From: Pyxidicoccus trucidator
GTDB taxonomy: Bacteria; Myxococcota; Myxococcia; Myxococcales; Myxococcaceae
DNA: 64,000 nt
Assembly (NCBI RefSeq): GCF_010894435.1
Contig: NZ_JAAIXZ010000003.1
Location: 434,001 to 498,000 of the forward strand
Reading direction: 5' to 3'
Below, piece after piece: positions 1 through 64,000 of the stretch. Below the pieces are notes generated by a model. The model was not told the origin of the DNA, searched no databases, and saw only the letters and a list, made by a program, of their open reading frames with translations. The number at the start of each line of letters is the position of its first letter. Within the stretch, counting starts at the first letter, position 1. The position numbers were made by a program, and so were the translations under genes.

Positions 1-1569
1 AGCGCGGGCGCCGAGCGCGAGCGGCTGCTGGTGGAGGTGGCGCGGGCGCACGCGGGGGCGGAGGCCGAGCGCACGCGTCTGCGCAACCTGCTCGAGGCGG
101 CGCCAGCGGTCATCTGCACGCTGCGGGGGCCCGAGCACGTCTTCGAGCTGGCCAACCCGCTCTACCAGGAGCTGGTCTCCGGCAAGCGCTCCTTGCGGGG
201 CCGCACCGTCGCCGAGGCGCTGCCGGAGGTCGCGGAGCAGGGCTTCATCCAGTTGCTGGATGACGTGTACCGCACGGGGAAGCCCTTCGTCGGGCAGGAG
301 GTGCGCCTGCTGCTGGACCGTCAGGGGACGGGGCACCTCGAGGAGACGTTCCTGACCTTCATCTACCAGGCGCGGCGTGGGGTGGGGGGTGAGGTGGAGG
401 GCATCGACGTCTTCGCTTTCGAGGTGACGGAGCAGGTCCTGGCCCGGCGGCGGGCGGAGTCCGTCGCGGACGCCTTGCGGCGGAGTGAGGAGCGCAGCCG
501 CATGGTGGAGCAGGCGGCGGGCGTCGGCACGTGGGAGCTCGACCTCGCCACCCGGTGGCTGCGGATGGACGCAATCACCCGCGAGCTCCTCGCGCTGCCG
601 GGGGAGGATGACCTGTCGCTGGAGGCCGTCCTCGCCGTCATCCTCGCCGAGGACCGGGGACACGTGGTGGAGGCGATAGAGTCCGCGCTGCGGGGCGAGC
701 GCGCCGGTGCCTTCGCCGTCGAGTACCGCGTCGCCACGCCCGGCGGCGCGGTGCGCTGGGTGGAGGGGCGGGGGCGCGCGTACTTCGACGCTGGCGGCCG
801 GCCCGAGCGCTTCCTGGGCACGGCCATGGACATCTCCGTGCGCAAGGAGGCCGAGCAGCAGACGCGCCGGAGCGCCGAGTTCGAGCAGCAGCTCATCGGC
901 ATCGTCTCGCATGACTTGCGCAACCCGTTGAGCTCCATCCTCCTGGGCGCGCAGACGGTGTTGCGCGGGGAAGGGCTGAGTGAGCGGCAGCTCCGCAATA
1001 CGCTGCGCATCCAGACTTCCGCCGAGCGCGCGGTGCGGATGATTCACGACCTGCTCGACTTCACCCAGGCGCGCATGACGGGCGGGCTCCCGGTGCGGCC
1101 CGAGCCCCTGGACCTGCATGCCCTGGTCCGGCAGGTGGTGGACGAGGTGCAGGTGTCCCATCCGGAGCGCACCGTGCGGTTGGAGCAGCAGGGAGAGGGC
1201 CGGGGCGCGTGGGATGCGGGCCGCGTGGCGCAGGTGGTGAGCAACCTGCTCTCCAATGCACTCGCGTACAGCCCCGCGGACACGCTCGTGACGGTGACGA
1301 CGCGAGGCGAGGCGGAGGCGCTGGTGCTCGAGGTGCACAACACGGGCTCACCCATTCCCGCCGACGTCCTGCCGCGCCTCTTCCGGCCCATGGAGCGCGG
1401 CGTCCCCACGGACAGCACCCGCCGCAGCGTGGGGCTGGGGCTCTACATCGTGGACCAGGTGGTGCGCTCCCACGGTGGGCGCGTGGAGGTGCGCTCCAGC
1501 GTCGAGCAGGGCACCGTCTTCACGGTGCGGCTGCCGCGCAACGTCAAGGGTTCGGCGCCCGGCGGTTAG
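1..1569 (+). CDS. PAS-domain sensor histidine kinase (5' end outside window)
   Basis: The reading frame is open from base 1, so the true start lies upstream. Numbering codons from base 1, a first PAS-like module (about 30-145) ends with the motif EVTEQVLARR. A second PAS/PAC module (about 170-285) contains GTWELD and WVEGRGR. The HisKA dimerisation helix follows, with phospho-acceptor His304 in IVSHDLRNP, then an HATPase domain with N-box NLLSNAL and G-box GLGLYIV near the C-terminus. No membrane segment is visible, so it is probably a cytoplasmic sensor. The kinase half closely resembles that of the gene at 2676-4226, which suggests paralogy. Its TAG stop (1567-1569) overlaps the stop of the convergent antitoxin gene. 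Ligand and partner are unknown. Confidence 0.9.
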   Translation, partial: SAGAERERLLVEVARAHAGAEAERTRLRNLLEAAPAVICTLRGPEHVFELANPLYQELVSGKRSLRGRTVAEALPEVAEQGFIQLLDDVYRTGKPFVGQEVRLLLDRQGTGHLEETFLTFIYQARRGVGGEVEGIDVFAFEVTEQVLARRRAESVADALRRSEERSRMVEQAAGVGTWELDLATRWLRMDAITRELLALPGEDDLSLEAVLAVILAEDRGHVVEAIESALRGERAGAFAVEYRVATPGGAVRWVEGRGRAYFDAGGRPERFLGTAMDISVRKEAEQQTRRSAEFEQQLIGIVSHDLRNPLSSILLGAQTVLRGEGLSERQLRNTLRIQTSAERAVRMIHDLLDFTQARMTGGLPVRPEPLDLHALVRQVVDEVQVSHPERTVRLEQQGEGRGAWDAGRVAQVVSNLLSNALAYSPADTLVTVTTRGEAEALVLEVHNTGSPIPADVLPRLFRPMERGVPTDSTRRSVGLGLYIVDQVVRSHGGRVEVRSSVEQGTVFTVRLPRNVKGSAPGG

Positions 1570-2063
1570 CCTGGCGCGGCCTGCTCCACCGTCCAGCCCT
1601 GCTTCTTCGGCTTGAGGCGCACGCGCAGCGGGGTGGCCTCGGTGGTCGCGACATGTTCGAGCCGCTCCAGCGGGTACTCCTTCACGGGGTGCTCACGCAC
1701 GGCCATCAGCCGCAGCAGCCGCTCCGCCATGGGGCCCATGGCGAGGGGCTTGTCGGTCCGCTCCCAGCGGGACACCGTCTCCTTCGTCACGCCCATGCGC
1801 CGGGCCAGGTCGGTGCCCGACATTCCCAGGTAGGTGCGCAGGAAGCGGATCTCCCTCGCCGTGAGCCCCGCCTCCTTGCGCGCGAGCAGCAGGGCGAGCT
1901 GCGTATGGAGCTGCTCGACGTTCGAGTAGCTGATCTCCTCCTCGCCGCAGGCCGGGCAGTGGCGGACCTGGACGCCCTCGACGATGACGCCCTCCAGCCC
2001 CGCGTAGGCCCTCCGCGTCTCCTGCCGGGACGTCATGCTCCCACCGCACTGCGTGCACTTCAT
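1566..2063 (-). CDS. MqsA-like type II antitoxin / transcriptional repressor
   Basis: The 165-residue protein has an N-terminal zinc-finger of the YgiT/MqsA type: one CxxC pair near residue 3 (KCTQCGG) and another near residue 37 (HCPACGEEE). A C-terminal XRE-type helix-turn-helix follows (about residues 70-125; GMSGTDLARRMGVTKETVSRWER). In this family the zinc domain contacts the toxin and the HTH represses the operon. The start at 2063 forms a 4-bp ATGA overlap with the stop of the upstream DUF4258 gene, indicating translational coupling. An in-frame ATG at 2078 is less likely. The toxin-first gene order matches mqsRA. The stop overlaps that of the convergent kinase gene. Confidence 0.82.
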   Translation of the reverse strand: MKCTQCGGSMTSRQETRRAYAGLEGVIVEGVQVRHCPACGEEEISYSNVEQLHTQLALLLARKEAGLTAREIRFLRTYLGMSGTDLARRMGVTKETVSRWERTDKPLAMGPMAERLLRLMAVREHPVKEYPLERLEHVATTEATPLRVRLKPKKQGWTVEQAAPG

Positions 2064-2362
2064 CGCTTCTTCCTCCATGCCGTGATGACCACCAGCTCCG
2101 TGTCGTCCCGGAACGCCACGACGACACACAGCAGCCCGGTGTGCACCCGGTAGGTCCAGTCCACCTGCCCCATCTCCGCCGGCTCGGTGATGTGGCCTCC
2201 CCGCAGCACGTTCGTCACGTCGACCTCTGTCAGGTCGTCCTTCTCCAGCTCCTCTCGCGCGTGACGCGAGTAACCCACCCGCCCAGCTCTCAGGATGGCC
2301 GAGATGCGCTTTCGGGCCGCGTTCGCGGTCAACGCCCTTTCATCATCAATAGTTGATGCCAT
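2060..2362 (-). CDS. DUF4258-type toxin candidate (MqsR-like partner)
   Basis: A 100-residue basic protein whose centre matches the DUF4258 pattern: YSRHAREELEKDDLTEVDVTNVL, then a beta-rich end with VHTGLLCVVVAF and ELVVITAW. DUF4258 proteins share the compact RelE/MqsR-like RNase fold and sit next to MqsA-type antitoxins. Toxin activity here is inferred from that neighbourhood, not seen. The gene is first in a two-gene operon and overlaps the antitoxin by 4 bp. Its start region carries a repeated palindrome (2344-2374) suited to autoregulation. The N-terminal 20 residues are an extra helix not obviously part of the core fold. Confidence 0.75.
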   Translation of the reverse strand: MASTIDDERALTANAARKRISAILRAGRVGYSRHAREELEKDDLTEVDVTNVLRGGHITEPAEMGQVDWTYRVHTGLLCVVVAFRDDTELVVITAWRKKR

Positions 2363-2374
2363 ATCAATAGTTGC
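2344..2374 (-). promoter_or_regulatory. Putative operator: repeated ATCAA-TAG-TTGAT element
   Basis: A perfect 15-bp inverted repeat CATCAA-TAG-TTGATG lies at 2344-2358, inside the first codons of the toxin gene. A second copy, ATCAATAGTTG, begins 18 bp further on at 2363-2373, just upstream of the start codon. Two similar half-palindromic sites about two helical turns apart at the 5' end of a toxin-antitoxin operon fit binding by the dimeric MqsA-type HTH. The exact binding sequence is inference. Confidence 0.5.
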
Positions 2375-2675
2375 TCCAGGCGCTCATTGCAAGGCGCACC
2401 TCGCTCGCGGATGCCTCACCATGAGTTGATGAGCACGCGGTCATGCACCGCCTGGCCGCTTGCCCGACCTGGCCGTGTGTGCAGGACTCGTGCCTTGTGG
2501 GCGGCTGGAGTGGGGGCAGGACGTCCCGGTTTCGTGCTTCAGGGGATGCCGTCACGACGGGGCGCGCAGGTCGCGCGTGGACACGACGTCATCCATTCCT
2601 CCGGACCGGACCGGGTCCAGCGATGGGACGCCCGCATGGCACGCGCCAGGGACCTCCAGGTCGGAACGTCAGGCG
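2375..2675. other. Intergenic region, no gene seen
   Basis: About 300 bp between the toxin-antitoxin start and the end of the next minus-strand gene. It must contain the toxin-antitoxin promoter. I see no convincing -10/-35 pair, RNA gene or coding frame; the open frames crossing it are high-GC shadows. Confidence 0.4.
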
Positions 2676-4226
2676 CTACGGCGTGGCCGGCGGCACGTCC
2701 TGTCGCGGCAGCCGCACGGTGAAGGTGGTGCCGCGGCCGGGCGCGGAGTCCAGCTCCACCGTGCCACCGTGCGCGTCCACGAGGTGCCGGACGATGTAGA
2801 GCCCCAGGCCGATGGAGCGACTGGAGGCGCTCCCCGTTCTCAGTCCCCGGCGCATGGGCTCGAAGAGGGCCTCCTGGAGCTCCGCGGGGATGGGCTCGCC
2901 CCCGTTGTGGACGGAGAGGCGCCACTCGGCGTCGGTGCTCCACGCGCGCACGGTGACGGGCTCGCCCGTCGGGCCGTAGGTGAGCGCGTTGGAGAGCAGG
3001 TTGGTCATCACCTGCGCCATCCGGTCCGCGTCCCAGACGCCGTGCCCGTCGCCCGACAGCTCCAGCCGCACCTCGCGCTCCGGATGGGCCACGCGCAAGT
3101 CCTCCACCACGCCGCGCACCACGGGGTGCAGGTCCGAGGCCGTGCGCTCCAGGGTGATGCCTCCGCCCAGCCGCGCCTGGGTGAAGTCGAGCAGGTCTCG
3201 AATCATCCGGCTGGCCCGCTCGCCATTGGAGACGATTCGCCCGAGCTGCTTCCGGGTGCGCTCGTCGAAGTCCTCGCGGCGCTCCAGCGTGGACGCCGCC
3301 AGGAGCATGACGGAGAGCGGGTTGCGCAGGTCGTGCGAGACGATGCCGATGAGCTGCTGCTCGAAGTCCGCGCGCCGACGCAGCTCGTCCTCCACCCGCT
3401 TGCGCTCGGTGATGTCCTTGGCCACGCCGATGAAGCCCAGGTGCTCGCCGCGCTCGCCGCGCATCAGCGTGGTGTGGATGTCCACCCAGACGTCGGCGCC
3501 GTCCTTGCGCCGCCCCTTCCACTCACCCCGGTAGTCTTCTCCCGCGACGATGCGAGCGATGTCCCGGGTGGCCTCGGCCAGGTCCTGCTCCGGGTAGAGG
3601 CGCGCGGTGGTGCCGCCCAGCATCTCCTCCCGGGTGTAGCCGAAGAGGCGCTCGGCGCCGTGGTTCCAGTGGGTGATGCGGCCTTGCAGGTCCGTCACCA
3701 CCACGCTGTCGCGGACGTTGCGGAGGATGCTGGCCTGCTCGCGCAGCGTCGCGTTGGCCTGCTCGAGCTCGGCGCGCATGGCCCGCTCGGCATCCAGGAG
3801 GTTGGACTGCCGGCGCGCGGACGCCCGTGCGCGCAGCAGCGTGTGGAGGGTGGCCAGCAGCTCGGACGGGTCCACGGGAGCGACGAGGTAGCTGTCCGCG
3901 CCCCCCTGGAGCCCCTCCACCCGGTCCGTGGTGGAGGTGAAGGCCGAGGAGAGCTGGATGACGGGGATGGCGGCCGTCACCGCGTCCTGCTTCAGCCGCT
4001 GGCAGACCTCGAAGCCGAGCATGTCCGGCAGCCTCACGTCGAGCAGGACGGCGTCCGGCAGCTCGCGGGCACGGCGGAGCGCCTCTTCGCCGCTCGGCGC
4101 CTCCACCGTGGCGAAGCCCGCCTGCTTCAGCGTGACGCAGAGCAGGTAGCGGCTCGCCTCGTGGTCGTCGACCACGAGAATCACGGGCGCGGGACGGGTG
4201 GACGGGCGTGTGCCTTCGGAGACCAT
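2676..4226 (-). CDS. Hybrid REC-PAS-histidine kinase
   Basis: A 516-residue soluble protein. The N-terminal receiver domain (about 15-130) has the acidic pocket VVDDHE and phospho-acceptor Asp63 in LLDVRLPD. A short coiled linker (135-165) leads to one PAS/PAC domain (about 168-280; NHGAERLFGYTREEML and GVAKDITERKR). HisKA has His298 in IVSHDLRNP, followed by HATPase with NLLSNAL and GLGLYIVRHLV. A receiver at the N-terminus means the kinase is probably controlled by an upstream phosphodonor. The kinase core is similar to that of the gene at 1-1569, and the two flank the toxin-antitoxin pair. The ATG at 4226 is accepted for lack of a better start. Confidence 0.9.
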   Translation of the reverse strand: MVSEGTRPSTRPAPVILVVDDHEASRYLLCVTLKQAGFATVEAPSGEEALRRARELPDAVLLDVRLPDMLGFEVCQRLKQDAVTAAIPVIQLSSAFTSTTDRVEGLQGGADSYLVAPVDPSELLATLHTLLRARASARRQSNLLDAERAMRAELEQANATLREQASILRNVRDSVVVTDLQGRITHWNHGAERLFGYTREEMLGGTTARLYPEQDLAEATRDIARIVAGEDYRGEWKGRRKDGADVWVDIHTTLMRGERGEHLGFIGVAKDITERKRVEDELRRRADFEQQLIGIVSHDLRNPLSVMLLAASTLERREDFDERTRKQLGRIVSNGERASRMIRDLLDFTQARLGGGITLERTASDLHPVVRGVVEDLRVAHPEREVRLELSGDGHGVWDADRMAQVMTNLLSNALTYGPTGEPVTVRAWSTDAEWRLSVHNGGEPIPAELQEALFEPMRRGLRTGSASSRSIGLGLYIVRHLVDAHGGTVELDSAPGRGTTFTVRLPRQDVPPATP

Positions 4227-4473
4227 CTCAGGGAAGGATTACCCGCTCTCTTTCGGGTTTCTTCCGCGTCCCACCGGTGATGTCGGGTACTGGTGCGAGC
4301 AAGCGCCCGGTGCCCGGTGACGCACACGTCACGGCGGGGCTGAGGAGGCAAGACACGCACCGGGCGTGAAGGAGGCCGGGCGGGCGGCGGGTGGGAAAAG
4401 CGGGCCCGGCGGGTGGCCGGGGAGGGCAAAACGGGGTACGGACGCGGCGGTGAAGGGGCGCGGTGACAGTTTT

Positions 4474-4502
4474 CCGGGGCCCCGGTGTTCCCTTTCGCGA
4501 AA
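4474..4502. promoter_or_regulatory. Paired palindromes upstream of the sigma factor gene
   Basis: CCGGGGCCCCGG (4474-4485) and TTTCGCGAAA (4493-4502) are perfect palindromes 7 bp apart, ending about 20 bp before the sigma gene start. They may be operator or promoter elements of the operon. The rest of the 4227-4521 gap shows nothing else recognisable. Confidence 0.3.
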
Positions 4503-4521
4503 CGAGGGAGGCGCGACTCCG

Positions 4522-5007
4522 GTGTCAATCGATGTGGAGGCCTACTACCGCCGCTACGGCCCCCAGGTGCTCCGGCGCTGCCGCTTCCTCCTGCGTGACG
4601 AGGAGAAGGCCGTGGACGCCATGCACGACGTCTTCGTGCAGCTCTTGCGCTACCGGGGGGCGCTGAAGGACAGCGCACCTTCCAGCCTGCTGCACCGCAT
4701 CGCCACCACCGTGTGCCTCAACAAGCTGCGCGGGGCGAAGCGGCGGCCGGAGGACCGGGAGGACGAGCTGGTGCTGCAGATTGCCTCCGCGGAGGACCCC
4801 GAGTCGCGCACCGCGGCGCGAGGCGTGCTGGACCGGCTCTTCGGCCGGGTGCCCGCCTCCAGCCAGGACATCGCCGTGCTGCACCTGGTGGATGGAATGA
4901 CGCTGGAGGAGACGGCCCGCGAGGTGGGCATGTCCGTGTCCGGTGTGCGCAAGCGCCTGCGCGCGCTGTCCGCCGTGCTGCAAGAGCTCGAGCTGGAGGC
5001 CGCATGA
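4522..5007 (+). CDS. ECF-type RNA polymerase sigma factor
   Basis: A 161-residue sigma-70-family protein with only regions 2 and 4, as in extracytoplasmic-function sigmas. Region 2 (about 5-70) includes YYRRYGPQVLRRCRFLL and DAMHDVFVQLLRYRG. Region 4 (about 110-155) includes LHLVDGMTLEETAREVGMSVSGVRKRL, the -35-binding HTH. The GTG start at 4522 is preferred because the protein then begins directly at the conserved region and a GAGGGAGG Shine-Dalgarno lies upstream. An ATG 52 codons earlier would add a low-complexity tail. The stop overlaps the next gene by 4 bp, so sigma and its probable membrane regulator are co-translated. Confidence 0.9.
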   Translation: MSIDVEAYYRRYGPQVLRRCRFLLRDEEKAVDAMHDVFVQLLRYRGALKDSAPSSLLHRIATTVCLNKLRGAKRRPEDREDELVLQIASAEDPESRTAARGVLDRLFGRVPASSQDIAVLHLVDGMTLEETAREVGMSVSGVRKRLRALSAVLQELELEAA

Positions 5008-5828
5008 ACTCCCCCCAACGCACGCCCGACTGGCTGCTGGAGCGAATCGCCCTGGGCGAGCTGTCCCCCGAGGAGCTGGCCGCCGCGCGCGCCCGGCTGG
5101 CCCGGGAGCCCGACGGACCGGCGCGCCTGGCCGCGCTGGAGGCCGACTCGCGCGCCACGCTGGAGCGGCTGCCACCCCGACAGGTGGTGCGTGAAATCGA
5201 GGCTCGCGCCTCCTCGGCGGCGGCCTCCGCGTCCCGGAAGGAGGCCCGCCCCCCTTCGCGGCGCCTGGCACCGGCGTGGGGCCTCCTGGTGCCGGCGCTC
5301 GCCACCGTGGCCCTCTTCGTCCTGGCACGCCCGGACGACCTGGCGGACTCAGGACCGGACCGGCTGACGACGTCCGGCGACTCCTTCGAGACGACGCGCA
5401 TCAAGGGGCTGGCGCCCCAGCTCGTCGTCCACCGCCAGGCCGCCGCGGGCTCCGAGCGCCTCACCGACGGGGCTCCCGCCGCCGCGGGTGACGTGGTGCA
5501 GCTGGCGTACGTGGCCGCGGGCCGCACCCACGGCGTCATCCTCTCCGTGGACGGGCGTGGCTCCGTCACCCTGCATGCGCCGGACGTGGGAAGTCACTCG
5601 GTGGCACTCGCGCCGTCAGGCACCCACATGCTGCCCCGCGCGTACGAGCTGGATGACGCGCCGCGCTTCGAGCGCTTCTTCTTCGTCACCGCCGAGGCCC
5701 CCTTCGACGTGGAGCCGGTGCTGGCGGCGGCCCGGGCGCTGGCGGAGGGCTCGGACGCCCGCTCGGGTGAATTGTCTTTGCCCGAGGGCTTGACGCAGGT
5801 GTCCTTCACGCTGGAAAAGCAGAGGTGA
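5004..5828 (+). CDS. Membrane anti-sigma-like protein with DUF4384-like periplasmic domain
   Basis: A 274-residue protein whose ATG forms an ATGA overlap with the sigma gene. The N-terminal about 70 residues are helical and resemble anti-sigma zinc-less cytoplasmic domains (WLLERIALGELSPEELAAAR). One membrane segment follows at about 91-107 (LLVPALATVALFVLA). The exported part ends in a beta-rich domain (about 155-260) with GDVVQLAYVAAGRTHGVIL and RFERFFFVTAEAPFDVEPVL, resembling DUF4384 or ActD-like proteins of myxobacteria. The topology and coupling suggest it restrains the sigma factor and senses an envelope signal. That role is inferred from context. Confidence 0.72.
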   Translation: MNSPQRTPDWLLERIALGELSPEELAAARARLAREPDGPARLAALEADSRATLERLPPRQVVREIEARASSAAASASRKEARPPSRRLAPAWGLLVPALATVALFVLARPDDLADSGPDRLTTSGDSFETTRIKGLAPQLVVHRQAAAGSERLTDGAPAAAGDVVQLAYVAAGRTHGVILSVDGRGSVTLHAPDVGSHSVALAPSGTHMLPRAYELDDAPRFERFFFVTAEAPFDVEPVLAAARALAEGSDARSGELSLPEGLTQVSFTLEKQR

Positions 5829-6439
5829 TGAAATCCTTTGCGCTCCTCGCATCGTGGCTGTGGGCAGGGGCGGCGGTCGCCGGGGAGCTTCCGGTGGCTT
5901 CCCGCCTGATGCCGGTAGCGGGTGGGCCCCGCCTCGCGCAGGCGGCGGGCGGGCCCGACACGGCGGCGACGTCGCGGGCGCTGCGCAAGGGCAAGGTGCA
6001 CGTCGAGCTGTGGGCCAGCGACATCCAGGTCACCAACCTGGCCGTGAAGTTCGGCGGCGGGCCGTTCTACCTGACGCTGCTGTCGGGCTTCGAGCCGGGG
6101 CGGGACGCGCGCTTCAGCTTCGGCGCGGGGCTGGGCGGGCACCTGACGCTGGGCCACCGGCTGTGGGTGGACGGGGACGTGACGGGCGGCGCCGTCCAGC
6201 CGGTGCAGAAGCCGCTGGAGGGTGACGGCGGCAACGTGCTGGGGCAGGCGCGGCTGATGCTCGGCTTCCAGGTGCTGCCGCGCCTGGCCGTGTTCGCCGG
6301 GCCCACCTACAACCTGTGGTTCGTGTGGGGACAGCCGGACTTCGACTCCATCACCCGGATTTCGGTGAGCGAGAGCCAGCCGGAGCCGGACCGGCGCATC
6401 CAGCACTGGCCCGGACTCCAGGTGGGGCTGCACATCTGA
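5828..6439 (+). CDS. Exported protein of unknown function, third gene of the sigma operon
   Basis: About 203 residues. A Sec signal peptide (MKSFALLASWLWAGAAVAG) is followed by alternating hydrophobic/glycine stretches such as FYLTLLSGFEPG, FGAGLGGHLTLGHRLW and LAVFAGPTYNLWFVWG. These look like the strands of a small outer-membrane beta-barrel. The ATG at 5828 shares its A with the upstream TGA stop, and a GTG at 5825 is in frame. It is the third coupled gene of the sigma/anti-sigma operon, so it is probably an envelope component sensed or produced by the pathway. I do not recognise a family. Confidence 0.7.
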   Translation: MKSFALLASWLWAGAAVAGELPVASRLMPVAGGPRLAQAAGGPDTAATSRALRKGKVHVELWASDIQVTNLAVKFGGGPFYLTLLSGFEPGRDARFSFGAGLGGHLTLGHRLWVDGDVTGGAVQPVQKPLEGDGGNVLGQARLMLGFQVLPRLAVFAGPTYNLWFVWGQPDFDSITRISVSESQPEPDRRIQHWPGLQVGLHI

Positions 6440-6466
6440 GGAGCCGGGCCGTGTGGCCCCGCGCCT

Positions 6467-6961
6467 TCAGTCGGCGAGCTTGCCGACCTTGAGGACGGTG
6501 GCGGCGCCCGCGGGGCCGGCGTTCTGCTTCGTCTCCAGGGTGGCCTCCACCTTGAGGCCCTCGCCCATTTCCGTCTGCTGCGTCAGGGACTGGGTGCGCT
6601 CGTCGGAGCCGCCCGTCACGGCGGACAGGTCCAGCTCGTGAATCATCATGGGCTCGGAGCCCGGCTTGTCCGCGCGGGTGGCGTTGAAATAGGGGCAGGG
6701 GGTGGTCATGCAGCGCACGCCGCTGTTCTTGACGATGTACACGGCGCTCTCACCCGGCCGCGCCTCGGCGGCGGGGGTGGGGGCCGCGGCGGCGGTGCCG
6801 GGCTCGTTGCCCGGAGGCGCGGAGTCGGAGGGCGCGGCGGCCGTCTCCGTGGACGGGGTGCCGGGCTCGCTCGCCGGGGTGCCCGGGGTGGAGGAGGGCT
6901 TGCTACAGCCGGCGGCGAAGCCAAGGGCGAGGGCGGCGAGCAGCAGCGGGCGGACGTTCAT
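6467..6961 (-). CDS. Lipoprotein, hypothetical
   Basis: A 164-residue lipoprotein. The signal peptide ends in lipobox FAAGC with lipidated Cys19, then a Pro/Ser/Thr/Ala-rich linker to about residue 70. A small globular domain begins VYIVKNSGVRCMTTPCPYF, whose two Cys may form a disulphide, and ends in KVGKLAD. The CxTTPCPxF signature is typical of a small domain found in myxobacterial lipoproteins (DUF6748-like, uncertain). It is convergent with the sigma operon and divergent from dnaN. Confidence 0.7.
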   Translation of the reverse strand: MNVRPLLLAALALGFAAGCSKPSSTPGTPASEPGTPSTETAAAPSDSAPPGNEPGTAAAAPTPAAEARPGESAVYIVKNSGVRCMTTPCPYFNATRADKPGSEPMMIHELDLSAVTGGSDERTQSLTQQTEMGEGLKVEATLETKQNAGPAGAATVLKVGKLAD

Positions 6962-7154
6962 GGGGGCTCCAGAAAGGGAAGGGGGCTCAGTGTCCTCTGG
7001 TTGTGTAACCGGGGCCAGCCCGCAGCGGAGACGTGGGATGGTGACTCGCGGTCAGCTGCACGTGAGGACCTGAACCCCTGGACAGGGACTCTCCGTGTGG
7101 ATTCACTGCGCGACCGGGCCTGGACAGTGAGGCTTCAGAGGGCGTTTCCGTTCA

Positions 7155-7183
7155 TTGACGAGCCCTCGGGCAGGGGCTACATC
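7155..7183 (+). promoter_or_regulatory. Putative sigma-70 promoter for dnaN
   Basis: TTGACG at 7155-7160 and TACATC at 7178-7183 are separated by exactly 17 bp and lie 51 bp upstream of dnaN. The -35 matches consensus at five of six positions; the -10 is weak. The surrounding 6962-7233 interval shows no other feature and no clear cluster of DnaA boxes. Confidence 0.4.
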
Positions 7184-7233
7184 CGGCCTCATTGATCGGC
7201 CCCTTGGGCCGTGACCTGTAAGGACACCTTCCG

Positions 7234-8340
7234 ATGGAATTCCGCATCGCCGCCGACGAGCTGAAGAGAGCCCTCCACCGCGCTCAGGGCATCGTGGAGC
7301 GCAAGACGACGATGCCCATCCTCGCGAACGTGCTCGTCAACGCGAACAAGGGCGGCATCACCGTCACGGCGTTCGACCTGGACATCGGCATCGTCTCCGA
7401 GCACCCCGCCGAGGTCATCAAGACGGGCGCCGTCACCCTCAGCGCCAAGTACGTCTTCGACATCGTCCAGAACCTCCCGGACGCCCAGGTCACCCTCAAG
7501 AAGCTGGCCAACAACTACGTCGACATCTCCAGTGGCTCGGCCCACTTCAAGATTGTCGGCATGGCCGCCGAGGAGTACCCCAAGCTGCCCAAGGAGGAGA
7601 GCGCCCCCATGGTGCAGGTGGGCGGCAACACCCTCCTGGAGATGATCAAGAAGACGCAGTTCGCCATCTCCAGCGACGAGACGCGCTACATCCTCAACGG
7701 CGTCTTCTTCGAGCCCCAGGCCGACGGCAAGGTCCGCATGGTCGCCACCGACGGCCACCGCCTGTCGCTCATCGAGCGCGAGGTGCCGGGCGACTTCAAG
7801 CTCAAGAGCGGCGTCATCATCCCCCGCAAGGGCCTGATGGAGCTCAAGCGCCTGCTCGACGAGGCCCCCGACGCTGAGTGCCACCTGGGCTTCGCGGAGA
7901 ACTCGGCCCTGTTCAAGAAGCCGGGCCTGTCCATGGTGATGCGCCTCATCGACGGGCAGTTCCCCGAGTACCAGCGCGTCATCCCCAAGCAGGGTGAGAA
8001 GGTCGTCCTCGTGCCCAAGGTGCGCTTCCTGGAGGGCCTCAAGCGCATCGCCCTGCTGTCGGCGGACAAGAGCAACGCCGTGCGCATCGGCCTGGAGGAC
8101 AACAAGCTCGTCATCACCGCGAGCAACCCGGACCTGGGCGAGGCGAAGGACGTGCTGGAGCTGGCCTACCGCGGCACGGACATCACCATCGGCTTCAACG
8201 CGCGCTACCTCATGGACGTGCTCGCCGTCACCGAGACGGACGAGGTCTCCTTCGAGCTGGGCGACGAGCACAGCCCGGGCGTCCTCCACGCCCCCGGCGA
8301 CCGCAGCTTCACCGCCGTCGTCATGCCCATGCGCGTCTGA
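7234..8340 (+). CDS. dnaN: DNA polymerase III beta subunit (sliding clamp)
   Basis: A 368-residue protein of full clamp length. It begins with the typical MEFRIAADELKRALHRAQGIVERKTTMPIL and has the conserved SDETRYILNGVFFE and MVATDGHRLSL segments. It ends with the family-typical C-terminus PGDRSFTAVVMPMRV, where the MPM pocket residues bind clamp partners. The clamp dimer encircles DNA and tethers the replicase and repair enzymes. AAGGA precedes the ATG. Unlike the dnaA-dnaN-recF-gyrB order of many bacteria, it stands alone, with lipoprotein and sulfatase genes beside it and recF about 9 kb downstream. Confidence 0.98.
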   Translation: MEFRIAADELKRALHRAQGIVERKTTMPILANVLVNANKGGITVTAFDLDIGIVSEHPAEVIKTGAVTLSAKYVFDIVQNLPDAQVTLKKLANNYVDISSGSAHFKIVGMAAEEYPKLPKEESAPMVQVGGNTLLEMIKKTQFAISSDETRYILNGVFFEPQADGKVRMVATDGHRLSLIEREVPGDFKLKSGVIIPRKGLMELKRLLDEAPDAECHLGFAENSALFKKPGLSMVMRLIDGQFPEYQRVIPKQGEKVVLVPKVRFLEGLKRIALLSADKSNAVRIGLEDNKLVITASNPDLGEAKDVLELAYRGTDITIGFNARYLMDVLAVTETDEVSFELGDEHSPGVLHAPGDRSFTAVVMPMRV

Positions 8341-8418
8341 GCCTTGACGCCGGCACGGCGGCGGGGGCTGTCGCGCCCTCCACCGCCGTCCGGGGTCTTC
8401 ATCTCCGCGAGGGAGGGC

Positions 8419-9996
8419 TCAGTGGACCGCGGGCTGCTCCTCGCCCGTCGCCTCCGAGACTTCCGCGTCCGCGGGCGCCACGCCCAGCCGCTGCTGTTTC
8501 TCGCGTGCCTTCTCCAGCGCCTGGCCGATGCTGAAGCTCGCCGGTTTCTGCCGTGGCGGGAACTGCTCGAAGGTCTTCAGGAACTGACCGACGAGGGCCT
8601 GGGCCGGAACGAGGATGAACATCCGGTCGGCGATCCACTTGTCGTAGTACATCGACGCGTCCTTGTCGGCCCGCTCGAAGGGGTCGCTCCGGAGGTTGAA
8701 GAGCTTCGGAACACGGAGCTCCTTGAATGGATCCCTCCAGACCCCCACGCCATGGCTGGTCTGCTCGAGGAAGTTGACCTTCCACTGGTTGAAGCGCAGG
8801 GCCATCAGGTCGCCGTCGTCGCTCCAGTAGAAGAAGGCCCGGCGCGGGTTCTCCTCCACCTCACCCTTGAGGAACGGCAGCAGGTTGTAGCCGTCGATGT
8901 GGACCTGGAACTTCTTCTTCCCGGCCGTGTGGCCCCGCTTGAGCTTCTCGACGATGTCAGGCTCACCGGCGGCCGCGAGCAGCGTGGGCAGCATGTCGGT
9001 GTGCGAGATGATTTCATTCGAGATTGTCCCCGCCTCGATGACGCCCGGCCAGCGGATGACACACGGCACGCGCCAGCCACCCTCCCAGTTGGTGTCCTTC
9101 TCGCCGCGGAAGGGCGTGCTGCCGCCGTCGGGCCAGCTCATCACCTCGGCGCCATTGTCAGTGGAGTACATGACGATGGTGTTGTCGGTGATGCCCAGCT
9201 CGTCGAGCTTGTCGAGCAGCCGGCCAACGTGCCCGTCGTGTTCGACCATGCCATCCGGGTAAAGCCCGAGGCCCGTCACCCCCTGCGACTCCTTCTTCAG
9301 GTGCGTGAAGACGTGCATGCGAGTCGAGTTGAACCAGCAGAAGAAGGGCTTGCCCTCGGAGTTGCAGCGCTCCATGAAGTCGAAGGTCGCGGACAGGAAC
9401 TCCTCGTCCACCGTCTCCATCCGCTTGCGCGTGAGCGGGCCGGTGTCCTCGATTTTCTGCGTGCCGTCGGGGTTGGCCCGGCAACGCAGCACCCCGCGTG
9501 GCCCGAAGCGCTTCCGGAACCGGGGGTCCTTGGGGTAGTCCTCGGACTCGGGCTCCTCCTCGGCGTTCAGGTGGTAGAGGTTGCCGAAGAACTCGTCGAA
9601 GCCGTGGACGGTCGGCAGGAAGTCGTCGCGGTCTCCGAGGTGATTCTTTCCGAACTGGCCGGTGGTGTAGCCCAGGGGCTTCAGCAGGTCGGCGATGGTC
9701 GGGTCCTCCGGCTGGAGGCCGATGTCGGCGCCGGGCAGGCCCACCTTGGTGAGTCCCGTGCGGATGGGCGACTGCCCGGTGATGAAGGCGGCGCGCCCCG
9801 CCGTGCAGCTCTGCTGCCCGTACCAGTCGGTGAATCGCGCTCCCTGGGCGGCGATGCGGTCGATGTTGGGGGTGCGATAGCCCATGGCCCCCTGGTGGTA
9901 GCAGCTCGGGTTGAACCAGCCGATGTCGTCTCCCCAGATGATGAGGATGTTCGGCTTCTTGTCCGTCGCCTTCTTCCCTGTGTTCTTCACGGTCAT
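8419..9996 (-). CDS. Arylsulfatase (type I sulfatase)
   Basis: A 525-residue alkaline-phosphatase-superfamily sulfatase. The metal-binding start is at ILIIWGDDIGWF (Asp23/Asp24). The formylglycine motif CTAGR carries Cys64, which an FGE or anaerobic enzyme must oxidise before the sulfatase works. Further ligands are near YSTDNGAE. The protein hydrolyses sulfate esters; the substrate cannot be told. There is no clear signal peptide: the N-terminus is a Lys-rich stretch followed by the fold, suggesting a cytoplasmic or non-Sec enzyme. GGGGGAG precedes the ATG. The gene converges on dnaN with a 78-bp gap. Confidence 0.93.
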   Translation of the reverse strand: MTVKNTGKKATDKKPNILIIWGDDIGWFNPSCYHQGAMGYRTPNIDRIAAQGARFTDWYGQQSCTAGRAAFITGQSPIRTGLTKVGLPGADIGLQPEDPTIADLLKPLGYTTGQFGKNHLGDRDDFLPTVHGFDEFFGNLYHLNAEEEPESEDYPKDPRFRKRFGPRGVLRCRANPDGTQKIEDTGPLTRKRMETVDEEFLSATFDFMERCNSEGKPFFCWFNSTRMHVFTHLKKESQGVTGLGLYPDGMVEHDGHVGRLLDKLDELGITDNTIVMYSTDNGAEVMSWPDGGSTPFRGEKDTNWEGGWRVPCVIRWPGVIEAGTISNEIISHTDMLPTLLAAAGEPDIVEKLKRGHTAGKKKFQVHIDGYNLLPFLKGEVEENPRRAFFYWSDDGDLMALRFNQWKVNFLEQTSHGVGVWRDPFKELRVPKLFNLRSDPFERADKDASMYYDKWIADRMFILVPAQALVGQFLKTFEQFPPRQKPASFSIGQALEKAREKQQRLGVAPADAEVSEATGEEQPAVH

Positions 9997-10276
9997 TCCA
10001 CTCCCCCAACGCCCGGTAACTGCGTTGCACGAAAACGTGAAGGCAGGGCGTCACAGCGGCAACGGACCCGCGGGCGTGCTCCGTCCTGGGAGCGTGGGCG
10101 CGCCCGGCCGCCAGGGCTCGTTGCGCCCGGGGCCTCGTCTGGAAGGGCAGGGCCGCGCTCACCAGGCGCCGAAGCGGGACGGGGCGGCGCCAGCAGGCTC
10201 CCGCATCGTTCACTGGTGCGGGTGCCCCGGGACAGGGGGGACTGCCGGCCGCCGGCCACCTCCATATAGTGGAGGC

Positions 10277-11482
10277 GTGGCCACCCACCCGGACAACCTG
10301 CGGGCTCGGCTGGAGGACCGTGCCGACCTCCTGGAGGCCACGCGCCTTCGCTACCGGGCCCTGCGGAGCATGCTGGACGCCTTCTTCTGGAAGGACCGCG
10401 TGCGCGCCCAGTTCGAGCTGCTGCGCGAGGTGGCCCAGGCCCAGCCGGAGGTGGATGCCGCGCTCGCCGCGCTGAAGCGCCGCGCCGCCGCCGAGGGGTG
10501 GCCCCGCGACGCCGCGCCCATGAAGCTGATGGCCGAGGTGGAGCGTCTGCGCGAGGCCCTGGCGCACCTGGCCTCCAGGCGGCTGCCCGAGGAGGAGCGC
10601 CCGGCGACGCTGGGCGAGGCGCTGCTGAAGCTGGAAGAGGTGGTGCTGGAGGCGGGGCCGCTGCTGGGCCGGCGCACCTGGGCACGGGCCGTGGAGCTGC
10701 TGCCCCGGAACCTGCCGGAGCTGCGCGCCGCGTGCGCCGCCGCCGAGGTGTTCGAGCGCGTCTTCAAGCGCCCCGCGCCCGAAGGTGTGCTGCCCTTCAG
10801 CGCGGACGAGGCGGATGAGCTGCGCCGCGCCCTTCCGCTGGCGGAGTCCGCGCTGGCCGCGCTGTGGGAGCGGCTGGAGCACTTCGACACCAGTGGCCGG
10901 GTGAAGGAGTTCCTGGAGCGGCGGGCGCCCCGGGTGCCGCTGCAGGTGCCTCGCAGCGGGCCGGAGCTGCTGCTGCACGCGGCCTTCTGGACGGGCGTGG
11001 CGCGGGCGCGGCTGCACGCGCTGCTGGAGGCGCGGCTGGCCCCGGTGGTGGCTCGCGACATGGAGGTGCCGGAGCTGCTCGTCTGGCTGGCGGCGCGCGA
11101 GGGTGCCACTCCGGTGCGCGCGCTCGAGGCGAGGCTGGAGTCCTGCGCGGCCTTTGGCGAAGGACGCGCCGCCCTGTTCGAGCTGGCCGCGGAGCTGGCG
11201 GCGCTGTCGCGCGAGCGCCCTCACGGAGCCTGGGATGAAGAGGCCGCGTGGGTGCGCCTGTGGAATGCGGCGCAGCGGGCTCGGGGGGAGGAAGGCCCGG
11301 ACGTGGAGCGGCTGCGGGACGCGCTGCGCCTGTTCATCCTCCTGCGCGGTCAATCCCAGACGCCCGCGCGGTTGTTCTCGCCGGACCGTGCGCGGCCTCC
11401 GGCGGCGGACCCGGGCGCGGACGTGAAGGACCTGGCCGCGCTGGTCCACGCCGCCCGCACCGCCGCGTCGCGCGGGACGTAG
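10277..11482 (+). CDS. Hypothetical alpha-helical protein
   Basis: About 401 residues, almost entirely predicted helix, rich in Ala, Leu, Arg and Glu with heptad-like stretches (for example LRARLEDRADLLEATRLRYRAL near the start). No signal peptide, membrane segment or catalytic motif is visible and I recognise no family. GTG at 10277 follows TAGTGGAGG but with very tight spacing, so the true start could be slightly downstream. The 280-bp gap from the divergent sulfatase (9997-10276) probably holds both promoters; I see no clear elements in it. Confidence 0.7.
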   Translation: MATHPDNLRARLEDRADLLEATRLRYRALRSMLDAFFWKDRVRAQFELLREVAQAQPEVDAALAALKRRAAAEGWPRDAAPMKLMAEVERLREALAHLASRRLPEEERPATLGEALLKLEEVVLEAGPLLGRRTWARAVELLPRNLPELRAACAAAEVFERVFKRPAPEGVLPFSADEADELRRALPLAESALAALWERLEHFDTSGRVKEFLERRAPRVPLQVPRSGPELLLHAAFWTGVARARLHALLEARLAPVVARDMEVPELLVWLAAREGATPVRALEARLESCAAFGEGRAALFELAAELAALSRERPHGAWDEEAAWVRLWNAAQRARGEEGPDVERLRDALRLFILLRGQSQTPARLFSPDRARPPAADPGADVKDLAALVHAARTAASRGT

Positions 11483-11564
11483 ACGCGCTGCCCGGGCACC
11501 TCCGCTCCCTTCCGCGTCGAGCTGCACGCGGAGGGAGCATCTGCTCAGCGGTGGCGTCCTCCGC

Positions 11565-12818
11565 TCACTCCGCGCGCGCCTCCACCACGGGCATCAGCCG
11601 CGAGGCCAGGGCCGCCACCAGCGCATCTTCGGTGAAGGCCGCCGCCACGCTGGGGACATGGAAGCGCTTCGTGGCCACGTTGCGCAGCTCATAGAACGCC
11701 CAGGCCGACACCACGGCCGCCGCGCCGCCCAGCACTCCGGCCAGCGCCACCACGCCGCGCCTCTGGCCCGCCACGGAAGAGATTGCGGCCAGCGCTCCCG
11801 TGACGACCCGGCCCGCCAGGGGCACGAACTTCACCCGGGCCGGTGTCTTCGGCAGCTTGTCCATCACCAGCTCGCCCAGCGCGAGCAGGCCGAGCACCTT
11901 GGGCACCCACGGCTTCGCCAGCGCCTCCGTCAGCGGGTCCGTCCTCGGGCCCGGCGCCTGCGACAGCCGCCGGCTCACCAGCGTGGGTGCACTCATGCTC
12001 CGCATCCCGGCCAGCACGCCCAGGCCCAGGGGAGTCAACCATTGTCCTCGATGCACGGCTTCCACCTCCTCGTCCATCTGCGTCTTGCGTTGCCCCGGCG
12101 CGCGCTGCGCGAAGAACTGCACCGGGCCCAGGTCCAGCTCGTGGCCGGAGTGCTCCAGCTCTCCCGAGTGTGCCGGCTGGCCCACCAGGTCCGGACGGCG
12201 CCGCGTCAGCTCGCGCAGGCGCACGTGCGTCAGCCGGTGCCACGCGCGCTGGTAGCGCCGCCCCACCAGGGTGAAGCCCACGCGGCTCCACCAGTTGGGG
12301 AACTCGCCGGGGCGCCAGCTCGCCTCGATGTGGAAGTGCACCTCGCCCGTGTGGTGGTCCTTCTTCAGCAGGAACCACTCACGCCCCGCCTCGATGTGGC
12401 CGTCCAGCGTCTCGAAGTTGAAGCCGTAGACGCTGCACTTCTCGCCCTGCTCCTGGCGCGTGCCGCCCACGCGCACCGCGCACAGGTAGCGCAGCTTCTT
12501 GCCCAGCGAAATCAGCTCCAGCAGCACGGTGCGTCCCCGCAGCGGCTCGTCGGCGGAGAAGTGCCAGCGGACGATGCGCGGGTCCGAGAAGTCGAACGTC
12601 TCCAACACCTTGCGCGCGCGCTCGAAGAGGCCCTCGGGCCTGGGCGGCCCTGGCAGCTCGTGGCCCAGCAGGCCCACGGAGTGCACCTGGCTCCAGCCCG
12701 CCTCCAGCGTCATCTCCCCCGCGCCCGCGGCGTAGTTGCGGCCCAGCGCGCGGGCCTCGTGCAGCCGGGGCACCAGCTCGTCCTCCGTCCAACCGGAGAG
12801 CCACCGCCACTCAATCAT
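11565..12818 (-). CDS. DUF1990-DUF4126 fusion protein
   Basis: 417 residues in two parts. Residues 1 to about 215 match DUF1990, with GRNYAAGAGEM, CSVYGFNFETLDGHIEAGREWFLL and the closing RYQRAWHRLTHVRLREL. From about residue 260 the protein resembles DUF4126: a membrane domain with LTPLGLGVLAGMRSMSAPTLVSR, helices at about 315-330, 345-365 and 370-390, and VAAAFTEDALVAALASRL at the end. Both families are of unknown function. The gene begins 4 bp after the stop of another DUF1990 gene, so the two form an operon. The fusion suggests a soluble beta domain tethered to the inner membrane. Confidence 0.8.
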   Translation of the reverse strand: MIEWRWLSGWTEDELVPRLHEARALGRNYAAGAGEMTLEAGWSQVHSVGLLGHELPGPPRPEGLFERARKVLETFDFSDPRIVRWHFSADEPLRGRTVLLELISLGKKLRYLCAVRVGGTRQEQGEKCSVYGFNFETLDGHIEAGREWFLLKKDHHTGEVHFHIEASWRPGEFPNWWSRVGFTLVGRRYQRAWHRLTHVRLRELTRRRPDLVGQPAHSGELEHSGHELDLGPVQFFAQRAPGQRKTQMDEEVEAVHRGQWLTPLGLGVLAGMRSMSAPTLVSRRLSQAPGPRTDPLTEALAKPWVPKVLGLLALGELVMDKLPKTPARVKFVPLAGRVVTGALAAISSVAGQRRGVVALAGVLGGAAAVVSAWAFYELRNVATKRFHVPSVAAAFTEDALVAALASRLMPVVEARAE

Positions 12819-12822
12819 GGTC

Positions 12823-13446
12823 CTAGTCTCCCTTCGCGATGAACGTGGGGTCCTGCTCCGGGTCCGAGCCCTCGGGCTCGTCCTCCAGCTCCGTGGTGTC
12901 GGCGTGGATGACGCCCACCACGCCTTCTCCGGCGGTGACGGCGGCGCGCAGCACGAACTCCGTCCAGGTGTTGGTCTGCATCGCCTCGCCCGCCGTGATG
13001 AACCCCATGTAATGGAACTGCGAGCCGGAGCGTGCCCGGCTGCGGATGTGGAAGATGACGTCGCCGTGCTCGTTGCGGTACGCCCCGAAGGTGATTCGGC
13101 CCGCCTCCGGGTGGCCCGGCAGGGTGGCGAGCGTGAGGCTCTGCGCGTCCTTGTGGATGACGCGCACGCCGAAGGTGCCCGCGCCCTGAATCTTCACCGA
13201 CAGCTCGTCGCCGAGCTTCAGCGGCTCGCCCTCGCAGGCTTCGTCCGCGCGCTTGAAGACACACAGCTCCGAGGGCGCGAACTCCGCGAAGCGCTGGCAC
13301 ACCCAATCCATGACGGTCGACGGCGGGTGCTGGCAGTCCTTGATGACCGCCCAGTAGTCGCGCTGGAGCAGCGGCCCCGCCCCATCCTCGGGGAGCAGGA
13401 GGTCGGCTGTCTGGTTGCTCTCGGTGTCGGTCGACTCGCTCGCCAT
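12823..13446 (-). CDS. DUF1990-like protein
   Basis: About 207 residues from the ATG at 13446, which has GGGAAAGGGCGAG just upstream. In-frame starts at 13476 and 13503 lack a good ribosome site. The C-terminal half has the DUF1990 pattern FGVRVIHKDAQSLTLATLPGHPEAG followed by VIFHIRSRARSGSQFHYMG, parallel to the segment in the next gene. The C-terminus is acidic (ELEDEPEGSDPEQDP). No export signal is seen. It is the first gene of a two-gene DUF1990 operon; function unknown. Confidence 0.75.
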   Translation of the reverse strand: MASESTDTESNQTADLLLPEDGAGPLLQRDYWAVIKDCQHPPSTVMDWVCQRFAEFAPSELCVFKRADEACEGEPLKLGDELSVKIQGAGTFGVRVIHKDAQSLTLATLPGHPEAGRITFGAYRNEHGDVIFHIRSRARSGSQFHYMGFITAGEAMQTNTWTEFVLRAAVTAGEGVVGVIHADTTELEDEPEGSDPEQDPTFIAKGD

Positions 13447-13568
13447 CTCGCCCTTTCCCGTGCTCGGCCACACCATGATGGGGACCGCTCGGCCCGGCTG
13501 CATGGCGCTGCTGCGTCCGGAGCGGAGGGACTTGGACGCGGGCCTGCCTGCCCGCTCAGGGAGGGAGC

Positions 13569-13859
13569 ATGGGAATGGACGTCAACCCGGCGAGCGAGGC
13601 CTCGGAGAAGGAGTACGTGGCGCCCCCCGTGGTGCGCGCCGAGCACGTGGAGGACTCCTTCACCCGCCTGCTGGAGCAACAGACGGCGAAGGTGCCCTCG
13701 CACGTGTTCCTCTTCGCCAGCTTCTGCTCGATGGCCGTCTCCCTGGGCTTCGAAGTCGCGGGCCGGGAGCGCGTCGGCCGCTTCGTGGGCCTGTGGGTGA
13801 CGCCGCTGCTGGTGATGGGTGTCTACAACAAGCTGGTGAAGACCTTGGGGCCGCGCTGA
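13569..13859 (+). CDS. Small membrane protein
   Basis: 96 residues. An acidic cytoplasmic N-terminus (about 1-45) is followed by two hydrophobic segments, FLFASFCSMAVSLGFEV and VGLWVTPLLVMGVYNKLV. GGGAGGGAGC lies just before the ATG. It is divergent from the DUF1990 pair (122-bp gap). No family recognised. Confidence 0.7.
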   Translation: MGMDVNPASEASEKEYVAPPVVRAEHVEDSFTRLLEQQTAKVPSHVFLFASFCSMAVSLGFEVAGRERVGRFVGLWVTPLLVMGVYNKLVKTLGPR

Positions 13860-13868
13860 GGCGCGGGC

Positions 13869-14243
13869 CTACAGGTTCGTCGGGTACGCGGTGATTTCGC
13901 AGTTGCGCAGCCGCACGCGCGTACCCGGCGCGGGCGGGGTGCCCTCCGCGGAGAGCATGACGACCGAGTGGCCCACGCGCAGGATGACGGTGCCATCCGC
14001 GTCCACGGTTTCGAGCGTCCCGTCGAGCACACCCAGCGTGGGCTCTCCGGCCTCGGCGGCGGACACCGTCTCCAGCTCCTCACCCCAGGTGAGTACCCGG
14101 GAGACGGCCAGCTCCACGTTCGTGAACTGCCCGCGCGTGGGCGGGTCTCCACGCCAGTAGACCCAGATGACTCCGCCCTGCGTCTTCAGCGCGATGCGCG
14201 GACCGATGTCTCCCTGCTCGAGCCTGATGACCTGGACCTCCAT
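13869..14243 (-). CDS. Small beta-rich hypothetical protein
   Basis: 124 residues from the internal ATG at 14243 (MEVQVIRLEQGD); a longer version from 14264 is possible. The whole chain alternates hydrophobic strands and Gly/Pro turns (GGVIWVYWRGDPP, GTLETVDADGTVILRVG, RVRLRNCEITAYP), like an OB or SH3-like beta barrel. No signal peptide. It is convergent with the small membrane-protein gene, 9 bp apart. Function unknown. Confidence 0.65.
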   Translation of the reverse strand: MEVQVIRLEQGDIGPRIALKTQGGVIWVYWRGDPPTRGQFTNVELAVSRVLTWGEELETVSAAEAGEPTLGVLDGTLETVDADGTVILRVGHSVVMLSAEGTPPAPGTRVRLRNCEITAYPTNL

Positions 14244-14403
14244 ACGTGGGGGTTCTTGTAGCACCTACCCGTCCTGACATGCGCGCCCATGGTGCACAGT
14301 CTCAACGGCGCTACGACGCACGGCGCCGTCACACGAATGGAGCCGTCAGCCCGTCCAGCAGGCCTGCGAGCCAGCGGGCGCGAGACGCGGGGCCACGTAT
14401 GGG

Positions 14404-16500
14404 ATGACCCGGACTGGGCAGGGCCCCTCCGGCTCTGGTACGCCGTTGGATGTGGCGAAGACGCACAACGGTCGGGGAGCGAAGCGCGGGGCAGGCCGGA
14501 GCCGGGCCAGCCCGGGGCCTTCCCCCCGTGCGTCCTCCGGGACACGGCCGCTGCGCGAGCAGCTCGCCTCGGTGCCGGACCCGCTGGCCCTGCTGGAGGG
14601 CCTCTTCACCCACTCGCCGGTGCCGTATGCCGTCTTCACGGCCGACGGGCACTGCCTGCTCATCAACCCGGCCTACCGGAAGATGTTCGGCGCCGAGCCG
14701 CCGCCCGAGTACGAGCTGTTCCGCGACGAGCTGCTCGAGCGGCTCGGGTTCCTCGCGTACTTCCGGCGCGCCTTCGCGGGCGAGACGATTCAGACGCCGG
14801 TCTTCTGGTACGACGTGCGGGAGCTGGAGCACATCGAGATAAAGGAAGCCAACCGCATCGCCATCTCCTGCCACTGCTTCCCGCTGGCGCCGAGTGGCGC
14901 GGACGTCACGCACATCGCCATTGCGTACAAGGACGTGACGGCCGAGCTGTCGGCGCGCGAGGCGGAGCGGGCGGAGCGCGAGAAGCTGCGCCAGCTCTTC
15001 AACCAGGCGCCCGTGGCCATCACCGTCCTGCGCGGCGAGGAGCTGCGGTACGAGTTTGCCAACCCGCTTCAGCGGCAGTTCATGGGCGGGCGCGAGCTGG
15101 TGGGCCGCACGCTGACGGAGGCCATCCCCGACCTGTCCCCGGACGTCGTGGCGCTGCACCGCGGCGTGGTGGAGACGGGGGAGCGGGCCATCGCCAATGA
15201 GTACCCGGTGGTGCTCGACTACACGGGCCAGGGCCGCGTCGAGACGAAGTTCTGGAACATCATCTACGAGCCGCTGCGCGACGAGTGGGGCCGGGTGGAC
15301 GGCCTGGTGACGTTGTCCTTCGAGGTGACGGAGCAGGTGCTGGCGCGGCAGGCGGTGGAGAGCCAGCACATGTGGCTGGAGGCCGTGCTGGACCTGATGC
15401 CCATGCCGGTGGTGATGGCGGACCCGCGCACCGGCGAGCTCACCTTCTCCAACGCCGCGGCGGACCGGCTCCACGGGAAGCGCCTTCACAAAGGTGTGCC
15501 CGCTCTGGCGAATGACGACGTGTTCCACGTCACGGACATGGAGGGCCGGCGGCTCGGCCAGGACGAGATTCCCTCCACCCGCGCGGCCCGGGGCGAGAAG
15601 CTGGACGGGATGGAGGTCATCTGGCACACGCCGTCCGGCCAGCACTTCCTCAGCATCTCCTCGGAGCTGCTGCCCGCCATGCACGGGCACCCCGCCTCGG
15701 TGGTGATGCCCTTCCTGGACATCACCCGCCTGAAGACGGTGGAGCGCCACCTCCAGGAGGCCATCCGCGCGCGCGACGAGTTCCTGTCCGTCGCCAGCCA
15801 TGAGCTGAAGACGCCGCTGACGTCGCTGGGGCTGCGGCTCCATTCGCTGGCCCGCTCCCTCGAGGCGGACCCGGACTCCGCGATTGCACGGCGCCACAGC
15901 CGCGAGGTGGCGGCGATGAAGCGGCAGGTGATGCGCCTGGCGGAACTCATCGACGGCCTGCTGGACGTGTCACGCATCAGCACCGGGCGGCTGCGCATCC
16001 ACCGCGAGCCGGTGGACCTGTCCGAACTCGTCCAGGAGATGGTGGCGCGCTTCGTCCCCGAGGCGGAGCGGGCCGGGTGCGTGCTGGAACTCCAGCCGTC
16101 GAACCCGTGCGAGGGGAGCTGGGACCGGCTCCGGCTGGAGCAGGTGGTGTCCAACCTGCTCTCCAACGCGCTGAAGTACGGCGCGGGCACGCCCGTGCAC
16201 GTCCGTGTGGAGGAGAGGGACGGGCTTGCCCGGCTGTGGGTCCGCGACGAGGGCATCGGAATCGACGCGGCGGCGCACGCGCGCATCTTCCAGAAGTTCG
16301 AGCGCGCCGTGTCCGAGCGGCACTATGGCGGCCTGGGGCTGGGGCTGTACGTGGTGCGCACGCTCGTCGAGGCGATGGGCGGCACCATCCGCGTGGAGAG
16401 CCAGCCCGGCGAGGGCGCCACCTTCATCGTGGAGCTGCCACTCCAGCCCGCGGAGGCCCAGGTCCAGGTGCTCAAGGCCGTCCAGTCCGCCGGCTCCTGA
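14404..16500 (+). CDS. Multi-PAS sensor histidine kinase
   Basis: 698 residues, no membrane segments. A disordered basic N-terminus (1-50) is followed by three PAS modules: about 60-180 (SPVPYAVFTADGHCLLINPAYR), about 198-310 (NQAPVAITVLRGEELRYEFANP, ending EVTEQVLARQ), and about 320-445 (DLMPMPVVMADPRTGELTFSNAA in part, ending LDITRLK). HisKA carries His466 in SVASHELKTPL; HATPase has NLLSNALKYG, DEGIGID and GGLGLGLYVVRTLVEAMGG. The second PAS closely resembles the first PAS of the gene at the left edge, pointing to domain reuse. No receiver gene lies adjacent, so the partner is unknown. A later GTG start near residue 17 cannot be excluded. Confidence 0.92.
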   Translation: MTRTGQGPSGSGTPLDVAKTHNGRGAKRGAGRSRASPGPSPRASSGTRPLREQLASVPDPLALLEGLFTHSPVPYAVFTADGHCLLINPAYRKMFGAEPPPEYELFRDELLERLGFLAYFRRAFAGETIQTPVFWYDVRELEHIEIKEANRIAISCHCFPLAPSGADVTHIAIAYKDVTAELSAREAERAEREKLRQLFNQAPVAITVLRGEELRYEFANPLQRQFMGGRELVGRTLTEAIPDLSPDVVALHRGVVETGERAIANEYPVVLDYTGQGRVETKFWNIIYEPLRDEWGRVDGLVTLSFEVTEQVLARQAVESQHMWLEAVLDLMPMPVVMADPRTGELTFSNAAADRLHGKRLHKGVPALANDDVFHVTDMEGRRLGQDEIPSTRAARGEKLDGMEVIWHTPSGQHFLSISSELLPAMHGHPASVVMPFLDITRLKTVERHLQEAIRARDEFLSVASHELKTPLTSLGLRLHSLARSLEADPDSAIARRHSREVAAMKRQVMRLAELIDGLLDVSRISTGRLRIHREPVDLSELVQEMVARFVPEAERAGCVLELQPSNPCEGSWDRLRLEQVVSNLLSNALKYGAGTPVHVRVEERDGLARLWVRDEGIGIDAAAHARIFQKFERAVSERHYGGLGLGLYVVRTLVEAMGGTIRVESQPGEGATFIVELPLQPAEAQVQVLKAVQSAGS

Positions 16501-16590
16501 GCCGCGCTCGGGACGGGAAATGGGCTCACGTGAAATGAGACGGCGTGGCATAGGCTGCCCGCCACGTTTCGACCTTCACGGAGGCAGGCC

Positions 16591-17034
16591 TTGCACGAGT
16601 TTCCGCTGCAGCTTCGTTGGGAGGGCTCCACCGCCTCCGAGTTCTCCCGGGACGCGGTGGCCAGCACCGCGGGCAAGCAGGACATCGCGGTGAGCGCGGC
16701 ATCGTCCTATGCGGGCAACGACGCGCGGTGGAACCCGGAGGACCTGTTCGGCGCCTCGCTGGCCACGTGTCACATGCTCACCTTCCTGGCGCTGGCGAAG
16801 AAGGTGCGCCTGGACGTGCGTGGGTACGAGGACCACGCGACGGTGTCCCTCGACACGGTGGACAAGGTGACGCGCGTGACGAAGGTCCGCCTGGAGCCCA
16901 CCATCCGCGTCGCGCCGGGGACGGACACCGCGAAGGTGCGGGAGATGTTCGAGAAGGCCCACAAGTACTGCTTCATCGGCCAGAGCATCACCGCCGAGGT
17001 GCTCATGGAGCCCACCATCGAAGAGGTCCGCTGA
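16591..17034 (+). CDS. OsmC/Ohr family peroxidase-like protein
   Basis: 147 residues. The two redox cysteines of the OsmC fold are present: Cys60 in LFGASLATCHMLTFLALA and Cys127 in AHKYCFIGQSI. These proteins reduce organic hydroperoxides in the cytoplasm using thiol donors. The start is TTG at 16591, supported by GGAGGCAGG immediately upstream and by MHEFPLQLRWEG as a typical first strand. A 6-bp GTGGC-type stem (16544-16566) upstream may end the kinase transcript. It lies directly before recF, probably without functional linkage. Confidence 0.9.
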   Translation: MHEFPLQLRWEGSTASEFSRDAVASTAGKQDIAVSAASSYAGNDARWNPEDLFGASLATCHMLTFLALAKKVRLDVRGYEDHATVSLDTVDKVTRVTKVRLEPTIRVAPGTDTAKVREMFEKAHKYCFIGQSITAEVLMEPTIEEVR

Positions 17035-17149
17035 GGCGGGCACGCCAGCCCTCCTCCTCGTCACCCGGACAGGCTTCGTCCACGCCGGCTCGCCCGGGCG
17101 GTGAGATAGGTCCCCGAAGCGGCGCCGGGAAGGTTATACGGAGGGGGCC

Positions 17150-18286
17150 GTGCGCCTCCTCGCGCTCAACGTCCAGGACTTCCGCAACCTCCCCCAGGTC
17201 CAGCTCTCGCCCAGCGCCCACTCCACGATTGCCGTGGGGCAGAACGGGCAGGGCAAGACGAACCTGCTGGAGGCGCTCTACTTCCTGGCCACCCTGAAGC
17301 CGCTGCGCGCGGGCCGCCTGTCGGAATTGGTCCGCTGGGGCTCGCAGGGCGCGCGGGTGACTGGCCGCTTCCTCCTCAAGGGGGCGGAGCGGGAAATCTC
17401 CGTCGAGGTCGGCGGCGGCACGCGCCAGGCCTTCGTGGACGGGAAGAAGGCCGCCAGCCTGGAGGAGTACTTCGGCGGCGTGTCCGTGGTGGCCTTCACG
17501 CCGGATGACCTGGAGGTGGTGAAGGGCGGGCCGGACTCGCGCCGGGCCTTCCTGGACCGCGCGGTGTTCAACCGCTTCCCGGCCTTCCTCCGCGAGAGCC
17601 GCGAGTACGCGCGCGCGCTGAAGAACCGCAACCGCCTGCTGCGCGACGGCCACTCGGTGGAGGCCGCCTACCTGGAGGCCTACGACGAGACGCTGGCGAA
17701 GGCCGGGGCGCGCATCTACGCGCGGCGTCGCGCGCTGATGGCGGAATTGGCGCCGCGCGCGCAGGCGACCTTCGCCTCCATTGGCCGCACGGTGGACCCG
17801 GCCGTCTACGGCTACCACCCGGCGCACCTGGGCGGCGACTTCCCCACGGCCGACGAGGCTTCACTGGCCGTGGCGCTGCGCGAGTCGCTGAACGAGCGGC
17901 TGCGGCGGGATTTGGACCGGGGCTTCACGTCGGTGGGACCGCACTCGGATGACGTGTCGGTGACGCTGGGCGGGCGCAGCGCGCGGGCCTACGCGAGCCA
18001 GGGACAGCAGCGGGCGCTGGTGCTCGGCTGGAAGATTGCTGAAATCGAGAACCTGGAGGCCTCCATGGGCTTCCTGCCGCTGCTGCTGCTGGACGACGTG
18101 TCGAGCGAGCTGGACCCGGAGCGCAACGCGTATCTGATGAACTACTTGGCGAAGAGCGGCGCGCAGGTGTTCCTCTCCACCACGGACGGCTCACTGGTGC
18201 GCGGCGCGGCGGCGGAGGACACGCTCTGGCTCTCCGTGCACGCGGGGCAGGTAGAGGTGCGGGGCGCGGAAGCCCCCGCTACCTGA
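17150..18286 (+). CDS. recF: DNA replication and repair protein RecF
   Basis: 378 residues, the usual RecF length. Walker A is GQNGQGKTN (about 30-38), the ABC-type signature region is YASQGQQRALVL, and Walker B with D-loop is LLLLDDVSSELDPER. The N-terminus LLALNVQDFRNL is family-typical. RecF is an SMC-like ATPase that helps load RecA at gaps. The GTG start follows GGAGGGGG. It is separated from dnaN by about 8.8 kb and from gyrB by about 41 kb, so the ancestral replication operon is dispersed here. Confidence 0.97.
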   Translation: MRLLALNVQDFRNLPQVQLSPSAHSTIAVGQNGQGKTNLLEALYFLATLKPLRAGRLSELVRWGSQGARVTGRFLLKGAEREISVEVGGGTRQAFVDGKKAASLEEYFGGVSVVAFTPDDLEVVKGGPDSRRAFLDRAVFNRFPAFLRESREYARALKNRNRLLRDGHSVEAAYLEAYDETLAKAGARIYARRRALMAELAPRAQATFASIGRTVDPAVYGYHPAHLGGDFPTADEASLAVALRESLNERLRRDLDRGFTSVGPHSDDVSVTLGGRSARAYASQGQQRALVLGWKIAEIENLEASMGFLPLLLLDDVSSELDPERNAYLMNYLAKSGAQVFLSTTDGSLVRGAAAEDTLWLSVHAGQVEVRGAEAPAT

Positions 18287-18289
18287 GCC

Positions 18290-18682
18290 TCACGGCGTGA
18301 CGCGCCGCCGCTGCCAGGGCCAGTGCATGTGGAAGCGCCGCGCCTGGGCTTGGGCCTTCGCCTCCTCGGGCCCCACGTGCTCGAAGAAGGGGAAGCGGAA
18401 CTCCGCCCACAGCACGCCGTACGCCACGGCGAAGAGGAACGCTCCCAGCGCCAGCCACCAGGGAGTGCTCGTCGCCATCGCCACGCCGGTCAGCACCAGC
18501 AGCGCGATGGACAGGCCCAGCGACACCTCGCGCAGCCGCTTCGACTCGCTGAAGGCCAGGCCCATGGACACCAGCGACAGGGCGAGCATCACCCACGCCA
18601 TCCAGTAGGACGTGCGCGCATACAGGTTGGCGATGCCCAGGAGGAAGAGACCGAAGCCGAATACCGCGAGTCCACCATCCAT
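18290..18682 (-). CDS. Four-helix inner-membrane protein
   Basis: 130 residues with four hydrophobic segments (about 5-22, 28-45, 54-70 and 74-92) and an amphipathic, basic C-terminus (EEAKAQAQARRFHMHWPWQRRRVTP) likely on the cytoplasmic face. No motif recognised. It converges on recF with a 3-bp gap. Confidence 0.72.
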   Translation of the reverse strand: MDGGLAVFGFGLFLLGIANLYARTSYWMAWVMLALSLVSMGLAFSESKRLREVSLGLSIALLVLTGVAMATSTPWWLALGAFLFAVAYGVLWAEFRFPFFEHVGPEEAKAQAQARRFHMHWPWQRRRVTP

Positions 18683-18958
18683 CGTGTCCTCCTCACCCGG
18701 AGCCGCCCTCGAGGAGGGAGAGAGAGCGAGGGACGGGAAGGCTCCTCGCAGGCCTCCGCGTCCTGTGCCCGGGTCTTGGATGAAAGATGCGAACCCGGGG
18801 GACGGCGGGCACTCCCCGTCACCCGCCGCCCGCCGCGTCCGACTGCTGACATGCCTGACGGACGCGGAAGCTCGCGCGGGCGGGAATGCGGTGCGCGAGG
18901 CCTGTCGCGAGCGGGGCGCACCCGCGAAGCGCGTGGACCTGGGACGTGCCGTGGGCGC

Positions 18959-18997
18959 CCACTGTCACACGCAGGCGTTCACGAGGTGTGACAGTGG
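18959..18997. repeat. Perfect 12-bp inverted repeat upstream of the mla operon
   Basis: CCACTGTCACAC (18959-18970) and GTGTGACAGTGG (18986-18997) are perfect reverse complements around a 15-nt spacer. They lie about 95 bp before the first gene of the lipid transport operon. The pair may be a regulator binding site or an RNA hairpin; it is followed by only a short T-run. The rest of the 18683-19091 gap shows no gene. Confidence 0.6.
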
Positions 18998-19091
18998 ACG
19001 TTTGGCCCGGTGAAGAACCTTGCAGGCGCGCTCCCGGTGACGCATGACTGGCCCGCACAGGGCCGGGAGAGACGACACGAATAACGGTGCC

Positions 19092-19592
19092 ATGCCGCGG
19101 ATGATGTGGGTGCTCCTGTGGGCCGTGTCCCTCGCGGGGTGCCGCCGTGTGACTTACGAGGACTCGGTGCTCACCAAGCCGGCCGTGCGCTACCGCGTGG
19201 GCAAGCTGCCCGAGCACTGGAAGCACGTGTGGCTGGAGGGCAACGACCTGGCCTTCTCCGAGGAGGGCACCGGCCGCGCGCTCTCCGTCAACGCCACCTG
19301 TGAAGGGCATGATGACCCGCCGCTGCCGGTGCTCACCCGGCACCTGCTCGCGGGCTTCACCGAGCGGCAGGAGGTGTCCCAGCAGCTCGTCCCGCTGGCC
19401 GGGCGCGAGGCGCTGCGCAGCCGTTACCTCGCGAAGATGGACGGCGTGCCGGTGCAGCTGGAGCTGGTGGTGCTGAAGAAGGACAACTGCGTGTTCGACT
19501 TCTCCTACGTGGCCCCGCCGGGGCTCGCCGAGGAGCGGCTGGCGGACTTCGAGACGCTGCTGGCCGGCTTCGAAGCGGAGCGCCGGTCATGA
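19092..19592 (+). CDS. Lipoprotein, first gene of the mla-like operon
   Basis: 166 residues from the ATG at 19092. The signal peptide ends at lipobox VSLAGC. The mature part is a single small domain (VRYRVGKLPEHWKHVWLEGNDLAF ... NATCEGHDD ... DNCVFDFSYVAPP) with two Cys that could pair. Its stop overlaps the start of mlaE by 4 bp (ATGA), so it is translated with the transporter. It may be a periplasmic lipid-handling partner, as MlaB/C-like accessory genes are absent here. That role is inferred from position. An in-frame ATG at 19044 would put a charged tail before the signal peptide. Confidence 0.8.
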   Translation: MPRMMWVLLWAVSLAGCRRVTYEDSVLTKPAVRYRVGKLPEHWKHVWLEGNDLAFSEEGTGRALSVNATCEGHDDPPLPVLTRHLLAGFTERQEVSQQLVPLAGREALRSRYLAKMDGVPVQLELVVLKKDNCVFDFSYVAPPGLAEERLADFETLLAGFEAERRS

Positions 19593-20398
19593 CGCCGCCG
19601 GTGGAGGCCGCCGCCACGGCGCCGCCGGAGGAGCGCCAGGGGCCGGTGTCGCGCGCGAAGGAGCGCCTGTCGTCTCTGGGGGACCTGGCGCTGATGTCGG
19701 GCCAGGTCTTCAGCCGCGCGGTGCGCCCGCCCTACGACTGGCGCGCGCTCGTCTACCACACGGAGTCGCTGGGGGTGCGCTCGCTGCCCATTGCGCTGCT
19801 CACCGCGACGTTCGCCGGACTCGTCATCTCATTGCAGTTCGGCTACTTCCTGGCGCGCTTCGGCGTGCAGTACACGGTGGGGCGCGTGGTGGTGCTCACG
19901 CTGTTCCGCGAGCTGGCGCCGGTGCTCACCGCGCTCACGGTGGGGGCGCGCATCGGCAGCGGCATGGCGGCGGAGCTGGGAGCCATGACGGTGACGGAGC
20001 AGGTGGACGCCATCCGCGCGCTGGGCGCGGACCCGCTGCGCAAGCTGGTGGTGCCGCGCGTGCTGGCGTGCCTGCTCGTCATGCCGGTGCTCACCGTGTT
20101 CGCGGACGTCATCGGCCTGGTCGCGGGCGCGCTGGTGGTGAACATGCAGTACGCGATTACGTTGGACCTCTTCTTCCAGGGCGCGCTGGACGCGGTGCTG
20201 CTGGTGGACTTCGTGTCCGGCGTGCTCAAGGGCGCGGTGTTCGGCGTCATCATCGGGCTGGTGGGCTGCTTCAAGGGGCTCACCGTGGAGGGCGGCACGG
20301 AGGGCGTGGGCCGCGCCACCACGCAGACGGTGGCGATTACCTCCGTGTCGGTGTGCCTGGCGGACTTCTTCATCACCAAGCTGACGCTGTACTTCTGA
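19589..20398 (+). CDS. mlaE: MlaE family lipid ABC transporter permease
   Basis: 269 residues. A soluble basic N-terminus is followed by the MlaE core: SLPIALLTATFAGLVISLQFGYFLARFG, the coupling-helix region MTVTEQVDAIRALGADPLRKLVVPRVLA, and further helices to the C-terminus TKLTLYF. MlaE dimers form the membrane channel that moves phospholipid between the inner membrane and the MCE ring. It overlaps the upstream lipoprotein gene and is followed after 6 bp by the ATPase gene. Confidence 0.94.
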   Translation: MTPPVEAAATAPPEERQGPVSRAKERLSSLGDLALMSGQVFSRAVRPPYDWRALVYHTESLGVRSLPIALLTATFAGLVISLQFGYFLARFGVQYTVGRVVVLTLFRELAPVLTALTVGARIGSGMAAELGAMTVTEQVDAIRALGADPLRKLVVPRVLACLLVMPVLTVFADVIGLVAGALVVNMQYAITLDLFFQGALDAVLLVDFVSGVLKGAVFGVIIGLVGCFKGLTVEGGTEGVGRATTQTVAITSVSVCLADFFITKLTLYF

Positions 20399-20404
20399 GG
20401 CCCC

Positions 20405-21226
20405 ATGCGTCTCGCCCGCCGCCAGGAGCCGCCCACCTTCGAGTTCCACGAGCCCGTGCCCGGCGAGCAGCTCATCCACTTCGAGCACCTGACGAAGTCG
20501 TTCGGCGCCAAGCGCGTCTATGACGACGTGGAGCTGGACGTGCGCGCGGGGGAGACGCTGGTGGTGATGGGAGGCTCGGGCACGGGCAAGAGCGTGCTGC
20601 TCAAGTGCCTCATCGGCCTGCTGCGGCCGGACTCGGGGCGCATCCGGTTCCAGGGGCATGACCTGGCGCGCTTCACGGAGGAGCAGTTCATCCCTGTGCG
20701 CCGGCACGTGGCCATGGTGTTCCAGGGCGCGGCGCTGTTCGACTCGCTGACGGTGGGGGAGAACGTGGCGTACCCGCTGCGCGAGCACTTCCCACACATG
20801 AAGGAAGACGAGGTGCGCCAGCGGGTGGCGGAGAAGCTCGCGCTGGTGAACCTGCCCGGCACGGAGGGGCTGATGCCGGCGGACCTGTCGGGCGGCATGA
20901 AGAAGCGGGTGGGGCTGGCGAGGGCCATCGCCACGGACGCGGAGGTCATCCTCTGGGACGAGCCCACCACGGGACTGGACCCCGTCACGACGCAGTCCAT
21001 CAACGCGATGATCAACTCGATGAAGACGAAGCTCGGCTGCACCTCCATCGTCGTGACGCATGACATGGTGAGCGCCTTCGCGGTGGGGGACCGGCTGGCG
21101 ATGCTGGCCAACCGGCGCATCCTCCAGGTGGGCACACCGGAGGAGATGCGGCGCTCGACGGTGCCGGAGGTGCGGGCCTTCCTGGACGCGCGCCGGGCGG
21201 AGCTCGTCCCTGGAGGCGCGTCATGA
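20405..21226 (+). CDS. mlaF: MlaF family lipid ABC transporter ATP-binding protein
   Basis: 273 residues. Walker A is GGSGTGKS (56-63), signature LSGGMKKRVGLARAIA, Walker B VILWDEPTTGLDP, with the H-loop His in VVTHDM. The LSGGM signature followed by KKR is typical of MlaF. It drives lipid transport through MlaE. Its stop overlaps mlaD by 4 bp. A 25-residue N-terminal extension precedes the usual start of the domain. Confidence 0.95.
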   Translation: MRLARRQEPPTFEFHEPVPGEQLIHFEHLTKSFGAKRVYDDVELDVRAGETLVVMGGSGTGKSVLLKCLIGLLRPDSGRIRFQGHDLARFTEEQFIPVRRHVAMVFQGAALFDSLTVGENVAYPLREHFPHMKEDEVRQRVAEKLALVNLPGTEGLMPADLSGGMKKRVGLARAIATDAEVILWDEPTTGLDPVTTQSINAMINSMKTKLGCTSIVVTHDMVSAFAVGDRLAMLANRRILQVGTPEEMRRSTVPEVRAFLDARRAELVPGGAS

Positions 21227-22497
21227 GCCTGTTCACCTCCGCCTCGGGCGAGCGCCGGCTGGCGCTGCGCGCGGGGCTCTTCGTGGCGGCGGGGCTGGCC
21301 GTCGCGGGCGTGGTGGTCTTCTTCATCGGCCAGGAGTCGCGCCTCTTCGAGCGGCAGGCCGTGTACCGGGCCTACTTCAGCAACGTGCAGGGGCTGAACG
21401 ACGAGTCCCCGGTGTGGCTCGGCGGCCTGAAGGTGGGGAAGGTGACGGGCATCTACTTCTCGCCGGACCCGAATGACCCCCGGCTGGAGGTCCGGTTCCA
21501 GGTGTCCATGAGGTACACGGACCGCGTGCGAGGGGACTCGGTGGCGCAGCTCGCGAGCATGGGCGTGCTGGGGGACAAGGCGGTGGACATCTCGCTGGGC
21601 AGTCCCACGGCGCCGCCGGTGGAGCCGGGCGGGGCGCTGAAGTCGTCAGCGGGTGGGGACCTCTCGTCGCTGCTGAATGGGGCGGGGCAGGTGATGGAGA
21701 ACTCGATTGCCATCAGCAAGACGCTGCGGGTGGCGGTGGAATCGTACGCGGACCCCGCGCTGGCGAAGGACGTGGCGCGCGGCATGTCATCGCTGCGGGC
21801 GCTGCTGGAGGAGGTGGAGAAGGGCGACGGCGTGCTGCACGCGCTCATCTACGACAAGGCCGCCGGGCGCGAGGTGCGCACGCTGCTGGCAAATGCGTCT
21901 CAGGCGGCGGTGCGGGTGGACGGCGCGGTGGGGCACCTGGAGGCGCTGCTGCGCGAGGTGCGCTCGGGCGACGGCACGGCGCACGCGCTCATCTACGGTG
22001 ACGAGGGTGCGACGGCGCTGCGCGAGCTGGGCGCGGCGGCGGGGCAACTGGCGGGGCTCATCGACGACGCGAAGAAGAGCCCGAATGGAGCGGTGCACCA
22101 GCTGGTGTACGGCGACGCGAGCGGCATGTTCGCGGACCTGGGCAGCGCGGCGGAGAACCTCAAGACGATTACGGCCACCGTGGCCAAGGGCGATGGCACG
22201 GTGGGCGGGCTCATCAGCGACCCGACGGTGTACGAGGACCTGCGCGAGGTGCTGGGGAACGTGAAGCGCAACCGCATCCTCCGCGCGCTGGTGCGGTTCT
22301 CGGTGAGCAACCGCGAGGACCTGGAGAAGATTGGCGAGCCGCAGAAGGAGGAGAAGCCCGTGGCCGGGAGTCCCGCGGCACCACCGGCGGCGAAGGTGGC
22401 TCCGGCGGTGCCGGCTGGAGGGCAGCAGGCACCGGCTCCTGCTTCGGCGACTCCGCCCTCCGCGGCGGTGGCTCCTGCGACGCCTCCGTCGCCGTAG
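21223..22497 (+). CDS. mlaD: MlaD family MCE-domain lipid-binding protein
   Basis: 424 residues. One N-terminal membrane helix (about 14-34) is followed by the MCE/MlaD domain (about 40-130) with YFSNVQGLNDESPVWLGGLKVGKV. A long helical region (about 140-370) contains repeated segments of the form GDGxxHALIYD/G (at about 205, 248 and 290), probably a needle-like coiled assembly. The C-terminus is a Pro/Ala-rich tail. MCE hexamers carry lipids across the periplasm. The helical extension is far longer than that of E. coli MlaD and resembles the bridging types such as PqiB or YebT in purpose. The gene ends 3 bp from the convergent TetR gene. Confidence 0.92.
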   Translation: MSLFTSASGERRLALRAGLFVAAGLAVAGVVVFFIGQESRLFERQAVYRAYFSNVQGLNDESPVWLGGLKVGKVTGIYFSPDPNDPRLEVRFQVSMRYTDRVRGDSVAQLASMGVLGDKAVDISLGSPTAPPVEPGGALKSSAGGDLSSLLNGAGQVMENSIAISKTLRVAVESYADPALAKDVARGMSSLRALLEEVEKGDGVLHALIYDKAAGREVRTLLANASQAAVRVDGAVGHLEALLREVRSGDGTAHALIYGDEGATALRELGAAAGQLAGLIDDAKKSPNGAVHQLVYGDASGMFADLGSAAENLKTITATVAKGDGTVGGLISDPTVYEDLREVLGNVKRNRILRALVRFSVSNREDLEKIGEPQKEEKPVAGSPAAPPAAKVAPAVPAGGQQAPAPASATPPSAAVAPATPPSP

Positions 22498-22500
22498 CCG

Positions 22501-23088
22501 CTACTTCGCCCCCAGCCCCAGCAGGACGAGCGCCCACACGCCTTCGAACGCCTTCGGCATCCCAGCGTCTCCCCACTCCGCCGCGTGCGCGGGGTTGTGG
22601 AAGCGCGTCGTCGCATCGAACACCGCCCGCGCCGCCGCCGTCGGGTCCGCCACCGTGAACTCTCCTCGCGCCACCCCATCCGTGATGATGCGCGTGAGCT
22701 GCCCCGTCAGCGAGGCCACATGCGCGGCAATCACCTCGCGCGCGTTCGCGACGAGCGCCTGGTACGTGGCGAACAGCTCCGGGTCATCCAGCGCCTTGCT
22801 CCGCTTGGCCGCAACCAACCCGTCGAACCAGCGGCGCAGGCGCTCCGGCGCCGGGCCCTCCGCCTCGGCAATCTCGGCGAGCGGCTCGGAGATGCGCCCG
22901 AGCCATTGCTCCGCCACCGCGTCACGCAGCGCCGCCTTGCTCGGGAAGTGTCGGTAGACACTGCCGTGGCTCACTCCGAGCGCACGGGCGACGTCGACCA
23001 CCGTCGCCTTGCCAGGACCGAAGCGGCGCAGCACGTCCTCCGCCGCTTCCAGGATTCGCTCGGGAGTGAGGATTGCTTCCGTCATCAT
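22501..23088 (-). CDS. TetR family transcriptional regulator
   Basis: 195 residues. The N-terminal HTH (about 8-55) reads RILEAAEDVLRRFGPGKATVVDVARALGVSHGSVYRHFPSKAAL, the classic TetR pattern. The C-terminal helical domain would bind a small ligand. It overlaps the stop of the aldo/keto reductase gene by 4 bp (23085-23088) and so is co-transcribed with it. It probably represses that operon and is induced by a substrate of the enzyme. The second Met (23085) is an alternative start. Confidence 0.93.
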   Translation of the reverse strand: MMTEAILTPERILEAAEDVLRRFGPGKATVVDVARALGVSHGSVYRHFPSKAALRDAVAEQWLGRISEPLAEIAEAEGPAPERLRRWFDGLVAAKRSKALDDPELFATYQALVANAREVIAAHVASLTGQLTRIITDGVARGEFTVADPTAAARAVFDATTRFHNPAHAAEWGDAGMPKAFEGVWALVLLGLGAK

Positions 23089-24098
23089 GCAGAAGTGCTC
23101 CGGCCACGCTCGCTGTCGAGCATCGCCATCTGGTGCTTGTCGTACCGCTCACCCGCCACCGCCTCCGGCGGCACCGCGCGCTCGATGCGCGCCAGGTCCT
23201 CCGCCGTCAGCTCCACCTGGAGCGCTCCCAGCGCCTCGGTGAGCCTGTCGCGCCGCCGCGCTCCCACGAGCGGGATGATGTTCTCCCCCCGTGACAGCAC
23301 CCACGCGATGGCCACCTGCGCCACCGTCACTCCCTTCGACTCCGCGATGCCGCGCAGCGCCTCCACCAGCTTCAGGTTCCGCTCCAGGTTGTCTCCCTGG
23401 AACCGGGGGCTGTAGTTGCGGAAGTCCCCCTGCGCGCCCGAGCGCTCCTTCGACCAGTGGCCGCTCAGCAGCCCGCGCGACAGCACGCCGTACGCCGTCA
23501 CCGCGACGCCCAGCTCCTTGCACGCCGGGAGGATGTCGGACTCGATGCCGCGCGAGAACAGCGAGTACTCAATCTGCAGGTCCGCCACCGGGTGCACCTT
23601 GTGCGCGCGGCGCAGCGTGTCCGCGCTGGCCTCGGACAGGCCCACGTGCCGGACGTACCCGGCCTTCACCAGGTCCGAGATGGCGCCCACCGTGTCTTCA
23701 ATCGGCACGTTCGGGTCCACCCGCGCGGGGCGGTACACGTCCACGTAGTCCGTGCCCAGCCGGCGCAGCGTGTACGCCAGGAAGTTCTTCACCGCCACGG
23801 GGCGCGTGTCGTAGCCCAGCCAGTCCCCCTTCGGGCCTCGCAGCGCGCCGAACTTCACGCTGATGTGCGCGCGCTCGCGGGCCCGGCCCCGGAGGGCGTC
23901 ACGAATCAGCAATTCGTTGGCGCCCATGCCGTAGAAGTCGCCCGTGTCGAGCAGGGTGATGCCCGCGTCCAGCGCGGCCTGGAGGGTGGCGATGCTCTCC
24001 GCCTCGTTCGTCGGGCCGTAGAGGTCCGACATTCCCATACAGCCAAGGCCGAGCGCCGAGACGCGAGGGCCGGTGGAACCAAGTGTGCGAGTTTTCAT
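23085..24098 (-). CDS. Aldo/keto reductase
   Basis: 337 residues from the ATG at 24098, which has a strong GGAGG 5 nt upstream; the earlier Met at 24143 would add an unlikely tail. It has the AKR start TRTLGSTGPRVSALGLGCMGMSDLYG, with catalytic Asp51 and Tyr56 in LLDTGDFYGMGANE and Lys82. At the position of the usual catalytic His the sequence reads VDVYRPARVDPN, so His is replaced, as in one known subfamily. The NADPH site is near the C-terminus (NIIPLVGARRRDRL). It reduces carbonyls in the cytoplasm. First gene of an operon with tetR. Confidence 0.92.
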   Translation of the reverse strand: MKTRTLGSTGPRVSALGLGCMGMSDLYGPTNEAESIATLQAALDAGITLLDTGDFYGMGANELLIRDALRGRARERAHISVKFGALRGPKGDWLGYDTRPVAVKNFLAYTLRRLGTDYVDVYRPARVDPNVPIEDTVGAISDLVKAGYVRHVGLSEASADTLRRAHKVHPVADLQIEYSLFSRGIESDILPACKELGVAVTAYGVLSRGLLSGHWSKERSGAQGDFRNYSPRFQGDNLERNLKLVEALRGIAESKGVTVAQVAIAWVLSRGENIIPLVGARRRDRLTEALGALQVELTAEDLARIERAVPPEAVAGERYDKHQMAMLDSERGRSTSA

Positions 24099-24127
24099 GA
24101 CGTCCTCCAGTGGGGTGCAGCCACCCT

Positions 24128-24156
24128 TGTATGTAGAACGCACTGACAGATTTCAA
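24128..24156 (-). promoter_or_regulatory. Possible promoter of the aldo/keto reductase-tetR operon
   Basis: Reading the minus strand, TTGAAA (24156-24151) is followed 17 bp later by CATACA (24133-24128), about 30 bp before the start codon, in a locally AT-rich stretch. The -10 is a poor match; TACATA at 15-bp spacing is the alternative. Confidence 0.3.
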
Positions 24157-24162
24157 TATTTG

Positions 24163-25797
24163 TTACTTGTCCGTCTCTGGGACTTCTAGTCTATCCAGTT
24201 TTTCACGGTGTGTAAGACGCATGAGCCGCGAAGCCTTCGATGCGAGTCCGGCGGGGGGCGCCACCCTGAGGAGGAAGGCGTCCCGGCTGCCCTGGGGCTC
24301 GCTGCCCGTGACGAGCGCGCCCTCGGTGTAGCCCGCCACCAGGGCATTGCCGCACGCGTCCACGGCCAGGCCCGCGACGTGGTCGTCCAGAGGCGTCCCC
24401 CGCTGCCACACCCCCAGCAGCAGGCCCTTCGCGTCGAAGCGCAGCAAGAACACATCCCTGCCGCCCTGGTGGGTGAAGCCGGGGAAGCTGCCCAGGGTGT
24501 CGCCAGCGACGTAGAGGTCACCGTTGGGCGCGCGCGCCAGCGCGGTGGCCAGCTCACTGCGCGGGGTGCCCACCTGCCGCAGCCAGCGCACGTCGCCGGA
24601 GTCCGGCTCCAGCAACGCGAGGAAGACGTCGACTTCCCCCACGACGGGCACATCGGGCTCCAGCGCCAGCTGGCTGGAGCCCGCCAGCAGCAGCTCGCCC
24701 TCCGGCGTCAGCAGCAGCTCGTCCGCCTCGGTGCCGGCGGGCGCGAGGAGCGTCGTCCAGCGGGGCGTCCCCTCCACCGCGTCCAGGCGGCGGACGAAGG
24801 CGCCGCCGGGCCCCTCGTCGTCGGAGAAGAACCTGAACCCGGAGGTGAACACGGCCTCGCCGTCGGCCGTGAGCGCGAGGCCGGTCAGTCGGTCCGGGTT
24901 GTCAATGAGCTGGGAGCGCACCCGCCAGTCCGGCGACAGGGGGCCCTCGGCCGGCTGGAGGAACCGGGCCACGAAGCCATTCTCCGCGTCCAGCATCACG
25001 CGGTTCTGGACGAACAAGTCATCGTAGCCGGCGACCACCACATGGCCCGCGGAGTCCACCGCCACCTTCAAGGGATGCTGGGGGCGCTCATCGCCGTGCT
25101 GCAGGACGCTCAGCGTGTGGCCCTCGCCCGCCAGCTCCATGAGGAAGACGTCGAACTGGCCGCCCTGGGTGTGGCCCTCCAGCGTGCCGGTGGTGCGCCC
25201 CACCACCCGCACCGTGCCGCGCTCCCGGCCACTCACCACGTGCTCCGCCGTGTCCGTCCCCGGCGTGTTGATGTCCCTCCGCCAGAGGAGTCCCCCATTG
25301 GCGGCATACCGGCGCACCACCGCACGCGAGTCACCCGACGGCTCGATATTGGTCTCGCCAATGCGGCCTCCCGAGTACCCGGTGGTGTAGATGTCGCCGT
25401 CCTCGGAGACCCAGACGGACAGCGTCTCGTCGGCGCCCGCCGTTCCATCCTGATGGTCTCCCCGCCACGGCGAGGCACAGGTCACCGGGCCTGCATCCGT
25501 CTGGCCAGCGTCGTCGCCGCCGTCCACGCCGGCATCCACCTCGCCACCAGCATCGGCGCCGGCATCCACGCCCGCATCCACCTCGCCACCAGCATCGGTG
25601 CCGGCATCCACGCCCGCATCCACCTCGCCGGCGTCGTCCGTGTCACTCCCACTGTCAACAGGGTCCACCAGTCCCGGAGGAGGCGAGCTGGCACAGCCCG
25701 CGCCGAGCACCAGCAAGACGATGACCGCCAGCACCTGCCCGCGCCACGCGACGGTGACGCCAGGGACAGGCCCGTTGTTCTCATCGCTCACCCGCAC
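24163..25797 (-). CDS. Repeat-propeller lipoprotein with Asp-Ala-Gly linker (module copy B)
   Basis: About 544 residues from a GTG at 25797, which has AGGGGGG 6 nt upstream; other in-frame starts at 25791, 25818 and 25845 are possible. Lipobox VLGAGC is followed by an acidic linker of DAG/DAGV repeats (about 40-105) and then an SBBP-type beta-propeller. Its repeats take the form ADETLSVWVSEDGDIYTTGY, NPDRLTGLALTADGEAVFTSG, EADELLLTPEGELLLAGSS and SELATALARAPNGDLYVAGD. It is homologous over its length to the lipoprotein at 30615-31982. It is last in the nine-gene exported cluster. It probably sits on the outer membrane; ligand unknown. Confidence 0.85.
   Translation of the reverse strand: MRVSDENNGPVPGVTVAWRGQVLAVIVLLVLGAGCASSPPPGLVDPVDSGSDTDDAGEVDAGVDAGTDAGGEVDAGVDAGADAGGEVDAGVDGGDDAGQTDAGPVTCASPWRGDHQDGTAGADETLSVWVSEDGDIYTTGYSGGRIGETNIEPSGDSRAVVRRYAANGGLLWRRDINTPGTDTAEHVVSGRERGTVRVVGRTTGTLEGHTQGGQFDVFLMELAGEGHTLSVLQHGDERPQHPLKVAVDSAGHVVVAGYDDLFVQNRVMLDAENGFVARFLQPAEGPLSPDWRVRSQLIDNPDRLTGLALTADGEAVFTSGFRFFSDDEGPGGAFVRRLDAVEGTPRWTTLLAPAGTEADELLLTPEGELLLAGSSQLALEPDVPVVGEVDVFLALLEPDSGDVRWLRQVGTPRSELATALARAPNGDLYVAGDTLGSFPGFTHQGGRDVFLLRFDAKGLLLGVWQRGTPLDDHVAGLAVDACGNALVAGYTEGALVTGSEPQGSRDAFLLRVAPPAGLASKASRLMRLTHREKLDRLEVPETDK
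25532..25629. repeat. 42-bp in-frame tandem repeat in lipoprotein linker
   Basis: A 42-bp unit starting GCATCCACCTCGCC is present twice (25532-25573, 25574-25615; one difference seen) and a third time partially (25616-25629). It encodes 14 residues of the acidic DAG linker, so slippage would change linker length without breaking the frame. Confidence 0.75.
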
Positions 25798-25906
25798 GCG
25801 GCACCCCCCTGCCATCATGGCCTCGCCCATTCCCATATCAGACAAACGCCCGGGGCCAGCTGCCGGCCCCGGGCGCGCGCTGTCTCCTGGGTGGAGCCAG
25901 GCCGCA

Positions 25907-27025
25907 CTACCTGGGCATCAGCTCCTCGGGCACGGAGCGCTGCAGGATGATGCGGTTCATGAACTGCACGTCCTCGTTCTGGTAGCGGGCCGAGCCCACC
26001 AGGAAGCCCTGCGCCACCAGCACGTTGGACACCTGGTCCCGGCTGACGGGCCGCAGGTTGAAGACCTTGCCGAAGTGCGTGGTCCGCTCCACGCTGGTGA
26101 TGCGCTCCGGCGTGCCGTCCTGCCGCAGCAGCTCGTCATCGACCTTCAGGTCCTGCGCGCGAACCATCCGCCCCTCGCTGTTCACCACGGGGTGCTCGTT
26201 GGTCAGCCGCAGCTTGCCGCCGCCCGCGGTGCGGATTTCGTAGAGGACGTGCTCGCTGTTCCGAATCTCCGACGTGTAGCTGTAGACGCGGTTCGGCTGG
26301 AGCTGGAGGTTGTCGAGCGTGGAGTCGGGCGACAGGGTGATGAGGTCCTCACGCTGCTTCTGGATGGCATCGGAGATGGGGACCGAGCCCTCGCTGAACA
26401 GCACCTCCTGGTCCGGCGCGTAGCAGCTCGATTCGCAGTTGGCGACCACGTAGAAGGAGGTGCCCGTGTACAGGGTGTCTCCGCGATAGTCGCCGTTGGT
26501 GTCGCGGTACATGCGGCAGTCGGTGGTGTCGGTGGGGTGGGGATAGAGCGGGGTGCCGGAGCCCGCGGGCAGCGACGTCTCGAACGTCGGATAGATTGGC
26601 CGCACCCGGAGCGTCGTCGTGGGCGCGGGATTCCACTTGAAGAAGTTGATGGTGGGGCCGGTGACCTCCAGGTCCACCTTGACCATGGGCGTCGCCTCAT
26701 ACATCGCGGCCGCGTAGTAGTAGTTCACCTTGTACGCGTGCGCGTTGCCCGAGTACGCCCGGGTGGTGTTGCTCTCGATGTATTCCTTGGCCATCGTGAA
26801 ATCGACGTTGAAGGTCGTGGTGGACAGCACCCACGAGGCCGCGCCTCCGGTGTTGGTCAGCAGGCCGCACTTGCGTGCCCACTCGGCACGGACGACGGCC
26901 TGGCTCGGCGTCAGGCTGTCGTCGTTGCAGCGCCACTCCTGCTGGTTCTGCGCACCTGCCACCGCGGGAAGCAGCGCGATGGCGGCCGCGCCTCCCAGGA
27001 CGATTCTGGATACAGACTTGGACAT
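25907..27025 (-). CDS. Secreted Hint-domain protein, paralogue 1
   Basis: 372 residues. A Sec signal peptide (cleavage after about AVAGA, residue 25) is followed by a conserved N-terminal domain of about 170 residues starting EWRCNDDSLTPSQAVVRAEWARKCGL. The C-terminal part is a Hint (hedgehog/intein) fold: Cys201 in NCESSCYAPDQEVLFSEG, the TxxH motif at Thr275-His278 in RLTNEHPVVNSEG, LKVDDELLRQDG, and the closing FNLRPVSRDQVSNVLVAQGFLVG. The intein-type His-Asn end is absent; the chain continues with SARYQNEDVQFMNRII to the end. By analogy with hedgehog it may cleave itself N-terminal to Cys201. AAGGGG precedes the ATG. Second Hint gene of module copy B. Confidence 0.82.
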   Translation of the reverse strand: MSKSVSRIVLGGAAAIALLPAVAGAQNQQEWRCNDDSLTPSQAVVRAEWARKCGLLTNTGGAASWVLSTTTFNVDFTMAKEYIESNTTRAYSGNAHAYKVNYYYAAAMYEATPMVKVDLEVTGPTINFFKWNPAPTTTLRVRPIYPTFETSLPAGSGTPLYPHPTDTTDCRMYRDTNGDYRGDTLYTGTSFYVVANCESSCYAPDQEVLFSEGSVPISDAIQKQREDLITLSPDSTLDNLQLQPNRVYSYTSEIRNSEHVLYEIRTAGGGKLRLTNEHPVVNSEGRMVRAQDLKVDDELLRQDGTPERITSVERTTHFGKVFNLRPVSRDQVSNVLVAQGFLVGSARYQNEDVQFMNRIILQRSVPEELMPR

Positions 27026-27145
27026 GGTTTTCCCCTTCGGACTCGTGGACAGACTGCCCCCCTCCTGCTTCCGCGGACTGCAGTGGCGTCCACCGGACCT
27101 GCTCCGGCGGGCGCCACCCGGGCCTCCCTCGGGGTCGGAGGAGGC

Positions 27146-28336
27146 CTACTCCGGCAGCACCTCCGCCGGGATGGCACGTTGCAGCAGGAGCCGGTTGATG
27201 TGCTCCACGTCCTCGTTCTGGAAGCGGGCCGAGCCCACCAGGTAGCCCTGTGCCACCAGCACGTTGGACACCGCGTCGCGCGACACGGGCCTGACGTTGA
27301 AGACCTTTCCGTAGTGCGTCGTCTTCCGCACCTCCACGATGCGCTCCGGCGTGCCGTCCACGCGCAGCAGCTCGTCGCCGGCCACCAGCGTCTCCGCCTT
27401 CACCAGCCGGCCCTCGCTGGTGACGACGGGGTGCTCATTGGTCACCCGCAGCAGCCCCCCCGTCTCGGTGGAGACCTCGTAGAGGACGTGCTCGCTGTCC
27501 CGCGCGTCGGTGGTGTAGCTGGACACGGTGTTCCGCTGGAGCTTCAGGTCGTCCAGGGTGGCGTCCGGGCCGAGCGTCATCAGGTCCTCGCGGCCCTCCC
27601 GCGCTGCTTCCTGGACGGTGGCCTCGCCGTCGCTGAACAGCAGCCGCTGGTCCGGCGCGTAGCAACCCGACTCGCAGTAGGCGACGACGTAGAAGGGCCG
27701 CTCGGTCGTCTCGGTGACGAAGTAGCAGTTGTCCTTGCCGATTTCGGGTTCGCGCAGCGAGGGATACTCCCCGTCACACACGTAGCGCTGCGTCACCGTC
27801 TGCCAGAGCCCGGTGCCGTTCGGGGTGCTGTAGAGGCGGCAGTCGTTGGTGTTGGTGGGATGCGGGAAGAGCTGGGTGCCGCTGCCGGCGACGCCGGTGC
27901 TCTCGAAGGTGGGGTAGAGCGCCCGCACGCGCGGGACGGTGTGGGACCACTTCCAGTAGCCCGCCGTGCTGCCGCTGGTCTCCTGGAACACGGAGAAGAG
28001 GGGCGTCGCTTCGTAGAGCGAGCGGGCGTGGTAGTAGTTCACGTTGTAGTGGTGGGCGTTGCCCGTGTACGCGCGGCTCGTGGTGAGCTCCCGGTACTCC
28101 TTCACCGGCCCGAAGCTGGTGTCGAAGGCGGCGCCCGAGCTGTACCAGGACGACGCGCCGGCGGTGTTCCGCAAGAGGCCGCACCGGCGGGCCCACTCGG
28201 AGCGGGCAATGGCCTGGTCCGGCGTCAGGTAGTCGCTGCCGCACCGGTTCTGCTGCGTGTCCTCCGCCAGGGCGGCGGACGGCAGCAGGGCCAGGGCGGC
28301 GAGCGTGAGGCGCGAGGCGAGGCGGGGAAGGCGCAT
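27146..28336 (-). CDS. Secreted Hint-domain protein, paralogue 2
   Basis: 396 residues from the ATG at 28336, with GGAG 10 nt upstream; the Met at 28357 has no ribosome site. Signal peptide to about residue 24. The N-terminal domain (NRCGSDYLTPDQAIARSEWARRCGL) matches the other three paralogues but has an insertion of roughly 25 residues around 182-212 with two extra Cys. Hint residues: Cys225 in YCESGCYAPDQRLLFSDG, TxxH at Thr299-His302 and LVAGDELLRVDG, ending GYLVGSARFQNED. First Hint gene of module copy B, starting 34 bp after the CxxCH lipoprotein gene. Confidence 0.82.
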   Translation of the reverse strand: MRLPRLASRLTLAALALLPSAALAEDTQQNRCGSDYLTPDQAIARSEWARRCGLLRNTAGASSWYSSGAAFDTSFGPVKEYRELTTSRAYTGNAHHYNVNYYHARSLYEATPLFSVFQETSGSTAGYWKWSHTVPRVRALYPTFESTGVAGSGTQLFPHPTNTNDCRLYSTPNGTGLWQTVTQRYVCDGEYPSLREPEIGKDNCYFVTETTERPFYVVAYCESGCYAPDQRLLFSDGEATVQEAAREGREDLMTLGPDATLDDLKLQRNTVSSYTTDARDSEHVLYEVSTETGGLLRVTNEHPVVTSEGRLVKAETLVAGDELLRVDGTPERIVEVRKTTHYGKVFNVRPVSRDAVSNVLVAQGYLVGSARFQNEDVEHINRLLLQRAIPAEVLPE

Positions 28337-28370
28337 GGGGTGGTGGCTCCGTGGCATGGAGGGGTCCGGA

Positions 28371-30497
28371 CTACTTCGTCTTCGCCATCAGGGTTCCGGG
28401 GCCGCGGTTCTCGGTCCACACGACGTGGTCCCCGCCCACCGCCACGCTGGTGAGGTTGAACGTCGGCGTGAAGACCGGCACGGGTGCGCCGCCGCCCACG
28501 GGGACGCGCAGGACGTTGCCCGGCAGCCCGTCCTCCGCCAGGTACACGTGGGTGCCGTCACCGGCCAGCCCGGTGATGTTGGCGCGCGTCAGCAGGGTGG
28601 AGACGGAGCCTCCTCCGCCCTTGGCCATCTTCCGGACGGCGTTGCCCTCCTGCCAGTAGACGCTGCTGTCATCCACCGTGATGCGCCCCGTCACGTTGGT
28701 GCGCTGGGTGATGACGTTGGAGGCGGCGCCGCCCTGGATGGACATCTTCCGGAGCGAGCCTCCCTCGGTCCAGAACAGGTTCGTCCCGTCCGTGGCGATG
28801 CCGCCGAGGCCGGTGAGGCCCGTGGCCAGCGTGGACATGGCGCCGCCGGCGACGGGCATCTTGAGGATGGAGCCGCCTGCCTCCGTCCAGTAGACGTGGG
28901 CGCCGTCCGTGGCGATGGCGAGGGGCTCGGGACGGTTGAAGGCCAGCAGCTGCTCGCTGCCGCTGTCGAGCGAGGCCCTCATCACCACGCCGCCCGCGCG
29001 GCGCTCCACCCAGTAGGCGAAGCGGCCATCCGAGGCCGAGCCGGCCAGGTTGAAGCGCGAGGGGGTGGTGAGCGGATGCTCCGTGTTGAGGAAGCCCTCC
29101 ATCACCTGCTTGCGGAAGGGGATGAACGTGCCGGTGAGCGCGGAGGAGATGAAGAAGCGGTTGCCGTCCGGGCCCTGCTCGGTGAACTCCACGTTGTGGA
29201 TGAAGCCCGCGGCGCTGGGGAAGCGCATCGTGCTGCCGTCCGGCAGGGTGCCCACGTCCACGCTGTCGCTGCGCTGGTGGCAGCCGCTGCACGAGAGTGC
29301 CTGCGCGCGGGCGACAATCTGGGTGGGCGTCAGGTCGCTGCCAATCATGTCCAACCTGTCCTGGATGTCGCTCCGGAAGCCGCTGGGGCCCGCGCCGAAG
29401 CGCTGCACGTACTCGTCCACGGCGTTGAAGGTGCTCGAGTCGCCCTGGGCGGCGTTGAACTGGTTCGGCACCGAGTAGTTGAAGGTGTTGATGTTGTTGG
29501 TGGCCAGCGCGGGCACCTGGTTGAGGAAGTGCTCGCGGAAGGCGGCGGCCTGCGGGTGCGTGGAGGCGGGGTTGAAGAGCTCGCCGAACGGGTTGGTCTT
29601 CACCGTCGAGGGGGCGAACTTCAGCGTGCACACCCCACCCGGGCACTGCCGCTGGAGCTTGAACTCCTTGAGCACCCACAGGGGCTCGATGAACACGTTG
29701 AAGCGCACCTGGCCGGCGCTGTCCGGGTTGAAGCCGTAGTTGTTGATGTGGAAGACCGGAGAGAAGCCGGGCAGGCCCGTGAAGTAGAAGTCGCGCAGGG
29801 CGGTGCCCCGGTCCGCGACATTCTTCGCGCTCAAGTCCCGCCAGAAGGACTGGACGGGACGGCAGCCGTCGATGCCCAGGTCGGGACGGGGGTTGGGCAG
29901 CGACGCCTCGAAGATGAGGAAGGCGCGCCCCGGGCCCCCCGACGTCTTTCCGAAGATGACGCGGTACTCCCCGCAGTGGGCGCCGCTGGTGGGCGCCAGG
30001 TCGAAGCGGTTGTAGAGGCCGATGGCCGAGTACGAGTTGAGGGTGGTGGGGCTGGCGGGGTTCGCCTGGGCGCCCTCCTGGGTCCTGCAGCCATTGGGAA
30101 AGCCGTTGAGCGAGCCGCCGTTGTCAGTGCAGTGCGCGCTCGGCTGCAGGTCCGGCTGGCCGGGAGAGGGGTTCTGCGTGTCCCAGAGCTGGCGGAAGAG
30201 CTGGGTGGCGTTGAGGCCGGTGCCACCATTCTGCGCGACGAGCTGCCCGAGGACGCCGGAGAGTGTGAAGTGCGCGAGGATGGCCGCGTCCGTCACCACC
30301 ACGGACTTGCGGCCGTCCACCGTCTGCGGCGCCAGGGTCGCCAGGCCCTGCTCGCGGGAGGCCGAGGCCACGCCGATGCCTCCACGCTCGGAGTAGGGCG
30401 CGGACGAGGACTCCGCTTCCGCCGCTTCGGGCGGCTGACAGCCCACCCACATGACGGTTCCCGCGGCCAGCAGGGCGCGCGACCAGTGCTTGAACAT
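28371..30497 (-). CDS. CxxCH (haem c-type) and YWTD-like propeller lipoprotein, module copy B
   Basis: 708 residues. Signal peptide with lipobox WVGC (Cys20). Residues about 45-470 form a large domain with several paired cysteines and one CSGCH motif (403-407), the covalent haem-attachment pattern of cytochromes c. From about 480 the chain becomes a beta-propeller of repeats such as HVYWTEAGGSILKMPVAGG, NLFWTEGGSLRKMSIQGG and SVYWQEGNAVRKMAKGGG. It aligns from end to end with the protein at 35348-37456. AAGGAAGG precedes the ATG. The role is unknown; haem binding rests on the one motif. It is first in module copy B, followed by two Hint genes. Confidence 0.85.
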   Translation of the reverse strand: MFKHWSRALLAAGTVMWVGCQPPEAAEAESSSAPYSERGGIGVASASREQGLATLAPQTVDGRKSVVVTDAAILAHFTLSGVLGQLVAQNGGTGLNATQLFRQLWDTQNPSPGQPDLQPSAHCTDNGGSLNGFPNGCRTQEGAQANPASPTTLNSYSAIGLYNRFDLAPTSGAHCGEYRVIFGKTSGGPGRAFLIFEASLPNPRPDLGIDGCRPVQSFWRDLSAKNVADRGTALRDFYFTGLPGFSPVFHINNYGFNPDSAGQVRFNVFIEPLWVLKEFKLQRQCPGGVCTLKFAPSTVKTNPFGELFNPASTHPQAAAFREHFLNQVPALATNNINTFNYSVPNQFNAAQGDSSTFNAVDEYVQRFGAGPSGFRSDIQDRLDMIGSDLTPTQIVARAQALSCSGCHQRSDSVDVGTLPDGSTMRFPSAAGFIHNVEFTEQGPDGNRFFISSALTGTFIPFRKQVMEGFLNTEHPLTTPSRFNLAGSASDGRFAYWVERRAGGVVMRASLDSGSEQLLAFNRPEPLAIATDGAHVYWTEAGGSILKMPVAGGAMSTLATGLTGLGGIATDGTNLFWTEGGSLRKMSIQGGAASNVITQRTNVTGRITVDDSSVYWQEGNAVRKMAKGGGGSVSTLLTRANITGLAGDGTHVYLAEDGLPGNVLRVPVGGGAPVPVFTPTFNLTSVAVGGDHVVWTENRGPGTLMAKTK

Positions 30498-30614
30498 TCA
30501 GGCCTTCCTTCGTCGGGGAGTCGGAGTTGGAGTCGACAGTGCTGCTGGGCGTGGACGGAGCGCGGGGCATCGCGGCGGGAGCCGGCTTCGGCTCCCGCGG
30601 CATGGGGCAGGGCG

Positions 30615-31982
30615 CTAGAGCGGGGGCTGCTCGGCGACGGTCACCTTGAGCAGGAACATGTCCCGGCTGCCCAGGTTCTGGGTGTTCGGAACGAGCGAGC
30701 CCTCGGTGGAGCCCGCGAGGAAGACCCTGCCGCACGGGTCCACCCACAGGGCCGTTGCCAGGTCATTGCCGGGCGTGCCCCGCTGCCACACGCCCGTCGG
30801 CCGCCCGTCCGCGCTGAAGCGCAGCACGAACAGGTCCCTTCCTCCCTGGTTCGTGAAGCCGGGGAAGCTGCCCGTGGTGATGCCAGCGACGTAGACGTCA
30901 CCGTTGGGCGCGCGGGCCATCGCGGTGGCCAGCTCGCTGCCCTGGGTGCCCACCATCCGGAGCCACCGCAGGGCGCCGGTGTCCGGCTCCAGCAGGGCGA
31001 GGAAGACATCCACCTCGCCGACGACGGGTACGTCGGGCTCCAGGGGCATCTGGCTGGAGCCCGCCAGGAGCAGCTCGTTGTTCGGCGTCACCAGCAGCTC
31101 GTCCGCCTCGGTGGCCACGGGGGCGATGGAGGTCGTCCAGCGGACGGCGCCGGTGGCCGGGTCCAGCGAGCGGACGAAGGCGCCGTTGGGGCCCTCCGGG
31201 TCGGGGAAGAACTTGAAGCCGGAGGCGAAGAGGTGCTCCGCGCCGGGGCTGGCCGTGAAGCCCGTCAGCCGGTCCGGGTTGTCCACCTGCGTGGACTGGA
31301 ACTTCCAGGCCGCGGTCGATGCGAAGTTGTTGCCGTCCCGGTTGATGCGGGTGACGAAGCCGTTCTCCGAGTCCAGCACCACGCGGTTCTGGACGAACAG
31401 GTCCTCGTACCCGGCGACGAACACGCTGCCGTCGGGATGGACGGCCACCTTCAGCGGGTGCTGCGGGCGCTCGTTGCCCTGCTGCACGGCCCGCTTCTTG
31501 TTGCCCTTGGCATCCAGCTGCATCACGAACAGGTCGAACTGCCCCCGGTTGGTGAAGTTCTCCAGCGCCCCCGAGGTGCGTCCCGCCACCGTCAGCAGCT
31601 CCAGGCTCTCGTTGCCGACGATGTGCTCCGCGGTGTCCGTTCCGGCCGTGTCCACGACCTCGGTCCGGTCCAGGTTGCCGTTGGCGAGGAAGCGCAGCAC
31701 CACCGCCCGCGAGTTGCCCGAGGGCTCGATGTTCGTCTGCCCCAGGGTGCCGCGGTCATACCCCGCGAGGTAGACGGCGCCCTTGCTGCTGGCCCAGACG
31801 GAGAGCGCCTCGTCCGCGCCGGAGCTGCCGCCCTGGTAGTCACGCGTCCAGGTCGTGGTGCACGAGCCCGCCGGCTCTTCCGGCTCATCGTCCCCGGTGC
31901 AGCCCGCTGCCCCCAGCACGCCCACGGCCAGCGCCAGGCTCAGTCCCCTGCGCGCGCCTCGGCTCTCTCTGCGTTGCGACAC
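30615..31982 (-). CDS. Repeat-propeller lipoprotein (module copy A)
   Basis: 455 residues from a GTG at 31982 with AGGTGG upstream; an ATG at 32012 has no ribosome site. Basic signal peptide with lipobox LGAAGC, a short acidic linker (TGDDEPEEP), then an SBBP-like propeller: ADEALSVWASSKGAVYLAGY, HPLKVAVHPDGSVFVAGYED, EADELLVTPNNELLLAGSS, SELATAMARAPNGDVYVAG and DLATALWVDPCGRVFLAGS. The segment EPDVPVVGEVDVFLALLEPD is identical in the paralogue at 24163-25797, which has a much longer linker. It closes module copy A. Probably exposed at the outer membrane. Confidence 0.85.
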   Translation of the reverse strand: MSQRRESRGARRGLSLALAVGVLGAAGCTGDDEPEEPAGSCTTTWTRDYQGGSSGADEALSVWASSKGAVYLAGYDRGTLGQTNIEPSGNSRAVVLRFLANGNLDRTEVVDTAGTDTAEHIVGNESLELLTVAGRTSGALENFTNRGQFDLFVMQLDAKGNKKRAVQQGNERPQHPLKVAVHPDGSVFVAGYEDLFVQNRVVLDSENGFVTRINRDGNNFASTAAWKFQSTQVDNPDRLTGFTASPGAEHLFASGFKFFPDPEGPNGAFVRSLDPATGAVRWTTSIAPVATEADELLVTPNNELLLAGSSQMPLEPDVPVVGEVDVFLALLEPDTGALRWLRMVGTQGSELATAMARAPNGDVYVAGITTGSFPGFTNQGGRDLFVLRFSADGRPTGVWQRGTPGNDLATALWVDPCGRVFLAGSTEGSLVPNTQNLGSRDMFLLKVTVAEQPPL

Positions 31983-32058
31983 TCGCCACCACCTGTTGTT
32001 TGTGCGGTGCATGGGGTATCCATGCAATGAAAGACTCATCTGGGCGAAGCCAGTCAGC

Positions 32059-32844
32059 TCAGGGCGAGGCCGCGGCCCGGGCCCGCGCCTGCATGTCGAT
32101 GCGAATCTGCTCTTCCTGGGCGCTGCGGCGCTGGTCCTCCTTCGCCATCCACGCCACCAGGGGTTCCATGTTGGTTCCCCGGGCGCGGTCGCCGAGGGCG
32201 AGCGCCTTGTCCGTGTCGTGCTCGGCCAGCAGGCGGTACATCTCCATCTTTCCGCCCGCGAGCATGTAGCGGCGCTCGGTGTCCTGGGCGCCGAAGATGT
32301 TCTGCTGGAGGATGACGTTCTCGGTGTGCGCGAGCAGCTCTCCACGCGCGGGGTTGTCCTTCCACGCGAGCGCGGCCTTGAAGTAGTCCACCTGCATCAG
32401 CCGCTCGTACTGCTCCTGGGGCTGCACCTCGCCGCGACCCGGGTCCATCAGGTCGTCGGCCATGGCCTTCATCATCTCCGCGTCGGAGAGCAGCCGCCGG
32501 TACTCGTCGCGACCCTGCTCATCCAGCAGCACGTGCTTGTGGTAGTGCATGAACAGGCCCAGCCGCTTGTTGTCCTCGAGCACCTGGGCAATCAGCTCGC
32601 GCGGCATGAGCGGCGGTCGCTCGGTGCCCGCCTCCATCGCCTGTATCGCCTCGCGCTCCTCGGGTGTCTTCGGTGCGGGCACCGCCGCGAGGGGCGCCGG
32701 CTTCGGTTCGGCCGGTGCGGCCACGGGGCGCTCGGCCACCGGTGGCGCGGCCTCCGGGCTCTCGCTCCCCGCCAGCATCCACGCAGTCACCAGCCCCACC
32801 AGCAGGGCGACTCCCAGGACGACCCACGAACGGCTGCGCTTCAT
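32059..32844 (-). CDS. Membrane-anchored hypothetical protein
   Basis: 261 residues from the ATG at 32844 (GGGAGAGG upstream). One N-terminal membrane helix (about 7-23), then a Pro/Ala/Lys linker (about 28-62), then a helical periplasmic domain with NKRLGLFMHYHKHVLLDEQG, MMKAMADDLMDPG and LMQVDYFKAALAWKDNPARG. No catalytic motif recognised. It is the only gene of the 24-37 kb cluster without a paralogue here, sitting inside module copy A between its second Hint gene and its propeller lipoprotein. Confidence 0.72.
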   Translation of the reverse strand: MKRSRSWVVLGVALLVGLVTAWMLAGSESPEAAPPVAERPVAAPAEPKPAPLAAVPAPKTPEEREAIQAMEAGTERPPLMPRELIAQVLEDNKRLGLFMHYHKHVLLDEQGRDEYRRLLSDAEMMKAMADDLMDPGRGEVQPQEQYERLMQVDYFKAALAWKDNPARGELLAHTENVILQQNIFGAQDTERRYMLAGGKMEMYRLLAEHDTDKALALGDRARGTNMEPLVAWMAKEDQRRSAQEEQIRIDMQARARAAASP

Positions 32845-32942
32845 GGTGTTCCTCTCCCGTGCTTCCGGTAAACGGGCCCGGGGCCCACGATGGGCCCTCG
32901 GGCGCACTGCGCTTGTCTTTGGGTGGCGTACCGCGCGGAGGG

Positions 32943-34055
32943 CTACTCCGGGAGCAGCTCGCCGGGGATGCCGCGGAACAGCAGGATGCGGTTCATGTAG
33001 CCGATGTCGTCGTTCTGGAAGCGAGCGGAGCCGACGAGGTAGCCCTGGGCGACGAGGATGTTGGAGACCTGGTCCCTCGACTCGGGCTTGAGGTTGTAGA
33101 CCTTGCCGAAGTGGGTGCTCTTCTCCACGGAGACGATGGCGTCGGGGGTGCCGTCCTGGCGCAGCAGCTCGTCACCGGCCTGGAGCGTCTGGGCCTGCAC
33201 GAGGCGGCCCTCGCGGGTGATGACGGGGTGCTCGTTGGTGACCTTCAGCTCGCCGCCGGACGCGGTGCGCACGCTGTAGAGGACGTGCTCGCTGTCACGC
33301 GTCTCGGAGGTGTAGCTGTACACCTTGCCCTCGGTGAGCTGGAGGTTGTCCAGCGTGGCGTCGGGGCCGAGGGTGATGACGTCCTCGCGGCCTTCCTTCA
33401 TCGCGTCGAGGATGCTCTTGTCGCCGTCGCTGAACAGCACGCGCTGGTCCGGCGCGTAGCAGGACGACTCACAGTAGGCGACCACGAAGAAGCTGCCCGT
33501 GACGGGCGTTCCGGTGCCGTTCGGGTTGTTGAAGAGGCGGCACTCGGTGGTGCTGGTCGGATGCGGGAAGAGCTGGGCGCCGGTGCCCACCGCGGAGGTG
33601 TTCTCGAAGGTGGGGTACAGCGGCCGCACGCGCGAGGCGGTGTGGTTCCACTTGAAGTAGTTGGTCGTCGCTCCGGTGGTCTCCTTCGCCACGGTGAAGA
33701 GGGGGCTCGCGTCGAAGCTGCCCCACGCGTGGTAGAAGTTGACGTTCCACTGGAACGAGCTGCCCGAGTAGGACTTGTCACCCAGCGGGTTCACCGCGGT
33801 GTTGACCTCCTTGTAGTCCTTGGCGAACTGGAAGGTCTCGTCGAAGGCGCGCGAGGAGAGGAACCAGGCGTCGGGGTTGAGGACGTTGCGGGTGAGGCCG
33901 CAGCGCCGGGCCCACTCGATGCGGGCGGTGGCCTGGGCCGGGGTGAGGCTGTCGGTGCTGCAGCGCCACTCCTGCAGCGGCTCCGCGAGGGCCGACAGCG
34001 GCAGGAGGGAGAGCGCCGCTACCGCGGCAAGGGGACGCGAAATCGATGAGGTCAT
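32943..34055 (-). CDS. Secreted Hint-domain protein, paralogue 3
   Basis: 370 residues. Signal peptide to about residue 24 (LLPLSALA). N-terminal domain starting EWRCSTDSLTPAQATARIEWARRCGL. Hint domain with Cys199 in YCESSCYAPDQRVLFSDG, TxxH at Thr273-His276 and LQAGDELLRQDG, ending GYLVGSARFQNDDIGYMNR. From about residue 200 to the end it is nearly identical to paralogue 4, also at DNA level, while the N-terminal halves differ clearly. That pattern suggests gene conversion of the Hint half. AAGGAG precedes the ATG. Second Hint gene of module copy A. Confidence 0.82.
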   Translation of the reverse strand: MTSSISRPLAAVAALSLLPLSALAEPLQEWRCSTDSLTPAQATARIEWARRCGLTRNVLNPDAWFLSSRAFDETFQFAKDYKEVNTAVNPLGDKSYSGSSFQWNVNFYHAWGSFDASPLFTVAKETTGATTNYFKWNHTASRVRPLYPTFENTSAVGTGAQLFPHPTSTTECRLFNNPNGTGTPVTGSFFVVAYCESSCYAPDQRVLFSDGDKSILDAMKEGREDVITLGPDATLDNLQLTEGKVYSYTSETRDSEHVLYSVRTASGGELKVTNEHPVITREGRLVQAQTLQAGDELLRQDGTPDAIVSVEKSTHFGKVYNLKPESRDQVSNILVAQGYLVGSARFQNDDIGYMNRILLFRGIPGELLPE

Positions 34056-34209
34056 CCTGTTTGCTCCTTGGGGTTCAGGGACACAGTCAGACAGCGCTCC
34101 AGGGACAGCGACGGGAGCGGGCAGGTCGCCGCGCGAAGCGCGACGGGGGTGTGGTGGGCCACGGGGCCATGTCGCCCCGGGCCCTGGACCTGCCCGTCCC
34201 GGGGGGGCA

Positions 34210-35307
34210 CTAACGCGGCAGCGCGTCCTCGGGGACGCCGCGGAACAGCAGCACGCGGTTCATGTAGTCGACGTCGTCGTTCTGGAAGCGGGCCGAGCCG
34301 ACGAGGTAGCCCTGGGCGACGAGGATGTTGGAGACCTGGTCCCTCGCCATGGGCTTGAGGTTGTAGACCTTGCCGAAGTGGCTGCTCTTCTCCACGGAGA
34401 CGACGGCGTCCGGGGTGCCGTCCTGGCGCAGCAGCTCGTCACCGGCCTGGAGCGTCTGGGCCTGCACGAGGACACCCTCGCTGGTGACGACGGGGTGCTC
34501 GTTGGTGACCTTCAGCTCGCCGCCGGACGCGGTGCGCACGCTGTAGATGACGTGCTCGCTGTCGCGCGTCTCCGTGGTGTAGCTGTAGACCTTGCCCTCG
34601 GTGAGCTGGAGGTTGTCCAGCGTGGCGTCGGGGCTGAGGGTGACGATGTCCTCGCGGCCCTGCTTCATCGCGTCGAGGATGTTCTGCTCGCCGCCGCTGA
34701 AGAGGATGCGCTGCTCCGGCGTGTAGCAGGACGATTCACAGTAGGCGATGACGTAGAAGTTGCTCGTCCAGACGTTGGTGCCCGTCGTGTCCGTGTACAG
34801 GTTGCAGTTCGCCAGGGTGGGGTGCGGGAAGAGCTGCGTGCCGCTGCCGGCCACCGGGCTGTTCTCGAAGGACGGGTAGAGCGTGCGGACGCGGCTGGTG
34901 GAGTGAGACCACTTGAAGTAGCCCGCGGTGACGCCGCCCGGCTCGGCGGCCACCGTGTACATGGGCGTGTTGTCGTACATCGAAAACGCGTGGTAGTAGT
35001 TGACGTTGTACTGGTGGAGGTTGCCGGTCCACGCGCGGTTGGTGTTGAACTCCTTGTACTCCTTGGCCCAGTCGAAGTTGGTGTCGAAGGCCTTCGAGGA
35101 GGAGAACCAGGAGCCCGGGCCCGCCGGGTTGAGGTTGGTGGTGAGGCCGCACTTGCGGGACCACTCGGCGCGCAGGGCGGCCTGGGCGGGGATGAGGCTG
35201 TCGACGCTGCAGCGCCACTCCTGCATCGGCTCGGCGACCGCGGCGGTGGCGGGCAGGAGGGTGAGGACGGCGGCCTTCAGGAAGGTGCTGGGGGTGGGCT
35301 TGCGCAT
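34210..35307 (-). CDS. Secreted Hint-domain protein, paralogue 4
   Basis: 365 residues. Signal peptide to about residue 25 (LLPATAAVA). N-terminal domain EWRCSVDSLIPAQAALRAEWSRKCGL. Hint domain with Cys194 in YCESSCYTPEQRILFSGG, TxxH at Thr268-His271, LQAGDELLRQDG and the closing GYLVGSARFQNDDVDYMNR. As in the other copies the tail of about 25 residues after the Hint fold ends in a conserved LFRGVPEDALPR-like stretch. First Hint gene of module copy A, 40 bp after the CxxCH lipoprotein gene. Confidence 0.82.
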   Translation of the reverse strand: MRKPTPSTFLKAAVLTLLPATAAVAEPMQEWRCSVDSLIPAQAALRAEWSRKCGLTTNLNPAGPGSWFSSSKAFDTNFDWAKEYKEFNTNRAWTGNLHQYNVNYYHAFSMYDNTPMYTVAAEPGGVTAGYFKWSHSTSRVRTLYPSFENSPVAGSGTQLFPHPTLANCNLYTDTTGTNVWTSNFYVIAYCESSCYTPEQRILFSGGEQNILDAMKQGREDIVTLSPDATLDNLQLTEGKVYSYTTETRDSEHVIYSVRTASGGELKVTNEHPVVTSEGVLVQAQTLQAGDELLRQDGTPDAVVSVEKSSHFGKVYNLKPMARDQVSNILVAQGYLVGSARFQNDDVDYMNRVLLFRGVPEDALPR

Positions 35308-35347
35308 GCTTCGTGTCTCCGTTTTTCCGGGTGGGACGACTCGCGGG

Positions 35348-37456
35348 CTACTTCACCTTCGCCATGACGACGCCGGGGTTGCGGTTCTCCGTCCAGACGA
35401 CGTGGCCACCTCCCGCGGAGATGCTGTTGATGTTGAAGGCCGCCGCGAAGGTGGCCGTGGGAGCGCCGCCGGCGAGCGGGAAGGCCAGGACGTTGCCGGG
35501 GTTCAGGTCCTCGGCCACCCACAGGCGCGTGCCGTCGCTGGCCAGGCCGGTGATGGCGGCCTGCGAGATGAACAGGGTGACGGCGCCGCCGGCCTTGGGC
35601 ATGCGCTGGATGGTGGTGCCCTCCTGCCAGAAGAGGTTGGCGCCATCCACGGTGAGGCGGCCCGTCATCCCGACGCGGCCGGTGATGAGCGGGGTGGCGG
35701 CGCCGCCGCCCACGGCCATCCGGACGATGCCGCCGTTCTGCGTGAAGAACAGGTTCGTGCCGTCGGTGGCGATGCCGCCGAGGCCGGTGAGGCCGGTGAT
35801 GAGGGTGGAGATGGTGCCGCCGTTGACGGACACCTTGAGGATGGTGCCGGCGGCCTCCGTCCAGTAGACGCTGACACCGTCCGTGGCGACGGCCATGGGC
35901 TCGGGGCGGTTGAAGGCGAGCACGCTCTCACTGCCGCTGTCGAGCGAGGCCTTCATCACCACGCCCGCCGGGCGCCGCTCCACCCAGTAGCCGAAGCGGC
36001 CGTCCGTGGCCGAGCCCGACATGTCGAAGCGCGAGACGGGGGTGAGGGGGTGGTCCGCGTTGAGGAAGTCCTCCACCACCTGCTTGCGGAAGGGGATGAA
36101 CGTGTTGGTGAGCGCGGAGGAGACGGCGAAGCGGTTGCCGTCCGGGCCGGCCTGGAGGTTCTCCGAGCTGTGCACGAAGCCCGCCGAGTTGGGGAAGGAG
36201 AAGCCGCCCACGGGCGCGCTGTTGCTGCGCTCGTGGCAGCCGCCGCACGAGAGCGCCTGGGCGCGGGCGACCACCTGGTTGGGCGTCAGGGGGCTGCCGA
36301 TGCGGGTCAGCTCCGTCTGGATGGCGGTGCGGAAGGTGCTGGCGCCCGAGCCGAACTGCGCCTGGTAGTCGTCCTCGACGCCGAAGGACTGCGCGTCGCT
36401 CTGGGCGGAGTTGAACTGGTCCGGCACCGAGTAGTTGAAGGTGTTGACGTTGGGGACGGCCAGCTCCTCCACCTGGGTGATGAAGTGCGCGCGGAAGCCG
36501 GCGGCCTGCGGGTGCGTGGAGGTCGGGTTGAAGAGCCGCCCGGCCGGATTGCCCTTCACCGTCACCGGGGCGAACTTCAGCGTGCACGCCCCGCCCGGGC
36601 ACTGCCGCTGGAGCTTGAACTCCTTCAGCATCCACGGGCCGTTGATGAACATGTTGACGCGCACCTGGCCGACGCCCGCCGGGTTGAACCCGTAGTTGTT
36701 GATGTGGAGGACGGGGGAGAAGCCGGGCAGGCCGGTGAAGTAGAAGTCGCGCAGGGCGGTGGCGCGGTCGGCGACAGTCTTGGTGCTCAAGTCCCGCCAG
36801 AAGGACTGGACGGGACGGCAGCCGTCGATGCCCAGGTCGGGGCGGGGGTTGGGGAGGGTGGCCTCGAAGATGATGAAGTTGCGCCCGCCGCCGCCGCCCG
36901 TCTTCCCGAAGACGACGCGGTACTCACCGCAGTCCGCGCCGTTGGCGGGCGCCAGGTCGAAGCGGTTGTAGAGGCCGATGGCCGAGTACGAGTTGATGTT
37001 GGTGATGCTGCCAGGGTTCGCCTGGGCGCCTTCCGAGGGCCGGCAGCCGTTGGGGAAGCCGTTGAGCAGGCCGGTGTTGTCGTTGCAGTGCGCGCTCGGC
37101 TGCAGGTCCGCCTGGCCGGTGGCGGGGTTCTGCGTGTCCCAGAGCTGGCGGAAGAGCTGGGTGGTGTTGAGGCCGGCGCCGCCATTCTGGGCGACGAGCT
37201 GCCCGAGCACGTTGGTGAGGGTGAAGTTGGCGAGGATGGCCGCCTCCGTCACCACCACGGAGCGACGGGCATCCACCGTCTGCGGCGACAGCGAGCCCAG
37301 TCCCTGCTCGCGTGAGCGGTTCGTGACGCCCATCTCGCCGCGGTCGGAGATGGGTGTCTTGTCACCAGCGGCTGGCTCATCCAGGTCCTGGCCCTGACAG
37401 CCCACCCATAGCAATGCACCAGCCGCGAGTGCGGCCCTCAGAGAGGTCTTCGACAT
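35348..37456 (-). CDS. CxxCH (haem c-type) and YWTD-like propeller lipoprotein, module copy A
   Basis: 702 residues from the ATG at 37456 (AAGGGA upstream; the Met at 37489 is less likely). Lipobox WVGC (Cys20). The domain at about 45-465 carries CGGCH at 404-408. Long identical blocks with the copy at 28371-30497 include LGIDGCRPVQSFWRDLS and TALRDFYFTGLPGFSPV. The C-terminal propeller repeats are YWTEAAGTILKVSVNGG, LFFTQNGGIVRMAVGGG and LFWQEGTTIQRMPKAGG. It is the first gene of the nine-gene minus-strand cluster; the cluster promoter presumably lies in the AT-rich gap upstream. Confidence 0.85.
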   Translation of the reverse strand: MSKTSLRAALAAGALLWVGCQGQDLDEPAAGDKTPISDRGEMGVTNRSREQGLGSLSPQTVDARRSVVVTEAAILANFTLTNVLGQLVAQNGGAGLNTTQLFRQLWDTQNPATGQADLQPSAHCNDNTGLLNGFPNGCRPSEGAQANPGSITNINSYSAIGLYNRFDLAPANGADCGEYRVVFGKTGGGGGRNFIIFEATLPNPRPDLGIDGCRPVQSFWRDLSTKTVADRATALRDFYFTGLPGFSPVLHINNYGFNPAGVGQVRVNMFINGPWMLKEFKLQRQCPGGACTLKFAPVTVKGNPAGRLFNPTSTHPQAAGFRAHFITQVEELAVPNVNTFNYSVPDQFNSAQSDAQSFGVEDDYQAQFGSGASTFRTAIQTELTRIGSPLTPNQVVARAQALSCGGCHERSNSAPVGGFSFPNSAGFVHSSENLQAGPDGNRFAVSSALTNTFIPFRKQVVEDFLNADHPLTPVSRFDMSGSATDGRFGYWVERRPAGVVMKASLDSGSESVLAFNRPEPMAVATDGVSVYWTEAAGTILKVSVNGGTISTLITGLTGLGGIATDGTNLFFTQNGGIVRMAVGGGAATPLITGRVGMTGRLTVDGANLFWQEGTTIQRMPKAGGAVTLFISQAAITGLASDGTRLWVAEDLNPGNVLAFPLAGGAPTATFAAAFNINSISAGGGHVVWTENRNPGVVMAKVK

Positions 37457-37995
37457 GTGGGGATTCCCTTCGGCGTGAGCGGGCGTCATTCCAGGCAGGA
37501 ATGGAAGGCGTTGACCCGTGGGCCGACTGTCTACTCACTCACAGTGAAGGTCAACCAGTTCACTTCTGTCTGGGCGCCAAGGGCTTATGAAAATGCGAAA
37601 AGCCGTTTGTACTGAAAGTCGATTTGGTCTGTTTTGTAGTGGTTTACCGCTATGAGGCTGGGTTTTGAATATTTATGTATTTCCAGCATACAAATCGAAT
37701 GCCGATAGCAGCTGTTTTTGAGTTGCATCGGATGCTGTGTTTCATGGAAATGGTGGGACGTACTCCGGCGGTGCGATGACAGATTTCACCCGTTGTCATT
37801 GCTGTGTCGCTGGAGCGTGACGCGGAGCGCGAAGGGCGCCTGGGGGCTCGGGGGCCCACGCCGCGGCCACCCGCCGGGGGCCGCCCGTCCGCCCGGCCGG
37901 CGTCCCGGCATCCGGGCCCACGACCCGGCGGCGGCCCTCGCTCCGTATGGCTTCCGGTCGTCCCGCGAATCCCGGGGGCCGGCCGGCTGTATTCC
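37457..37995. promoter_or_regulatory. AT-rich divergent intergenic region
   Basis: About 540 bp between the divergent exported cluster and the C39 exporter gene. The part at about 37570-37760 is conspicuously AT-rich for this genome (runs such as TTTTGAATATTTATGTATTT). It holds an inverted repeat GCGATGACA (37773-37781) / TGTCATTGC (37794-37802) with one mismatch. Both promoters should be here. I see no gene in it. The last 190 bp are GC-rich again and read as a low-complexity open frame ahead of the exporter. Confidence 0.5.
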
Positions 37996-40245
37996 GTGTC
38001 CCCACTCCGTGATACCGACCTGCCTGTGCCTCGCTCCCGGCTCGCCGTCACCTTCCAGCCGTACCCGCTCCGCCGCCAGCTCGAGGAGGCCGACTGCGGT
38101 CCCGCCTGCCTGGAGATGATTTCGGCGTATCACGGGGCGCGTCATGCGCTGTCCGCGCTGAAGGACCTGGCGCACGTGCAGACGACTGGCACCTCCATGG
38201 TGGACCTGATGACCACCGCGCAGCAGGTGGGGTTCCGGGCCCGGGGCTTCCACGTGGAGGACTTCTCCGACCTGGACGACGAGGAAGGCCAGGCGATGCT
38301 GCCCGGCATCATCCACTGGGAGGAGAACCACTACGTCGTCCTCTACAGGCTGACGCCGAAGGAGGCCATCATCGGCGACCCCGCGCTGGGGGTGCGCCGC
38401 ATCCCCCGGGCGGAGCTGGGCAACCACTGGAACGGCATCCTCCTGTCGCTGGAGCCCACCGAGGCCCTCTTCCAGCCGGTGGAGGTGCCCGGCGCTCCCA
38501 CCGAGCCCCGCCGGCTCGGCGGCCTGAGGCGCTTCGGGCGGGGCCTGCTGCGCTACCGCCTGCTGCTGTTCCAGGTGCTGCTCACCACGGTGCTCCTCCA
38601 GGGGCTCGCGCTCGCGCAGCCCTTCCTCATCCAGGGGCTGGTGGACAAGGCCGTGGGCGGGCGCAACGTCTCGCTGGTGGCCGCGGTGGGCGTGGGGCTG
38701 GGCGTGCTGCTCGTGGCGCAGGTCCTCGTCTCCGTGGCGCGTGGCACGGGCCTCTTCCTCCTGTCCAGCGGCTACTCGGTGTTGCTGCTGGCGCAGTTCT
38801 GGAAGCGCCTGCTGGCGCTGCCGGTGACCTTCTTTGCCCGGCGTCACCGGGGGGACTTGCTTCAGCGGATTGAAGACCACCAGCGCATCCGCCGCATTCT
38901 CCAGGGCGCGTCCGTGTCGGTGCTGTTGGACCTCATCATGCTGGTGGGCTACGGCGTGGTGCTCTTCCTGTACGACGCCACCGTCTTCGGCATCTTCCTC
39001 ACGGGCGCGGCCGTCTACACGGTGTGGACGCTGCTGCTGATGCCCCGGCGGACGATGCTGGACCACCAGCGCTTCCGCGTGGCGGCGGACGCCAGCCGCA
39101 TGGAGATGCAGATGCTCGGCGGCATCCAGACGCTCAAGGCGTGTGGCGCCGAGCGTCAGGCCCGTGCCCGCTGGGAGCGGCTCCAGGCGCGCGAGGTGGA
39201 GGCCGGGCGCCGCATCTGGCTGCACGACACCCTCCACAACTCCGGCGCGCAGTTCGTCAACCAGGGCGTGTACGTGGGCATCCTCGTGTACGAGGCGCAC
39301 CTGGTGCTCGCGGGCCAGCTCACGCTGGGGCAGATGGTGGCCACGCTGGCCATCCTCGGGCTGGTGCTGGCGCCGATGCAGAACCTCGTCATGTTCATCC
39401 ACCAGCTGCAGGACGTGTTCATCTCCCTGCGCCGCGTGGACATCGTCTACGACGCCGAGCCCGAGCTGCGCGACGACGCGGTGCCCACGCAGGGCGCCCT
39501 CGCGCACGCGCCGGAGCTGAGGCTGGAGGACCTGACCTTCCGCTATGGCTCGCCCAACGAGCCCGCCGTGCTGGACGGCGTGAGCTTCACCCTTCCCGCG
39601 GGGAAGATGACGGCGATTGTCGGCCGCTCCGGCGCGGGCAAGACGACGCTCACCCAGGTGCTGTACGGGCTCTACCGGGCGCAGCAGGGGCGCGTCCTCT
39701 ATGACGGCCAGCCGATTGAGTCCTACGAGCCCACGGCCCTGCGCCGCTCGGTGGCCTTCGTGTTCCAGAAGACGGACATCTTCGACGGCACGCTGGCGGA
39801 GAACATCGCCCTGGGCGACGACCACCCCGACGCGGAGCGGCTGCTGCACGCCGCGCGCACCGCGTGCCTGGACGAGCTGCTCGCGCTGCCCAACGGGCTG
39901 AAGACGAAGATTGGCGAGGCCGGCGTGCGGCTGTCCGGCGGCGAGGAGCAGCGCCTCCAGCTGGCCCGCGCGATTTATCGCGACCCGCGCGTGCTCTTCC
40001 TCGACGAGGCCACCAGCCACCTGGACGCGGAGCTGGAGCGCGCGATTACGGAGGCCCTCCAGCGCGAGGCCGCCGGCCGTACCCTCGTCGTGGTGGCCCA
40101 CCGCCTGTCCACGGTGCGCCGCGCGGACAAGATTGTCGTCCTCGACAAGGGCCGCGTGGTGGAGGAGGGCACTCACGAGCAGCTGGTGGCCATTCCGGGC
40201 GGGCGCTACCGCTCGCTCGTCGAGAACCAGATGGAGCAGCGCTGA
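37996..40245 (+). CDS. C39 peptidase-ABC exporter (PCAT) of the RiPP cluster
   Basis: About 749 residues from GTG 37996; GTG 38026 is equally possible, and an upstream frame to 37804 is low-complexity and unlikely. The N-terminal C39 peptidase has all catalytic residues: Cys34 in EEADCGPACLEM, His112 in WEENHYVVL and Asp128 in IGDPALG. A six-helix exporter domain follows (about 185-465). The nucleotide-binding domain has Walker A GRSGAGKTT, signature LSGGEEQR and Walker B VLFLDEATSHLD. Such proteins cut leader peptides and export the product. The neighbouring ATP-grasp and precursor genes make a graspetide the likely cargo. Confidence 0.92.
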   Translation: MSPLRDTDLPVPRSRLAVTFQPYPLRRQLEEADCGPACLEMISAYHGARHALSALKDLAHVQTTGTSMVDLMTTAQQVGFRARGFHVEDFSDLDDEEGQAMLPGIIHWEENHYVVLYRLTPKEAIIGDPALGVRRIPRAELGNHWNGILLSLEPTEALFQPVEVPGAPTEPRRLGGLRRFGRGLLRYRLLLFQVLLTTVLLQGLALAQPFLIQGLVDKAVGGRNVSLVAAVGVGLGVLLVAQVLVSVARGTGLFLLSSGYSVLLLAQFWKRLLALPVTFFARRHRGDLLQRIEDHQRIRRILQGASVSVLLDLIMLVGYGVVLFLYDATVFGIFLTGAAVYTVWTLLLMPRRTMLDHQRFRVAADASRMEMQMLGGIQTLKACGAERQARARWERLQAREVEAGRRIWLHDTLHNSGAQFVNQGVYVGILVYEAHLVLAGQLTLGQMVATLAILGLVLAPMQNLVMFIHQLQDVFISLRRVDIVYDAEPELRDDAVPTQGALAHAPELRLEDLTFRYGSPNEPAVLDGVSFTLPAGKMTAIVGRSGAGKTTLTQVLYGLYRAQQGRVLYDGQPIESYEPTALRRSVAFVFQKTDIFDGTLAENIALGDDHPDAERLLHAARTACLDELLALPNGLKTKIGEAGVRLSGGEEQRLQLARAIYRDPRVLFLDEATSHLDAELERAITEALQREAAGRTLVVVAHRLSTVRRADKIVVLDKGRVVEEGTHEQLVAIPGGRYRSLVENQMEQR

Positions 40246-40248
40246 GCC

Positions 40249-40449
40249 ATGACGACTCCGACTCTTCCCGGGCCCGGGCCCCGACACGATGACGAGCTGG
40301 ACGCCGACCCCGCCCTCACCGACGAGCTGCGCGCGGTGATGCACCCGCGCCCGCACCGCGCCCTGGCCTTCACCGTGGTGCTGGTGGTGGTGCTCGGCAC
40401 GCTGGCGTGGGTGGCCTCGCGCACCGTGCTCGCGGCGCTGTGGCAGTAG
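40249..40449 (+). CDS. Small single-TM protein next to the exporter
   Basis: 66 residues. Acidic, Pro-rich N-terminus, then one membrane helix (about 40-60; ALAFTVVLVVVLGTLAWVA) and a very short tail. It starts 3 bp after the exporter stop, so it is co-transcribed. It may be an exporter accessory or protection protein; nothing in it resembles a modified-peptide core. Confidence 0.65.
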   Translation: MTTPTLPGPGPRHDDELDADPALTDELRAVMHPRPHRALAFTVVLVVVLGTLAWVASRTVLAALWQ

Positions 40450-40488
40450 GCGCCGCGAGCCCCACGAGCTCCCCGAGCTCCGAGGACC

Positions 40489-41433
40489 CTACGTGCGCCG
40501 GGCGTGCTTCGCGAGCGCGCGGGTGAAGTGGCCGGCCACGTCCGTGCCGCCGCCCGCGTCGAAGCCGAGGAACATGGCGGAGCCGTTCAGCTCCAGGAAC
40601 TTGAGCTCGCCGTCCAGGCCGCGCTTGAGGTCCAGCCCCGTCCACCGCAGGCCCAGTACCTCGCAGGCCTTCACGCAGTTGCGGGCGACCTCGGGAGGCA
40701 GCTCGATGGGCTCCAGGCGCTCCTCGTTCTGCCGGAAGTCGAGCGCGGAGGTGACGATGCGCAGGCTGGCGATGATTTCGCCGTCCAGCACGTACACGCG
40801 GATGTCCTCGCCGGGCAGCAACTCCTGGAAGGTGACGGGGGCGGAGGCCAGCGCGGCGAGGCGCTCGTCGGTGAGGTCCTCGGCCAGCAATTCGCGCGTG
40901 GCGGCGCCGCCGTTGACGGGCTTGTAGGCCACGCGGCCGCCCGCGGCGAAGCGGCGCACCGCCTCCGGGTCATTGCTCCACAGCGTGCGCGGCACCGGCA
41001 GGCCCGCGGCCTTGAGCGCGGCCACCTGCACCGGCTTGTGCATGACCCAGTCGGTGGACACCGGGTTGTAGAGCGGCACGCCGAGCTGCTCCCAGCGGGA
41101 CACGAGCCCGTTGAGCATGGTGGCCTTCTCGCGGAAGGCGGTGAGCGTGGTGCGCCAGTCCTCCTCCATCGCCTCCTGGGCGTCCACCAGGTACGACATG
41201 GGGCTGGCGTGCAGGCCGCGCAGGTAGACGGCGGCGGGCCGGCCCACGACGCGCCCGTCGACGACGATGCCCTCCAGGTCCTCCGTGAGGGACAGCTTCG
41301 TCTCGTCCGGGAAGGTCAGCGTGTCCACCACGATGGCCTGCACGCTCTCCACGCCCAGCCGGCGCGCCACTTCCTGGATGTGGGCTTCCTCGCGGGAGCC
41401 CACGAGCACCACGGCCCCTGTCTCTGTCTTCAT
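40489..41433 (-). CDS. ATP-grasp RiPP maturase (graspetide ligase, MvdC/MvdD-like)
   Basis: 314 residues from the ATG at 41433 with GGAGGG 11 nt upstream; a GTG at 41445 would abut the ribosome site. N-terminal pre-ATP-grasp domain (VVLVGSREEAHIQEVARRLG), then the grasp fold: AYKPVNGGAATREL, FQELLPGEDIRVYVLDGEIIA in part, and the Mg-binding LKFLELNGSAMFLGFD near the C-terminus. In graspetide pathways this enzyme phosphorylates Asp/Glu side chains of the precursor and joins them to Thr/Ser or Lys as ester or amide links. It lies downstream of the precursor gene on the same strand and converges on the exporter genes. Confidence 0.9.
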   Translation of the reverse strand: MKTETGAVVLVGSREEAHIQEVARRLGVESVQAIVVDTLTFPDETKLSLTEDLEGIVVDGRVVGRPAAVYLRGLHASPMSYLVDAQEAMEEDWRTTLTAFREKATMLNGLVSRWEQLGVPLYNPVSTDWVMHKPVQVAALKAAGLPVPRTLWSNDPEAVRRFAAGGRVAYKPVNGGAATRELLAEDLTDERLAALASAPVTFQELLPGEDIRVYVLDGEIIASLRIVTSALDFRQNEERLEPIELPPEVARNCVKACEVLGLRWTGLDLKRGLDGELKFLELNGSAMFLGFDAGGGTDVAGHFTRALAKHARRT

Positions 41434-41560
41434 GTGCCTGTGCACCCTCCGGCCGGGTGTTGTACGGCCTGTCGCGCTCCCAGGGTGCCATCATCCGCGA
41501 CGCCAGGGGCACCTTCCATACGGAGCCGGGGGCCGCGCCGGGTCGGACTCCGCGCGTCCC

Positions 41561-41576
41561 GCCGCCGTCCGGCGGC
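41561..41576 (-). terminator. Hairpin between precursor and ligase genes (attenuator candidate)
   Basis: GCCGCC-GTCC-GGCGGC forms a 6-bp all-GC stem with a 4-nt loop and begins 5 nt after the precursor stop codon. No T-run follows. Such a hairpin could reduce read-through into the ligase gene or protect the short precursor transcript, giving more peptide than enzyme. Confidence 0.45.
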
Positions 41577-41581
41577 CCGCG

Positions 41582-41731
41582 CTAGGACCCGCTGTCCGAC
41601 TCCTCGCCCACCATCATCGTGGTGACCTGCGAGGCCCGGGGAGTCTCGGCCGGACTCGGCACGCTCCGCACCGGAGCCAGGTCCCGGACGAACAGTGTGG
41701 GGCGTCTTTTCTTCGCGTCAGGCTTGCTCAT
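41582..41731 (-). CDS. Graspetide precursor peptide with one TTxxxxEE core
   Basis: 49 residues. ATG at 41731 is preceded by GGGGGAGG at ideal spacing. Basic leader MSKPDAKKRRPTLFVRDLAP, in which TLFVRDL could be the ligase recognition helix, then a Pro/Ser linker. The C-terminal core is VTTMMVGEESDSGS. The stretch TTMMVGEE fits the TTxxxxEE motif of plesiocin-type (group 2) graspetides exactly: two Thr hydroxyls and two Glu carboxyls, able to form two nested ester rings. It lies 148 bp upstream of the ATP-grasp gene on the same strand. No Gly-Gly cleavage site is present although the exporter has a C39 domain. Confidence 0.8.
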   Translation of the reverse strand: MSKPDAKKRRPTLFVRDLAPVRSVPSPAETPRASQVTTMMVGEESDSGS

Positions 41732-41850
41732 GGTGCCTCCCCCACAGGGTGGGGTCGGCGGCCGGAGGGCGCCAGGGGGGGACGCTCCATCCCGCACGGC
41801 GGCGAGGCAGCCCGGGGAGCAGCCCCCTGGATGCAGCACCGTCCGGGCGC

Positions 41851-41892
41851 GCAAAAAGAAACAGCGGGCCCCCACTGGTGTGGGAGGCCCGC
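41851..41892 (-). terminator. Rho-independent terminator of the metalloprotease gene
   Basis: On the minus strand a 12-bp stem with one bulged base (41892-41880 with 41875-41864; arms GCGGGCC...GGCCCGC plus CCCAC/GTGGG, loop of 4) is followed by TGTTTCTTTTTGC. It lies 36 bp after the metalloprotease stop and isolates the precursor gene from upstream transcription. Confidence 0.75.
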
Positions 41893-41927
41893 TGCTCACT
41901 TCCAGGACGTGGTGTCCCGAGCCGGGA

Positions 41928-42815
41928 TTACTTCCCCGCGCGGTACGAGGTCCACATGCTGTTCATGCGGGTCCGCTGGCCAGCGCTGAACGTGTTCATG
42001 CAGGAGTCGTAGCTGTAGTCCATGAAGTTGGTGATGGGGTCCACGCCGCCACCGGAGCAGGTGTCACGGCCGGTGGGGCAGCCGGAGGCCGGCGAGGCCT
42101 CGGGCGGCGTGTCGCTCACGCTGTCACCGGGGCTGGCGCAGCCGCCCTGGAACGTGTGGTACAGGCCCATCCAGTGACCCACTTCGTGGGTGCCGGTGTC
42201 GCCCTGGTTGTAGTTGGCCGTCGAGCCGCCCGGCAGCGAGGACTGCAGGACGACGACGCCGTCGTTCTTCCCGGTGGCGCCGCTCCAGGGGAAGGTCGCC
42301 CAGCCCAGCAGGCCGCCGCCCATGTTGTTGGTGTAGAAGTTGAGGGCGGTGGCGGTGCCCTTGCGCAGGGCGTTCTTCATCTGCGTCTCGCAGCTGCCGC
42401 CCGTACAGGTGTACCAGGTGCCGTTGTTCGTGGTGTCCGTGCCCGCCAGGTAGAAGCTGAAGCCGGCGGCGGAGTAGGCGTTGTTGAGGACGGTAATCTG
42501 GTTGTTGATCTGCGTCGCCGTCACGCCGCCGGCGCCGGTGGCGCTGCGGATGACGTGGAAGTACACGGGGATGGAGACCGCGAAGGCCTGCACCTGGCCG
42601 CCCATCGCCTGCTTGGCCTTGAGCGCCTCGAAGCGGGCCTCAATCTCCGCCACGGCCTCCGGCTCGAAGTCCGGGTTACCGCAGTTGCGGGGGTCCGCGA
42701 CTGCCTCGTGGGTGTCCGCCTGGACGTCCATCTCCGACTCGTCCACGGGACCACAACCCGCCATCGTCGCGATGGCACCAACAGTCACAGCGGCCTTCCC
42801 AAAAACGTTGCGCAT
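41928..42815 (-). CDS. Zinc metalloprotease lipoprotein (M43, pappalysin-like)
   Basis: 295 residues from the ATG at 42815 (GGAGGGTGG upstream). Lipobox TMAGC (Cys21). A short propeptide-like region (22-75) is followed by the catalytic domain with the extended zinc site HEVGHWMGLYH (210-220; HExxHxxGxxH) and the Met-turn MDYSYDSCMNTF near the end. These are hallmarks of the M43/cytophagalysin family of secreted proteases. The C-terminus ends just after the Met-turn helix, as in single-domain members. It is probably an extracellular nutrient-releasing protease. The gene has its own terminator. Confidence 0.9.
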   Translation of the reverse strand: MRNVFGKAAVTVGAIATMAGCGPVDESEMDVQADTHEAVADPRNCGNPDFEPEAVAEIEARFEALKAKQAMGGQVQAFAVSIPVYFHVIRSATGAGGVTATQINNQITVLNNAYSAAGFSFYLAGTDTTNNGTWYTCTGGSCETQMKNALRKGTATALNFYTNNMGGGLLGWATFPWSGATGKNDGVVVLQSSLPGGSTANYNQGDTGTHEVGHWMGLYHTFQGGCASPGDSVSDTPPEASPASGCPTGRDTCSGGGVDPITNFMDYSYDSCMNTFSAGQRTRMNSMWTSYRAGK

Positions 42816-43011
42816 GTGCGTCCACCCTCCAAGGTGAAAGACGCGCAGGCTTGTATAGGAATCAGAGAAGATAAACAATGTATGCCAGTATTGCTGATTG
42901 TTTCCCTTTGTTTCGGATGTCCTGCCTGACTCGTTACGGGTGGTTTCACACCCGTATGTCGAAGTCGCCGCGGGACGGCTAGGCTCGCCCCCCTTTCTCC
43001 GAGGAGAAGAC

Positions 43012-44133
43012 GTGAAGGCCCGATTCACGTGGATGCTGTGCGTCGTGTTGCTGATGTCAGTGGAAGTCAGTGCCGCGCCGCGGCGTCTGGTTTTGCTGCT
43101 CACGGGTGACAATCAGGGAGAAATCGCGCCGTGTGGCTGCAAAGCGGAGCCTCAAGGAGGGCTGGCCCGGAGGAAGACAGCCGTTGACGCGGAGCGGGCC
43201 CGGGGCCTGCCGGTGGTGTTGCTGGACGCGGGTAACGCGCTGTTCCGCAAGCCGGTGCGTCAAGACGAACCATTGGTGCAGCAACGAGCTGAGCTGGTGT
43301 TGGAGCAGATGGAGGTGCTGGGCACGGCGGCCATGGCGGTGGGGGAGCGGGACTTGTCCCACGGGCTGACCTGGCTCCAGAAGGCCACGCGGGGGCCGAA
43401 GAAGAAGCTGAAGCTGCTGTCCGCCAACCTCGTGGACAAGGCCGGCAAGGCGCCCTTCGCGGCGTCCACGGTGGTGGAGGCCGGGGGCCTGAAGGTGGGC
43501 GTGGTGGGCGTGTCGCCGGAAGGGGCGCTGGCCGGGGAGCCCGGGCTGAAGGGCCGTCCACCGAAGGAGGCGGCGCTGGCCGAGGCGCGCCGGCTTCGCC
43601 AGACGCGGAAGGTGGACGTGGTGGTGGTGCTGGCGGCGGTGCCCTACCAGGAGGCCGTGAAGCTGGCGCTGCTGGCCGGGGACGCGGTGGACTTCGTGGT
43701 GCAGTCCCATGAGAACAAGGGCATCGGCATCGGCGAGCTGGTGGGCAGCCACACCGCCGTCTTCCCCGCGGGCGAGCTCGGGCGGCAGCTGACGCGGCTG
43801 GAGCTGAGCGTGGACGGGCCGGGGCCGTCGGTGGACCTGGGCTCGGCGTCGCGGGCCCGCCAGCAGCTGCTCGTGGTGGAGGGCAACCTCCTGAAGGCGC
43901 ACGAGCGCGTGGCCAGCACCCGCGACGAGGCGACGCGCGCCGACCTCGGGCGCACCATCGTCGAGCTGGAGGGCCGCATGCGGCAGCTGGAGACGGAGGT
44001 GGAGGTGAAGCCTCCCAGCGGCGGGCGCGTGCACCAGCTCTCCTATCTCACCCTGGGGCTGGCGGTGCCGGACGACCCGGCGCTGAAGCAGCGCGTGGAG
44101 CAGCTCGAGCCGCCCGCCACCGCCGCGCACTGA
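43012..44133 (+). CDS. UshA-like (5'-nucleotidase-fold) exported protein
   Basis: 373 residues from GTG 43012 with GAGGAG upstream. Signal peptide to about residue 22. The order of motifs follows metallophosphatases (LLLTGDNQGEIAPCGC, LLDAGNALF, LLSANLVD, VVQSHENKG), but key metal ligands differ: the usual GNHE is GERDLSHG and the GHxH is SHEN. It carries PCGC followed by GGLARR, the signature of UshA-like (seleno)protein families, where the Cys pair may be redox-active. A C-terminal coiled region (about 300-350) follows. Enzymatic activity is doubtful; a thiol-based role is possible. Confidence 0.75.
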   Translation: MKARFTWMLCVVLLMSVEVSAAPRRLVLLLTGDNQGEIAPCGCKAEPQGGLARRKTAVDAERARGLPVVLLDAGNALFRKPVRQDEPLVQQRAELVLEQMEVLGTAAMAVGERDLSHGLTWLQKATRGPKKKLKLLSANLVDKAGKAPFAASTVVEAGGLKVGVVGVSPEGALAGEPGLKGRPPKEAALAEARRLRQTRKVDVVVVLAAVPYQEAVKLALLAGDAVDFVVQSHENKGIGIGELVGSHTAVFPAGELGRQLTRLELSVDGPGPSVDLGSASRARQQLLVVEGNLLKAHERVASTRDEATRADLGRTIVELEGRMRQLETEVEVKPPSGGRVHQLSYLTLGLAVPDDPALKQRVEQLEPPATAAH

Positions 44134-44246
44134 CGCGGGCCGCCTGTCCGACTCCGTACGTGGCACCGACGCCGGGGCGCCCCATCGCGCTCCGGCGTCG
44201 TCGTTTCCGGTGACTTCGCCGGGGGCCTGCGCTCCAATCCGCCGCC

Positions 44247-45548
44247 ATGCAAGCGCTCGCCCTTCGTGAGGACCGTTTCCTGGAAGTGCTCCGGCGGCTC
44301 ATCGCCCTGACGCCGAGGTTGCAGAACAACCCGGGCGGAGGGCTCGTGCCCGAGGAGCGGCTCGCCGCGCAGGTGGTGCTGGACGCGCTGGCCCCGCACC
44401 TCCAGAGCGGCTTCATCCAGGTCGAGTCGCTGGCCGCCCCTGGCAACGAGGCCCGGCCCTGCCTGGTGCTCACCGTGAAGGGCTCGGACGCCGGTGCCGG
44501 CTCGCTGGGCTTCGTGGGCGCGCACTTCGACGTCGTCCCCGCGGACGAGAAGGGCGAGGGCTGGGAGCGCAGCCCCTTCGCGCTGTGGGAGGGGCCCGGC
44601 GGGGTCCTCTACGGGCGCGGCGTCACCGACTGCCTGGGGCACGTGGCGGTGATTACGGACCTGCTCGCGCAGCTCGCGGAGCGGGGCGTGAGGCCGCGCC
44701 GGACGTTGAAGGTGGTGTTCATCTCCAACGAGGAGTCCACGGACCTGCCGGGCCTGGGCCTGGGCTACGTGGCGCAGCAGGGGCGGCTGAAGGACCTGGT
44801 GGGCCAGCCGGTGTACTGGCTGGACAGCGCCAACTTCGGCCCCACGCTGGGCACCGGCGGCAACGCGATGTGGGAGCTGAAGGTGACGGGCGTGGGTGGG
44901 CACTCGGGGATGCCGCAGAACTGCGTCAACGCGCTGGAGCTGGCCATGGCCGCGTCGCTGGAGCTGGCCCGCTGGTTCCACGCGCGCTACCCGGCCACGG
45001 AGGACGAGAAGAAGTGGGGCTTCCTCTCTTCGTCCAGCCTGAAGGCCACCGTGGTGGAGGGCGTCAATACCAAGGAGACGAAGATTCCCGCCGACGTCAC
45101 CCTGCGCGGCGACATCCGCCTGACGCCCTTCTACGACATGAAGGAGGTGCAGCAGGCGGTGACGGCCTTCGTGCGCGAGCTGGACGCGCGAATCGAGCGC
45201 GACGAGGCCATCCCCGGCTTCCCGCGCACCCGCACCGCGGCGGGCAAGCGTGGCTCGCTGGAGTTCCACCTCAAGGGTGGCGGCACGGAGGGCATCGCCT
45301 GCCGGCTGGACTCTCCGGGACTCCAGGCGCTGAAGGAGGCGATTCAGGCGGTGCGCGGCGTGGCGCCCACGCCGTTCTCGCTCACCGGCTCGCTGCCGCT
45401 CGTGCGCGACCTGCAGCGCCAGGGCTGCGACGTGCAGATAACGGGCTTCGGGGAGATGGCGTACTACCACGCGCCCAACGAGCAGGCCCGGCTGGAGGAC
45501 TTCCGGCAGGGCTTCGCCATCCTCCGTGAGCTGCTCGTGAGGTTGTGA
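44247..45548 (+). CDS. M20 family metallopeptidase
   Basis: 433 residues, cytoplasmic. The M20/ArgE-DapE di-zinc site is complete: His93 and Asp95 in GAHFDVVPAD, Asp128 in GRGVTDCLGH, Glu162-Glu163 in FISNEEST, and His near the C-terminus in YYHAPNEQ. The dimerisation domain starts at WELKVTGVGGHSGMPQ. It hydrolyses an acylated amino acid or dipeptide; the exact substrate is not apparent. No signal peptide. Stands alone between the UshA-like and aminotransferase genes. Confidence 0.92.
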   Translation: MQALALREDRFLEVLRRLIALTPRLQNNPGGGLVPEERLAAQVVLDALAPHLQSGFIQVESLAAPGNEARPCLVLTVKGSDAGAGSLGFVGAHFDVVPADEKGEGWERSPFALWEGPGGVLYGRGVTDCLGHVAVITDLLAQLAERGVRPRRTLKVVFISNEESTDLPGLGLGYVAQQGRLKDLVGQPVYWLDSANFGPTLGTGGNAMWELKVTGVGGHSGMPQNCVNALELAMAASLELARWFHARYPATEDEKKWGFLSSSSLKATVVEGVNTKETKIPADVTLRGDIRLTPFYDMKEVQQAVTAFVRELDARIERDEAIPGFPRTRTAAGKRGSLEFHLKGGGTEGIACRLDSPGLQALKEAIQAVRGVAPTPFSLTGSLPLVRDLQRQGCDVQITGFGEMAYYHAPNEQARLEDFRQGFAILRELLVRL

Positions 45549-45685
45549 GCCGGCGGGCGCCCCTCCGGCGTGGCGGCCGGGCGGAATGACGGTTCCTTCC
45601 GCCGGTCCGCGCCGTATCATTAATAAATAGAAGCGCGGGCACCTCCGCCCGCGGGGACGCCGGGCGCGCGAGGAGCGGTGACACC

Positions 45686-46846
45686 GTGAGAGACCTGCTG
45701 ATGATTCCGGGACCGGTGGAGTTCGAGCCGGAGGTATTGCAGGCGCTGGGCGCGCCCACGCTCGGCCACACGGACCCGGCCTTCATCGCCCTCTTCGGCC
45801 GGGCGCTGAAGCGGATGCGCGAGGTGTGCCTCGCCCCCGGCGCCCAGCCCTTCGTGGTGGCCGGCTCCGGCACGCTGGCCATGGAAATGGCGGTCGCCAA
45901 CCTGGTCGAGCCGGGCGACCGCGCGCTGGTGGTGAACACCGGCTACTTCAGCGACCGGATGGCGAAAATCCTGGAGCGCCACGGCGCCCAGGTGACGCAC
46001 GTGCGCGCGGCCCCGGGGGACGTGCCCTCCGCCGACGAGGTGGAGACGCACCTGGTCCGGGGTGGCTTCAAGGTGATGACCGTCACCCACGTGGACACGT
46101 CCACCGCGGTGCTGACGCCGGTGGAAGCGCTGGTGCGCGCCGCACGCAAGCACGGCGTGCTGTCGGTGGTGGACGGCGTGTGTGCCACCGCGGGCGAGTC
46201 CTTCCACCAGGACGCGTGGGGCGCGGACGTGTACCTCACCGCGAGCCAGAAGGCGGTGGGCGTGCCGCCGGGGCTGGCGCTGCTCACCGTGGGGCCTCGG
46301 GCGATGGAGGCGTGGCGCGCGCGCAAGACGCCGGTGGCCAGCGTCTATTCGGACTGGGCGGAGTGGCTCCCCATCATGGAGGCGTACGAGGCGGGCAAGC
46401 CGGCCTACTTCGCCACGCCGCCCGTCAACCTCGTCTGCGCGCTGGAGGTGAGCCTGGGGCAGATTCTCGCCGAGGGCATGGAGGCGCGCTTCGCCCGGCA
46501 CCAGCGCATGGCGCGCGCCTTCCGCGCGGCGTGGAAGGCGCTGGGCCTGCGCATGCTGCCCACGTCCGACGCGGTGGCCGCCCACACGCTGAGCGCCGTC
46601 TACTACCCGGACGGCGTGGACGCGGCGCTGGTGGGGCGGGTGAAGGGGCAGGGCATCGTCGTGGCCGGCGGCCTCCACCCGGAGTTGAAGGCGCGCTACT
46701 TCCGCGTGGGCCACATGAACCGCGTGGGCCCCACGGACGTGCTGGCCGCGGTGGGCGCGGTGGAGCGGGCGCTGCTCGCCGCCGGCCACCGCTCCGAGCC
46801 CGGCGCCGCCGTGGCCGCCGCCCAGGCGTCCCTCGTCGCTGGCTGA
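45686..46846 (+). CDS. Class V aminotransferase (alanine-glyoxylate / serine-pyruvate type)
   Basis: 386 residues. N-terminus MIPGPVEFEPEVLQALGAPTLGHTDPAF is typical of the alanine-glyoxylate family. PLP contacts are VAGSGTLAMEM, Asp163 in VVDGVCATAGE and the Schiff-base Lys189 in YLTASQKAVGVPPGLA. C-terminal GHMNRVGPTDVLAAV is also characteristic. It probably exchanges amino groups between alanine or serine and glyoxylate or pyruvate. GTG start at 45686. An AT-rich patch (TATCATTAATAAATAG, 45615-45630) about 55 bp upstream may hold the promoter. Tandem hairpins follow the stop. Confidence 0.94.
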   Translation: MRDLLMIPGPVEFEPEVLQALGAPTLGHTDPAFIALFGRALKRMREVCLAPGAQPFVVAGSGTLAMEMAVANLVEPGDRALVVNTGYFSDRMAKILERHGAQVTHVRAAPGDVPSADEVETHLVRGGFKVMTVTHVDTSTAVLTPVEALVRAARKHGVLSVVDGVCATAGESFHQDAWGADVYLTASQKAVGVPPGLALLTVGPRAMEAWRARKTPVASVYSDWAEWLPIMEAYEAGKPAYFATPPVNLVCALEVSLGQILAEGMEARFARHQRMARAFRAAWKALGLRMLPTSDAVAAHTLSAVYYPDGVDAALVGRVKGQGIVVAGGLHPELKARYFRVGHMNRVGPTDVLAAVGAVERALLAAGHRSEPGAAVAAAQASLVAG

Positions 46847-46902
46847 CCCGCCGAGGCCCGGCGCCGGCCAGGTCCCCTCCTCGAGCCCCGTCATCCCCGA
46901 CT

Positions 46903-46946
46903 TGGAAGGTAAAGCCACCTTCCAGGTCTCCTGGTGCCCCAGGTTT
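46903..46946 (+). terminator. Tandem hairpins after the aminotransferase gene
   Basis: TGGAAGGT-AAAGCC-ACCTTCCA (46903-46924) is a perfect 8-bp stem. It is followed by CCTGG-TGCC-CCAGG (46930-46943) and TTT. Together they are a plausible terminator about 60 bp after the stop codon. Confidence 0.55.
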
Positions 46947-47104
46947 CCAGGCCCACGGAATTATTGTTCGACAGTAACATAAAAATGTGAGAGGGTTGCC
47001 ATCCCGGAAGTGGGGGGAACCGGGTCAGCCCAGAAGTACCTGCCAGATTCACTGGCCGTGTGCTTCCGCGTCAGACCTGGAGGGTCCCTTCGGGGGAGAT
47101 GACC

Positions 47105-47713
47105 ATGCACGTGGGAATTGAATCGAGCGCGGGTGGGGCGGCCTGGGAGCTGGAGCTGCGACGCCTCGCCGCGAGCGAGGAAGACACGGCGCGCGGGATG
47201 TTCTTCCAGGGCACGCTGGACGTCGTGGGCTTCCTGGGCGGAGACGGCGCCGTGGCCCGCTGCAAGGGCGTGGCGGGCCTCTGGGAAATCAACCCCGTGC
47301 ACATGTACCCCGTCAGCCGCTTCCTGCGGCTGTCCTCCACGGCGGCGCGGCTGCTGGCGCCCCAGCTGGACGGCTTCGAGGGGGTGCTGCGGCGCATGGG
47401 CACCCAGGCCACGGTGGACTTCGTGTCCTCCATGTTCGGGCGGGACTTGATGCATACGGCGGCCGGCAGTCCGCGCAAGCTGCTGCAGTCGCTGGGGGAC
47501 GCGTACCGCGCGGCGGTGAGCTACGGCGACCGCTACCCGCTGTGGACGGGCGAGAAGAGCGCCCGCTTCATCATGCGGCGCGACTTCATGCCGGCCGCGT
47601 ACCACGAGGGCGTGCTCCAGGGGGTGCTGGAGGCCATCGGCGCTCGCGAGGTGCGGGTGGCCGGGCGGCAGGTGGCGCTGCTGGACAGCGAGTACGAGCT
47701 GTCCTGGAAGTGA
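47105..47713 (+). CDS. DUF2378 / TIGR02265 family protein
   Basis: 202 residues from the ATG at 47105, which has GGGGGAG 6 nt upstream; the ATG at 47099 abuts the ribosome site. Segments FFQGTLDVVGFLGGDG, INPVHMYPVSRFLRLSSTAARLL and FIMRRDFMPAAYHEGVLQGVL match the myxobacteria-specific paralogous family DUF2378. Members have no known activity and occur in many copies per genome. No export signal. An AT-rich patch at 46957-46990 upstream may carry the promoter. Confidence 0.82.
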   Translation: MHVGIESSAGGAAWELELRRLAASEEDTARGMFFQGTLDVVGFLGGDGAVARCKGVAGLWEINPVHMYPVSRFLRLSSTAARLLAPQLDGFEGVLRRMGTQATVDFVSSMFGRDLMHTAAGSPRKLLQSLGDAYRAAVSYGDRYPLWTGEKSARFIMRRDFMPAAYHEGVLQGVLEAIGAREVRVAGRQVALLDSEYELSWK

Positions 47714-47749
47714 AGTAGCCTTCCCGCCTCGAGGAAGGCGGGACCCGGC

Positions 47750-48787
47750 ATGGCGGCATCCAGGTGTCCCGCGAGGGGACGGCGCGCGATGCGGTGGGCT
47801 CCGGGCTCCCCGTGGCTGCTGGCCCTGGCCGTGGTGCTGCTGGCGTGCGGGGCCTCGGCGCAGACGTCGGTGGACCGGGCCTTCGTGAGCGTCACCGCGG
47901 CGCCGGGCACGTCGCTGGGAGAGCGCGTGGGGTGGCTCACCCAGCGCCGGCAGCTGGACGTCTTCCTGAGCCTGCCGCCACTCTTCCTGGATGGGACGCG
48001 GCTCATCCTCGCTCCCACGGTGACGTATGGGCGCCGCGTGCTGTCGCTGGAGGACAGCGGGCTCCGGGACGAGGACGCGTCGGGCTACCGCATGCACCAC
48101 GTGCAGCTGGGGCTGTCGCTCATCCGTCCGTTGCCGCCGCGGTGGCTGTTCATCCTGAGCCTGTCGGCGTCCGCGCGGAGCGACTTCCGTGAAGGGTTCC
48201 AGCCCGGGGAGGACCTGGCGTGGACGGGCGTCTTCCTGGCGAGCCGGAACCTGGACGCGGAGCGGACGGTGAAGCTGAGCTTCGGGCTCGTCGTCGTCTA
48301 CCCGTTCGACCTGCTGCCGGTGATTCCCCTGGTGGGCCTCGTCTACCGGAGGGGGGACTACATCGCCGAGGTGGGCTTCCCTCGCGTCAACCTGCTGCGG
48401 AAGCTGGGAGAAGGGCTGGAGGTCGGCGTCACGGGGAGCTTCGAGCGGCAGACCTTCCACGCCTCGCTGCCCCAGGCGCGGGAGGCGCTTGGCGCGCACT
48501 ACGTGCAGGAGACGTCGCTGCGTGTCGCCCATGCGCTGAACGTGCGGCTGTGGGGCGAGCTGTGGCTGAACACGGCCGCGGGTCTCATCGTGGCGAATGG
48601 CTTCACGTTGCTGGACCGCCGGCGTGAGCGGATTGGCGGGATGGACCTGGGCGCGAGCACCACGCCCTACGCGCGAGTGGACCTGAGCTGGCGTCCGGCG
48701 CCGCGTGTCCCGGCAACGGTCCGCCCGGCGCCCGCCGGTGCGCGCGAGGGTGTCTCGTCAAGGCTGGGAGCGCTGCCGGTCCGGTAG
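47750..48787 (+). CDS. Outer-membrane beta-barrel-like protein
   Basis: 345 residues (or 332 from ATG 47789). Signal peptide ending LLACGASAQ. The mature chain alternates hydrophobic strands with polar turns throughout (LILAPTVTYGRRVLSL, LGLSLIRPLPPRWLFILSLSASARSDF, KLSFGLVVVYPFDLLPVIPLVGLVY, TTPYARVDLSWRP). This is the pattern of an outer-membrane barrel such as DUF6268-like proteins. Function unknown. Confidence 0.72.
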   Translation: MAASRCPARGRRAMRWAPGSPWLLALAVVLLACGASAQTSVDRAFVSVTAAPGTSLGERVGWLTQRRQLDVFLSLPPLFLDGTRLILAPTVTYGRRVLSLEDSGLRDEDASGYRMHHVQLGLSLIRPLPPRWLFILSLSASARSDFREGFQPGEDLAWTGVFLASRNLDAERTVKLSFGLVVVYPFDLLPVIPLVGLVYRRGDYIAEVGFPRVNLLRKLGEGLEVGVTGSFERQTFHASLPQAREALGAHYVQETSLRVAHALNVRLWGELWLNTAAGLIVANGFTLLDRRRERIGGMDLGASTTPYARVDLSWRPAPRVPATVRPAPAGAREGVSSRLGALPVR

Positions 48788-48810
48788 CGCGTGCGTGCTC
48801 CGGTGTTCCG

Positions 48811-48857
48811 CGTGGGCCCTGGCTTGGGGCATCCAGGCCACGGGGACCCGGTTTTTT
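48811..48857 (+). terminator. Possible terminator after the barrel gene
   Basis: CGTGGGCCCTGG (48811-48822) pairs with CCAGGCCACG (48833-48842) with two bulged bases, and T6 follows at 48852-48857. The 9-nt gap before the T-run lowers confidence. Confidence 0.35.
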
Positions 48858-48963
48858 CAGGAGAGGCGCGCAGGAGCCCGAGGCTTCGGCCTGGACGGTG
48901 ATACGCCCTGACAGGACGCATCCCAGGTGGCTTAACCTCGTCGACTGACGCCGGGGGCCGCAC

Positions 48964-50319
48964 ATGTGTCTGCGTTGGCTGACTTCCCTGTTGCTGTTGT
49001 CGTGGGTCTCCGGGTGTTCCACCACGCGCGTGGTGCGGTTGGATACCGGGGATGACGCCGTCGTCGTCACTCCGCGAGAGGAGGGCGGGGCCGCGCTGGA
49101 GGAAGCTGAGCTCGACGAAGAAGAGTTCGAGGAGGCCGTGGAGGCGCTGGCCCGGGACGTGAGGCCCTTCCGCAATCCCATGCAAGAGGCGCGTGCGCTC
49201 TTCGGCGTTCCCTCGCGCAGTGGGGTGTACCGGTATGAGCACCGCACCGGACGGCTTCTCCCGCAGGGAGCCGAGGACGCGGACAGCCTGCACCTGCTGG
49301 AGTTCTACGCGGACGACGCACTGACGGGCGCCTATGGCCAGTGGTGCCAGCGCAGGAAGCAGCCCGGGGACTGCCTGCGCCTGCTGGACGAGGGCCCGCT
49401 GCTGGCCAGCGACGGCAAGTACACGCTGGCCATGGCCATTGCCATGGACTCGGTGTGGGAAGAGACGGCCGAGGCCCTGGAGGACATGGCGGACCCCGAC
49501 GCGGTCCTGGCCACCGTCACGGCTTCGGTGACGATGTACCTGCTGCTCTGGTCGCTCCCCGAGCCGGTGAGCAAGGGCCTGGCCGCCACGCTGACGGCCG
49601 TGGCCATCGCCTACCTGGGCGTGGGCACGGTGTGGCATCTCATCGACGGGTGGCTGACGTTGGTACGCGAGGTGGACCGGGCCACCACCTTCGAGCAACT
49701 CAGCGAGGCAGGCGAGGTGTACGGCGAAGTGCTCGGAGAGAACGCGGCGCGCGTCTTGGTCATGCTCGCGATGGCCGCGCTGGGCAACACGGTGGGGCTG
49801 GCGGCGAAGGCGTCGCGGCTGCCGGGCTCGGCGCAAGCAGCGCTCGCGGTGGAGTCGCAGGCGGGCTTCCAGTACGTCGCGGTGGGCGGTGTGCAGTCGG
49901 TGGCCATGACCGCGGAGGGCTTCACCATTGTGCTTGCGCCCAATGCGCTGGCCATGGCTGAGCAGGGGATGAGCGGTGGGGGCGCGAAGAAGAAGCGACA
50001 GGCCCATCACCTCGCCACGGACAAGAACAGCGTCTCCACCGCGCGCGGCGGGCCCTGGACGCCCGAGTTCAGGAGAATCTTCAGGAGGGCCGGAATGGAG
50101 CTGAGGGACCCCGAGAACATCGTCGATGTCCCAGGCCATAAGGGTCCCCACCCGCAGGAGTACCACGAGGCGGTTTTCCAGCGGCTGAACGAAGCGACGG
50201 AGGGCTGCCGCAAGGTGGATGCCTGTCGAAAAGCCCTCACGAACGAACTCCGGAAGTTGGCGAAAGAGGCCACTACGCGTGGGACTGACATCAACAGGCT
50301 CTTGACCCAAGGCAAGTAG
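48964..50319 (+). CDS. SitA-type lipoprotein toxin with AHH nuclease domain
   Basis: 451 residues. Signal peptide with lipobox WVSGC (Cys18), an acidic linker, then an escort-like region (about 60-330) with hydrophobic segments at about 185-225 and 262-282. The C-terminal domain carries the AHH nuclease signature QAHHLATDKN (Ala347-His348-His349), RRAGMELRDPENIVDVPGHKGPHPQEYHEAVFQRLNEA, including catalytic-type His392, His396 and His401. In Myxococcus, lipoproteins of this architecture (SitA) are passed between kin by TraA/B outer-membrane exchange and kill recipients lacking immunity. The next gene, 15 bp on, is the predicted immunity gene. Delivery by exchange is inferred. Confidence 0.87.
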   Translation: MCLRWLTSLLLLSWVSGCSTTRVVRLDTGDDAVVVTPREEGGAALEEAELDEEEFEEAVEALARDVRPFRNPMQEARALFGVPSRSGVYRYEHRTGRLLPQGAEDADSLHLLEFYADDALTGAYGQWCQRRKQPGDCLRLLDEGPLLASDGKYTLAMAIAMDSVWEETAEALEDMADPDAVLATVTASVTMYLLLWSLPEPVSKGLAATLTAVAIAYLGVGTVWHLIDGWLTLVREVDRATTFEQLSEAGEVYGEVLGENAARVLVMLAMAALGNTVGLAAKASRLPGSAQAALAVESQAGFQYVAVGGVQSVAMTAEGFTIVLAPNALAMAEQGMSGGGAKKKRQAHHLATDKNSVSTARGGPWTPEFRRIFRRAGMELRDPENIVDVPGHKGPHPQEYHEAVFQRLNEATEGCRKVDACRKALTNELRKLAKEATTRGTDINRLLTQGK

Positions 50320-50334
50320 CGCCAAGGATGGACC

Positions 50335-50904
50335 ATGCCAGAACGATTCTTCGACCTTGCTGAGAACATGCAATCCGGGAACTGGGACTTGGGAGACCCT
50401 CTGGACGAGCAAGGCCAGGAGGTGGAAGACCCCTGGATGTTCAGGGCGGGGCGGACTGTTCAGGTCACGGGTCGCCTGACGATACCCATCGACGAGCCTG
50501 GAAGGCGGCTGGACTTCTGCACCGCGGGCATTGGCGCGACCCCTATCGTCCACGTCCGTATCGCATCCATCTTCACGGAGCTGGCGCCCGGCGACGTGCA
50601 GCTCATCCCGGTGGATATCAAGGGCCACCTGGACCAGTACCTCATGCTGGTGGCCACGAAGCTCATCCGCTGCATTGATGACAAGGCGTCCCGAGAAGTC
50701 CTGTACTGGAAGCCCGAGGATGAGCGGCCCGACAAGCTTGGTCAGTACCGCGCCGTGGCGGGCATGCGGATTGACCGCTCGAAGGTGGGCGACGCCAAGG
50801 TGTTCCGCACGTGGGGGTGGAAGATTGCCCTCATTGTCTCCGAGGACATCAAGCAGGCCTTGGAGCGCGCGAAGGCCACGGGGGTGCGGTTCAGGGAGGT
50901 GTAG
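50335..50904 (+). CDS. Imm11/DUF1629-like immunity protein
   Basis: 189 residues, cytoplasmic. Begins FFDLAENMQSGNWDLGDPLD; core IFTELAPGDVQLIPVDIKGHLDQYLMLVAT and CIDDKASREVLYWKPEDERPDKLGQYRAV, a pattern of the imm11 (DUF1629) family; ends SEDIKQALERAKATGVRFREV. It lies 15 bp after the toxin gene and so is presumed to neutralise the AHH nuclease. A homologue begins at 63597. GC content here is slightly lower than in the neighbouring genes, as is usual for exchanged toxin-immunity cassettes. Confidence 0.82.
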   Translation: MPERFFDLAENMQSGNWDLGDPLDEQGQEVEDPWMFRAGRTVQVTGRLTIPIDEPGRRLDFCTAGIGATPIVHVRIASIFTELAPGDVQLIPVDIKGHLDQYLMLVATKLIRCIDDKASREVLYWKPEDERPDKLGQYRAVAGMRIDRSKVGDAKVFRTWGWKIALIVSEDIKQALERAKATGVRFREV

Positions 50905-51045
50905 GCCGCACCCAGCCCGCCCGCCCGCCCGCCCCACGGCGCGGAGAGCAAGCGCCGGCTGGCCCCCGCACCGCCGCAGCCGTCTTCGAGGCATCCGCGC
51001 CGGCCACGTGAGCATGTTGGGGAGTACGCACCGTGCTCGCCCTGG

Positions 51046-52479
51046 ATGTTCGGATTGGCCTACCTGGACCCCCACCGCTTCCGTCAGCTGCTGCTTCGCT
51101 CCGTGGCGCTGCCGGCCACCTTGATGGCGCTGCTGGCGGTGCTGCTCTTCTGGGAAGTGCGCCAGCTCCTCCTGGCGGATGAGTCGGCGGACCGCTCCGA
51201 CGCGGTGCTGGCCCAGGCCACCGAGGTGCGCCAGCTCCTCGTCGACCGGGAGACGGGGGTGCGCGGCTTCCTCCTCACCGGGGACGAGTCCTTCCTGGCG
51301 CCCTATCACTCCGCGGGCAAGGTCCTGCCAGAAGCGTTGGCCCGGCTGGACTCGAGTGTGGCGGACGCGCCGGACCAGCAGGCCCGGCTCGCGGAGCTCC
51401 GTCGGCGCTCGGCGGGCTGGGAGGCCTTCGCCGCCGATGAGCTCCGGCGGTACCGCAACCAGGAAGACTGGGTGAAGCTGGTCGCCGAGGGAGAGGGCAA
51501 GCGTCGCATGGACGGCCTGCGCCAGCTCCTGGACGAGCTGGCCTTCGTGGAGCGCGAGCGGGCCACCCAGCGCAGCGCCCTGGCCGAGCGCCAGGCCCGG
51601 CTGGTGCTGTGGGGTGGCGCCGCCTGGCTGCTCTTCCTGGGCCTGCTGCTGGCCTGGTTGTCCCGGCGCCAGCTCGTGCTCCTGTCCGGCGACTATGAGT
51701 CCCTGCTGGAGCGAGCGCAGAGTCAGGCCAACGACTTGCGCGCCAGCGAGGCCCGGCTGGAGCAGCGCGTGGCCCAGCGCACCCAGGAGCTGACGGTGGC
51801 CAACCGCGAGCTGGAGTCCTTCAGCTACTCCGTCTCCCACGACTTGCGCGCCCCCCTGCGCGCGGTGGACGGCTTCAGTCAGGCGCTGCTGGAGGACGAG
51901 GGCGAGCGCATCTCCGAGGACGGCCACGAGCACCTGCGGCGGCTGCGCGCGGCGGCCACCCGGATGGGGCAGCTCATCGACGACCTGCTGCGGCTGTCCC
52001 GCCTCTCCCGCGCCGAGCTGACCCGCGAGCCGGTGGACCTGAGCGCCCTGGCCCGAGACGTGACGGACGGGCTCAAGCGCACCGAGCCCGGCCGCGACGC
52101 GACGTTCGACATCGCCCCCGGCCTCACGACGCGAGGGGACGCCCGCCTGCTGCGAGTTGTCCTGGAGAATCTGTTGGGCAACGCCTGGAAGTTCACCAGC
52201 CAGCGCTCCGGGGCCCGCATCGAATTTTTCGCCGAGTCCCAGGACGGGCGCCCCCATTACTGTGTCCGGGACAACGGCGTGGGATTCGACATGGCGTACT
52301 CGGGCAAGCTCTTCTCCCCCTTCCAGCGGCTGCACCGTCCCACCGAGTTTCCCGGCACTGGCATCGGCCTGGCGACCGTGCAGCGCATCATCCACCGTCA
52401 CGGCGGAGACATCACCGCGGAGGCGGCGCCCGACGGCGGCGCCACCTTCCGCTTCACCCTGGAGGAGTCGCACGCATGA
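51046..52479 (+). CDS. CHASE3-domain membrane histidine kinase
   Basis: 477 residues. First TM at about 17-38, a periplasmic CHASE3-like helical sensor (about 40-185; VRQLLVDRETGVRGFLLTGDESFLAPYHSA in part), and a second TM at about 186-206. A coiled coil (SQANDLRASEARLEQRVAQRTQEL) precedes HisKA with His265 in YSVSHDLRAPLRAVDGF, and HATPase has NLLGNAWKFT, DNGVGFDM and GTGIGLATVQRII. The DLRAPL-type HisKA is typical of phytochrome-like and CHASE3 kinases. Its stop overlaps the following receiver gene by 4 bp, so they are a cognate pair. Confidence 0.93.
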   Translation: MFGLAYLDPHRFRQLLLRSVALPATLMALLAVLLFWEVRQLLLADESADRSDAVLAQATEVRQLLVDRETGVRGFLLTGDESFLAPYHSAGKVLPEALARLDSSVADAPDQQARLAELRRRSAGWEAFAADELRRYRNQEDWVKLVAEGEGKRRMDGLRQLLDELAFVERERATQRSALAERQARLVLWGGAAWLLFLGLLLAWLSRRQLVLLSGDYESLLERAQSQANDLRASEARLEQRVAQRTQELTVANRELESFSYSVSHDLRAPLRAVDGFSQALLEDEGERISEDGHEHLRRLRAAATRMGQLIDDLLRLSRLSRAELTREPVDLSALARDVTDGLKRTEPGRDATFDIAPGLTTRGDARLLRVVLENLLGNAWKFTSQRSGARIEFFAESQDGRPHYCVRDNGVGFDMAYSGKLFSPFQRLHRPTEFPGTGIGLATVQRIIHRHGGDITAEAAPDGGATFRFTLEESHA

Positions 52480-52943
52480 ATGGCTCGGAGCGACCCATCC
52501 TCCTGGTGGAGGACAACCCGGATGACGCGGACCTGACCCTGCGGGCCTTCAAGCGCGCCGGCATCACCCGGCCGGTGGAGGTGGTGGGGGACGGCGTGGA
52601 GGCCCTCGACTATCTCTTCGCCCAGGGCCCCTACGCCAGCCGTGCCGGCCAGTCGCCGCCGGTGGTGGTGCTGCTGGACTTGAAGCTGCCGCGCATGGAC
52701 GGGCACGAGGTGCTGCGCCGCATCCGCGCGGACCCGCGCACGCGGCTGTTGCCGGTGGTCATCCTCACCTCCTCGGTGGAGGAGACGGACCTGGTGAAGG
52801 GCTATGGCGGCGGGGCCAACAGCTACGTGCGCAAGCCGGTGAGCTACACGGAGTTCGTGGAGGCGGCGCGCCAGCTGGGCCTGTACTGGCTGGTGCTCAA
52901 CCACGAGCCGCCCACCCGTCCACCCTCGGGGACGGCTGGATGA
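52476..52943 (+). CDS. Single-domain response regulator (Rcp1-like)
   Basis: 155 residues, receiver domain only. Acidic pair in LLVEDNPDDADL, phospho-acceptor Asp68 in VVVLLDLKLPRMDG, Thr in VILTSS and Lys in YVRKPVSY. The inserted loop after DYLFAQG and the VEDNPDD start are typical of Rcp1-type regulators paired with CHASE3 or phytochrome kinases. No output domain, so it probably passes phosphate on or acts by protein contact. Overlaps both neighbouring genes by 4 bp. Confidence 0.93.
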   Translation: MNGSERPILLVEDNPDDADLTLRAFKRAGITRPVEVVGDGVEALDYLFAQGPYASRAGQSPPVVVLLDLKLPRMDGHEVLRRIRADPRTRLLPVVILTSSVEETDLVKGYGGGANSYVRKPVSYTEFVEAARQLGLYWLVLNHEPPTRPPSGTAG

Positions 52944-54568
52944 AGCCGCTGCGGCTGCTGCTGGTGGAGGACAACCCGGACGACGCGGCGCTGGTGCTCC
53001 TGGAGCTCCGCCGCAACGGCTTCCGTCCGGAGGCCCTCCGCGTCCAGACGGCGGACGCGATGCGCCAGGCACTCGAGAGCACGGACTTCGAAATCATCCT
53101 CTCCGACTTCTCCATGCCCCACTTCACCGCGCTGGAGGCGCTGAAGCTGCTGCGGGAGACGGGGCGGGACATCCCCTTCATCGTCGTGTCCGGCAGCATC
53201 GGCGAGGACGAGGCGGTGGCGGCGATGCGCTCGGGCGCGCGCGACTACTTCGCCAAGGACCGACTGGTGCGGCTGGGCGCGGCGGTGGAGCGCGAGCTGG
53301 TGGAGGCCCGGGCCCGGCGCGAGCGCGCGCGGGTGGAGCTGGACCGGAACCTGCTCGCGCTCGCCAGCGAGGTGCTCACCGAGCCGCTGGACCTGGACGA
53401 GCGGCTGCGCCGGCTGGTGCAGCTGCCCGTGCCCAAGGTGGCGGACTGGTGCTCCCTGCGCATCCACGAGAAGGGGCGCGGGGGCCTGCGGCTGGTGGCG
53501 CTGGCGCACCCGGACGCGGCGCGGGCGGCGCGCATGTGGGAGGTGGACCAGCGCTTCCCCCTCGCGGTGGGCGCGGACTTCGGGCTCGCGCGGGTGCTCG
53601 CCACCGGCGAGCCGGAGCTGGTGGAGGAGGTGGCGGCGCGGCCCCGGTCCGTCACCGACGTCACGGAGTACCAGCAGACGCTGCGGGAGCTGGGCTTCCG
53701 CTCGGCGCTGCACGTGCCGCTGCGGGGCCGCTCCAGCGTGCTGGGCGTGCTGTCGCTGGCCATGGACGGTGCCCGGCGCCTGGGGCCGGTGGACCTGGCG
53801 CTGGCGCAGGAGCTGGCCCGGCGCGCGGGCCTGGTGCTGGAGAACGCGCACCTGTTCCGCGAGGTGCAGGACGCGGTGCAGCTGCGCGACGAGTTCCTCA
53901 CCGTGGCGGCGCACGAGCTGCGCACGCCGCTCACCACGCTGCGGCTCCAGCTGGGCTCGGTGCTGCACCACGCCGCCGTGACGCCGCTGGCCCCGGAGCT
54001 GGAGGCGCGGCTGGAGCGCAGCCTGCGCCAGGTGCTGCGGCTGGGGACGCTGGTGGAGGCGCTGCTGGACGTGTCCCGTCTCAGCAGCGGAGAGGTGAGC
54101 CTGTCCCCGGAGCGCCTGGAGCTCGCGGAGGTGGCGCGCGGGGTGGCGGAGCGCTATGGCGCGGAGGCGGAAGGGGTGGGCAGCGAGCTGCACGTGTCGC
54201 AGAAGCCCGGGCTGTGGGGCGCCTGGGACAGGGCGCGGGTGGAGCAGGCGGTGGCGGCGCTGGTGGCCAATGCGCTGAAGTTCGGCCCCGGCAGGCCGGT
54301 GGAGGTGGAGGTGTCACGGGCGGGGCCCATGGGCCGGGTGCGGGTGCTGGACCGGGGCATCGGGATTCCGGAGGACCAGCTGGAGCGCATCTTCGAGCGC
54401 TTCGGCCGGGCCGTCAGCTCGCGCTCGTACGGCGGGCTGGGCCTGGGGCTGTACCTCGCGAGGCGCGCCGCGGAGGCGCACGGAGGCCGCGCCTGGGCGG
54501 AGCCGCGCGAGGGTGGCGGAGCGATTTTCACCTTGGAGCTGCCGTTGGAGAAGGAGGAGCGTGAGTGA
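52940..54568 (+). CDS. REC-GAF-histidine kinase hybrid
   Basis: 542 residues, soluble. Receiver domain (about 4-120) with Asp56 in IILSDFSMP. GAF-like domain (about 145-305; VPKVADWCSLRIHEKG, LGFRSALHVPLRGRSSVLGVLSLAM). HisKA with His325 in TVAAHELRTPLTTLRLQL. HATPase with ALVANALKFGPG, DRGIGIPEDQLERIF and GLGLGLYLARRAAEAHGG. It probably takes phosphate from the preceding kinase pair and feeds the final receiver. It overlaps both neighbours by 4 bp, the last as GTGA. Confidence 0.93.
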   Translation: MKPLRLLLVEDNPDDAALVLLELRRNGFRPEALRVQTADAMRQALESTDFEIILSDFSMPHFTALEALKLLRETGRDIPFIVVSGSIGEDEAVAAMRSGARDYFAKDRLVRLGAAVERELVEARARRERARVELDRNLLALASEVLTEPLDLDERLRRLVQLPVPKVADWCSLRIHEKGRGGLRLVALAHPDAARAARMWEVDQRFPLAVGADFGLARVLATGEPELVEEVAARPRSVTDVTEYQQTLRELGFRSALHVPLRGRSSVLGVLSLAMDGARRLGPVDLALAQELARRAGLVLENAHLFREVQDAVQLRDEFLTVAAHELRTPLTTLRLQLGSVLHHAAVTPLAPELEARLERSLRQVLRLGTLVEALLDVSRLSSGEVSLSPERLELAEVARGVAERYGAEAEGVGSELHVSQKPGLWGAWDRARVEQAVAALVANALKFGPGRPVEVEVSRAGPMGRVRVLDRGIGIPEDQLERIFERFGRAVSSRSYGGLGLGLYLARRAAEAHGGRAWAEPREGGGAIFTLELPLEKEERE

Positions 54569-54933
54569 GCCGGCCGCTGCTGGTGGTGGATGACGACGCG
54601 GACCTGCGCGAGGCCCTGGAAGAGGTGCTGCGCGACGCGGGCTTCGAGGTGCTGGGCGCCAGCAATGGCAAGCACGCCCTGGAGGTGCTGGGCGCCATGC
54701 CCGAGCTGCCGGGCCTCATCCTGCTGGACATGATGATGCCGGTGCTGGACGGGGGCGGCTTCGCCCGCGCCATGCGCCAGGTGCCCGAGTGGAGAGACCT
54801 TCCCGTGCTCGTCTTCTCCGCGTCCGCCAACGCCCGCCAGGTGGCGGAGGAGATTGGTGCGTGCGGCCACCTGCGCAAGCCCGTGGACGTGGACACGCTC
54901 GTGGAGGCCGTGCGCAAGTGCAAGCGGCCCTGA
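54565..54933 (+). CDS. Single-domain response regulator
   Basis: 122 residues, receiver only. VVDDDADLREALEE, phospho-acceptor Asp55 in LILLDMMMPVLDG, Ser in LVFSAS and Lys in HLRKPVDVDTLVEAV. GTG start overlaps the kinase stop. It is the last gene of the four-gene phosphorelay operon and, having no output domain, needs an unlinked target. Confidence 0.92.
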   Translation: MSRPLLVVDDDADLREALEEVLRDAGFEVLGASNGKHALEVLGAMPELPGLILLDMMMPVLDGGGFARAMRQVPEWRDLPVLVFSASANARQVAEEIGACGHLRKPVDVDTLVEAVRKCKRP

Positions 54934-55056
54934 GCGCTCGCCCGGAGGCCTCCTGGCCTCGGGCTTCATCCCGCCCGCACCGGCGGTCCGCGTGAATTGA
55001 CGCCCCCGCGAGCCCACTGATAAGGGGTTACTTAACACCCTGTCTTCGGAGGGCTG

Positions 55057-57192
55057 ATGCACACCAACGCGCTCACGCTGTTACTGGTGCAGCTCATCGT
55101 CATCATCGGCCTGTCGCGGCTTATCGGCCGTGGCGCGAGGTGGCTGGGGCAACCGCTGGTCATCGCCGAGGTGGTGGCGGGCATCCTCCTGGGCCCGTCG
55201 CTGCTGGGGTGGGTGGCGCCGGGGGCGATGGAGTGGCTGTTCCCTGCGTCGTCGATGCCGGTGCTGAAGATGCTCAGCCAGGTGGGGCTGGTGCTCTTCA
55301 TGTTCCTCATCGGCCTGGAGCTGGACCCGAAGCTCCTGAAGGGGCGGGGGCATGCCTCGGTGGCCATCAGCCACACCAGCATCATCGTCCCCTTCGCGCT
55401 GGGCGCGGGGGCGGCGGCGCTGTGGCTGTACCGGAGCCTGTCGGACCCGGCGGTGCCGTTCAGCTCGTTCGTGCTCTTCATGGGCGTGGCGATGAGCATC
55501 ACCGCCTTCCCGGTGCTGGCGCGCATCCTCACGGAGCGGGGGCTGTTGCAGTCGAAGGTGGGCACGGTGGCCATCGCCTGCGCGGCGGTGGACGACGTGA
55601 CGGCGTGGTGCCTGCTGGCCTTCGTCGTCTCCATCGTCCGGGCCTCGAGCCTGGCGGACGCGGCGCTCACCACGGTGTTCGCCATGCTCTACATCGGCTT
55701 CGTGCTGGTGGTGGTGCGGCCCTTCCTGGCGCGGCTGGGGGCCCGGGTGGCCAGCCGTGAGGGGCTGACGCAGAACGTGGTGGCGGGCACGCTGGTGCTG
55801 CTGCTGGTGTCCGCGTGGGTGACGGAGCTCATCGGCATCCACGCCCTCTTCGGGGCCTTCCTCTTCGGTGCCGTCATCCCCAAGGAGGGCGGGCTGGCGG
55901 AGGCGCTGGCGGAGCGGCTGGAGGACGTGGCGGTGGTGCTGCTGTTGCCCGTCTTCTTCGCCTTCAGCGGCCTGCGCACGCAGATTGGCCTGCTGGACAG
56001 CGTGGAGGCGTGGATGACGTGTGGGGTCATCATCCTGCTGGCATGCGTGGGCAAGTTCGGTGGCAGCACGGTGGCGGCGCGGCTGACGGGCATGGGCTGG
56101 CGCGAGGCGGGCGCGGTGGGCGTGCTGATGAACACGCGCGGGCTGATGGAGCTCATCGTGCTCAACCTCGGCCTGGACCTGGGCGTCATCTCGCCCCAGC
56201 TCTTCACGATGATGGTGCTGATGGCGCTGGTGACGACGTTCATCACCACGCCGCTGCTGCGCTGGTTCTACCCGACGGAGGAGCTGACGCGGGACAGGCT
56301 CGCGCCGGTGACGACGCTGGAGGCGGGCCCGGCGCCCTACAGCGTCCTGATGTGCGTGTCGCACGGGCAGGCGGGGCCGGGCATGGCGTCGCTGGCGCGG
56401 GCGCTGGTGGGCGGCGAGCGCGCGCAGCTCCATGCGCTGCACCTGGTGCCTCCCGAGCGCGCGTCGCTGCGTCCGGACGCGGAGCGGAGCCCTCCGGCGG
56501 AGGGCGCGCTGGCGCCGCTGCTGGGACGGGCGGAGAAGCTGGGACTGGCGGTGCGCCCACTGTCCTTCGTGTCCGCCGAGCCCGCCGCGGACATCCTCCG
56601 CACGGCGCAGGCCCGGCGCGCGGACCTGGTGCTGCTGGGCTGGCACAAGCCCCTCTTCAGCCAGACGGTGCTGGGCGGCACGGTGCACGAGGTGATGGAG
56701 GCGGCGTCCGGCACGGTGGCGGTGCTGGTGGACCGGGGACTGTCGGACGTGAAGCGGGTGCTGGTGCCCTTCATCGGCAGCAGCCATGACCGGGCGGCGC
56801 TGGGGCTGGCGCGGCGGCTGATGCGGCAGTCGGGCGCGGAGGTGACGGTGCTGCACGTGACGTCGGACCTGGGCGGCGGCGGCGCGCGGGCCCAGGTGGA
56901 GGAGCTGTTCCCCTCCGAGGAGGGCGGCGTGCGACTGAAGGTGGTGCGGCACGCGGTGCCGGACGAGGCCGCGCTGGAGGAGGCGCGCCACGGGTATGAC
57001 CTGGTGGTGGTGGGCCTGGGCGCGCAGTGGGGCCTGGAGGACCGGCTCTTCGGCCTGCACCGCGAGCGCATCGTCCGCGACGCGCCGGGCTCGCTGCTCG
57101 TGGTCTGTCACCCGGAAGCCGCGCCCGCGGTGGAAGTCGCCGCCGCCGAGCGCGAGGAGTCCTCCAGCGGCGCGATGCCCGCGAGGAGCTGA
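55057..57192 (+). CDS. CPA2 cation:proton antiporter with USP-like C-terminus
   Basis: 711 residues. About twelve membrane helices (5-405) in the KefB/NhaS3-type pattern: GQPLVIAEVVAGILLGPSLLGW, FLIGLELDPKLL, MSITAFPVLARILTE and AAVDDVTAWCLLAFV, with the conserved Asp-Asp of the ion site, and LMNTRGLMELIVLNLG. The cytoplasmic tail has two universal-stress-protein-like halves (about 430-550 and 555-690; VKRVLVPFIGSSHDRAALGLARRL), which may bind nucleotide and gate transport. GGAGGG precedes the ATG. Likely exchanges Na+ or K+ for H+. Confidence 0.92.
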   Translation: MHTNALTLLLVQLIVIIGLSRLIGRGARWLGQPLVIAEVVAGILLGPSLLGWVAPGAMEWLFPASSMPVLKMLSQVGLVLFMFLIGLELDPKLLKGRGHASVAISHTSIIVPFALGAGAAALWLYRSLSDPAVPFSSFVLFMGVAMSITAFPVLARILTERGLLQSKVGTVAIACAAVDDVTAWCLLAFVVSIVRASSLADAALTTVFAMLYIGFVLVVVRPFLARLGARVASREGLTQNVVAGTLVLLLVSAWVTELIGIHALFGAFLFGAVIPKEGGLAEALAERLEDVAVVLLLPVFFAFSGLRTQIGLLDSVEAWMTCGVIILLACVGKFGGSTVAARLTGMGWREAGAVGVLMNTRGLMELIVLNLGLDLGVISPQLFTMMVLMALVTTFITTPLLRWFYPTEELTRDRLAPVTTLEAGPAPYSVLMCVSHGQAGPGMASLARALVGGERAQLHALHLVPPERASLRPDAERSPPAEGALAPLLGRAEKLGLAVRPLSFVSAEPAADILRTAQARRADLVLLGWHKPLFSQTVLGGTVHEVMEAASGTVAVLVDRGLSDVKRVLVPFIGSSHDRAALGLARRLMRQSGAEVTVLHVTSDLGGGGARAQVEELFPSEEGGVRLKVVRHAVPDEAALEEARHGYDLVVVGLGAQWGLEDRLFGLHRERIVRDAPGSLLVVCHPEAAPAVEVAAAEREESSSGAMPARS

Positions 57193-57202
57193 GAGGAACG
57201 TC

Positions 57203-57280
57203 ATGCCCCTGGGTGACACCCCGAAGCTGTTGCACATGGACACGAGCAGGTCGGAGCGCGCGCTGCCCGCGCGGCGCTGA
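57203..57280 (+). pseudogene. Decayed duplicate of the 5' end of the XRE-EIIA gene
   Basis: A 25-codon frame starts at 57203 (MPLGDTPKLLHMD) and stops at 57280. It parallels the true gene start at 57290 (MHLGATLRLLRVD) in sequence, and its upstream GCTGAGAGGAA matches the ribosome-site region of that gene. The two copies, about 57172-57241 and 57258-57328, are offset by about 87 bp and roughly three quarters identical by eye. It may be a remnant of a local duplication or a short leader peptide affecting the next gene. Confidence 0.5.
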
Positions 57281-57289
57281 GAGGAAGCC

Positions 57290-58108
57290 ATGCACCTGGG
57301 GGCCACCCTGAGGCTGTTGCGTGTCGATGCGGGCGTGTCCCTGCGGGACATGGCCCGGCGCATCGGCGTGTCGAGCGCGTACCTCAGCCGGGTGGAGAAC
57401 GGCGTGGACGCGCCGCCCACGCCCGAGCGGCTGGCGGCGATTGCCCGCGAGCTGGACGTGCCGCCCGCGCTGCTGATGGACGTGGCCCAGCGGGTGAGCC
57501 CGTACGTGGCGGGCTACCTGGAAGAGGTGCCCGGGGCGGGAACGCTCTTCCTCGAAATCGCGCGGCGGCGGCTGTCGGGCGCGCAGCTCACGCGGGTGCG
57601 CGCCTTCCTGGACTCGGAGTTCCCGGTGCGCGGCGCGCGGGCCGACGAGCCCGTGCCCCCGCTGGCGCCGCTGCTGGCCCCGGAGCGGGTGGTGGTGCAG
57701 CTGTCCTGCGCGGGCTGGGACGACGTGCTGGACGTGGTGGCCGGGCGCCTGAGCGCGGCGCTGCCGGGCGCGGACGCGGGGCGGCTGGTGGACGAATTGC
57801 GGCGGCGCGACGAGGAGTCCTCGTGCGCGGTGGGCGGCGGGGTGGCGGTGCCGCATGCCTTCCTGGCGGGCGCCACGCCGGTGGCGGCGCTGGTGACACT
57901 GGCGAAGCCGCTGAAGGTGGACACGCCGGACGGCCAGCCGCTCCGGCTGGTGGTGGCGGCGGTGGATGGCGGCCGGGGCCGCGTCCGGCTGATGCGGCTG
58001 GCGCACGTGGCACGGCTGGCCGCCCACGGGCTCGCGGACCGGCTGCTGGACGCGCGGCAGCCGCACCAGGTGCTCACCGTGCTGGAGGAACTGGAGTCGC
58101 TGCGCTGA
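57290..58108 (+). CDS. XRE HTH regulator fused to a PTS EIIA (type 2) domain
   Basis: 272 residues. XRE HTH at about 5-65 (LRLLRVDAGVSLRDMARRIGVSSAYLSRVENGVD in part). A linker with an additional helical part runs to about 120. A PTS EIIA-2 domain spans about 125-270 with phospho-acceptor-type His189 in GGGVAVPHAFLAG and the typical VVAAVDGG and MRLAHVARLAA segments. EIIA domains sense phosphotransfer status, so DNA binding may respond to carbon or nitrogen supply. It is separated by 1 bp from the convergent GNAT gene. An incomplete duplicate of its start lies just upstream. Confidence 0.88.
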   Translation: MHLGATLRLLRVDAGVSLRDMARRIGVSSAYLSRVENGVDAPPTPERLAAIARELDVPPALLMDVAQRVSPYVAGYLEEVPGAGTLFLEIARRRLSGAQLTRVRAFLDSEFPVRGARADEPVPPLAPLLAPERVVVQLSCAGWDDVLDVVAGRLSAALPGADAGRLVDELRRRDEESSCAVGGGVAVPHAFLAGATPVAALVTLAKPLKVDTPDGQPLRLVVAAVDGGRGRVRLMRLAHVARLAAHGLADRLLDARQPHQVLTVLEELESLR

Positions 58109-58109
58109 C

Positions 58110-58865
58110 TCAGCGGGCGCGGTACACCCAGCTCACCCAGCTGCCAAGCTCCCGGTAGCCCAGCCGCCGGTACACGCCCAGGCCCTGCGGTGTGGACTGG
58201 AGCACGGACGCCGTCATACCCCGCTTCCGCGCTCCGGCGAGCAGCCCGCGCATGACCTCCGTCGCCAGCCCGCGGCCTCGCGCCTCGGGGGCGGTGGCCA
58301 CCATGAAGATGCCGGCGGTGTCGCCCACGTCCTGCGCGAAGCCACAGGCCAGCGGCCGACCCGCCTCGCGTGCCACCAGCGTGTGCACGGGCAGCCGGGG
58401 CGGCCGGTTCCACACCTCCAGGGTGCCGCCCCAGCTTCCCCAGGCGGAGATGTTGAGCGCCACCAGGTCCTCCTGCGTTTCCGGCTCCTCCAGGGGGATG
58501 CCGGGGGGCACGTCCTGCACCTCGGCCAGCACCAGCCCCATGGCGTCCGTGACGCGCTCGTCGGGGCGGTAGCCGGCGCCGCCGAGCACCCGCCCCCCGT
58601 CGACGTCACCCGGCAGCACCACCACGCGCCACGCGGGCACGCCCTGGCCCCGGTAGAAGTCCTCCACGGCGGGCAGGCCCTGGGCGAGCGCTCCGGCGTC
58701 GGTGAAGTACGCCTGCTGGAAGTGCAGCTCCCCCAGGAAGGCGGGGAGGCAGAAGGCGTCCACCCCCGGCAGGCCCAGGTGGCGCAGCTGGCCCCGCTCC
58801 CGCTGGAGGTGCCGGAAGGCGATGACATTGGCGCGCAGACGCACGGTCAGTTCGGCATTCGTCAT
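58110..58865 (-). CDS. GNAT family N-acetyltransferase
   Basis: 251 residues from the ATG at 58865; a longer form from 58934 would overlap the divergent gene. The N-terminal half (1-130) is a degenerate GNAT-like repeat. The C-terminal half has the acetyl-CoA site: FMVATAPEARGRGLATEVMRGLLAGARKRG and LGVYRRLGYRELG. It transfers an acetyl group to an unknown amine. Cytoplasmic; divergent from the next gene with a 67-bp gap. Confidence 0.9.
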   Translation of the reverse strand: MTNAELTVRLRANVIAFRHLQRERGQLRHLGLPGVDAFCLPAFLGELHFQQAYFTDAGALAQGLPAVEDFYRGQGVPAWRVVVLPGDVDGGRVLGGAGYRPDERVTDAMGLVLAEVQDVPPGIPLEEPETQEDLVALNISAWGSWGGTLEVWNRPPRLPVHTLVAREAGRPLACGFAQDVGDTAGIFMVATAPEARGRGLATEVMRGLLAGARKRGMTASVLQSTPQGLGVYRRLGYRELGSWVSWVYRAR

Positions 58866-58932
58866 GGACGGGGCGGAGCGTACGCAAAAGCGCGCACCGG
58901 CGCCCCAGGGCGGGTAGGGTGCGCGGACGCAC

Positions 58933-59391
58933 ATGAGCAGCCCGCGTTTCTATGCCTTCGACCCTCGCGCCACGCGCATCGGCCTCTTCGTGGGAGCCTG
59001 TGTGCTGGCGGTGCTCGCCGCCTGGGCCATGGCCGACGCCCGGGAAGGTGGCGGCCTCCAGGCCATGGCTCGTGCCGGTGTCTCGGCGGGTCTGATGCTG
59101 GCCTTCCTCGTGTCCTTCCACCGGTTGCGGCCCCGCTCCGGCTGGGGCGTCACGGTGGACGCACGCGGCGTGCGCGTGGCCCGTCCCTTCAGCAAGAACG
59201 AGCTGGATTTGCACTGGGGCCAGATTGATTCCGTGCGCAGGCTCGGCCGGAGGGGGAACGTGCTCGGGCTGTTCCTCAAGGAAGAGGGAAGGGTGCTCGT
59301 CACCCGGCATCTCTTCGCCCGCCGGGCTGTTTTTGAAGAGTTGATCGCCGCGCTGGAGGAGCGACTTCCACCGCCGCGTTTCGACGCCTGA
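58933..59391 (+). CDS. Small two-TM protein with PH-like domain
   Basis: 152 residues. Two membrane helices (about 15-34 and 45-63) are followed by a cytoplasmic beta-rich domain WGVTVDARGVRVARPFSKNELDLHWGQIDSVRRLG and an end helix (AVFEELIAALEERL). This is the arrangement of bacterial PH/YcxB-like proteins. Function unknown. Precedes gyrB by 157 bp. Confidence 0.75.
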   Translation: MSSPRFYAFDPRATRIGLFVGACVLAVLAAWAMADAREGGGLQAMARAGVSAGLMLAFLVSFHRLRPRSGWGVTVDARGVRVARPFSKNELDLHWGQIDSVRRLGRRGNVLGLFLKEEGRVLVTRHLFARRAVFEELIAALEERLPPPRFDA

Positions 59392-59497
59392 GACCCGGGT
59401 TTCCGGGGTCGGCCGTCCGAGGGGGCGGCCGAGCGATTTTCATGAGTGTTTACGAAGCCTTGCAGCGCCTCACCGACCTTGTTCGGGGGGGCCTTAA

Positions 59498-61996
<2,499 letters not shown>

Positions 61997-62007
61997 GGTC
62001 GTCTGTT

Positions 62008-62044
62008 CCTGCCCCTCTTCCATCTCGGGAGAGGGGCAGGGTTC
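62008..62044 (+). terminator. gyrB terminator hairpin
   Basis: CCTGCCCCTCTTCC (62008-62021) pairs with GGGAGAGGGGCAGG (62027-62040) over 14 bp with one G-T pair and a 5-nt loop, then GTTCC. It starts 12 bp after the gyrB stop. The T-tract is weak but the stem is very stable. Confidence 0.7.
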
Positions 62045-62146
62045 CTCCTTGAGGCGACGAGCACCTTGCCGGTGACCACCGGGCTCTCACGCTGTGACGC
62101 CCTCCGGTTGGTTCCGTTGAGCCCCTCCTGGTAGGTTCCCCTCACC

Positions 62147-63055
62147 ATGAGGAAAATCCTATCCGGCGGGTATGCCCTGCTTCTTCTCCTGGGGGCGTCC
62201 GTTGCGGCGGCCAGGGAGCCAGAAGCTGTCGTCCGGAACATCTATCTCTCGGACCACCCGGACGACACTGCGTCCCAGGTGTACGTCGCCGGTCAGATTG
62301 CGACCGTCCTTCGCTTCGAGAAGACCTGTGATGCACAGGGGACGAAGCTGCTGGGATGGGAGGGGCGGTTCGAGCAGCCAGTCATCGGTGGCAAATCGGT
62401 GCTCCTGGTGCCGCTCCAGAACCTCGAGCCTGAAGACCGTCTGCCGCTCCTGGTGAAGTTCACGGATGGGGCAGAAGTGCCGTTCATCGTGACTGCACGG
62501 GAGGGTCGCGGGGACCAGCAGGTGAACGTGTTCCCTGACCGCAAGACCTCGAAGGCGGTGCATGCGGCCCTGTCTGATGCGCTCGTGCGAGAGCGGGGCC
62601 TCAGGGAGGAGAACGACCGATTCCGCAAGGAGGAGACCTCGCCTGACCATGCTTTGGCCGCATTGCTGGTCAGTGACTCCACCAAACAGACCCCGTTCAT
62701 CGAGCATCAGAAGTGGGTGCTCAGGGATGGCGAGGTGGAGGTGGTCGTCCGCGTCTACTCGGGCAAGGCAAAAGCCGCCGTCGTGTTCCACATCAAGAAC
62801 CAGGAGTCGGAACGACAGTGGAGCCTCATGGAGGCTCGCCTGTCGACGACCTCCTCTGGCGAGGCGAGGCCGTTTGCCCTGCGCATGGATCGGGCCTCGA
62901 TTGCTCCCGGCTCATCCGGACGTTTTGCCGTTGTCGCGGACAAGAGTGCCTTCAAGTCGGATGGCGGCTTCACCAACCTCGTGTTGGAGCTCTTCCGCCA
63001 TGACGGACTTCAGCAGGGGTACGTTCTGCTGGATCACCGCCTTGCGCGTGAGTAA
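62147..63055 (+). CDS. DUF2381 / TIGR02268 family exported protein
   Basis: 302 residues. Signal peptide (LLLLLGASVAAA). The mature protein has the myxobacterial paralogous-family pattern RNIYLSDHPDDTASQVYVAGQIATVLRF, WEGRFEQPVIGGKSVLLVPL and DGAEVPFIVTARE, then a coiled stretch and a second beta domain (WVLRDGEVEVVVRVYSGKAKAAVVFHIKN). Members are numerous in myxobacteria and function is unknown. Next gene starts 11 bp after its stop. Confidence 0.85.
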   Translation: MRKILSGGYALLLLLGASVAAAREPEAVVRNIYLSDHPDDTASQVYVAGQIATVLRFEKTCDAQGTKLLGWEGRFEQPVIGGKSVLLVPLQNLEPEDRLPLLVKFTDGAEVPFIVTAREGRGDQQVNVFPDRKTSKAVHAALSDALVRERGLREENDRFRKEETSPDHALAALLVSDSTKQTPFIEHQKWVLRDGEVEVVVRVYSGKAKAAVVFHIKNQESERQWSLMEARLSTTSSGEARPFALRMDRASIAPGSSGRFAVVADKSAFKSDGGFTNLVLELFRHDGLQQGYVLLDHRLARE

Positions 63056-63066
63056 GAGCGACGGCC

Positions 63067-63555
63067 ATGCCTCCAATCCGAGCACGACGACTGCCGTGGG
63101 CGACCCTGCTCCTTGCCGTCACAGGCTGCTCTGCTTCTGGCGTTTCGCTTCGGCCTGATGGAACTCCTGGACCGCAGGAGTGCTCGGAAGAGGCGCTCAG
63201 GACGATGCGCATCCTCCGGATGCGGGTGAGTGACTCCGCGGACGTGGAGCTGGATGCCAGCCAGATCGATGCACGACCCATCACGCTCTATGACGGGCCG
63301 GTGGAGAGCTATCTGGACGGCCAGCTTGGGAATCTCGACCCGGGAACCCGCCTGTACGGACAGGTCTGGACGGGCGGACCGCAGGTGGTCGTCCGGTACT
63401 ACGAGGCGCATCCTCCGGATGGAGACGTGGTTCCCATCTGCGCGATGGCTCGACTCGGAAAGGGGCAGCTTCGCAAACGTCCCGACTCGAAGCCGGGCAC
63501 GGCCATCCTGGACTACTCCGGCGCATCGGTCTTCGTGGTCAACGCGTTCCGGTAG
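63067..63555 (+). CDS. Lipoprotein, hypothetical
   Basis: 162 residues. Lipobox LAVTGC (Cys21). A single small domain with ECSEEALRTMRILRMRVSDS, GTRLYGQVWTGGPQVVVRYYEAHPPDGDVVPICAMARLGKG. Two Cys (about residues 39 and 127) may pair. This pattern occurs next to DUF2381 genes in myxobacteria. It is in an operon with the DUF2381 gene and precedes the imm11-like gene by 41 bp. Confidence 0.75.
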   Translation: MPPIRARRLPWATLLLAVTGCSASGVSLRPDGTPGPQECSEEALRTMRILRMRVSDSADVELDASQIDARPITLYDGPVESYLDGQLGNLDPGTRLYGQVWTGGPQVVVRYYEAHPPDGDVVPICAMARLGKGQLRKRPDSKPGTAILDYSGASVFVVNAFR

Positions 63556-63596
63556 TTCGGATTTGCGCCGTCTGATTGTGGCGGGCGAGGGTTGAG

Positions 63597-64000
63597 ATGG
63601 AGCGTGATTACTACGCTGTGGAGATCGGGGACGTGCCGCAGTGGAGTCTTGATACCCCCGCTCCAGTATCGGGTGGTGAAATAGAGGAGCCGTGGATGTT
63701 TGTGGAAGGGAGACGGGTGGCAGAGCCGGGGCCACTCAAGACGAAGCCCTTTCATGCTGGCGAGGAGCGCACCTTTTCGGTGGCAAATGCAGACCGCTTG
63801 CCTATCGCCAAAGAGCAGGTCGCACATATCTTCCGGGAGCTGGCTCCTGATGACGTGCAGCTGTTCCCGGTAGAAATCGAGGGGACGACTGAGCGGTACT
63901 ACATTGTGAATGCGACCAGGCGCTTCGAGTGCATTGACGAAGTAAATTGTCGAGAGGTCCAGAAGTATCCTTCAGACGGTGCCATGCCCGAGCGGACGGG
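63597..64000 (+). CDS. Imm11/DUF1629-like protein, cut by window end
   Basis: At least 134 codons, open at the right edge. ATG 63597 is followed by ERDYYAVEIGDVPQW. The core FRELAPDDVQLFPVEIEGTTERYYIVNATRRFECIDEVNCREV closely parallels the immunity protein at 50335-50904 (ELAPGDVQLIPVDIKG ... CIDDKASREV). No AHH or other toxin gene precedes it in the window, so it may be an orphan immunity gene, or its toxin lies elsewhere. Codon use is less GC-biased than in the neighbouring genes, suggesting transfer. Confidence 0.75.
   Translation, partial: MERDYYAVEIGDVPQWSLDTPAPVSGGEIEEPWMFVEGRRVAEPGPLKTKPFHAGEERTFSVANADRLPIAKEQVAHIFRELAPDDVQLFPVEIEGTTERYYIVNATRRFECIDEVNCREVQKYPSDGAMPERT

Follow-up and report, generated by a model that had tools for sequence, protein, structure and literature searches.

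Hint proteins and a constant membrane-anchored partner in a duplicated Pyxidicoccus trucidator gene block point to a putative, unstudied secreted-protein processing system

Which genes in a run of nine consecutive minus-strand genes for exported proteins in the soil bacterium Pyxidicoccus trucidator belong together, and what might their products do? The genes lie in a stretch of 64,000 nucleotides of contig NZ_JAAIXZ010000003.1 that was analysed as a whole (the window). The original prediction described them as two copies of a four-gene module of haem-motif, Hint and propeller proteins, interrupted by one unrelated gene. All nine predicted open reading frames are present (Table 1), with export judged by eye on the basis of signal peptides and lipobox-like cysteines; the N-terminal anchor of gene X appears, also by eye, uncleaved. 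With the starts chosen here, the intergenic gaps measure 13–154 bases and the nine genes could plausibly share one transcript or a small number of them. No signal from the promoter and terminator scans exceeded that of shuffles.

Table 1. Genes of the nine-gene block, in window coordinates
Gene	Protein	Coordinates	Strand	Features
F1a	P0001	35348..37456	minus	Lipoprotein-like; ~450-aa domain with one CxxCH, then YWTD/LRP-like propeller; alternative upstream ATG at 37489, also open
Hint1a	P0002	34210..35307	minus	Signal peptide, N-domain and C-terminal Hint; Hint Cys at residue 194
Hint2a	P0003	32943..34055	minus	Signal peptide, N-domain and C-terminal Hint; structure modelled; Hint Cys 199, TxxH 273-276
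X		32059..32844	minus	N-terminal membrane anchor, Pro/Ala linker, helical-looking domain
F4a	P0005	30615..32039	minus	SBBP-type propeller lipoprotein; start uncertain
F1b	P0006	28371..30497	minus	F1, second copy
Hint1b	P0007	27146..28357	minus	Hint Cys 232
Hint2b	P0008	25907..27025	minus	Hint protein
F4b	P0009	24163..25845	minus	F4, second copy; start uncertain

The repeated order is real and consists of two diverged copies of F1, Hint, Hint and F4. F1a and F1b share 67% identity over 709 columns of a nearly full-length alignment, the mature parts of F4a and F4b share 60% over 420 columns, and Hint1a is 59–68% identical to the other three Hint proteins of the window. Nor is the arrangement peculiar to this strain. 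The order F1-Hint-Hint-X-F4-F1-Hint-Hint-F4 also exists in three genomes of the Corallococcus group, intact in G081 and G082 and broken up over three contigs in G090, and is not due to chance. Trees place the duplication before the split of, or exchange between, the window and Corallococcus-group copies. The flanking genes differ among the window, G081 and G082 copies, for which flanks were compared, and this fits a putative transfer of the block between genera.

Duplication purely as a block is not clear for the Hint genes. If the second and third genes of copy A are termed A2 and A3, and the same slots of copy B are termed B2 and B3, N-domain identities amount to 58% for A2-B2, 49% for A3-B3 and 53% for A2-A3. 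Identity between A2 and A3 reaches 84% in the Hint parts as compared to 53% in the N-domains, so that gene conversion has probably homogenised the former. The duplicated block, its Hint parts homogenised and its N-domains distinct, provides four natural variants for comparison.

Gene X, initially dismissed as unrelated, proved to be the most constant partner of the Hint genes. In 193 searched Myxococcota genomes, each of the 38 X matches has a Hint match no more than 3 kb away, and every one of the 30 genomes with X belongs to the 61 that bear Hint. The Polyangium locus retains Hint-X-F4. No recognised family in Pfam and no solved-structure relative of X were found. On a plasmid of Bdellovibrio sp. 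HAGR004, a gene for a Hint lipoprotein is directly followed by one for a membrane-anchored, helical-looking protein. Profile comparison of X with this neighbour (P 0.0017, probability 15.6%; best of ten control genes 0.014) is only suggestive of a relationship, and an X-profile search of the HAGR004 record returned an empty answer, which is itself uninformative.

The wider set of partners redefines the unit. Over 34 X loci, which are partly related and not independent, so that locus counts overstate the number of events, Hint is present in 34, a secreted protease in 27, F4 in 18 and F1 in only 4. The four families thus do not form a unit as proposed; among the matches listed from 195 genomes, the whole F1 profile, propeller included, was matched only in G000, G081, G082 and G090. 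The proteases, located within 10 kb, belong to S8 in 25 X loci and to M4 in two. S8 with the serine motif occurs in 22 X loci, and in three more a Pfam S8 lies between Hint and X; L085-L087 have diverged subtilases according to Pfam. The M4 thermolysin loci, L050 and L084, both carry PPC. A protease was not found in the window cluster, in the blocks of the three matching genomes or in the Polyangium locus, and is therefore not essential to the set. In these gene neighbourhoods, what is conserved as a unit is Hint-X together with F4, a secreted protease or both, often accompanied by the HEAT protein C5 and the secreted protein C6. The window set, with no S8/M4-type protease, C5 or C6 adjoining, is a derived, twice-copied form of this wider cluster that has gained F1.

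A single CxxCH is present in F1, as in all 19 aligned F1-domain rows, but no cytochrome family in Pfam or NCBIfam was matched, which leaves the haem label with the motif only. F4a and F4b match the NCBIfam model of the SBBP repeat lipoproteins of the LipL53 family (NF047494) at 83.8 and 87.4 bits, far under its cut-off of 400. C5, which occurs in relatives only, may be a lipid carrier of the large lipid transfer protein type (beta barrel and helical arch): all seven C5 rows match Pfam Vitellogenin_N (PF01347) at E 0.01 or better, with the match sitting in the helical part in the one row shown. Designed HEAT repeats, however, rank first and MTP ranks 18 in Foldseek, the 50 VIA-align rows shown cover the helical part only, and sequence matches in the PDB are to HEAT-type repeats, to which a single-sequence search adds lipovitellin (E 0.0067). 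In the beta part of C5, which the model gives at pLDDT <50, the Pfam matches are to other families and all fall short of the cut-offs. For C6, searches for recognised relatives found none.

Such a variable retinue could also mean that the cluster is an island of shared secretion or regulation and not one machine, with Hint-X as a pair and the remainder hitch-hiking. F1, F4, C5, C6 and the protease do differ from locus to locus, and many genomes with F1-domain matches (98 of 195) or C5 matches (134 of 193) are without any Hint match. However, the nearest profiled same-strand gene after X is F4 in 19, S8 in 13 and M4 in two of 38 cases (none in four), i.e., F4 or a protease in 34. Likewise, 32 of the 39 closest C5 relatives (at least 750 bits) have a Hint match at a distance of 10 kb or less, as compared to 0 of 19 weaker tabulated ones; two still weaker matches outside that table (G063, G091) are ~7-8 kb from a Hint match. 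We consider an island of this kind possible, though less likely than a functionally linked set.

The Hint proteins themselves suggest what a linked set could do. Like Hedgehog, the precursors consist of a signal peptide (by eye), a small N-domain and a C-terminal Hint, and the N-domain has two conserved cysteines (of 18 rows, all have C28 and at least 90% have C8). Pfam matches to PT-HINT (PF07591) and inteins fall just below the cut-offs; NCBIfam intein_Nterm is above its cut-off in three of the four window proteins. We surveyed 78 distinct Hint domains, which are related and not independent, after dropping stretches <130 aa, duplicates and short loci. Cys1 is present in 72 (three gaps, three other residues), a count in which L041 and L043 (other) and L035 and L037 (gaps) look misaligned by eye, with Cys present; the TxxH motif has T in 76 and H in 77. 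The splicing His-Asn occurs in none of the 78, the first position of the pair being G (77) or A (1). At most 33 residues extend beyond the Hint profile match, and no toxin or sterol-binding domain follows Hint in any of these domains. In an AF2 model of Hint2a, residues 175-321 superpose on residues 258-402 of Hedgehog 1at0 (Z 16.2, rmsd 2.1, 133 aligned) and on the Mtu RecA intein (Z 17.0). The Hint Cys, which is model residue 175, coincides with Hedgehog 258 and intein residue 1; the N-domain is modelled weakly (block pLDDT ~49-83). In two proteins the N-domain is paired with two PPC domains replacing Hint, and Hint therefore looks exchangeable. A phage origin of the Hint proteins was rejected: the best 20 of 95 phage matches are mostly terminase large subunits, several of them intein-annotated (E 0.02), and a scan of viral contigs yielded no relative.

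We propose, as the moderately probable interpretation of these sequences and the model, that the products of the cluster make up a secreted protein system in which Hint precursors process themselves. The earlier idea that the products work together and are processed by Hint gains support from the order and pairing kept across genera and from Hint-X-F4 kept across two orders. The surface or matrix assembly suggested along with it would be one hypothetical form of such cooperation. Briefly, after export the Hint Cys would attack the preceding Ser/Gly/Ala to form a thioester. The N-domain would then be released or transferred to a nucleophile (water, a thiol, an amine or an alcohol), and would end up free or modified at its C-terminus. 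X, as a membrane-anchored helical protein, might hold or control the precursor in the periplasm, and F4, together with the secreted protease of most relatives or the F1 of the window type, might finish maturation or accept the product at the outer membrane.

It is unlikely, in our view, that Hint is instead a degenerate remnant, no more than a stably folded cap or binding module at the C-terminus of structural surface proteins that undergo no cleavage. The missing His-Asn in 78 of 78 domains would suit a remnant, as would the degenerate Hint1b orthologues of the Corallococcus group: TxxH is altered in each of the three genomes and two have also lost a stretch, so that activity seems dispensable in that slot in these genomes. 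Yet distant relatives retain Cys1 and TxxH, and the Hint parts of A2 and A3 have been kept alike.

Myxobacteria are predators, a habit that would suit a polymorphic-toxin-like system with N-domains as effectors and X as the immunity protein. Although tandem paralogues with differing N-domains and one Hint family also recall such systems, we regard this as improbable, since no toxin domain follows Hint as it does in the layout described in PMC3482391, the window has four Hint genes but a single X, and the N-domain is conserved like the Hint part between orthologues (82% and 80% identity for A2, window versus G081).

A self-processing system built on Hint precursors has several known counterparts. 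The window-type proteins share with PT-HINT toxins the near-cut-off PF07591 match, a Hint of the autoproteolytic kind, and with inteins and bacterial intein-like domains the fold, but differ from the latter by having neither His-Asn nor a C-extein. Secreted proteins ending in Hint have been known since 2008, when Buerglin (PMC2362128) reported a bacterial C-terminal Hint-like subgroup, including Stigmatella STIAU_1829 and M. xanthus MXAN_6253, which according to the same source had also been noticed by Dassa and Pietrokovski. Some of its members have signal peptides, and two conserved upstream cysteines and motifs A and B are described. Compared by description, the window proteins share the C-terminal Hint after a secreted region with two cysteines, whereas the passages on this subgroup in PMC2362128 describe no partner genes, operon, duplicated block or function, and our literature search found no account of partner genes for it. 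Because relatives keep Hint beside X and usually a protease, the gene content points to an unstudied system for processing secreted proteins. The constant partner X, the recurring secreted protease and the recurring lipoproteins make it testable.

The closest comparison is with Hedgehog. A true counterpart of Hedgehog biogenesis seems doubtful to us. In such a system the Hint thioester would transfer the N-domain to one specific acceptor, be it a small molecule, a lipid or a nucleophile at the surface; X would be its dedicated partner at the membrane, joined in most relatives by a secreted protease and the possibly lipid-carrier-like C5. If this is true, myxobacteria make C-terminally modified extracellular proteins. 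The sterol-recognition region is absent from Hint2a, the 27 residues after the block-G VGS being too short, and the Hedgehog signalling domain has no Pfam match in the window Hint proteins. Drosophila D303 would fall on a Ser in Hint2a at equal distance from TxxH, a position placed by offset only. Hedgehog/Hog Hint, as far as described in PMC9163320, requires the Cys nucleophile and TxxH, and the window Hint proteins have both in common with it, together with the Hint fold and a secreted N-domain. The system could show how self-processing of the Hedgehog type works outside eukaryotes.

We take the gene cluster, from its sequence, to encode a putative secreted precursor-processing system, which would comprise a Hint precursor, a membrane partner (X), and a secreted protease and/or a propeller lipoprotein. 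In the 12.67-Mb Pyxidicoccus trucidator genome, the nine minus-strand open reading frames lie where the original prediction had placed them, with intergenic gaps of 13–154 bases. Their order is F1, Hint1, Hint2, X, F4 in copy A and F1, Hint1, Hint2, F4 in copy B, where F1 is a lipoprotein with a CxxCH domain and a propeller and F4 an SBBP-propeller lipoprotein. F1a and F1b are 67% identical (709 columns), F4a and F4b 60% (420 columns), and Hint1a (P0002) shares 59–68% identity with the three remaining Hint proteins of the window. The block is not compositionally foreign, as its GC content is 69% vs 70% in the window.

Features at and around the block and at three further loci
Sequence	Position	Strand	Feature
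Window	19589-22497	+	Lipid-transport operon near the block: consecutive genes for an MlaE permease, an ABC ATPase and MlaD
Window	23085-24143	-	Aldo/keto reductase gene, starting 19 bases past the block's last gene
Window	24163 to 37456/37489	-	Nine-gene block
Window	32059-32844	-	X
Window	38026-40245	+	Peptidase-containing ABC exporter, divergent to the block; its best-scoring NCBIfam model, under the cut-off, is NHLM bacteriocin export
Window	41928-43112	-	Pappalysin-like M43 metalloprotease upstream of the block, at a distance of a few kb
L099 (P. trucidator contig 28)	5498-6070		191-aa ORF, Hint-protein N-domain alone
L105 (Bdellovibrio sp. HAGR004 plasmid pBdHAGR2)	6871-10325		911-aa PKD/thrombospondin lipoprotein with the same Hint type at its C-terminus
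L106 (Corallococcus terminator)	5177-6334		Fifth same-family Hint gene, outside the block

X had been set aside as an unrelated gene but proves to be the key partner: every one of the 38 X matches has a Hint match no more than 3 kb away, and each of the 30 genomes with X (of 193) is Hint-bearing. It has an N-terminal anchor, a linker rich in Pro/Ala and a conserved, helical-looking domain. We counted neighbours within 10 kb at 34 X loci (37 of the 38 genome-search matches plus one Polyangium X) and found Hint at 34, the secreted protein C6 at 21, the HEAT-repeat protein C5 at 20, F4 at 18, and F1 at 4. A secreted protease was present at 27 of the 34, including S8 with its serine motif at 22; the seven protease-less loci are those of the window, three matching genomes, Polyangium, and the short contigs L079 and L082. 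The first profiled same-strand gene downstream of X (n = 38) is F4 in 19 cases, S8 in 13, M4 in two, and none in four. S8 sits between Hint and X at L085–L087, and at L050 and L084 the place after X that S8 takes elsewhere is occupied by an M4 thermolysin bearing PPC domains. The genomes holding L086 and L087, where Hint, S8 protease and X are adjacent, are very small Myxococcota genomes (1.7–1.8 Mb).

C5, whose beta part is N-terminal, lies within 10 kb of a Hint match in 32 of 39 matches of at least 750 bits and in none of the 19 weaker tabulated ones; two still weaker matches outside that table (G063, G091) lie about 7–8 kb from one. Of the two C5 matches in P. trucidator, the stronger (215 bits) is a relative located on a different contig.

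Other Hint clusters differ in content. L041, L043, and L044 hold a second, divergent Hint type (TQHH/TQNH, block B) beside the main family, together with C4 proteins that are subtilase-like by eye only. The X profile found no match at L052 and L053, and the L052 neighbours are M4-like and, below cut-off, M1-like peptidases. At L105, the gene directly after the Hint lipoprotein is membrane-anchored and helical-looking and may be a distant X.

X is missing from copy B of the window. Because Hint-X-F4 also occurs in another order, in Polyangium fumosum (Polyangiales; X match E 4e-32), the simpler interpretation is that this copy lost X.

The Hint profile matched 61 of 195 phylum genomes. Among the matches listed, full-profile F1 was confined to P. 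trucidator and three Corallococcus-group genomes; G081 and G082 (Corallococcus praedator) carry the entire block in identical order, including X, and in C. terminator it is spread over three contigs. The F1 N-terminal domain is matched in many genomes that have no Hint match; CxxCH is present in 19 of 19 aligned rows of this domain, and the F1 propeller resembles LRP4 propellers (E 5.9e-12). In trees built for the N-domain, F1, and F4, the A copies of the different genomes stand apart from the B copies, which argues that the duplication predates these lineages or their exchange of the block. The examined flanks of the window, G081, and G082 share no gene families, and those of G081 and G082 have no such peptidase-containing ABC exporter gene beside the block. 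At L106, a divergent S8 subtilase gene lies 1.7 kb from the Hint gene.

In the Hint protein model (18 alignment rows; mean pLDDT 68, Hint part mostly 70–90), residues ~172–322 match inteins, bacterial intein-like domains, and Hedgehog, with the Hint cysteine at residue 175. Of 78 distinct Hint domains, 72 conserve Cys1, 76 the T, and 77 the H; none has the splicing His-Asn. Judging from residue conservation and the predicted fold, cleavage of the precursor at the Ser/Gly/Ala-Cys junction would be the best-supported step; what becomes of the N-domain, and what X, the protease, F4, and F1 each do, we infer.

N-domain and Hint have followed separate evolutionary paths. Hint1a and Hint2a share 53% identity in the N-domain and 84% in the Hint part, which for Hint1a and its G081 orthologue is lower (80%), indicating probable gene conversion of the Hint part. 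Hint1b has a degenerate Hint in all three Corallococcus-group genomes. Two proteins carry the N-domain followed by two PPC domains and no Hint, and L042 has tandem N-domains with Hint absent. The L099 ORF is possibly a remnant, as the genome search counts two stops within the match.

Polymorphic toxins carry a toxin domain C-terminal to Hint (PMC3482391), whereas no such domain follows it here. In Hint2a (P0003), 27 residues remain past the block-G motif, too few for a sterol-recognition region as in Hedgehog. The Hint-less N-domains parallel C. elegans, where some proteins are reported to consist of Hedgehog-related N-terminal domains only (PMC1636047). Buerglin 2008 (PMC2362128) describes bacterial proteins of the same layout in Stigmatella, Myxococcus, Reinekea, Photorhabdus, Serratia, and Yersinia and classes them as a further Hint type. 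In the searched full-text literature, which includes a minority of subscription journals, Buerglin 2008 is the only paper found on Hint domains in Myxococcus, and neither for myxobacterial Hint domains nor for the locus tags STIAU_1829 and MXAN_6253 did any account of partner genes turn up. The Hint subgroup is thus already known, and the gene system around it is newly recognised.
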